Origin: a bacterium
GTDB taxonomy: Bacteria > Bacillota > Limnochordia > DTU080 > RSA5
DNA: 35,416 nucleotides
Direction: 5' to 3'
Assembly: GCA_002919195.1 (NCBI GenBank)
Contig: PKEU01000111.1
Location: 1-35,416 of the forward strand
Shown: piece by piece, positions 1 through 35,416 of the stretch
Layout: the number at the start of each line of letters is the position of its first letter
Position numbering within the stretch: position 1 is the stretch's first letter
Program-made: the position numbers and the translations under genes
The notes under the pieces: model-generated
Seen by the model: the letters and a program-made list of their open reading frames with translations, nothing else
Told to the model about the DNA's origin: nothing
Databases searched by the model: none

Positions 1-255
1 GACGGCGATGAGGCGTACGAGGTGCCGGGCTTCCCCGTGGAGCGGGTGGTCGACCCGGTGGGCGCAGGCGACGCCTTTGCGGCGGGGTTGATCGCCGGCC
101 TGCTGGAAGGGAAGAGCCTGCAGGAGGCCGTGCTGCTTGCCAACGCCTGCGGGGCCGCGGCGACCACCGTGCCGGGCGACATCGAGGGGATGCCCGAGCG
201 GGAGGAGCTCGACCGGATCGTCTCGGCCAAGCGGGGACGAGACGTGATGCGTTAG
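1..255 (+). CDS. PfkB-family carbohydrate kinase (ribokinase/KDG-kinase-like), 3' end only
   Basis: Frame is open from base 1; contains the PfkB C-terminal signature DPVGAGDAFAAGLIAGLLEG. Truncated at the window edge. Confidence 0.9.
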   Translation, partial: DGDEAYEVPGFPVERVVDPVGAGDAFAAGLIAGLLEGKSLQEAVLLANACGAAATTVPGDIEGMPEREELDRIVSAKRGRDVMR

Positions 256-281
256 CCGAGCGGGCCGGGAGGTGTGCGCTG

Positions 282-716
282 GTGCTCTTTCTCCCCCAAG
301 AGGCCATCGAGACCGTCCGTAGGGAAGGGGAAAAGGCCTATCCTGCCGAGTGTTGCGGGCTGCTGATCGGCCGGGCTTCAGGGGGCGAATACCGCGTCGC
401 GTGGGCGTTCCCTTGCCGCAACCTCTACGAGGGCGAGTCGGACCACCGCTACGAGATCGACCCGTACGATTTCATCCGGGCGGACCGCTTCGCCCGGCAG
501 CGGGGAATGGATGTGATCGGCGCGTACCACTCTCACCCGGACCACGACCCCCGGCCCTCCCAGTGCGACGCCCAACACGCTTTCGGCGGCTTTCCTTACC
601 TGATCGTCTCGGTCCAAAAGGGCCGGGCGGGGGAGATGCGCTCGTGGCTCTTTGTGGAGGGCGAGGGCTTTTACGAGCAAAAGATCGTCCCCCTTTCCGA
701 GAGCTCGCTGGCCTGA
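282..716 (+). CDS. M67 family (JAMM/MPN) metallopeptidase
   Basis: ECCGLLIG followed by AYHSHPDHDPRPSQCD, matching the JAMM H-x-H-x7-S-x2-D motif; GTG start. Confidence 0.9.
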   Translation: MLFLPQEAIETVRREGEKAYPAECCGLLIGRASGGEYRVAWAFPCRNLYEGESDHRYEIDPYDFIRADRFARQRGMDVIGAYHSHPDHDPRPSQCDAQHAFGGFPYLIVSVQKGRAGEMRSWLFVEGEGFYEQKIVPLSESSLA

Positions 717-945
717 GATATGAATGAAGCGCTCGACACAGTGCTCGAGGGCGGGCTCGAGACCGAGATCGGGACCCCGCGAGAGGTCGCGGGCGGTCCC
801 CTTACGAGCTCTCCGCACCGCGCACGCTCCGCCGTAAGCGCCCGTGGTCTTGAGCAGCCGGCAGGCGCCGGCGTTGACCTTTCCTCCTTCACTTAGATAG
901 ACCACCTTGCCATGCCCACGAGGGAAGGCCGGGAGGTCTTGCCTC

Positions 946-1794
946 GTGACTCTCTTTTCCCGACCGTCGCTTAGCTCGCTTCGCGCTTGGTCGAAACGCG
1001 CCTTACGGGATTTTGCGGCCTTTGGCCGCGCCTTGGTGGGCGCCGCCTTGGATCTTGTGTACCCGCCGCCGCTTCTTTGCGGCCTCTGCCGGGGCCCGGC
1101 CTCGCTCTCGCTCGAGGTCGCGCTCTGCACTGCCTGCCTTGAGCGGTTGGTGCCCATCACTTCCCGCTGCGACCTTTGCGGAAGAGCGATGGCCCGTCCC
1201 CGCGCCAAGCGGGGAGCGCGCGCGCTTTGCCATCAGTGCCGTACGGCCCCGCCAGCGCTGGATTACGCCCGGGCTTACGCGAGTTATCAAGGGTACATGC
1301 GGGCGTTGATCCACTCGCTGAAGTACCAGGGGGAGCTTTGGATCGCCCAAGGCCTCGGCGAGCTCATCGCGTGGATGGTGGCGGTGGATCCGGGCTTTCA
1401 AGGAGTCCAGCTCATCGTGCCGGTGCCGCTTCATCCCCAGCGCGAGCGGGAGCGAGGATTTAACCAGGCGGCCGCGATCGCCCGGGTCGCAGGCTCGCTC
1501 TTAGGCGTGCCGGTAGTCGAGGCGGTGGTCCGCACCCGGGAGACGATGCCCCAGACGAGCTTGAGCTGGCAGGAGCGGCTGCGAAACCTGCGGGGCGTCT
1601 TTGATGTGCCGTCGCCGCGACCGGTGCAGGGGCGAGGCGTGCTCATTGTCGACGACGTCTATACCACGGGTGCGACGGCTTCGGGCGTCGCCTTGGCGCT
1701 AAAGCGCGCGGGAAGCCGGCGGGTGTGCGGCGCCTTCGCGGCCTCGAGCTCTCTGGAACGGGACTTTCTCGATGCCGAGGCCAGAGGAGTTTAG
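946..1794 (+). CDS. comFC: ComF family protein (ComFC-like amidophosphoribosyltransferase)
   Basis: N-terminal zinc-finger Cys pairs (CGLC, CTAC, CDLCG, CHQC), ALIHSLKYQG, and the PRTase motif VLIVDDVYTTGAT; precedes the flagellar genes as in Bacillus. Start could be 907 or 946. Confidence 0.9.
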   Translation: MTLFSRPSLSSLRAWSKRALRDFAAFGRALVGAALDLVYPPPLLCGLCRGPASLSLEVALCTACLERLVPITSRCDLCGRAMARPRAKRGARALCHQCRTAPPALDYARAYASYQGYMRALIHSLKYQGELWIAQGLGELIAWMVAVDPGFQGVQLIVPVPLHPQRERERGFNQAAAIARVAGSLLGVPVVEAVVRTRETMPQTSLSWQERLRNLRGVFDVPSPRPVQGRGVLIVDDVYTTGATASGVALALKRAGSRRVCGAFAASSSLERDFLDAEARGV

Positions 1795-1841
1795 CCGCCG
1801 CGGCGAAAATCTCTACAACGAGCACAGGGAGGTCGGGGTCC

Positions 1842-2261
1842 ATGCACATCGCCAACTGCAGCCGTTGTGGCAAGATTTTTCGTCCAATTGGGGGGCGCAA
1901 GATGTGCCCCCAGTGCCTCGAGGCCGATCAAAAAGACTTCGCCGCCGTCCGGGCCTACCTCAAGGAAAACCCCGGCGCTCATATCGCCGCCGTCAGCGAG
2001 GCGACCGGCGTTCCCGTCAAGCGCATTCAGGAGTATCTGCGGGAGGGGCGGCTGGTGCTGGCGGCAAGCGCCGACTGGCTCCAGTGCGAGCGGTGTGGCG
2101 CCCCGCTGCAGACGGGAAGGCTATGCGCCAAATGCCTGGCGGAGATCGCCAAAGGGGCTGCGCCTGCTGCGCCTGCGAAACCGGCGGCCGAAAGACCCGA
2201 GGAGCCGGTCCGTTTCCAGGGCAGAAAGAAAGTGATCCGCGACAAATTTCGCCGCTGGTGA
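1842..2261 (+). CDS. yvyF: YvyF-like flagellar operon protein
   Basis: MHIANCSRCGKIF..CPQC..VSEATGVPVKRIQEYLREGRL..CERCGAPL..CAKC: two zinc ribbons around a MerR-like HTH; located between comFC and flgM. Confidence 0.85.
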   Translation: MHIANCSRCGKIFRPIGGRKMCPQCLEADQKDFAAVRAYLKENPGAHIAAVSEATGVPVKRIQEYLREGRLVLAASADWLQCERCGAPLQTGRLCAKCLAEIAKGAAPAAPAKPAAERPEEPVRFQGRKKVIRDKFRRW

Positions 2262-2332
2262 TCGCGGGGAAATTGCCTTAAAGTGCCGGGGAGGATCAGC
2301 CGACAATATAACCGGGGAAGACACGAGGTGAC

Positions 2333-2629
2333 GTGATGACCGTCTACAACAACCCGAACATCCAAAGGCTATCGCGGATCTTTCGGCCGGAAAGCAAGGC
2401 TCCCAAGGTGAAGCCTGCCCAAACGCCGGAGCGGTCGGAGCCTCAAGACAGCGTCAAGCTCTCCGATGAGGCCAAGATCTTCGCGGCGTTTCAAAGGCGG
2501 CTGGCCGAGACGCCCGAGGTGCGCAAAGAAAAGGTCGAACAGCTCAAAAAGGCCATCGAGGCCGGCACGTACCGGGTACCGGCCGAAAAGATCGCCGAGG
2601 CCATCTTGCGCGAGGGCGGGCTCCTTTAG
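2333..2629 (+). CDS. flgM: Anti-sigma-28 factor FlgM
   Basis: D(S)VKLSDEAKIF... and RKEKVEQLKKAIEAGTYRVPAEKIAEAIL are typical FlgM; syntenic. Start GTG 2333 or ATG 2336. Confidence 0.9.
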   Translation: MMTVYNNPNIQRLSRIFRPESKAPKVKPAQTPERSEPQDSVKLSDEAKIFAAFQRRLAETPEVRKEKVEQLKKAIEAGTYRVPAEKIAEAILREGGLL

Positions 2630-2667
2630 GTTGATCCGCGAATGGCCCTAGCATCCCACGAATCGAG

Positions 2668-3210
2668 GTGGCGCCGGTGAGCGTTGAAAGGGAGCGGTCC
2701 AACCACGGGCGGGTTTGCGACGGGCAGCGCCTTTACGCTCTCTTGCAAGAGCAGGCCGAAGTCGCCAAATTGCTGCTGGGCGCCGCAGAGGAGCTGCGGG
2801 ACGGCATCTTGGAGCGCGACCTCGCGAAAATCGAGGCCGCGGTGGCCAGGGAATCGGAATTGTCTGACCGGCTCAACGCTCTGGAACAAGAGCGGGCGGC
2901 ATGGGTCGCCCAATGGGCGGCCGCTCACCACTTAAGCGCGGAGCCGGCGCCGGCCTTGAGCGATATCCTGGCGCGGTTTTCGGAGGAAGAGGCCGAGCCG
3001 ATCCGGCAGGCGGCCGCCGCCCTCCAGGAGGCGGCCTTTGAGCTCCACCAGGTCAACCAGCTCAACGCGGACCTCGTTTCTTATTCCCTGGCGCACGTGC
3101 AGGGGCTCTTGAGCGCCCTCGCGGGCGACGGGGAGACGGGTGGACTGTACGGTCCTCATGCTGCCAAAGGCGACGCGCCATCGCGCGCCCTTGTCGATTG
3201 GAGGGTGTAG
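2668..3210 (+). CDS. flgN: FlgN family flagellar chaperone
   Basis: Helical protein (LLGAAEELRDGILERDLAKIEAAVARESELSDRL...ELHQVNQLNADLVSYSLAHVQ) directly between flgM and flgK. Confidence 0.85.
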   Translation: MAPVSVERERSNHGRVCDGQRLYALLQEQAEVAKLLLGAAEELRDGILERDLAKIEAAVARESELSDRLNALEQERAAWVAQWAAAHHLSAEPAPALSDILARFSEEEAEPIRQAAAALQEAAFELHQVNQLNADLVSYSLAHVQGLLSALAGDGETGGLYGPHAAKGDAPSRALVDWRV

Positions 3211-3216
3211 GAGCCG

Positions 3217-4665
3217 ATGCGGACCACGTTTTTCGGCATCGAGATCGGCCGCCGGGCGCTCCAGGCCCAACGCCTGGGCCTCGACGTGACGGGCCACAAC
3301 ATCGCCAACGCCAACACGCCCGGCTACTCGCGGCAAATTGCACGACTTGCCACCACGCCTCCCTATGCCGCGCCGGGATTTAGCCGGCCCACAACCCCTG
3401 GCCAGCTGGGGACCGGCGTCTACGTCGCCCAGATCACCAGGGCCCACGACGCCTTTATCCAGCACCAGATCAACATGGAGTCGCAGGCCAAGGGTTATTG
3501 GGAAAAGCGCCAGCAGATCCTCGAAGAGCTGGAGCTGACGTTTCTCGAGCCCACAGACGTCGGCATCCGCAATGCCTTAGACCAGTTTTGGCAGTCCCTC
3601 CAGGATTTGAGCAAAAACCCGGAGAGCGAAGCTGCCCGGGCGGTCGTCCGGGAGAGGGCTTTGGTCCTCACCGAGACGGTGCGCAACACCTACGCCCAGT
3701 TTGACCCCTTGAGAAAGCACCTCGACAGCCAGATCCGCGCGGGCGTGGTGCGGATCAATTCGCTCGCCCAGCAGATCGCCGCCCTCAACGCCGAAATCCG
3801 CAAGGTGATCGTCTCGGGCGACACCCCCAACGACCTCTTTGACAAGCGCGATCTATTGATCGAGGAGCTCTCGCGGCTCGTGGACGTCAGCGTCTCGGAG
3901 CGGCAGACCGGGATGATCGCCGTCACCATCGGCGGGATGACGCTGGTCGAGGGGACCAACTTCCGCACCATCGAGGTGCACAACGATCCCGACACGTCCT
4001 TCGCCAAGCTGATCTGGTCCGGCAGCAACCGGGAGGTCAAGATCTCTTCCGGCGAGATGCGGGCCCTCATCGAGGGCCGGGACGAAGAAGTCCCCTATTA
4101 CATGGAGCAGCTCAACTTGCTGGTGAAGGAGATCGTCCAGGGTATCAACGCGATTCACACGGACGGGTATGGGTTGAGGACCGACGAGGATGGCAATCCC
4201 GTAACAGGCATCAAGTTTTTCAAAGACGACGAGGACAACGCGGCCTTTGCGACCGAGCCGGCCGCCAACTTTGAACTCTCGGACGAAATCCTCTCCGACC
4301 CCGGCTATATCGCCGCATCAAGCAACGGGCGGCCGGGCGACGGCTCCAACGCCCTGCGCATGGCCCAGTTTTTCCAAGAGCCCCGGCTCCTCAACGGGCG
4401 GGCGACGCCCGGGGAGTTTCTCGGCGCCATGGTGGCGGGTCTCGGCGTCAAGTCGCAGATGGCCACGTCGATGCTGGCGCATCAGGACGTGCTCATCGGG
4501 CATCTGGAGCGCCTGCGGGCCAGCGTCTCCGGGGTCTCCATCGACGAAGAGATGACCAACCTCATCCAGTACCAGCACGCGTACGCCGCCGCAGCCCGGC
4601 TGATCACCACCGTCGACGAGGCGATCGAGATGATTATCAACCGCATGGGGCTGGTCGGCCGGTAA
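3217..4665 (+). CDS. flgK: Flagellar hook-associated protein FlgK (HAP1)
   Basis: N-terminal rod/hook motif [20 protein letters not shown] and C-terminal [38 protein letters not shown]-type motif. Confidence 0.97.
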   Translation: [482 protein letters not shown]

Positions 4666-4718
4666 AGCCCTTGAGCGATCCGCCGGCGAGAGGTCTGAGA
4701 TCTTTTTGAGGTGAGATC

Positions 4719-5633
4719 ATGGCGCTTCGAGTCACCAATCAGATGATGGCTCACCGGATGATGCAAAACTTGTGGGCGAGCCTGGGCCGGCTGGACCGGT
4801 GGAACCAGCAGCTTTCCACCGGGCGCAGGATCTCCATGCCCAGCGACGACCCGTCGGGCACCGAGGCGGCCATGCGGCTGAGGACCTCGATCCAAGCGGG
4901 CCAGCAGTACATCCGCAACGTCGACGAAGCCCTCTCGTGGCTTGAAGCCACCGACTCGGCCCTCGAGCACGTCACCCAGGTGATGCAGCGGGCACGAGAG
5001 CTGATCCTTTACGGCGCCAACGGCACCTTGCCCGAAGAGTCGCGCCAAGCTCTCGCCGACGAGATGGAGCAGCTCCTCGAGGATTTGGTCAACGTCGCCA
5101 ACTCCAAGCACGGGCAGCGGTACCTCTTTGCAGGGCAAAACACGCTAGAGAAACCGTTTGAGATAGGAACCGACTCCGGCGATCCCTCGAAAATTGTGGT
5201 GACATATCACGGGACGCCGTCCACCGGTCCCGGTCTCGAAGTTGAGATCGAGGCGGGGATCACGCTCCGCTACAACCTTTTCGGCGACGTCGTGTTTAGC
5301 GACGCGTTTGCAGCCTTGTCAGATGCCCTCTACCACTTGCGGGAAGGCAATACAGAAGAGCTCTCGAACGCCGCTCTCGAAAACTTTGACGCTGCCTTTG
5401 ACAACATCCTCCGGTGGCGGTCTGAGGCGGGGGCCCGGACCAACCGGCTGGAGCTGGTGCGGGACCGGTTGACGCACAACCAGGTGGATTTGGAAAAGCT
5501 GGCTACGGAGATCGAGGGCGTCGACATCGCCGAGGTCATCATGAAGCTCAAGATGGAGGAAAACGTCTACCGGGCGGCCCTCGCCGCGGGGGCGCGGATC
5601 ATCCAACCGACGCTCGTCGAGTTTCTCCGCTAA
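4719..5633 (+). CDS. flgL: Flagellar hook-associated protein FlgL (HAP3)
   Basis: Flagellin-like N-terminus (LDRWNQQLSTGRRISMPSDDPSGTEAAMRLR) and FlgL-type C-terminus; follows flgK. Confidence 0.95.
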   Translation: MALRVTNQMMAHRMMQNLWASLGRLDRWNQQLSTGRRISMPSDDPSGTEAAMRLRTSIQAGQQYIRNVDEALSWLEATDSALEHVTQVMQRARELILYGANGTLPEESRQALADEMEQLLEDLVNVANSKHGQRYLFAGQNTLEKPFEIGTDSGDPSKIVVTYHGTPSTGPGLEVEIEAGITLRYNLFGDVVFSDAFAALSDALYHLREGNTEELSNAALENFDAAFDNILRWRSEAGARTNRLELVRDRLTHNQVDLEKLATEIEGVDIAEVIMKLKMEENVYRAALAAGARIIQPTLVEFLR

Positions 5634-5715
5634 GCTGGGGGCAGTCGTTCTTGGCCATTGGAGCTTCCCGGCCCAATGAGGCAAGACAGGATATGACGCA
5701 AGGAGCACAGCCAGC

Positions 5716-6279
5716 ATGCTTCGCCTGAGGATCGAGAGCCAACCGGCTCGGCTCGGCTTGGAGATCGGCCTTCCCCAGGTGGAAATCCAGCGCGTCCGGG
5801 GCGTACGGGTCGCTGAGTCGGCGCCCCCACTCCTTGACATCGAGATCGACTATCCCCGGGTGGAGCTCGATGCCGAGGCGGCCATGGCGGAGATCGGGCT
5901 CAAGCGGTCGCTGGCGGTCGCCCGAGATCTGGCCGCCGCGGGGCAAAAGGCCGCCTATGAGAGCATCGCCCGTTGGGCCCGCCAGGGCGACGAGCTGGCG
6001 GCGATCGAAAAGGGCGTCAGCGTTGCCGATCTTGCGGAAGAGATCGCCTGGCCCGGCGATCGCCAGCAGATCAACGTGGATGTAGCGCCGAAAAGCCGGG
6101 TCGAGGTGAACGCGACCGGGAGCATTTCCATTACGGGTGTGCCCGGCCGGTGGTCGCTGGCTTTCGAGCCCGATGCCGTCGACGTCATGTTGCGTCCCGG
6201 CGCCGTCCGGGCGTATCTCATGCAAAAGGCGGCGATCACCATCTCGGTGGTCGGCGACCGGTATTCGGTGTTGGGTTGA
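5716..6279 (+). CDS. yviE: DUF6470 family protein (YviE-like)
   Basis: Starts MLRLRIESQPARLGLEIGLPQVEIQ, typical of the family between flgL and fliW. Confidence 0.8.
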   Translation: MLRLRIESQPARLGLEIGLPQVEIQRVRGVRVAESAPPLLDIEIDYPRVELDAEAAMAEIGLKRSLAVARDLAAAGQKAAYESIARWARQGDELAAIEKGVSVADLAEEIAWPGDRQQINVDVAPKSRVEVNATGSISITGVPGRWSLAFEPDAVDVMLRPGAVRAYLMQKAAITISVVGDRYSVLG

Positions 6280-6311
6280 GGCGCGGGCTGGGCTGTGAAA
6301 GGAGCGCGACG

Positions 6312-6884
6312 ATGAAGGTTGAGAGCACCCGTTTTGGCACGTTGGAAGTCTCCGAGGAAGCGATCATCCGGTTTGAACAGGGGCTTTTGGGCTTTGAGGG
6401 GTACCGCCAGTACGCTTTGATCCGCCACGATCCCGCGAGCCCCTTTTCCTTTTTGCAGTCTTTGGACGATCCCGACTTGACCTTTGTCGTCGTCGATCCC
6501 CTGTGGCTGCGGCCGGACTACAAGGTGCGCGTGCGCGAGGCGGATCTGGCCAAGATCGATCTCCAGCCCGATGACGACCTGGCGGTCTTTGCCATCGTGA
6601 CGGTGCCCAAGGACCCACAGGAAATGACGGCCAACCTCATGGCCCCGCTGTTGATCAACGGCCGCACCCGCCAGGCCGTGCAGCACGTGCAGAGCGACGG
6701 TCCCTACCAGATCCGCCACCGGATCCGGGATGAGCTGGCCCGTCGCGAGCGGCTTCAACAGGCTGCAAGAGAGGCGGCCGAGGCGGGAGCGCAGCCGGAG
6801 CAGGAGGAAGCACCCGCGCCCTCCCCAGTAGGGCGCAACCTCTTGGAGCTCCAACAGGAGGAGCCGCTCCAGCAAGTGGGCTAG
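6312..6884 (+). CDS. fliW: Flagellar assembly factor FliW with a C-terminal extension
   Basis: MKVESTRFGTLEVSEEAIIRFEQGLLGFEGYRQYAL.. and NLMAPLLINGRTRQAVQ are FliW hallmarks. Confidence 0.95.
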   Translation: MKVESTRFGTLEVSEEAIIRFEQGLLGFEGYRQYALIRHDPASPFSFLQSLDDPDLTFVVVDPLWLRPDYKVRVREADLAKIDLQPDDDLAVFAIVTVPKDPQEMTANLMAPLLINGRTRQAVQHVQSDGPYQIRHRIRDELARRERLQQAAREAAEAGAQPEQEEAPAPSPVGRNLLELQQEEPLQQVG

Positions 6885-6908
6885 GCGCTGCAAAGCCCGA
6901 CGTGGAGG

Positions 6909-6953
6909 AAAAAATCGGACCGGCGTCGAGCGTTTTCGGCCGGTCCGTTTTTT
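6909..6953. terminator. Bidirectional intrinsic terminator between convergent genes
   Basis: Perfect stem CGGACCGGC (6916-6924) / GCCGGTCCG (6939-6947), with T6 downstream and an A-tract upstream; lies between fliW(+) and the HD-GYP gene(-). Confidence 0.9.
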
Positions 6954-7049
6954 GTGCTCGTGTTCTCCCGGGATTGCGCCCGCCTGTTTTCGCTGCTCGC
7001 GAGCCGGCCGGGCCCGCGCGAGACGGGCCGCCAGCTCGTCCACCATCCC

Positions 7050-8675
7050 TCAAGGTTGGGTCGTCGCCAGGACGGTGGGAAAGGGGGAGCGTTCCACTTC
7101 GCCCCGCTGGACGGCTTCTAAAAGGTCAGGGCTCAGCGACAACAACGCGTCGACGGCCTCCGGGCAAAATTGGGCGCCCCGGAGTGACGCCACCTCGGCC
7201 CGGGCCTCTTGAATGGACTTGCGTTTTTTATAGGGCCGGTCGGTGGTCATCACGTCAAAGGCGTCGGCCAGGGCCAAAAGGCGGGCGCCCAGCGAGATCT
7301 CGGTCCCTTTGAGGCGGTCGGGGTACCCGTTGCCGTCAAACCGCTCGTGGTGGTGCCGGACGAGGTCCAAAGCGACGGGAAACTGGGCCAGGGGCTGCTC
7401 CAGCATGCGGTAACCGATCAGCGGGTGCGTGCGGACGATCTCAAACTCCTCTTGGCTGAGCTTCCCGGGCTTCTTGAGGATGTTGTCCGGAATGCCGATC
7501 TTTCCCACGTCGTGCAGCGCCGCCCCCAACGCGATCTGGTCCGCCAGGCCCTCCAGGTCCGAGAAATGCTCCGCCAGCAGCATCGTGTAGGTGACCACCC
7601 TGCGGGAGTGGGCGATGGTCTCGAAATCCCTTTCCTCCAGTGCGATCAAAAAACCGCGGGCCATGCTGAAATAGGCCGAGTGCAGGGCGTGGTAGCGGGT
7701 CGCGTTTTGCAGCGCAATGCCGCTAAATTTGGTAAAGAGCTCCAGGGCCCGCCGCTCCCGGTGGGAGATGGGCCGCTGGTCCTGCCAGCCGGCGCAGATG
7801 ACGACCTGGCCGTCGTTGAGCTCGATGGGATGGCAAATCATGGAGGAAAGGCTAAAAGGCCTGCGGGTCGGGACGCCTTTGCCCCATTCCTCGTAACTTT
7901 CGATGGCCTGCCGCCGCTCCAGGGCCTCCCGGCAGGGGGAGTCGGGCAAGCGGAGCGGGGCCACGACAAAGATCTCTTCGGATTGGTAAAGGCGGATGTC
8001 ACCGGACGCGGATTGGTACTGCAGCCAGACCAGGTCCGCGTCGATCAGCTCTTTGAGCCCTTGGGTCATGGTGTTAAAGACGGCGTCGGGGGACGAGTGG
8101 CTGACGAGCTGCTGGGCCAGCTCCTGGGCCCGGTTGTTGAGCTCGAGGGCGGCCTGCTGTTCGCCAAAGAGGTGGGCGACCTCGATGATGTGGGCCGCCT
8201 CTTGAGCGATGATCTGGGCATGCTGGATCTCGTCGGGCGTGGGCGCGCGCTTTTCGGTGTGGTAGGAGGCAAAGGCGCCGATGACCTCGCCGTTGCTGTC
8301 GAGCAGCGGGACGGACCAGGAGGAGGCGAGCCCCTCCTCTGCCGCCCGCTCCCGTAAAGGGTCCCATGCCGGCTCGGAGTGATCGGAGATGACGACCCTC
8401 TTGAGCGCGGCCGCCTGCCCGCACGTGCCGCAGCCCGGCGTGGTGCCGATGGGGATCCGCCGGGTCGCGTCGATCCACGTTTGGGAAAGGCCCAAAGAGG
8501 CGACGAGCTCCAGGTGGACCCGGTCGTCGGAGACGAGGTAGAGCGACGTGAGCGGGGCGCTGCAGAGGACCGCCATGGTGTGAACGACCGCCTGGTAAAA
8601 CTCCTTGGAGCATCCGCGTTGCAGGTCTTTGGGACGAAACGCGCCGATGAGCCTGAGCGCTTGATCGACCTCCAT
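7050..8675 (-). CDS. GAF-domain HD-GYP protein (predicted c-di-GMP phosphodiesterase)
   Basis: HDVGKIGIPDNIL and HHERFDGNGYPDRLKG motifs, with DAFDVMTTDRPY; N-terminal GAF-like segments (GCGTCGQAAALKRVVISDHSEPAWDPLRERAAEEGLASSWSVPLLDSNGEVIGAFASYH). Confidence 0.92.
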   Translation of the reverse strand: MEVDQALRLIGAFRPKDLQRGCSKEFYQAVVHTMAVLCSAPLTSLYLVSDDRVHLELVASLGLSQTWIDATRRIPIGTTPGCGTCGQAAALKRVVISDHSEPAWDPLRERAAEEGLASSWSVPLLDSNGEVIGAFASYHTEKRAPTPDEIQHAQIIAQEAAHIIEVAHLFGEQQAALELNNRAQELAQQLVSHSSPDAVFNTMTQGLKELIDADLVWLQYQSASGDIRLYQSEEIFVVAPLRLPDSPCREALERRQAIESYEEWGKGVPTRRPFSLSSMICHPIELNDGQVVICAGWQDQRPISHRERRALELFTKFSGIALQNATRYHALHSAYFSMARGFLIALEERDFETIAHSRRVVTYTMLLAEHFSDLEGLADQIALGAALHDVGKIGIPDNILKKPGKLSQEEFEIVRTHPLIGYRMLEQPLAQFPVALDLVRHHHERFDGNGYPDRLKGTEISLGARLLALADAFDVMTTDRPYKKRKSIQEARAEVASLRGAQFCPEAVDALLSLSPDLLEAVQRGEVERSPFPTVLATTQP

Positions 8676-8939
8676 GTGATCCGCCCCCTCTTGCGCGTGT
8701 AAGAAGCTCTCAACGACTCCTTCCCGCTATACGCCCCGCGTCACGGCAGAGCAGTCAATACAGAGTGAAGCTAGAGTCAATCGACCGGGCTCTTCAATCC
8801 TTCGAAGAAATCTCTTGTTTCCCTCCAAGTTTGGACGGTTACGGGACATCCCTCACATGCCGATACATCTTTTGAAGGACTTTGTTGATCGTAAAGGTTG
8901 TTTTCGACACCCAGCAGGGTTTGGGATAACTTCTGTGGT

Positions 8940-8972
8940 ATATCTCACATATATTATACATATATTGACTCC
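8940..8972. promoter_or_regulatory. 11-bp-phased ATAT repeat array upstream of the OYE operon
   Basis: Three consecutive 11-mers: ATATCTCACAT / ATATTATACAT / ATATTGACTCC, ending 30 bp before the ATG at 9003. Confidence 0.55.
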
Positions 8973-9002
8973 ACGGATGTTGTGGAGGGGGAGGGCCAAG
9001 CC

Positions 9003-10937
9003 ATGGATGGCAAGTTTCAGCGCTTGTTGACCCCCGGCCAAATCGGGAGCGTCACCTTGCGCAACCGGGTGGTGATGGCGCCGATCGACTCGATCTTTGC
9101 CACCGAGTTCGGCGCCTCCAACGAACGGCACCGGCGCTACCTCGCGGCCCGGGCGGCGGGAGGCGTCGGGCTGATCATCAGCGACAACTTGGCCACGGAG
9201 TATCCCCGGGGCGCCGTGGGCTCCCGGGCGATGCGCATCGATGAAGACAGGTTTATCGCTTCCCTCAATGAGCTGGTCGAGGAAGTGCACTTCTGGGGCG
9301 CCCGGATCGTCGGCCAGCTGTGCCATGCGGGCCGGCAGACCACCCTGGGCGCGACCCAAGGAGAGGAGCTGATTTCCGCTTCGGCGGTTCCCTGGCTGGC
9401 CTCCGACGGCGTGCCCCGTGAGCTGACGGTGCAAGAGATCAAGGAGATCGTCAGGAAGTTTGCCGATGCAGCCGTGCGGCTCGAGCAGGCGAAATTTGAC
9501 GGCGTCGAGATCCACGCCGCGCACGGTTACCTCCTCTCGTCCTTCCTGTCGCCCGCTCTCAACCGGCGGACGGATGAGTACGGCGGGTCCACCGAAAACC
9601 GTGCCCGGATCGTCTTGGAGATCATCGAAGAGATCCGCCGGCGCACCCGGCCCGGCTTTCTCGTCTTGGTGCGGATGAACTGCCGCGACGGCATCCCGGG
9701 TGGTATCGAACCCGACGAGGCTGTCCGGCTGGCCCGCCTCTTTGAGCGGGCGGGCGTCGACGCGCTCAACGTCTCGGCCGGCACCTACGAGGCGCCCGCG
9801 CTCACCTTCCCGCCCTTCTTGTCGCCCGACGGAGCGTTGCTCTCCGACATTCGCAAGATCAAGGAAGCGGTCGCGATCCCGGTCATCGGCGTCGGCAAGA
9901 TCCTCACCCCCGAGCGGGCGGAAAAGGCGCTGGCCGACGGCGACGTGGACTTTGTCGCGCTGGGCCGGGCGCTGATCGCCGATCCTGAATGGGTCAACAA
10001 GGCCCAGGCCGGGGAACCCGAAAAGATCCGGCCGTGCATCGCGTGCAACAACGGCTGTATCCACCGCATCGACCAAAACCTCATCATGCAGTGCAACGTC
10101 AACCCCTTTATCGGCCGGGAGGCGGCTTTGCGCATGCCGCCGGCGGCCCGGAAAAAGCGCGTCCTGGTGGTGGGGGCGGGCCCGGCGGGCGCGGAGTTTG
10201 CCCTGCGGGCCAAGGAACTGGGCCACGAGGTGCTGGTGGTGGAAGCCGCGGACCGCATCGGCGGCCAGCTGGTGTACGCCCAGAAACCTTCTTTTAAGCG
10301 GGAGCTGGGACGGCTCGCCACCTACTACGAGCGGCGGCTGGCCGATGAGGGCGTCGACGTCGAGCTGGGCAAGAGCGCGACGGCGGAGTTTGTCGACCGG
10401 TGGAATCCCGACGAGATCGTGCTGGCAACGGGCAGCACCCCGTGGGTGCCCGAGCGTTTCCGCGGGCTCGACGACGCCTACACCTACGAAGACGCCTTGA
10501 GGGGCAAGGCTGATTTGACCCGCTCCGTCGTCGTGGTAGGCGCCGGCTCGATCGGCTGCGAAGTGGCGGTCTACGCCGCCCAGCAGGGGGCTGAGGTGAC
10601 CATCGTCGAGCGGGAGCAGGAGATTCTCGCCGGTGTCGACCCCAGCGTGAGGCAGCGCTTTGAGGAGCTCTTTTCCGAGCTCGGGATCCAGGTGCGGACA
10701 GGCATCGAGATCGAAAGCGCCGGGACGGGCCGGCTGGAAGGCGTCTCCCGCGCTGGAGACGAGGCGTTTTCGCTCGGGTACGAGACGCTGGTCTTTGCCA
10801 CCGGGCGGCAGCCTGACACCCGGCTGGTCCCCGTCTTGCAGGGCCGCCGGCCGGTGCACCTGATCGGCGACTGCCGCCAGGCGGCCTCGATCTTGGAAGC
10901 GACGCGCCAAGCTGTCTTTCTCGCGGAGAGGATCTAG
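9003..10937 (+). CDS. OYE-family NADH:flavin oxidoreductase / 2,4-dienoyl-CoA reductase-like protein (FMN, 4Fe-4S, FAD/NAD domains)
   Basis: OYE barrel (AHGYLLSSFLSPALNRRTDEYGGSTENRARI), C-x2-C-x3-C-x11-C cluster motif (CIACNNGCIHRIDQNLIMQC), and dinucleotide-binding GAGPAG and GAGSIGCE. Start set at ATG 9003 instead of the track start 8898. Confidence 0.93.
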   Translation: MDGKFQRLLTPGQIGSVTLRNRVVMAPIDSIFATEFGASNERHRRYLAARAAGGVGLIISDNLATEYPRGAVGSRAMRIDEDRFIASLNELVEEVHFWGARIVGQLCHAGRQTTLGATQGEELISASAVPWLASDGVPRELTVQEIKEIVRKFADAAVRLEQAKFDGVEIHAAHGYLLSSFLSPALNRRTDEYGGSTENRARIVLEIIEEIRRRTRPGFLVLVRMNCRDGIPGGIEPDEAVRLARLFERAGVDALNVSAGTYEAPALTFPPFLSPDGALLSDIRKIKEAVAIPVIGVGKILTPERAEKALADGDVDFVALGRALIADPEWVNKAQAGEPEKIRPCIACNNGCIHRIDQNLIMQCNVNPFIGREAALRMPPAARKKRVLVVGAGPAGAEFALRAKELGHEVLVVEAADRIGGQLVYAQKPSFKRELGRLATYYERRLADEGVDVELGKSATAEFVDRWNPDEIVLATGSTPWVPERFRGLDDAYTYEDALRGKADLTRSVVVVGAGSIGCEVAVYAAQQGAEVTIVEREQEILAGVDPSVRQRFEELFSELGIQVRTGIEIESAGTGRLEGVSRAGDEAFSLGYETLVFATGRQPDTRLVPVLQGRRPVHLIGDCRQAASILEATRQAVFLAERI

Positions 10938-10941
10938 TGCC

Positions 10942-12114
10942 ATGACGACCCACGGCGACAAAAAGAGAGCCCTGGTCATCGGGACCATGGACACCAAGCA
11001 GGAAGAGATCCGGTACTTGTGCTCTCGCCTCGAGGAGCTGGGGCTTGGGGCAGAGATCGTCGACTCCACCCCGGCGCAGTGGATGACCCTCGAGGATGGG
11101 CGCTCATCGCGCGACGAGGTGATGCGCCTTGCCGCCGCGCGCATCGCCGAGCACGTGCAGGCTCTTGCGGCCCAGGGCCAGGCGGACGGCGTGGTGGCCA
11201 TCGGCGGCGCCTCGGGAGCGGCCTTGGCCGCCCCTGCGCTCCAGTCGCTGCCGCTCGGCTTTCCCAAGGTGCTGGTGAGCCCGGTGGCCAGCGGCGACAC
11301 CGCGCCCTACGTCGACACGTCCGATGTGGTGCTGATCCCGCCGATCGTCGACTTCGTCGGCCTAAACGCGTACGCGCAAAGGGCGCTGGACAGCGCGGCG
11401 GTCACCCTCGCGGCGCTCATCGAGCGATACCAGCCGTACCCCGACGCGGGCGCGTCGACCCTCGCGGCCACCGCCTTTGGGGTGACATCGCCCCTCGTCT
11501 CGCTCTTGCACGAGCGGCTCAAAGCCGAAGGGCTTCGCCAGGCGGTCTTTGTCTGCAACGGCACCGGCGGCCGGGCCTACGAGCGGTTTGTGGCCGAAGG
11601 CAGGGTGTTTGGCGCCTTCGACGTGACGACCTCGGAGCTCGCCGACGAGCTCTTTGGCGGGGTGTTGTCGGCGGGCCCCGCCCGGCTCACCACGGCGGCG
11701 CGCCTTGGCGTGCCCCAGGTCGTCCTGCCCGGCGCGATGGACTTCATCAATTTCGGGCCCGTGGAGACGGTGCCCGAAGTCTTTCGCGATCGGCCGATCA
11801 TCCGGCATACGCCGCAGGTGACGCTGGTGCGGACGAGTCCCGAGGAAAACGAACGCCTGGCGCAGACGATGGCCCAGCGGCTTCGCGCCGGAGGCGGCTC
11901 CTTGACCATCGTCGTCCCCTTGCGCGGCTTTTCGAAAGTGAGCGAGCCGGGCCGGCCGTTTTACGACCCCAAAGCCGACCGCGCCTTCCTCGACACGCTG
12001 GTGCGCGAGCTGGGAAGCGACCCCATCATCACCGTCGATGCCCCGCTCAACAGCGACGAAGTCGCGGCCGCGGTGCTCAAGGCGAGCGAGCCGTGGCGCC
12101 GCGCCCGGAGGTGA
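10942..12114 (+). CDS. UPF0261 / Tm-1-like ATP-binding domain protein
   Basis: ALVIGTMDTKQEEIRYLCSRLEELGLGAEIVDST, GGASGAALAAPALQSLPLGFPKVLVSPVASGDTAPYVDTSDVVL and VVLPGAMDFINFGP are characteristic of the UPF0261 family. Confidence 0.92.
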   Translation: MTTHGDKKRALVIGTMDTKQEEIRYLCSRLEELGLGAEIVDSTPAQWMTLEDGRSSRDEVMRLAAARIAEHVQALAAQGQADGVVAIGGASGAALAAPALQSLPLGFPKVLVSPVASGDTAPYVDTSDVVLIPPIVDFVGLNAYAQRALDSAAVTLAALIERYQPYPDAGASTLAATAFGVTSPLVSLLHERLKAEGLRQAVFVCNGTGGRAYERFVAEGRVFGAFDVTTSELADELFGGVLSAGPARLTTAARLGVPQVVLPGAMDFINFGPVETVPEVFRDRPIIRHTPQVTLVRTSPEENERLAQTMAQRLRAGGGSLTIVVPLRGFSKVSEPGRPFYDPKADRAFLDTLVRELGSDPIITVDAPLNSDEVAAAVLKASEPWRRARR

Positions 12115-12230
12115 AACCTTCGTGGGGCGGCAGCGCCTTGCCTTGCGGCCTGTCCGGTGATCCGGGCACCGGCCCTCGCGAGGAGCTGCTTTGAGACAAC
12201 TTACCTGACTTTCAATTGAGGTGAAGACCG

Positions 12231-13064
12231 ATGGCACGCAAGCAGTGGACCCGAGACGAGTTTTTGGAAAGGCTTCGAGCGTCGATCGCCCAAGGGAGGC
12301 CCATCATCGGAGCCGGCGCCGGGACGGGCCTGGTGGCCAAGGCCGCACAAGCGGGCGGCGCGGACTTCATCGCGGTGTACTGCACTTCCAAGGCCCGCCA
12401 CAAAGGGTTTCCTACCAGCATCATCGGCGATCCTAACGAGATCACCTTGGAGCTCGTGGAAGAGGTGAGCCGGGTGGTCAAAGAGACTCCCATCGTGGCC
12501 GGCCTGCACGCCACCGACCCCACGCGCGAGGTGGAGGAGGTGCTCGACCGCTTTCGCGAGCTGGGCTGCGCCGGGGTGATCAACTACCCCTCCATGGGCC
12601 TCTACGGGCGGGAGTACATCGGCGGCCCGGTCTCGTACCAGCAGGGGCTCGAGATTGAAAAGGCCGCGATGGAGCTGGCCCGGGAGCGGGGGATGGTGGC
12701 GATGACCTACGTCTACCGCCCCGAGGAGGCAGAGTACTTTGCGCCGGCCGTGGACGTCATCGTCGCCCACGCGGGGTGGACCGTCGGCGGCATGGCGGGC
12801 GCGCCGCCGACGATGACGATCGAGGAAGCGGCGGCGGCGATCAACGCGCAGATCGCGGCGGGCCGGGCCACGGGCGCCGACGTGATCTATCTCGGCCACG
12901 GCGGCCCCTTTGCCACGCCGGAAGATACCCGGGCGCTCTATGAGCTCACCCAGGCCAGCGGCTTCGTCGGCGCCTCCAGCATCGAGCGGATCCCCGTGGA
13001 ACGGGCCGTGATGCAGACGGTCGAGCAATTTAAAGCGATTCCTTTGAAAGACGTGAATTCTTGA
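12231..13064 (+). CDS. Phosphoenolpyruvate hydrolase-like TIM-barrel protein (related to the Tm-1 C-terminal domain)
   Basis: GRPIIGAGAGTGLVAKAAQAGGADFIAVY, PIVAGLHATDPTREVEEVLDRFRELGCAGVINYPSMGLYG, HAGWTVGG; adjacent to the UPF0261 gene. Confidence 0.9.
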   Translation: MARKQWTRDEFLERLRASIAQGRPIIGAGAGTGLVAKAAQAGGADFIAVYCTSKARHKGFPTSIIGDPNEITLELVEEVSRVVKETPIVAGLHATDPTREVEEVLDRFRELGCAGVINYPSMGLYGREYIGGPVSYQQGLEIEKAAMELARERGMVAMTYVYRPEEAEYFAPAVDVIVAHAGWTVGGMAGAPPTMTIEEAAAAINAQIAAGRATGADVIYLGHGGPFATPEDTRALYELTQASGFVGASSIERIPVERAVMQTVEQFKAIPLKDVNS

Positions 13065-13083
13065 AACAGGGGGATGGGCTTTC

Positions 13084-13998
13084 ATGCGAGTAATAGTTAC
13101 AGGCGCGGCAGGTGGCATCGGCCGGCACATCCTCAACTATTTTGGGAAGGATTTCAAGATTGTTGGTTTTGATACGGTCCAGGGGCCCGAAATGGAGCAC
13201 GTGGAGTGGGTGATCGGCGATATCCTCGACGTGGACCGGTTGACCCAGGCAGCCCGGGGGTGCGACGCCATGATTCACCTGGCCGGCATCCCCATCTACA
13301 ACCCCGACCGCGACCTGGACATCGGGCGGGTCAACATCTACGGCATGCAGTGCGCCGTCGAAGCGGCGGCGAGGGCCGGGGTCAAGCGCTTTGCTTACGC
13401 GAGCAGCATCTGCGCCACGTCGTTTATCTTTTGGCAGGAGCGCCGGACCCCCAAGTACTTCCCGGTCGATGAGGAGTACTTCGACATGCCCGACGACATC
13501 TACGGGCTCAGCAAGTTTTTCAACGAGCGGATCGCCTGGGCGTACCAGCGCCGCTACGGCATCGAGACGGTAGGGCTTAGGATGGCCACCGTTTGGCTGC
13601 CGGATCACGAACCCACGGATCAGCTGCTCCGGGATCTCTTGAAACCCGAGCACGACGACAATCTCAAGTTTCGCGACCTGCGCTGGCAATATCTGGACGT
13701 ACGCGACGCGGCACAAGCTTTCTACCTGGCGGTGACCCATCCCAAGGCGGTCGGGATCTTTAACGTGGGCGCGGCCGATTCGCCGGGAGGGGACTGGCGC
13801 CTTTGGGTGCAAGAGCTCTATCCCGACGTGCCGGTCCTGCGGCAGCCTGGGGAGTATCTGGCCGATCTCACCCTGCCGCTTTGGTCGATCCGCAAACTCT
13901 CCCAAGAGGCTGGGTATCAGCCGAAGCACAGCTGGCAAGAGTACCCCGTCTTCGTGGAAGAGCTAGAGAAGTATAAAGAGCGCGTGGGCGCCAAGTAG
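13084..13998 (+). CDS. NAD-dependent epimerase/dehydratase family protein (uronate-dehydrogenase-like SDR)
   Basis: GAAGGIG Rossmann motif, AMIHLAGIP, YASS, and YGLSKFFNERIAW (YxxxK). Confidence 0.88.
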   Translation: MRVIVTGAAGGIGRHILNYFGKDFKIVGFDTVQGPEMEHVEWVIGDILDVDRLTQAARGCDAMIHLAGIPIYNPDRDLDIGRVNIYGMQCAVEAAARAGVKRFAYASSICATSFIFWQERRTPKYFPVDEEYFDMPDDIYGLSKFFNERIAWAYQRRYGIETVGLRMATVWLPDHEPTDQLLRDLLKPEHDDNLKFRDLRWQYLDVRDAAQAFYLAVTHPKAVGIFNVGAADSPGGDWRLWVQELYPDVPVLRQPGEYLADLTLPLWSIRKLSQEAGYQPKHSWQEYPVFVEELEKYKERVGAK

Positions 13999-14127
13999 CC
14001 CGCGGAAAACCCTCAAGCTCGCGGTGGAGGTATCCGATGTTACCAAGTGGGCGCCTCGCCGCGGCGGGAGGGTGGAGGGAGCTCCCACCGGATCGCCGCC
14101 GGCTGGAGGTTGCGGCTTCCGGCGGTG

Positions 14128-14820
14128 ATGCGGCTCCTTGCCCCGCGGGCCAAGCCGCCCGCTGCGCTGGGTAGCGAGGCGCAAGATTTGGAACTGCTAG
14201 CAGACAAGGCCTACAGGTTAATCAAGACGCAGATTTTGGGGGGCAAATTTCCTCCCAACACGCCACTGCCGGAGGCAGAGCTGCAGCGGAGTCTCGAGAT
14301 GGGACGGACGCCGATTCGCGAGGCTCTCATCCGGTTGCAGCAAGAAGGGCTGGTGCAGATTGTGCCCCGGAGGGGGGCCTTTGTGCAGACCTTGACGCTC
14401 AACGACGCGCGCGACCTTTACCACGTGCGCTCGATCTTGGAGCCCGAGGCGGTCCGCCTTGCGTCGCGCCACATCTCGCCCGGCGAGCTCGAGGCGCTCG
14501 CCAAGGAGTTTCGCGAGCTTTTGGCCGACGAGGACGCCATCGATCTTGAGGAGCTCATCCAACTCGATCAAAAGCTGCACCGGCTCTTTCTCGAAAGGTG
14601 CGGGAATCCCTATCTCGCCGAGGCTTTAGAGAGGCTGCACAACCACAGCCAGCTGGCTTGGGCCCTCTCCGCACAAAACCGGGCGGAGATGCTCCAGGCT
14701 TGCAAAAACCACCTGGCTTTGATCGAGAGCTTGCAACAAGGCGACGTGGAAAAGGCCGCGGGCATGATGCGTGAGCACGTGCTGGCCATGTACCGGGCGA
14801 TCTCGACGCTGACCCGCTAA
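14128..14820 (+). CDS. GntR family transcriptional regulator, FCD subfamily
   Basis: wHTH (LIKTQILGGKFPPNTPLPEAELQRSLEMGRTPIREALIRLQQEGLVQIVPRRGAFV) plus an FCD all-helical domain. Start uncertain (14047-14128). Confidence 0.92.
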   Translation: MRLLAPRAKPPAALGSEAQDLELLADKAYRLIKTQILGGKFPPNTPLPEAELQRSLEMGRTPIREALIRLQQEGLVQIVPRRGAFVQTLTLNDARDLYHVRSILEPEAVRLASRHISPGELEALAKEFRELLADEDAIDLEELIQLDQKLHRLFLERCGNPYLAEALERLHNHSQLAWALSAQNRAEMLQACKNHLALIESLQQGDVEKAAGMMREHVLAMYRAISTLTR

Positions 14821-14920
14821 AACGCGGTTTTTCGCCGCTTCGTTTCAGGCTCGTGGCGCCCCGGCGCCGGCGTGAAGGGAAGGACGGTACCGGTGAGCCG
14901 GCACGTGTTGCCGCAGTGAT

Positions 14921-14953
14921 ATATTTTGTGTATATTTCGCGTACATAAACGCG
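14921..14953. promoter_or_regulatory. 11-bp-phased ATAT repeat array upstream of the ABC importer
   Basis: ATATTTTGTGT / ATATTTCGCGT / ACATAAACGCG in register at 11-bp steps between the GntR gene and the SBP gene. Confidence 0.5.
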
Positions 14954-15084
14954 GCCGGCTTGGGGGGTGGAGGCTTTCGCGGGTTTAGCGGGCGTCTAAC
15001 GGGCGCCGGCCGGGAGGGGCCGGAAAAGCAGACAAGACCTGACACATTGCCACGGTGCAACACGAGACCAATGGAGGGAGAGGC

Positions 15085-16080
15085 ATGCTCAAAAGACGCG
15101 GGATTCACACCATCGTGCTGATCGCAGCGCTCATCGCTCTCTTGGGCGGCGCTGTGTCGGCCCAAAACGTCTACACGATCGCGACCGTCTTTAAGCTGTA
15201 TGGAGACGACTGGTTCCTCGCGATGGAAGAGGGCGTCAAGCAGTTTGAGCGCGATACCGGCCACAGGACCATCATGACCGGCCCGCCGCTTGTCGACGCG
15301 GCCTTGCAGGTGCAGGTGATCGAGGACCTCATCGCGCAACGGGTCGACGCGATCACGGTCGCTCCCATCTCGGTGGAGTCGCTGGAGCCGGTGCTCAAGA
15401 AAGCCATGGACGCTGGCATCGTCGTCATTGTGGTGGAGGGCTCCAATCAGGCCAACAGCCACTACAACCTCGAGGCCTTTGATCCCGCCGAGTACGGCGC
15501 GTTCATGATGGACCGGCTGGCGGCCCTGATGGGCGAAGAGGGCGAGTACGTCACCTTTGTCGGCTCGCTCACCACCAGGTTGCAGATGGAGGTCGTCGAC
15601 GGGGCCATCGCTCGCCAGGAGGCGGCTTATCCCCGGATGAAGCAGGTGCGCGACCGGGTCACCTCCGACAGCAGCCAAGCCCAGGCCTACCGCTTGACCA
15701 AAGAGCTCCTCGTCACCTATCCCAACCTGGTGGGCGTTTTGAACACCGCGGCGCCCGAAGCGGCGGGCATCGGTTTGGCCATCGAGGAGATGGGCTTGGA
15801 AGACGAGACCTTTGTCGTCGGGACCAGCCTGCCGTCGGTGGCGGGGCAGTACCTTGAGACCGGCGCCGTCGACATCATCACCTTCTGGGATCCCCGGGCC
15901 CAGGCCTACGCCATGAACAAGCTGGCCCTCATGGTGCTGGAAGGCGAGCCCATCTACGACGGCATGGACCTCGGCATCCCCTATCCGGGCTACGACAATT
16001 TGCGCCTCGTGGGCAAGGTTCTCTACGGGCGAGGCTGGATCGAGGCCACGGCCGAAAACATGCACGAGTACCCGTTCTAA
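15085..16080 (+). CDS. Sugar ABC transporter substrate-binding protein (Peripla_BP_4/ribose-type)
   Basis: Signal peptide, then NVYTIATVFKLYGDDWFLAMEEGVKQF..., LIAQRVDAITVAPISVESLEPVLKKAMDAGI; SD GGAGGGAG before ATG 15085; followed by ribose-type ABC genes. Confidence 0.93.
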   Translation: MLKRRGIHTIVLIAALIALLGGAVSAQNVYTIATVFKLYGDDWFLAMEEGVKQFERDTGHRTIMTGPPLVDAALQVQVIEDLIAQRVDAITVAPISVESLEPVLKKAMDAGIVVIVVEGSNQANSHYNLEAFDPAEYGAFMMDRLAALMGEEGEYVTFVGSLTTRLQMEVVDGAIARQEAAYPRMKQVRDRVTSDSSQAQAYRLTKELLVTYPNLVGVLNTAAPEAAGIGLAIEEMGLEDETFVVGTSLPSVAGQYLETGAVDIITFWDPRAQAYAMNKLALMVLEGEPIYDGMDLGIPYPGYDNLRLVGKVLYGRGWIEATAENMHEYPF

Positions 16081-16101
16081 TTTGGACAGCAGGCCCCGAT
16101 C

Positions 16102-16135
16102 GGGACGGGCGTCTCCGTGCCGGGATGCCCGTCCC
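16102..16135 (+). other. Stable intercistronic hairpin downstream of the SBP gene
   Basis: GGGACGGGC (16102-16110) / GCCCGTCCC (16127-16135), 9-bp perfect stem. Confidence 0.7.
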
Positions 16136-16180
16136 TTGCTCTTAGAGCATCGAGCGGCCGCGCGCTTGGGCGGGGTGGGT

Positions 16181-17674
16181 ATGCCAGAGACCATCATAGC
16201 ATTGAAGGAAGTCCACAAGTGGTTTGCGGGCGTCCACGCCCTACGGGGGGTGAGCCTGAGGCTCGAGCGGGGTGAAGTGCACTCTCTGGTGGGGGAAAAC
16301 GGCTCGGGCAAATCGACGCTCATCAAGATCATCGCAGGTGTGCACGCGCCCGACCGGGGCGAAGTGTTGATCAACGGCAAGGTCTACCCGCGCCTTACAC
16401 CCCTCGATGCCATCCGCGAGGGCGTGCAAGTCATCTACCAGGATTTTTCCCTCTTTCCCAACCTGAGCGTCGCGGAAAACATCGTCCTCACCCGGGCGCT
16501 CGCTGCTGGGCAGCGCTGGATCGACCGGCGCCAGATGCGGGAGCAAGCCCGGGCGGCGATGGCGAGGATCGGGGTCGAGCTGGACCTCGAGGCGCCTGTG
16601 GAGGAGCTGCCGGTCGCGCAAAAGCAGCTGGTGGCGATCTGCCGGGCGCTGGTCGACAACGCCCGGCTCATCATCATGGACGAGGCGACGACGGCCCTCA
16701 CGGAACGGGAGATCCGCGCCCTCTTTGAGGTGGTCAAGGCCCTCAAAGCCCAGGGGATTGCCACGCTCTTTGTGAGCCATAAACTCAACGAAGTGCTGGA
16801 AATCGCGGACAACGTCACCATCGTCCGTAACGGGACGGTCGTGGCCGCAGGGCCGGTCGCCCAGTACAGCCGGTCCGCGCTCATCCGGCATATGACGGGC
16901 CGCGACGTGGACGAAATGACTTACCAGGGCCCGCAAAAGCCCAGCGGGGACCCGGTGCTGGAGGTTCGAGGCCTCGGCAAGGCGGGGAGGTTTTTCGACG
17001 TCTCCTTCCGGCTCCACGCGGGGGAAGTGCTGGGACTTGCGGGGGTGCTGGGCGCTGGGCGCACCGATCTGGCCTTGGCCCTCTTTGGCCTGCGGCCCGC
17101 CGACCAGGGAGAGATCCGCATCGACGGGCGGCCGGTGAAAATCCGGAGCGTGCGCGACGCCATCGCCCACCGCATCGCCTATGTGCCGGAGGACCGCCTG
17201 ACCGAGGGGCTGTTTATGTCGCAGTCCATCGGCCGCAACATCTTGGTGAGCAGCCTCGACCGGCTGGCGGGGCGCGCGAGCGTCGTCGACCGGGCCCAAG
17301 CCCAAGCCATAGTGGCCCGCTGGATCCGGGAGTTCCGGATCGTCACCCCTTCGGCGGAGCAGCCGGTGGAGACCCTCTCGGGCGGCAACCAGCAGCGGGT
17401 GGTCCTTTCCCGGTGGCTCGCGACATCCCCCCGGATCCTGATCCTCAACGGCCCGACGGTGGGGGTCGACGTCGGCTCCAAGAGCGAGATCCACGAGACG
17501 ATCCAAGAGCTGGCGCGCGGGGGAATGGCCGTCCTCTTGATCTCCGACGACCTGAGGGAAGTGTTGCAAAACTGCAACCGCATCCTGGTGATGAAAGACG
17601 GGCGGCTGGTCGCCGAGCATCAGGCGGGCGCCGTCACCGAAGCGGAGCTGGCCCGGCAGCTCTCGGGAGGATAG
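16181..17674 (+). CDS. Sugar ABC transporter ATP-binding protein (two ABC domains, RbsA/XylG type)
   Basis: Walker A GENGSGKST; LPVAQKQLVAICRAL; second-half LSGGNQQRVVLSRWLATSPRILILNGPTVGVDVGSK. Confidence 0.95.
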   Translation: MPETIIALKEVHKWFAGVHALRGVSLRLERGEVHSLVGENGSGKSTLIKIIAGVHAPDRGEVLINGKVYPRLTPLDAIREGVQVIYQDFSLFPNLSVAENIVLTRALAAGQRWIDRRQMREQARAAMARIGVELDLEAPVEELPVAQKQLVAICRALVDNARLIIMDEATTALTEREIRALFEVVKALKAQGIATLFVSHKLNEVLEIADNVTIVRNGTVVAAGPVAQYSRSALIRHMTGRDVDEMTYQGPQKPSGDPVLEVRGLGKAGRFFDVSFRLHAGEVLGLAGVLGAGRTDLALALFGLRPADQGEIRIDGRPVKIRSVRDAIAHRIAYVPEDRLTEGLFMSQSIGRNILVSSLDRLAGRASVVDRAQAQAIVARWIREFRIVTPSAEQPVETLSGGNQQRVVLSRWLATSPRILILNGPTVGVDVGSKSEIHETIQELARGGMAVLLISDDLREVLQNCNRILVMKDGRLVAEHQAGAVTEAELARQLSGG

Positions 17675-17683
17675 ATCGACCAT

Positions 17684-18688
17684 ATGGTAAAGCGGCTGGC
17701 AGCAAAGCAAGAGGTGGTCGTGTTTTTCACCATCGTGGGGCTGGGGCTTGTCATCGGGCTGGTGAACCCTGCCTTTTTCACGGCAGGCCACCTTTTCAAC
17801 CTGATCAACAGCAGCGTGGTCATGGGCATCTTTGCCCTGGGCGTCCTCGTGGTGCTGCTTTCCGGCGGAATCGACGTCTCCTTTACGGCCATCGCCGTCT
17901 TTGCCTTTTACTCGACGGTGAAGTTTTTAGGGACCCACAACTTCCAGGGCAGCCTCCTCGTCCCCTTTGGAATGGCCACCTTGATCGGCCTTGGGCTCGG
18001 CCTTGTCAACGGGTTTTTCGTTTCCAGGCTGAAGCTGATGACGCTGATCGCCACCTTGGGGACGGCCAGCGTCTTTCGGGGCTTTCTCTTAACCTTCATC
18101 GGCTCGACGATCTATACCAAGCTGCCCTCGTCGATGGTGGCCTTTTCCCGGGCGTACCTGGTCGAAGTGGTGCAAGGGCGGGCCCGGTACGGGCTGCACG
18201 CAGGGATTTTGGTCCTCGCCGCGTGCGCCCTGCTCACGTGGTTCCTGCTCAACCGGACGATGCTGGGGCGGGGGATCCACGCCCTGGGCGGAGACCGGGT
18301 CGCGGCCGAGCGGGCCGGGTTTCGCATCGAGAGGCTGCAGTACTTCATCTACGCCTTTAGCGGGGCCATCGCCGGGATCGCCGGCATCGTCCACAGCTCG
18401 ATGGCCCGCATTGCCATGCCTTCGGACCTTTTAGGCCATGAGCTCAACGTCATCGCCGCCGTGGTCTTGGGCGGGGCCCGCATCACCGGCGGGAAAGGCA
18501 CGGTGACCGGCGCCTTGCTCGGAACGTTTCTCGTGACGATGATCACCCAGAGCCTCATCTTGCTCGGCATCCCCTCCTACTGGCAGCAGGCGGTCTTGGG
18601 GGCTTTGATCTTGGTCGGGACCGCGCTGCCCGCCTTACAGGCCAAGCGGAAAGAGGCGGTAGGCGGGGCGCTCGGCGGCGTGTCGTGA
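17684..18688 (+). CDS. ABC transporter permease (RbsC/BPD_transp_2 family)
   Basis: Multiple TM segments; LLSGGIDVSFTAIAVFA and GGARITGGKGTVTGALLG motifs. Confidence 0.93.
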   Translation: MVKRLAAKQEVVVFFTIVGLGLVIGLVNPAFFTAGHLFNLINSSVVMGIFALGVLVVLLSGGIDVSFTAIAVFAFYSTVKFLGTHNFQGSLLVPFGMATLIGLGLGLVNGFFVSRLKLMTLIATLGTASVFRGFLLTFIGSTIYTKLPSSMVAFSRAYLVEVVQGRARYGLHAGILVLAACALLTWFLLNRTMLGRGIHALGGDRVAAERAGFRIERLQYFIYAFSGAIAGIAGIVHSSMARIAMPSDLLGHELNVIAAVVLGGARITGGKGTVTGALLGTFLVTMITQSLILLGIPSYWQQAVLGALILVGTALPALQAKRKEAVGGALGGVS

Positions 18689-18728
18689 ACGGGCTGGGAC
18701 TCAAGGATGGGTTGAGGGAGAGATCAGG

Positions 18729-19796
18729 ATGAGCCACCAATTCCCCAGCATGTCGCATCGCCCGGCAAGCCTTAGGGAAACGCCCTTGAGCATCAGGCTC
18801 GGGGCCGCGGATCCCAACACGATGTGGCTCTTGGTCGCGGCGGTCGGGGTGTTTCTCCTCATGGGGGCACTGCGGCCGGACGTGTTTTGGACGGCCGCCA
18901 ACCTGGGTTCGATGGCGCGCCAGTTTCCCCAGGTGGGGCTCTTGGCGCTGGGCATCTTGCTCGCGATGCTGAGCGGCGGGATCGACCTTTCGATGGTAGG
19001 CATCGCGAACCTCAGCGCGATCCTGGCCGCGTTGGTGATGAAGCGCCTGGCCGGTCCCGGTGCAAGCCCGGGCGAAGTGATGTTGTATACGGCCCTGGGC
19101 GTCGCCGTCGCCTTGCTGGTGGGAGCGCTGTGCGGGATGGTGAACGGCTTGGTGATCGCCAAGGTCGGTGTGAGCCCGATCCTTGCGACGCTGGGGACTA
19201 TGCAGCTGTTTACGGGGATTGGCGTGATCATCACGGGCGCCCGGCCCGTCTTTGGCATGCCGGAGCTCTTTACCAATGGCCTGGCCAGCTCGGTGCTGGG
19301 CGTGCCGGTTCCAGCCCTGGTGTTTGCGGCCTTCGCGGCGCTGATGGCCTTCTTCCTGAGCCGCACCGCCCTGGGAACAAAGCTTTACCTCATGGGCGCC
19401 AATCCGGTGGCCGCCCGCTTCGCGGGGCTCAACACGACGGCGCTCCAGCTTTGGACCTACACGCTGGTCGGCGTCTTGGCGTCGTGCGCCGGGCTCCTAG
19501 TCCTCGCGCAGACCAACTCGGCGAAAGCCGATTACGGCACGTCGTACACGCTCCAGTCGATCTTGATCGCCGTCATGGGCGGGGTCAACCCCTACGGGGG
19601 CTCCGGCAAAGTGGCCGGGGTCGTCTTGGCCCTGTTGGTGCTCCAGTTTCTGTCCAGCGGGTTTAACATCCTCGGCTTCAGCAGCTTCCTCAAGGACTTG
19701 ATCTGGGGCGTTTCGCTGCTGGTGGTCATGGCGCTCAACTACTTGAGCGCCCAGCGCAAGCTCAAACAGAAGGGAAAAGAGCAGGGAGTCTCGTGA
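18729..19796 (+). CDS. ABC transporter permease (RbsC/BPD_transp_2 family), second copy
   Basis: MLSGGIDLSMVGIANLSAIL and AVMGGVNPYGGSGKVAGVVLALLVLQFL; same family as the upstream gene. Confidence 0.93.
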   Translation: MSHQFPSMSHRPASLRETPLSIRLGAADPNTMWLLVAAVGVFLLMGALRPDVFWTAANLGSMARQFPQVGLLALGILLAMLSGGIDLSMVGIANLSAILAALVMKRLAGPGASPGEVMLYTALGVAVALLVGALCGMVNGLVIAKVGVSPILATLGTMQLFTGIGVIITGARPVFGMPELFTNGLASSVLGVPVPALVFAAFAALMAFFLSRTALGTKLYLMGANPVAARFAGLNTTALQLWTYTLVGVLASCAGLLVLAQTNSAKADYGTSYTLQSILIAVMGGVNPYGGSGKVAGVVLALLVLQFLSSGFNILGFSSFLKDLIWGVSLLVVMALNYLSAQRKLKQKGKEQGVS

Positions 19797-21133
19797 GAAG
19801 CATCGCGGAAAAGGCAAGACCGTTTTGGAGCGGGTACGATATCGCGATCTTTCCGCTGGCCGTGGTATCGCTGGGGCATCTCGTGGTCGACATGTACCTC
19901 GGGGGCTTTCCCGTGCTCTTTCCTCGCCTGCAGGAACGATACGGCCTCACCTACGGCGAGATCGGGCTCTTGATGCTGCTCGCGCAGTTGAGCTCCTCGG
20001 TGGTGCAGCCCTTGCTGGGCCTTTGGAGCGACAGGCTGAAAGCCCGTTGGATCTTGCCGGCGGGACTCGCGCTTTCCGCCTTAGGGCTTGCGGTGGTCGT
20101 CCTGGCGCCGAATTTCCTGATGGCCCTCGCCGGCACGACGGTCATGGGACTGGGTGTCGCCGCGTACCACCCCGAGGCGTCCAAGTTGGCCATGTTTGCC
20201 GGGGGGAAGCGCAAGGCCGCCGCGATGTCGGCCTTCGCGTTGAGCGGGAACGTGGGGCTCTCTCTCGGGCCGGGGCTGATGGCTTTGGGCCTCGCCTGGC
20301 TTTCGGGTGGGGGCGGAGGAGAGACTTTGGGCGCCCTCGTGTTTTTGCCCTTCGCCCTCGGGATGGCTCTTGCCGTCCAGTCGGGCAAGGAGCGGCTGTA
20401 CGCCGTGCTGCCGCCGCCTAAGGCCCAAGGCCAGGCGGCCGGAGACCTGGCGAAGGCAAGGGAGGCGAAACAAAGCGAAAAGGAGCGCTCCCGGCCGCGG
20501 CGAGCGGCGCTTGTGGGCGCATCCTTGAGCGTGCGAAGATGGCCTGCCCACTACCGCTGGATGCTCTTGCTCTTGATCTACATCTTTATCCGCTCCTCGG
20601 CCCACGCCGGGCTCCAGGCCTTGATCCCCCTCTACTACCAGGATGGGACCGGCGCTGCGGGCGTCTACAGCAGCTGGGCGCTTACCGCCTTTCTCGCCGG
20701 AGGAGCCGCCGGCACCTTGTTTGGCGGGATTTTGGGCGACGCGGTGGGAGCCCGCCCCGTCGTCGTCGCGTCGTTTTTGCTCTCAGCCCCGCTCATCGGG
20801 GCGCTGCCGCACCTCGGCAGCGGCCCGGCGGCATTGCTCGCGCTGTTTGCGGCGGGCGTCACGTTGATCGCCTCGTTTTCGCTTACGACCGTCATGGGCC
20901 AGAAATTGCTGCCGGAGCGCGTGGGGCTGGCCTCCGGCCTGACGCTCGGCTTTTCGGTAGGCACGGGCGGGATCGGCGCCGCGCTCTTGGGTGTGATCGC
21001 CGACGCTTGGGGCCTAGGGAGCGTCTGGATGGTGGTGGCGGCGCTGCTCCTTGCCGGCTCGTCCTTGGCCTGGGCGCTGCCCAAGGACGAAGCGGTCGAG
21101 GCGCACTTCGCAGGCGATCAGGAGACGTCGTAA
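19793..21133 (+). CDS. MFS transporter (fosmidomycin-resistance/Fsr-like)
   Basis: 12-TM-like hydrophobicity, [56 protein letters not shown]; charged central loop; 4-bp overlap with the preceding permease gene. Confidence 0.9.
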
Positions 21134-21159
21134 AAGGCTTTCCGCCTTTACCTTCTTGG

Positions 21160-21216
21160 ATATTCTGTCGATATATCGTACAGATATCAAAGCAATATCT
21201 CGCAGATATCATCGCA
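21160..21216. promoter_or_regulatory. 11-bp-phased ATAT(C) repeat array upstream of the chemoreceptor gene
   Basis: ATATTCTGTCG-AT-ATATCGTACAG-ATATCAAAGCA-ATATCTCGCAG-ATATCATCGCA; last four units in perfect 11-bp register. Confidence 0.6.
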
Positions 21217-21242
21217 GCATCGTAAGAGCGAGGGATGGGCAC

Positions 21243-23210
21243 GTGCGGCTCACGGTCGGATCAAAGCTGGCAATCAGCTTCGCGGTCGTCGTCATCATGA
21301 TGGGCATCAACGTCTGGGTGGGGCTCCAGGGCCTTGGGCAGGTGGTGGGCACCTACCAGGGAGAAGTGGCCCGGATCATCGAGGCCCGCGCCCAGACCCA
21401 GGAGATCGAAAGGCTCGCGTCCGAGCAGGTCCAGGCCATCATGGGCTATCTCATCACGCTGGATGAGGTTCACCGCCGGAGTTTTGTCAACGCGAGCCTG
21501 GCGATCAACCAGATCATCAACGGGCTCAAAGAGACGGCGCCCAGCGACGAGGCTATCGAGCTCTTGGACCGGGTCTCCCAGACCAAGACGGAGTTTGAAC
21601 GCCTCGCCAGCCCCTTGATGGAGCGGATCTTGAGCCAGCAGCAGCTCCGTTCGATCCTCACGGGCGAGCTGGGCACCCGGCGGGACGCCCTGCTGGCTGC
21701 GACGCGGGCGCTCAATGAGTATCAAAACGCCCGGGTGCTTGCGGTCCAAGAGGAGGCCGCCGCCCAGAGCGCCCGGGCGCAGACCACGATGCTGGTCATC
21801 GCCGCGATCGGTGTGGCCGTGGCGGCGGCTGGCGGCGTGTTGATCACCCGCGGGCTCTCCCTGCCGGTGCGCGAAGCGGCACAGGCCGCGCTGCGCCTTG
21901 CCCGGGGCGACCTTTCCATGAAAGAGATCGCCGTTCGCAGCCGGGATGAGATCGGCGAAATGGCTGGCTCCTTTAACCAGATGGTGGCCAACCTGCGGAG
22001 CATGATCGCGGAGATCCAGCAGACGAGCAGGACTTTGACGGCCAACAGCCGTTCGCTCCTTTCGTCCGCCGACCAATCCTCCCGCGCGACGGAGCAGATC
22101 ACCGGCGCGGTGCAGCACGTGGCCGCCGGCACCAACAACCAGGTGAGCCTGGTGCAAGAGACCCACGAAGCCATGGCCCAGCTGCGCCAGACCATCGACC
22201 AGATCGCCGAGAGCTCGCAAGATCAGGCGCGGCGGGCCGAGCATTCGACCGCGGCCCTGGATGAAGTAGTCGACGCCATCCGAAAGGTGACCGAGGCGAC
22301 GGAGCAGGTGGCGCAGGCCGCCTACCTCGGATCGGAGAAAGCGAAGCAAGGCGGAGAGGCGGTGGCCTCGATGGCCCAAGGGATGGCGGAGATCCACGCT
22401 TCGGTGGCCGAGGTGGGCGCCCGCATCGACCAGCTGGGCGAGTACTCGCAAAAGATCGGGCAGATCGTGGAGATGATCAGCGACATCGCCGAGCAGACCA
22501 ACCTGCTGGCGCTCAACGCCGCGATCGAAGCGGCCCGGGCCGGGGAGCACGGGCGAGGCTTTGGCGTCGTCGCCGACGAGGTGCGCAAGCTCGCCGAACG
22601 CTCGGCCGAGTCGACCCGCGAGATCGGCGCCCTGATCGGCAGCATCCAGGTGGCGGTGGACGCCGCGGTCCAAGCGATGCGGGCGGGCACGGCCCAGGTC
22701 GAAGCCGGCACCCAGCTGGCCGCCAACGTGCGCGAGACCATCGACGAGGTGATCCGGTCCATCCAGGAGACCGACGCGTTGAGCCAAGAGATCGCCCAGG
22801 CCGCCAGGCGGATCTCCGAGGAGAGCAGCCGGGTGCAGTCCGAGATCAACCAGCTGGTGGTGACGATCGAGGAAAACACGGCGGCGGTGGAGGAGATGGC
22901 TGCCGCCAGCGAGCAGGTGGTAAAGGCCATGGGCGACGTCGCCGCCATTTCCGAAGAGACCGCCGCCTCGGCTGAAGAGATGGCAGCCTCCACCGAAGAG
23001 GTGAGCGCCGCCGCTGCTGAGATGCGAAGGTTTGTCCAGCAGTTGACGGACCTGGCGCAAGACCTGGACAGCCTCGTGGCCCGGTTTAAGCTCGAGCAGG
23101 ACGACGAGGGTGGAGAAGGCGGCGGCGCGAGCGGGGATGGCCAAAAACCCACCGGGGACGAGCCCCTACAAGGGGCGGGCCCGGAAGAAGCGGCCGGCGT
23201 GCCGCACTGA
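21243..23210 (+). CDS. Methyl-accepting chemotaxis protein
   Basis: TM1, extracytoplasmic domain, TM2, HAMP, and the signalling hairpin [50 protein letters not shown] start at 21243. Confidence 0.96.
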
Positions 23211-23333
23211 GCCGTACGGGGTGCGACGGCGCCAGGCTTAAACGCTCCAGCGCACATTTCAACCCATTTTGAGGAGAGCTCAAACACGCTCCCACACGTT
23301 TCGCGGCCATCTTCAACACGTCTTCACCACGTC

Positions 23334-25310
23334 TCAACGCACCGCGATGCCAAAGCCCAGGGGAGGGACGCGGACCGTCGTATCGTCGATCCACTCGACG
23401 GCGACGGGAGCGCCCTCCTCGTCGTATAAGGAGAGCTGGACCTCGCCGGGGCCGGCGAAAGGCAGCGCCCAGTGCTGGGTTTCTTCGGTCATGTTGCGAA
23501 ATGCCACTACCTCGCGCTGGACTTGGCGGGCTTTGCGCCACATCACCGCCGGGTGGACGACGATCCCGTCCAGCGCAAGCGGGCCCCCGTCCACGACGAG
23601 GCGGATCGCGGGGCGGGGATCACCAAGCTCCACGAGGCCGAGGCGGGAAAGGCGGAGCCGGTCCCCCTGGGCATCCCGCCCAATTTCCAGTGTCGCGATG
23701 AGCTTTTCACCTGCCAGGACATAGACGGTAGCAGCCTGGATGCGGGCCCCGCCGTGGACAAGGTCGAGCCGGTAGGTTCCGGCGGGCAGCGGGGCAGGAA
23801 GCGGCAGGCTGGCTTCGGCGCCGGGGTGCATCACGATGTAACCGTCGCCGCTCGGGCGCGAACCAGCAAGGGCCCGTTCCCGGCGGGTTTCGATGCGGCC
23901 AAACCCCGGCTTGAGGTAGCTTTCCGCCTCAAGGACAAGAGGACCGTGCGCCGCGGGTTGGGCCAGCCGGGGGTCTTGCAGGAGGCCGTTGGGTTTCAAG
24001 CGGGCCAAAGCGAGGAGCATCGAGAGGCCTTCGATGGTCGATTCGGCCCCGGCGTTGTAGTTGACGCGCCCCCGGGCGCCCCAAGCGTCCCCGTCGACGC
24101 CGTCAAAGGTGCGGCCGCTGGGGCCGTGGTGGAGCGGCTCGAGCGCGGGGTTGTTGCCAAAGAGCCAGGAGGCCGCCAGCAGCGCGAGGTCGCTGTAAAG
24201 GGGACGGCCCGTCGCGTGATGCAGGTAGACGAGACCCCGCACCAGGGGCGACTGGTCGTACGCGATCTGGGGATAGGGAATGGGCGCAGGCCCCTGGGCC
24301 GCCAGCGCGCCTGGTCCCGCGACGATGTAAGTACCCAAGGCGTGGGCGGTTTCGGCCGCCCAGCTCACCCACTCGGGCCGGTCAAAGACGATGCCCGCGA
24401 GGCCCAGAGCTTCCATGCCGTGGCTGCCCCACCCGGTCCAGACGGCGGAGCTGCCGGGAGAGGGCATGACGGCCCGGTAGGGCGGGGTTGCGGCGTCTCC
24501 CTGCTGGGCTTTTCGCAAGCCCAGGGCGAGCGCCGTGGCGAGCGCTTCGAGCTCCGGGTCCGGCTGGGCGCTGTGGAGCAGCGAGATGGCCAGGAGAAAG
24601 ATGGCGCTCACGTCGGCCCCGCCGCCGGCGATGACGGGCGCGGGCTGTGGGTTCGCGGGGGCGGGCTCGACGAGGGCCTGAGCGGGCGTTGCCGCAGGCT
24701 CAGAGCCCGAGACAGCGAACCGGAGCCGCCCGCCAGGTTGCGCTCGCTTCACCACGTCCTTCAGCTTTTCCACAGAGGGTTTGAGCAGGGTCGCAATCTC
24801 CCGAGCTTCCTCGGGATCGACGGTCTTAAACACCTGCACGGCCTTGGCCAGGCCCCACATGGCCCGGGCCATCCACCAGTTGACGCCGGGTCGGCTCGTG
24901 ACGCCGGTTAGGTTGAGGCGCCCGTCGGCCATGACGAAATTGGCGTAGGTCCCATCTTCCTGCCGGGTGTAGGCGAGAAAGGCGATGGCGTCCCGGGCGT
25001 GGTCGAGCGAGGCGGCATCGCCGGTGAGCTCATAATGCTCGAGGTAGACCAGGAGGGCGCGGGCTACGTCGTCGACGCACGCCACGCCTTCGCCGGCCGC
25101 CGGGACAGGCCGGTATCCCGCCGCCGTGGGCTCCGCATACACGTACCAGATGGGAAGGGGCCCTTGAGGCGTCTCGATCCATGCTTTCAGCGCGTTGAGA
25201 TGCTCCAATGAAATCGCCTCGACCGGATACCCCGTGGCCGTCAAGGCGGGAGAGGAAAGTAATAGGATCAACAAACAGGTGAGAGCCAGGGATGAAACGG
25301 TGCGGCGCAC
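23334..25310 (-). CDS. Secreted (alpha/alpha)-barrel-like carbohydrate-active protein, putative
   Basis: Signal peptide (LALTCLLILLLSSPALTA); all-alpha N-terminal repeats (GVACVDDVARALLVYLEHYELTGD, NWWMARAMWGLAKAV) and a C-terminal beta-rich region; in a sugar locus. GTG 25310 preceded by GGGAGGGG. Enzymatic family not assigned. Confidence 0.6.
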   Translation of the reverse strand: MRRTVSSLALTCLLILLLSSPALTATGYPVEAISLEHLNALKAWIETPQGPLPIWYVYAEPTAAGYRPVPAAGEGVACVDDVARALLVYLEHYELTGDAASLDHARDAIAFLAYTRQEDGTYANFVMADGRLNLTGVTSRPGVNWWMARAMWGLAKAVQVFKTVDPEEAREIATLLKPSVEKLKDVVKRAQPGGRLRFAVSGSEPAATPAQALVEPAPANPQPAPVIAGGGADVSAIFLLAISLLHSAQPDPELEALATALALGLRKAQQGDAATPPYRAVMPSPGSSAVWTGWGSHGMEALGLAGIVFDRPEWVSWAAETAHALGTYIVAGPGALAAQGPAPIPYPQIAYDQSPLVRGLVYLHHATGRPLYSDLALLAASWLFGNNPALEPLHHGPSGRTFDGVDGDAWGARGRVNYNAGAESTIEGLSMLLALARLKPNGLLQDPRLAQPAAHGPLVLEAESYLKPGFGRIETRRERALAGSRPSGDGYIVMHPGAEASLPLPAPLPAGTYRLDLVHGGARIQAATVYVLAGEKLIATLEIGRDAQGDRLRLSRLGLVELGDPRPAIRLVVDGGPLALDGIVVHPAVMWRKARQVQREVVAFRNMTEETQHWALPFAGPGEVQLSLYDEEGAPVAVEWIDDTTVRVPPLGFGIAVR

Positions 25311-25760
25311 GCACGACCCCTCCCGGAGAATTTGCTGCCAGCAACGGCCGGTCATGGATGACCTTCTCCGCTTTGCTTTCGTTTTCCCGCTTCAGGCCGG
25401 CCAGTGGGATCCTTGGATCGCTGTCGCCGACAGGACTCTCGCCGCTGTCAGGGGAATGCTCGCGATAGACCCGACGCCGCCCGTGCTTTGGCGGCTAGAC
25501 CCTCCGGCATGTCAGGAAGGCTTTGGGGGGCATTTCTCCCGCCCCTCTTTGGTTGGGTGACCCTCGGCGTGGCGATGGGACTCCTGCCGGTGGTAGTGCT
25601 CCTCTACGCAATTGTGATGTTGGCCTGCACTGAAACGGTCAATCGCCTTCTGCGGGACGTTGCCCCGGGTTCCGCAACGTAAACGGCTAAAGAGTGACCG
25701 GGCGGAAGGACTGGGCGAGGGTCGGGATCCGGATTTCCGGTGGACGCCGCCCATATGTAA

Positions 25761-25819
25761 GGCCCCGACGCATGTCGGGGCCCGGTGGTGTAAGGAGAGG
25801 GGGCAAGCCGCCCCCTCTC
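25761..25819. other. Tandem perfect GC-rich hairpins
   Basis: GGCCCCGAC-gcat-GTCGGGGCC (25761-25782) and GAGAGGGGGC-aagcc-GCCCCCTCTC (25795-25819), each directly preceded on + by TGTAAG(G). Confidence 0.8.
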
Positions 25820-25961
25820 ACGCGATTGCTTTCTGCCAATTTGCCTGCGACGTCTTCCCGCCGTGCCCTGGCACCTCGAACCTTGGGCGACGGCGTCGAC
25901 GCAAGGTCACCTGCGCGCGATGTTGGCTTTCGGCCAAGGCGCCCGCAGCGGTCCAGCCTCC

Positions 25962-27353
25962 TTACTGCCGGGTGACGCTGACCCCGGAAATCTCCTCGTA
26001 GCGGTTTTCGAGGTAGCGGATGGCGTCGGCCGCATCGGCCGCCTCATAGGGGGCGTACACGTTGACAAACTGCACCGTGTCGCCCGGGATGAGGTGAAGC
26101 GCCCAGTCGTCGGCTTCCATGTCGGTGCCAAATCCGACCTCGATGCCCTTGGCCTCCCGGCTCGTGACCACTTCCTCGGGGATCCAGCGGAAGTAGCCGT
26201 TGCGCCACTCGCCCTCGAGCTGCCACTGGGGACCTTCGAGGCGCTCCCTGAGGCCGGTCGCGATTTCGGGCACGTTGAGGAGCATCTCGGCCGTGCCGAG
26301 GCCCAGCTCAGCCGAGTGGTTGGTGCGCCAGCGCTCGGGCGAGGCGAAGATGTACGACGCGCCCCACCACAGCGGCGCCGGGCCGCCGATGTCGTTGAAG
26401 GCCACGTAGCTCTTGCCGTCGACTTCCATCAGGACGTCCCGCTCCGCCCAGTACTGGGCCGGCGTCACGTCCAGCTCGTCGGCCCACTCCAGCCAGCGGA
26501 AGACGGGCAGGATATGCCGCGCGTCGGAGGTGCCGGCCATCACGGCGTTGACGATGGTCTCAAGCTTGGTGAGGTCGGCATAACCGGCGCTCGTGATCAC
26601 CTGGTCGACCAGGATCTCGCCGGTCGGGTAGACGCTGATGATCGCGTCCTGCCGGAGCCCCGGGAAAAGGTCGGAGGCCCGCTGCACGATGACGGTCGCG
26701 CGCACCGGCGAGTTTTCGAGGATCGTCACGCTCCGCACCCGCATGGGCTCCTCAAGGGTCGTCTTTTCCTCGTGGGCCTTGAGCTCGCCGTTGACCCAGT
26801 AGGTGCTGTACGGGAAGCCCGCGTAGCGCAAGAAGCCGATGTCCCGGGCAAAGGAACGCTCGACGCCGGCGTAGCGCACCAGGTTGACGCCGCCCAGGGG
26901 CGTCACTTCCACGGCCACGTCGCCGTCTTTGGACTCGATGAGCCAGCCTTCCTCGGTCTCGGTGACGGTGAAGGCGTTTTCAAAGGCGGGCGGCGCCTCC
27001 GTGGCCGCCATGGCCACCTCGATCCGGGCCGAGCCCTCAACGACAAAGGCCAGGCGATCGTGGAGCGAAAGGGCGCCCGAGAGATCGGCGTCGTCGATCT
27101 GGTAGGGGATCAGGTTGCCGTCGCTATCGTAGACCCGCAGGGAATCCCAGTCGATGGGAAAGGCAAGGCCCACAGCCCGGCGCACCTCGTCGAGGCTCAA
27201 GGCTACCGGCACGGGTTTGCCGGTGAGCGCCGGCGCTTCGACGAGGAGGCTCCGGGTCTGGGCGGAGGCTGCGCCCAGGCTCAAGACGAGCGCAGCCAGG
27301 ACCAAAGCCACGGTTAAGCCGAAAGATGAGCGAAGCTTTTTCACCGCGTTCAT
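25962..27353 (-). CDS. Uncharacterised secreted protein of a carbohydrate-use locus
   Basis: Signal peptide (LVLAALVLSLGAASA-QT); beta-rich (FPIDWDSLRVYDSDGNLIPYQIDDADLSG...); start overlaps the stop of the SBP gene by 4 bp. Confidence 0.8.
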   Translation of the reverse strand: MNAVKKLRSSFGLTVALVLAALVLSLGAASAQTRSLLVEAPALTGKPVPVALSLDEVRRAVGLAFPIDWDSLRVYDSDGNLIPYQIDDADLSGALSLHDRLAFVVEGSARIEVAMAATEAPPAFENAFTVTETEEGWLIESKDGDVAVEVTPLGGVNLVRYAGVERSFARDIGFLRYAGFPYSTYWVNGELKAHEEKTTLEEPMRVRSVTILENSPVRATVIVQRASDLFPGLRQDAIISVYPTGEILVDQVITSAGYADLTKLETIVNAVMAGTSDARHILPVFRWLEWADELDVTPAQYWAERDVLMEVDGKSYVAFNDIGGPAPLWWGASYIFASPERWRTNHSAELGLGTAEMLLNVPEIATGLRERLEGPQWQLEGEWRNGYFRWIPEEVVTSREAKGIEVGFGTDMEADDWALHLIPGDTVQFVNVYAPYEAADAADAIRYLENRYEEISGVSVTRQ

Positions 27354-28654
27354 CGGTTGTCGACCTCCTCACTGATGATGGCGCTGATCTCCCGCTGCAG
27401 GCTCTCCATGGCCGACGCGGCAGGCATGGCGTTGAAGTAGATCGTCTGGTTGAGGGCGTTGACGAGCACGCTCGTCACCCGCGCCTGGTTGGCAAAGAAG
27501 GGCGCGGGACGGGCGTAGGCCGTCTGCTCGATAAAGACGTTCATGTTGATGCCTTCGCGGGCGCCCCGGGTGAGCGTGGCGTAGTCAGCGCCAAGGCTCA
27601 AGCGAGCGGGCTGCAGGTTGGCTTGATGCATCAAGATCTCCTGCGCCTCAAGGCCGGTGATAAAGAGGAGAAACCGCACAGCCTCTTCGGGGTGCTCGGT
27701 GCCCGCATAGACCATGATGCCGTCGTTGGTATGAACAGCGGCCGGAATCCCGCTCCTGCCCCGCGGGCGGACGCTTGCGTTCCACCGGAAACCCGCTTGC
27801 TGCAGCGTGTTGCTCACATCCCACGAGCCGGTCTGCCACATGGCGACCGTGTCGCCCCTCCAAAAGCCGGTCCACGGGTCCATGCCCAGGTTGGGCCATG
27901 CGGGCGCGACCTCGTAGGTGTGGATCAGGTCCTGCAGAAACTGGACGGCTTCCACGACTTCCGGCGTGTCGAAGTAGACCCGCTCGCCCACAAAGGTGCC
28001 CGGTTCGATCACTTCGCCGCCGTTTTCCCAGATCCAGAGGATGACCCGGTCCCAGGCGACCTGGACGTCGGTGCCGTAGGTGGTGACGACGCCCGCGCCG
28101 TCGCGGCGGGTCAGTTTCCTCGCAGCTTCGAGGAGGTCGTCCCAGGTCCAGGTCTCATCGGGGTAGAGGAGGCCTGCCTGGTCAAACATGTCCTCGTTGT
28201 AAAAGAGCGCCGAGATTCCCGTGTAGTAGGGAAGGGCGTACTGCTTGCCGTCGATGTTGAAGAGCTGCACGTGGCTCGGGACAAAATCATCGAGGTACCC
28301 TTCGGGCAGGTAGTCGTTGAGGGCCAGGGCTTGTCCCTGATCCAGCCAGGCCCGGAACCAGTGGTCAAAGCCGGCGATGACGTCGGGCGCGGTGCCCGCC
28401 AGCATCTGGACGCTGGCCCGCTCCTGCCAGGCCGCGGTGGCCGGCTCGTAGACCACCCGGATGTCGGGGTTCATTTCATTAAAGATGTCGACCAACAGCT
28501 TGTTGATGTCGTCGCCAAAGGGCGTGATGCGGGGGTTGGTCATATAACGGATTTCTACGGGCGCTGCCAAAGCCGCCGCCGGCAGGAGCAGCGCCACGAC
28601 AACAACGAGCGCAAACCAAGCGTGAAGCCTCGCTCGCATGACAAATCCCTCCAT
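27350..28654 (-). CDS. Extracellular solute-binding protein (family 1, carbohydrate)
   Basis: Signal peptide, then IRYMTNPRITPFGDDINKLLVDIFNEMNPDIRVVYEPAT..WQERASVQMLAGTAPDVIAGFD; typical SBP_bac_1 layout. Confidence 0.92.
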   Translation of the reverse strand: MEGFVMRARLHAWFALVVVVALLLPAAALAAPVEIRYMTNPRITPFGDDINKLLVDIFNEMNPDIRVVYEPATAAWQERASVQMLAGTAPDVIAGFDHWFRAWLDQGQALALNDYLPEGYLDDFVPSHVQLFNIDGKQYALPYYTGISALFYNEDMFDQAGLLYPDETWTWDDLLEAARKLTRRDGAGVVTTYGTDVQVAWDRVILWIWENGGEVIEPGTFVGERVYFDTPEVVEAVQFLQDLIHTYEVAPAWPNLGMDPWTGFWRGDTVAMWQTGSWDVSNTLQQAGFRWNASVRPRGRSGIPAAVHTNDGIMVYAGTEHPEEAVRFLLFITGLEAQEILMHQANLQPARLSLGADYATLTRGAREGINMNVFIEQTAYARPAPFFANQARVTSVLVNALNQTIYFNAMPAASAMESLQREISAIISEEVDNR

Positions 28655-28720
28655 TTTTTTGTGAACTACCGGATGACGCCGGACTTATGCATTTAGCTGA
28701 TGAGCCGCGTCCTCACTCCT

Positions 28721-29764
28721 TCATCGGATTGCGCCCCGCAAGGTTCCCGGCGGGGCCGTCGTCTGGCGCACCATGAGCTCAGGGTAGACCACCACTTTCA
28801 GCGGGACGCGCTGTCCCGTCTGGATGGCGTCATAGAGCAGCCGCGCCGCTTGGGTCCCCATCTCGCGGCAGTGGACTTTCACGGTCGTGAGGTGGGGGTG
28901 GGAGCTTTGCACGACGTCGTCAAAGCCGGCGACCGAAAGATCGCCGGGCACCGAAAGGCCCAGCTCCCTCGCGGCGTGGATGACCCCCAGCGCCACGGTG
29001 TCGTTGGAGCAGAGGATCGCCGTCGCCTTGAGGCCCCGGGCGCTCCAAAGCTCCCGAAATCCCGACACGCCGGTTTCAAAGCCGAAATCGCTCTGGGACT
29101 CTGCGACGATCCAAGGCTCGATCTCACTGTCGCAGGCCGCGGGGGCCGCGCCGTCGTTCGCCTCGGCCATGGCGAGCTTAAATCCTTCGACCCGCTGCCG
29201 AAGCGAAAGGTGGCTGAGGGGGCCCGCGATATAACCGATCTGAGTGTGGCCCAGGGAAAGGAGGTGCTGGGTCAAAGCCCGGCTGCCCTCGGCGTTGGCC
29301 GTGACGACTGCGGGCGTGGGCTCTTCGGGGAACTCGTTGTCGACGAGGACCACCGGGATGCCCGCTTCTTTGAGCGGCCGCACGTCCTCGGGCTTGACGT
29401 CGGCGCCGACGACGATGTAGCCGTCCGGGGCGCCGTGAGTCAACACGTCCCCCAGGTCGCCCGGGCGCTCAAAGGTGGAGAAAAACACCCGATAACCCCA
29501 CGAGCGGAACGAAAGCTCGACCCCCTCCATCACGGCGCCGTAAAAGCCGTCGCCGATGAGATACCGGAGCCGCCGGCTGTACAGGATCCCGACGGCCCGC
29601 GGGGAAGGAGCGTCGCTCGCCACTTCGTAACCCATCTCTTGCGCAATCTGGACAATGCGATTGCGCGTTTTTTTCGCAATGCGACCCTTGCCGCTGAGGG
29701 CCCGGGAAACCGTTGATGGAGCCACTTTCGCCCTCTTGGCAATGTCGACGATGGTGACGCTCAT
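28721..29764 (-). CDS. LacI family transcriptional regulator
   Basis: MSVTIVDIAKRAKVAPSTVSRALSGKGRIAKKTRNRIVQIAQEMGY, then a periplasmic-binding-like effector domain. Confidence 0.96.
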   Translation of the reverse strand: MSVTIVDIAKRAKVAPSTVSRALSGKGRIAKKTRNRIVQIAQEMGYEVASDAPSPRAVGILYSRRLRYLIGDGFYGAVMEGVELSFRSWGYRVFFSTFERPGDLGDVLTHGAPDGYIVVGADVKPEDVRPLKEAGIPVVLVDNEFPEEPTPAVVTANAEGSRALTQHLLSLGHTQIGYIAGPLSHLSLRQRVEGFKLAMAEANDGAAPAACDSEIEPWIVAESQSDFGFETGVSGFRELWSARGLKATAILCSNDTVALGVIHAARELGLSVPGDLSVAGFDDVVQSSHPHLTTVKVHCREMGTQAARLLYDAIQTGQRVPLKVVVYPELMVRQTTAPPGTLRGAIR

Positions 29765-29796
29765 CCCGAAATTTAACCTGCTTTCTCACCTTGGGA

Positions 29797-29825
29797 GTGC
29801 GCAATATTTCCTTCAATGTGCGCAA
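29797..29825. promoter_or_regulatory. Putative LacI autoregulatory operator pair
   Basis: GTGCGCAA at 29797-29804 and 29818-29825, 21 bp apart, just upstream of the lacI-family start; each is one base from the palindrome TTGCGCAA common for this family. Confidence 0.45.
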
Positions 29826-29895
29826 ACGCTAATCCTGCCTGAAGTTGCCTTTCTTGTTGTTTGTCGCCTTGTGCAGTCGCATTGAAAATTGAAAG

Positions 29896-30138
29896 CTAGC
29901 CAATCGTGTCGTGGGATTTTGCGGACGGCCAATTGAGGGGGATCTGGGTCATCGCCTGGTGGCGCTGGACGATTTCGCAAGGGAAGTTAACGCAGCGGCC
30001 GCATTCGTTGAGCGATGCGTCGAGCTCCACCGACCGGGCGATCACGCGGGGATGGCGAAAGGACGAGAAAAACTCGACCGCTTGGATGAGCTCTTCGCGC
30101 AGGCTAGAGATGCGGTTCCAGGTGTGACATTCAATCAT
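29896..30138 (-). CDS. Spo0E-like aspartyl-phosphate phosphatase, small protein
   Basis: ISSLREELIQAVEFFSSFRHPRVIARSVELDASLNEC resembles the Spo0E family pattern (LRxEL...P.V...SxELDxxIN). Confidence 0.65.
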   Translation of the reverse strand: MIECHTWNRISSLREELIQAVEFFSSFRHPRVIARSVELDASLNECGRCVNFPCEIVQRHQAMTQIPLNWPSAKSHDTIG

Positions 30139-30619
30139 AACGGGCTCCCCATTGTGATACTAACCATTTGGAATTTCTACCCAGGAAGTCAAAGACCTTT
30201 CGAAAAGTCAGCGGCGCAGTCAATTTGTGGCAAATGTCCTTTCGGTTTTGGGACTTTGCGGCAACATCCACCCATCCATGCGCCTGGGCTAGCGGCCCGC
30301 GATCCACTGGTAAAGCCACATGACTCCTAGCACGAGGAGCCAGACGATCGTACCGGGTCATATCGGCAGGCTCCCACGGGGCCTTCGTTCCCGGTCGTCG
30401 CACTGGGGGCCGGTTCAACGGAAGGAAGCCGGCGGACGACGCTCCTGGGCCACGGGCTGCCACCTCCTTAAGGTGCATTATATCATGATTAATAGATACG
30501 TAACACTATAAACAATGAATATAGGAGGGTAAGCATACAGGCATATCACGGCGCAAGGCGCGGCTTGCGTGAGGGACGCCTGGACGGAAACCCGCTCCAA
30601 AGCGTTGGTCGCGAGGCGC

Positions 30620-31468
30620 CTACGCCTTGAGCGCACCGGATGTGAGGTCGGAGATAAACGAGCGCATCGAAATGGAGATAAAGGCGATCAGGGGGATGGA
30701 GGCGATGACGTAGCCCGCAAAGAGCGGCCCCCACGCGGCCATGCCGGCAAAGCGCTCGGAAAAGCCCACAAGCCCCAGGGAGATCGTCCAAAGCCGCGAG
30801 TTGGAAAGCGTCACTAGAGGCCAGATGTAGTCGTTCCAGATCATCAGGACGTTCATGATGGCGACGGTGAGCAAGATCGACTTGGAAAGGGGCAAGACGA
30901 CCCGGGTCAGCACCTGGGTTTCGCTTGCGCCGTCGATGCGGGCGGCGTCAACGAGCTCGGTGGGGATCGAGGCGAAAAACTGCCGCAAGATAAAGATGCT
31001 CACCACCTGCCCGCTGCTGACGTAGACGGCGACCAGGCTGACGAGGCTGTCCAAGAGGCCGAGGTCCCTGAGCAACAAAAAGGTCGGCACCAGCGTGATC
31101 ATGTCGGGGATCATGATCAGGGCCAGGAGCGCCATAAACAAGACCTCTTTGCCGAAAAACGAAAAGCGGGCGAAGGCGTAGGCCGAAAGGGCTGCAAACG
31201 CGACGATGATGACGACGGCCGCCGCGGCGACGACCAGGGTGTTGATGACGTAACCGCCGATGGCGTCCCACGCCTCGCCGTAATTTCCCCAGTGGAAGGG
31301 GTAGGTGATTGAAAAGTAGCTGTGGTAAAACTGGTGGATATCTTTCACCGACGTGATCAGCGTAAAAAACATCGGGTAGAGGCTTAAGACAACCAGGAGG
31401 ATTAAGAGGACGTGCAGGGCGATTTGGCCGGCGTCCCAGCGGTTTGCAAGGGTCAGGCTCCGCATCAT
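30620..31468 (-). CDS. Carbohydrate ABC transporter permease (MalG-like)
   Basis: EAA-loop-like AARIDGASETQVLTRVVLPLSKSILLT, multiple TMs; 4-bp overlap with the upstream permease. Confidence 0.94.
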   Translation of the reverse strand: MMRSLTLANRWDAGQIALHVLLILLVVLSLYPMFFTLITSVKDIHQFYHSYFSITYPFHWGNYGEAWDAIGGYVINTLVVAAAAVVIIVAFAALSAYAFARFSFFGKEVLFMALLALIMIPDMITLVPTFLLLRDLGLLDSLVSLVAVYVSSGQVVSIFILRQFFASIPTELVDAARIDGASETQVLTRVVLPLSKSILLTVAIMNVLMIWNDYIWPLVTLSNSRLWTISLGLVGFSERFAGMAAWGPLFAGYVIASIPLIAFISISMRSFISDLTSGALKA

Positions 31469-32367
31469 GGTTCCGCCTCGCTGTAGGATTTGATGGATCG
31501 CTGGCTGATCGTGGTGACGATGAGCAAGATGATGGTCATCACGACACCGATGGCCGAGGCGTAGCCAAACTTGTCGTAAAGGAAGGCGGATTCGTAAAGG
31601 TAGAGCCCCGGCACCATCGACGAAACTCCGGGCCCTCCGCCCGTCATCACCATCACCGGGACGTAACTCTCCATCGTGTTGATGACCGTCAAAATGAGGA
31701 TCAACTTGAGCTGCGAAGCGATCATCGGCAGCTCCACCCGGAAAAAGCGCCGCAGCGAGACCGCGCCGTCGACGGCGGCGGCGTCGAAGATCTCGCGGGG
31801 AATGCTCTGCAGTCCCCCCAGGTAGATCAAAAAGGCGAAGCCCGCGCTGCCGATGCCCGTCACCCAGGGAAAGCCGAGGCCGATCACGGCGTAAAGGGCG
31901 GTCTCAAAGTCGCCGAGCCACGCCCGCCGCCAGGCGCCGAGCCCCACCGCCTCCAGCAGTTGATTGAGAAGCCCGTCGTAGGGGTGGTAGATAAACTTCC
32001 AAAGGAGGAGGATCACCATGACGGGCACGACGATGGGCGCGGTGAGGAGCACCCGGTAAAGGTAAGCCGCTCCCTGGTGGCGGACGTGAAAGACCAGCTT
32101 GGCGGCGAGCAGCGGAAAGACGAGGTTGAGCGCCACGCGCCCGATAATAAACTTGACGATGTTGATGGCCGAGACGTGGATGATCTCGTCCCGGAACAGC
32201 TGCACGTAGTTGGCAAGGCCCACAAACCGGCCCACGGTGGCGCCGTCCCACTGAAAAAAGGAATGGTAGACCGCCGACGCGGCCGGGTAATATTTCAGGC
32301 CGATCAGCGCCGCAAACGTCGGCAAGATGAAAAGATAAGCCGCTCTGTTGATGCGCCCGGTTGCCAC
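31465..32367 (-). CDS. Carbohydrate ABC transporter permease (MalF/UgpA-like)
   Basis: YLFILPTFAALIGLKYYPAASAVYHSFFQWDG and EAA loop IFDAAAVDGAVSLRRFFRVELPMI. Confidence 0.94.
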   Translation of the reverse strand: MATGRINRAAYLFILPTFAALIGLKYYPAASAVYHSFFQWDGATVGRFVGLANYVQLFRDEIIHVSAINIVKFIIGRVALNLVFPLLAAKLVFHVRHQGAAYLYRVLLTAPIVVPVMVILLLWKFIYHPYDGLLNQLLEAVGLGAWRRAWLGDFETALYAVIGLGFPWVTGIGSAGFAFLIYLGGLQSIPREIFDAAAVDGAVSLRRFFRVELPMIASQLKLILILTVINTMESYVPVMVMTGGGPGVSSMVPGLYLYESAFLYDKFGYASAIGVVMTIILLIVTTISQRSIKSYSEAEP

Positions 32368-32490
32368 ATTGGATCGTCCTTTTTCCCGTACGCTCTTTGG
32401 ACCATCGAGGGGGCGGGGAAGGAGCCCGCTCCGGTGTCGTCGACCAAGATCGCCGCCTCACCGGCGCGCTGGCCTGCCCCGTCCCCGAAA

Positions 32491-32531
32491 CGGGAGCGCG
32501 GCCGCGCTTTAGGCGGCGGCCGGCGCTCCCG
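32491..32531 (-). other. Large stable hairpin between the SBP gene and the permease genes
   Basis: CGGGAGCGCGGCCGC (32491-32505) pairs with GCGGCCGGCGCTCCCG (32516-32531): 15 bp with a single bulge. Confidence 0.75.
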
Positions 32532-32609
32532 CTGGATGGCCTCCGCGGGTCCTTGTCGTGTCGTCGGGTTCGACGGGTCGTTCGTTTTGTCGTGCGCGCT
32601 CAACGCGCC

Positions 32610-34091
32610 TTAAGCGCCCAGCTCAGCGAGCAAGTCGGTCCATCCGTTCCGCTCGATCAGTTCGTCTGCGGCTTGCTCCATGTACCGCTGGATCTCGTCG
32701 GTCGCCTGCTCCAGGTTTTTCCGCCCGGTGAGGTACTCTTGGAGCACCCGGTAAAACTGGTCAGCGTACTCCACCGTCAGGCCCCGGTAAAAGGACTCGA
32801 TGCGGAAGACCCCGTTTTCCACCGAGCGGATGAAGGGCTCGAGTTTGGGATCGATGCCCTCCAGGTCGATGAGGCCGGGCGAGTACCATCCCAGGTCGTT
32901 GGCCAAGGGGATATAGTTTTGCGGCGCCGTGATAAACATCAGCCAGTCGATCACCTGGTCGACGATGCCCTTTTCGATCGTCGTCGCCGCCACCGTCCAG
33001 CTGCCGGCGCCGGTGTAGCCGCCCACGGCCGGAGCTGAGACGCCCGTCGCGTAAGGCGAGCTCTCTTGCGTGATGCGGGGGAAGTCAAAGACGCCAAACT
33101 CAAACTGCCGCAAGTTGTCGGTCTCCAGCACCTTGATCTTGGCGGACGTGTCGTAAAGCATCGCCGCCCGGCCGGTGACAAAGAGGCGGTACGCCGCGTC
33201 CGGATCGAGGCTGAGATACCCCGGTCCCCAGTATTGCGACCATTCCTTTAAGAGCCGGAGCTGCTCTTGCCATTGGGGATCCTTGGCCGAGTAGACGCCC
33301 TTTTTGATGGCCCTGACCAGCTCCTTTTGACTGATCCCCTCGCCCTCGATCATCGTCCGGACCACGGGTTCCCCGGTCCCTTTGATCTCGGGCAGCTTGG
33401 AGTCGAGGATCATGTCCTGGATCACCCGTAGCGACCAGTTGGTGGTGGCTTTGGCGCCCGCCATGGGAAACGCGAAGGGGATGTAACCGGCCGCTTGGAT
33501 TTTCCTTTGGATCTCCATAAACTCCGCCCAGGTCTCCGGCGGCTCTACGCCCACGCGCGCAAAGATGTCTTTGTTGTAGTAGATCCCTGTGCCGACGACG
33601 CCGGTGGGCAGCACGTACATGTTGCCGTCGGGCGCGACGCCGGTCGCCAGCGCGCCGGGCTGGAAGATGTCGGCCCAACGTTTATTCCCCTCGACGTAGG
33701 GGTTGGGTTTTTCCAAGTAAGGTTTGAGGTTGACGTACCAGCCCTTGAGGTAGTGGCGGTTTACCTCGGAAAAGAGCTGGGTGCCAAGGTCAGGGCCCCG
33801 GCCAGCTTGGTACTGGGTGAAGATCCAGGTGTCGAACCGGTCCTGAGGCGTGATCTCAGGGAGAAACTCGATCGTTACATGAGGGTGGAGCTTTTTGTAC
33901 TCCTGGGCCAAGACGTTGAGGTAGCTGGGCGGATCCCAGCGGTCGGATTGGGTCCTCTCCCGCGGCGTGTAGTCTCCGGCGTACATCCGGATGACGATCT
34001 CTTGATCTTGGGCGAGGGCAAGCGCGCCGCCCGCCAACCAAACGGAAACCAATAAGATGAACCAAAGGCTTAGGGCCGTGCGTCGCGTCAA
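32610..34091 (-). CDS. Extracellular solute-binding protein (carbohydrate ABC)
   Basis: Signal peptide (LVSVWLAGGALALAQ); EYKKLHPHVTIEFLPEITPQDRFDTWIFTQYQAGRGPDLGTQLF; upstream of two MalFG-type permeases. Confidence 0.93.
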   Translation of the reverse strand: MTRRTALSLWFILLVSVWLAGGALALAQDQEIVIRMYAGDYTPRERTQSDRWDPPSYLNVLAQEYKKLHPHVTIEFLPEITPQDRFDTWIFTQYQAGRGPDLGTQLFSEVNRHYLKGWYVNLKPYLEKPNPYVEGNKRWADIFQPGALATGVAPDGNMYVLPTGVVGTGIYYNKDIFARVGVEPPETWAEFMEIQRKIQAAGYIPFAFPMAGAKATTNWSLRVIQDMILDSKLPEIKGTGEPVVRTMIEGEGISQKELVRAIKKGVYSAKDPQWQEQLRLLKEWSQYWGPGYLSLDPDAAYRLFVTGRAAMLYDTSAKIKVLETDNLRQFEFGVFDFPRITQESSPYATGVSAPAVGGYTGAGSWTVAATTIEKGIVDQVIDWLMFITAPQNYIPLANDLGWYSPGLIDLEGIDPKLEPFIRSVENGVFRIESFYRGLTVEYADQFYRVLQEYLTGRKNLEQATDEIQRYMEQAADELIERNGWTDLLAELGA

Positions 34092-34187
34092 GTACGATCA
34101 CCGACCTTTCCGTGCTTTACCTGTGCTTTTATCCCCGGGCTTCCCCGTGGCTTCCCTCGTGCTGTTCCCGCGCGTTGACCGTGGCGT

Positions 34188-35117
34188 TTACACCGGCGTC
34201 CTGCGAAACTCGGAAGGTGAGACGCCGTAATAGCGTTTAAACGCCCGCCGCAGCGCCCGGGCGTCGCTGTAGCCGACGCTCTTAGCCGCCTGGTCCACGG
34301 TGGCGCCGTCGATCAGCATGAGGCGCGCCGCCTTGGCGGCCCGCACCCGGCCGATAAACCCTTGTGTCGTGTCGCCAAAGGACCGCTTGATCAGCCGGTT
34401 GAGGTGGTCGGGCGTCCAGCCGTGGAGCTTGGCGAGGCGTTCGACGCTCAACGGGCGGTGGCAGTTTTCGACGATGTAGCGGGTCACCTCGCCCAGCTTG
34501 CCGTGGTAGGACGGTCCGCTCTGCGGCGGCAGCCCGCTTTCAGCAAAGGCCCGGCTGATGAGTCCCACCAGCGCCATGAGGTAGCCGGTCAAGACGACCT
34601 GGTAAGCCCGCCTTTTCATCTGGTACTCCCGGTCCATCTTTTTGACGAGGGCCTGCACCTCCGCGTTGGTCTCGGGAGAAAAGGCGATGTGAAGGTAGTC
34701 GAGGGCGTAGCGCCGGTGGCCTGCGATCTGGCCGATCAGCGGGGCGGCGTCGGCTTTGAGCGACAGGACGTCGAGCGCTGCTTCGGTCAAGACGATGTTC
34801 CAGATCTGCGCCGGCGCGTCCGACACCAGGTCGTACCCGTGGGGGATCGACGGGTTGACGATAAACAGGCTGCCCGCGTCGACCTGCTTTCGCGTCGGGC
34901 CGTAGAGGTGGACGAGGCTCCCGCTTTCGACGTAGACGATCTCGAAAAACTCGTGGATGTGGAGACCGGTGGGGCGCGTGACGTAGTGCGAGACCACCGC
35001 CACTTCTTCGCCGCTCGCGAAGTGTTGGGAGCGGGCGAGCATGGGAACGGCATCCACCGAGCCGATCGCGGCCCCCTTAGGGATCTTCCGGGCGGTCGTC
35101 GCTCTTTCGGCCATCAC
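34188..35117 (-). CDS. AraC family transcriptional regulator with N-terminal cupin-like sensor domain
   Basis: C-terminal double HTH (LAKLHGWTPDHLNRLIKRSFGDTTQGFIGRVRAAKAARLMLIDGATVDQAAKSVGYSDARALRRAFKRYYGVSPSEFR); N-terminal HIHEFFEIVYVESGSLVH. Confidence 0.95.
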   Translation of the reverse strand: MMAERATTARKIPKGAAIGSVDAVPMLARSQHFASGEEVAVVSHYVTRPTGLHIHEFFEIVYVESGSLVHLYGPTRKQVDAGSLFIVNPSIPHGYDLVSDAPAQIWNIVLTEAALDVLSLKADAAPLIGQIAGHRRYALDYLHIAFSPETNAEVQALVKKMDREYQMKRRAYQVVLTGYLMALVGLISRAFAESGLPPQSGPSYHGKLGEVTRYIVENCHRPLSVERLAKLHGWTPDHLNRLIKRSFGDTTQGFIGRVRAAKAARLMLIDGATVDQAAKSVGYSDARALRRAFKRYYGVSPSEFRRTPV

Positions 35118-35185
35118 CGGTCTCCTCCATCCAGCAATTCGCTTTCGCTAGCGCTTGCTCGACGAGCCACTTGGGTTGTAAGGGG

Positions 35186-35416
35186 TCACTTCTTCCCTTG
35201 GATCTCTTCGAGGCAGCGCCTGATGTAGCCCCGGGACTGGGCGGCGATTCCGAGTGATTCCTCGCCCGGGTACTCGGAGGCGCCGATCACCTCGAGGTCA
35301 AGGGCTCCCTGGTACCCGGAAGCGACGATCCGCTTCAAGAGCGCTGGGAGATCGAGCACCCCGAGGCCGGGCACCTGGTTGATGGGAGGCCCGATCTGCT
35401 TGTTTTCGCCGCCCAA
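35186..35416 (-). CDS. Sugar phosphate isomerase/epimerase family protein (AP_endonuc_2/xylose-isomerase-like TIM barrel), C-terminal part
   Basis: VPGLGVLDLPALLKRIVASGYQGALDLEVIGASEYPGEESLGIAAQSRGYIRRCL; the gene continues beyond the window. Confidence 0.8.
   Translation of the reverse strand: MGGENKQIGPPINQVPGLGVLDLPALLKRIVASGYQGALDLEVIGASEYPGEESLGIAAQSRGYIRRCLEEIQGKK

Follow-up and report, generated by a model that had tools for sequence, protein, structure and literature searches.

Operators composed of direct repeats are an already known kind among GntR-type regulators. For example, the GntR-type regulator NanR occupies a (GGTATA)3 operator of E. coli, which is bound by three cooperating dimers (PMC8012715). 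Similarly, extra boxes at 7-12 nt from the site centre have been described in the FadR, HutC and YtrA subfamilies (Suvorova et al. 2015, PMC4494728). Chemoreceptor genes, in turn, can be grouped with a catabolic pathway, as mcp-Nag is with the N-acetylglucosamine pathway in Shewanella (PMC2996990).

The locus studied here, in a window of 35,416 nt (the whole stretch of DNA that was analysed), contains three arrays of phased TA-rich units that would be a variant form of such direct-repeat operators, fitting an extended form of NanR-like repeats or extra half-sites. As in the NanR system, we find a GntR-FCD-type regulator, direct TATA-containing repeats in threes, and a catabolic/transport locus. 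The NanR repeats, however, consist of GGTATA and are tighter (spacing ~8-9 bp), whereas the period here is 11 bp, with up to five units, in three arrays, one of them in front of a chemoreceptor gene; direct repeats are present in the window arrays, while the GGTATA unit and its spacing are unmatched. Cooperative binding of dimers is known for NanR and is proposed for the window arrays. The 11-bp iteron has the look expected of the extra boxes of the GntR family when these are strong, although in those sites a weaker box accompanies one strong palindrome, whereas each array here is a regular series of similar units, three to five in number. Finally, Shewanella mcp-Nag likewise is a chemoreceptor gene beside a sugar uptake and degradation pathway, but pathway, regulator and operator are different ones, and the receptor gene in the window has an iterated array of its own.

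The genes follow each other as a catabolic operon that ends with the regulator (OYE, UPF0261, PEP_hydrolase-like, epimerase, GntR), an ABC/MFS uptake operon and the chemoreceptor gene (methyl-accepting chemotaxis protein, MCP), with operon limits inferred from gene spacing and strand and gene families assigned with Pfam:

8938-8965, + strand: array A, three 11-bp-phased units (GTATATCTCACATATATTATACATATAT) located 37 bp upstream of the OYE-type gene
9003-10937, + strand: OYE-type oxidoreductase, catabolic operon
10942-12114, + strand: UPF0261 protein, catabolic operon
12231-13064, + strand: PEP_hydrolase-like protein, catabolic operon
13084-13998, + strand: epimerase family protein, catabolic operon
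14128-14820, + strand: GntR-family regulator with FCD domain (GntR 3.1e-18, FCD 6.4e-27), the proposed array binder
14919-14946, + strand: array B, three 11-bp-phased units (ATATATTTTGTGTATATTTCGCGTACAT) located 138 bp upstream of the binding-protein gene
15085-21133, + strand: uptake operon with Peripla_BP_4, ABC ATPase, two BPD_transp_2 permeases and MFS transporter
21133-21149, + strand: short stem-loop AAAGGC-TTTCC-GCCTTT, read from the sequence, between the MFS stop codon and array C
21159-21216, + strand: array C; phased ATAT units near 21159/21170-21172, 21183, 21194 and 21205, upstream of the MCP gene
21243-23210, + strand: MCP, with a weak 4HB sensor match, HAMP and MCPsignal

Array C had been described in a first-pass annotation, which overlooked the sister arrays A and B. 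The three arrays each precede one of the three transcription units of the cluster, one motif thus standing before the operon of the regulator itself and before the neighbouring units (8938, 14919 and 21160), and the GntR-FCD gene sits inside the cluster that is proposed to be regulated. Because the phased pattern precedes all three units, the sensing, import and degradation of one compound are probably governed jointly by a single local switch of the GntR type. We consider it likely that the three arrays are operators of this local regulator, bound cooperatively, and that catabolism, uptake and the chemoreceptor are under joint control. The nearest solved relatives of the regulator are 3sxy and 3fms. 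Directly upstream of the catabolic cluster lie flagellar genes (FlgN, FlgK, flagellin, FliW, DUF6470) and a gene for a GAF-HD protein (2668-8675).

A re-reading of array C confirmed the earlier description throughout: ATAT starts at 21160, 21171, 21173, 21184, 21195 and 21206, the last four units are in exact 11-bp register, a 22-bp tandem (21173-21194 and 21195-21216) is identical at 17 of 22 positions (77%), and 26 bp separate the end of the array from the GTG start at 21243. The first ATAT lies 11 bp upstream of 21171 but 13 bp upstream of 21173, the two being part of one ATATAT. The array spans 84 to 27 bp upstream of the MCP start codon, which has a GAGGG 8 nt in front of it, and the 25 bp between the MFS stop codon and the array are mostly occupied by the short stem-loop. 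The latter is perhaps a weak terminator, for which a terminator scan made no call, and the MCP gene may be read through from the upstream operon. Near array C no sigma-70 promoter was called on the + strand and one weak site on the - strand; a reading of the repeats as an RNA element was dropped after an Rfam search of the window gave zero matches. As array C nearly fills the gap between the MFS and MCP genes, any promoter belonging to MCP itself would overlap it. The first-pass annotation had suggested a sigma-28 flagellar promoter at this place, with GTCGATAT as its -10 box. This sequence agrees with GCCGATAA at 6/8 positions and the downstream gene does encode a chemoreceptor, but TAAA-N14/15/16-GCCGATAA attains a best total of 8/12, and 332 placements in the window score at least as high; we regard such a promoter as highly improbable.

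The 11-bp pattern is far more frequent in the window than chance predicts and is rare elsewhere in the genome. The 35-kb window contains eight copies of ATAT-N7-ATAT where 0.02 would be expected, a number reached in 0 of 100 shuffles, and among ATAT-to-ATAT distances of up to 60 bp the distance 11 is seen eight times and the distances 10 and 12 zero times (9 and 13 arise where ATATAT counts twice). Within the AT-rich gap 21134-21242, 4 such pairs compare with 0.02 expected (0/5000 dinucleotide shuffles), and the best lag-11 self-identity is 14/22 (P 0.004 in dinucleotide shuffles). At the scale of the genome (3.13 Mb in 219 contigs), where our statements rest on pattern searches, arrays A and B account for all 4 exact matches to TATAT-N6-TATAT; with at most one mismatch there are 19, 10 of which fall in arrays A, B and C. 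Three ATATs with short gaps are found at six places, two of them inside the window. The forward pattern ATATY-N6-ATAT has nine matches (seven within the arrays), although the plain ATAT-N7-ATAT count is the fairer test because the Y was picked after the arrays had been seen. Three of the non-array one-mismatch matches to TATAT-N6-TATAT flank another gene of GntR type, on contig C103, in agreement with the idea of an 11-bp spacing that accompanies GntR regulators. This other GntR-type gene (HTH MARRQPLYQQIYEQLLEDIRTGKYPPGSQLPTEKEL...; L199-L201, near 4219 and 5563) has TATATGTCATTTATACC upstream and TTTATACCATATATATTC on the opposite side, with the same 11-bp spacing of TATA.

A similar periodicity is found in front of distant relatives of the regulator. 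We examined the DNA upstream of 84 genes homologous to the GntR gene of the window, from its own genome and from related genomes of the class. Pairs of GTAT are spaced by 11 bp in 13 cases there, while any other spacing up to 30 bp occurs at most twice. Since several homologues stem from closely related genomes, we also counted by protein lineage (50% identity), which left 4 lineages with the signal; shuffled sequences gave 0.21 on average and never more than 3 in 500 shuffles. The homologues that display the repeat are 27-37% identical to the window GntR, and their 11-bp-phased GTATAC repeats lie just upstream of their own GntR-FCD genes, for example GTATACTTATTGTATAC (L051), GTATACAAAGAGTATAC (L056), GTATACAAGTGGTATGCTAGTGGCATAC (L073) and ATATACCACTGATATACCAGTTGTATAT (L052). 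The lag-11 signal is carried by GTAT, TATA and TATAC; for ATAT alone, lag 11 is unremarkable upstream of the homologues. A palindromic GT-Nx-AC core is expected of GntR-FCD (FadR subfamily) operators. The homologues have GTATAC, and the units in the window read TATAT or GATATC, both being AT-palindromic and mostly without GT...AC. We considered whether an Arg-to-Ala substitution in the GntR of the window had caused the loss of G from the units and rejected this, as some homologues with GTATAC sites are without the Arg too.

We built a unit matrix from eight homologue upstream sequences, none of them from the window, and scored three units at lag 11. Across the 35-kb window the top three positions are 8938 (26.4), 14919 (24.7) and 21160 (18.5), i.e. 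the three arrays, while the other lags tried (8-14) yield 20.2 at best. With a two-unit score the arrays rank high at lags 7, 9, 13, 15 and 16 as well, so that AT-richness contributes to the ranking; the preference for lag 11 is visible in the scores and not in the ranks. The GntR protein encoded at 14128-14820, which the first-pass annotation had named as a candidate for binding tests, is the best candidate for the array binder. The cooperative operator suggested by that annotation gains support from the recurrence at three promoters of one gene cluster, from the rarity in the genome and from a homologue matrix that finds all three arrays.

The same comparisons bear on what array C is. Its core is GATATC, and the GTATAC/TATAT form of arrays A, B and the homologues is absent from it; because this core makes it the most divergent of the three, its assignment is the weakest. 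Arrays A and B could be GntR operators and array C the site of another factor, such as an OmpR/PhoB-type response regulator (a class that binds direct repeats spaced by 11 bp), tied to motility and not to the catabolic cluster. The GATATC core, the five units in direct repeat and the lowest matrix score of the three (18.5 vs 26.4 and 24.7) would agree with such a division. However, the unit at 21172, TATATCGTACA, is closely like TATATCTCACA of array A, array C is among the few one-mismatch matches to TATAT-N6-TATAT genome-wide, and zero response regulators were detected among the window genes scanned. We regard a separate factor for array C as rather unlikely.

Alternatively, the phased TA-rich repeats could serve as a promoter element through bending or loosening of the DNA, with no specific protein involved. 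The units are rich in TpA, their spacing is near one helical turn, and a promoter would necessarily overlap array C. Yet A-tracts are absent, and the genome has many other promoters but almost no such phased sites, which are concentrated in a single gene cluster. Random AT-rich sites lack the phasing, while promoters of GntR homologues have it; curvature as the sole function, also raised by the first-pass annotation, is accordingly less likely, and we judge a purely structural element to be quite improbable.

The operator model starts from three phased arrays, near-exclusive genome-wide, before three transcription units, and from the GTATAC iterons of the homologues. In this model the operator unit would be approximately [T/G/A]ATAT[C/T]-N5, repeated every 11 bp. 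Units one helical turn apart would present nearly the same face of the DNA, and several GntR dimers could be seated side by side and in contact. We infer repression rather than activation, with array C grouped with A and B: since a promoter of MCP itself must overlap array C, protein bound there should block RNA polymerase and repress the gene. The substrate or a metabolite of it, as a shared ligand, would bind the FCD domain and release the repressor, which would bring on all three units at once: the catabolic operon with the regulator gene in it, the uptake operon (ABC/MFS) and the chemoreceptor. The model thereby turns a lone repeat into a testable local regulon of one regulator and three iterated operators, and it predicts that the chemoreceptor is linked to one specific pathway of import and degradation. 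If this is true, NanR would not be the only GntR-FCD regulator with cooperative binding to direct repeats, and the compound carried by the neighbouring ABC transporter would be a candidate ligand of the receptor; the binding protein resembles the sugar type, its best partial models being rhamnose RhaS and autoinducer-2 LsrB, well below their cut-offs. More tentatively, and with the odds somewhat against it, the arrays may mark a GntR-FCD subgroup that uses three to five single-face 11-bp iterons, on which dimers stack along the DNA instead of sitting on a single palindrome, with the chemoreceptor tied by such an array to the switch that also governs uptake and catabolism.

Among 60 relatives no orthologue of the MCP was found, the best match being ~34% identical over the sensor part, and the array was absent from the upstream stretches inspected of MCP paralogues and homologues. 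Searches of contigs for the MCP sensor part and for the GntR protein gave no useful relative. For the binding protein, neither of its two closest orthologues (L122, L123) has ATAT-N7-ATAT in its surroundings, which speaks against the operator model. The nearest syntenic cluster found (OYE/PEP-hydrolase/UPF0261/epimerase) is that of genome G223 (L121), from another class of the phylum, on a contig in which a homologue of the window GntR is absent. A single ATAT-N7-ATAT ~160 bp upstream of the UPF0261 gene of G223 was discounted as evidence, the contig having 44% GC. Across the 72 other genomes of the class that were searched, the PEP_hydrolase-like gene (12231-13064) had zero matches at E <= 1e-40; its closest match, 51% identical, lies in a similar cluster from another class. 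Together with the position of the nearest syntenic cluster found, outside the class, this suggests horizontal transfer.

Downstream of the MCP gene, positions 23334-27353 contain long ORFs on both strands without a Pfam match above cut-off. They are followed by a second carbohydrate-type ABC locus with a LacI and an AraC-type regulator (27350-35117), which includes:

27350-28654 and 32610-34091: SBP_bac_1 genes
30620-31468 and 31465-32367: permeases

The best match of the homologue matrix outside the arrays, TATAAACAATGAATATA, lies within this locus, in the AT-rich intergenic stretch 30478-30543 between a LacI-family gene (28721-29764, - strand) and an ABC permease gene (30620-31468, - strand).
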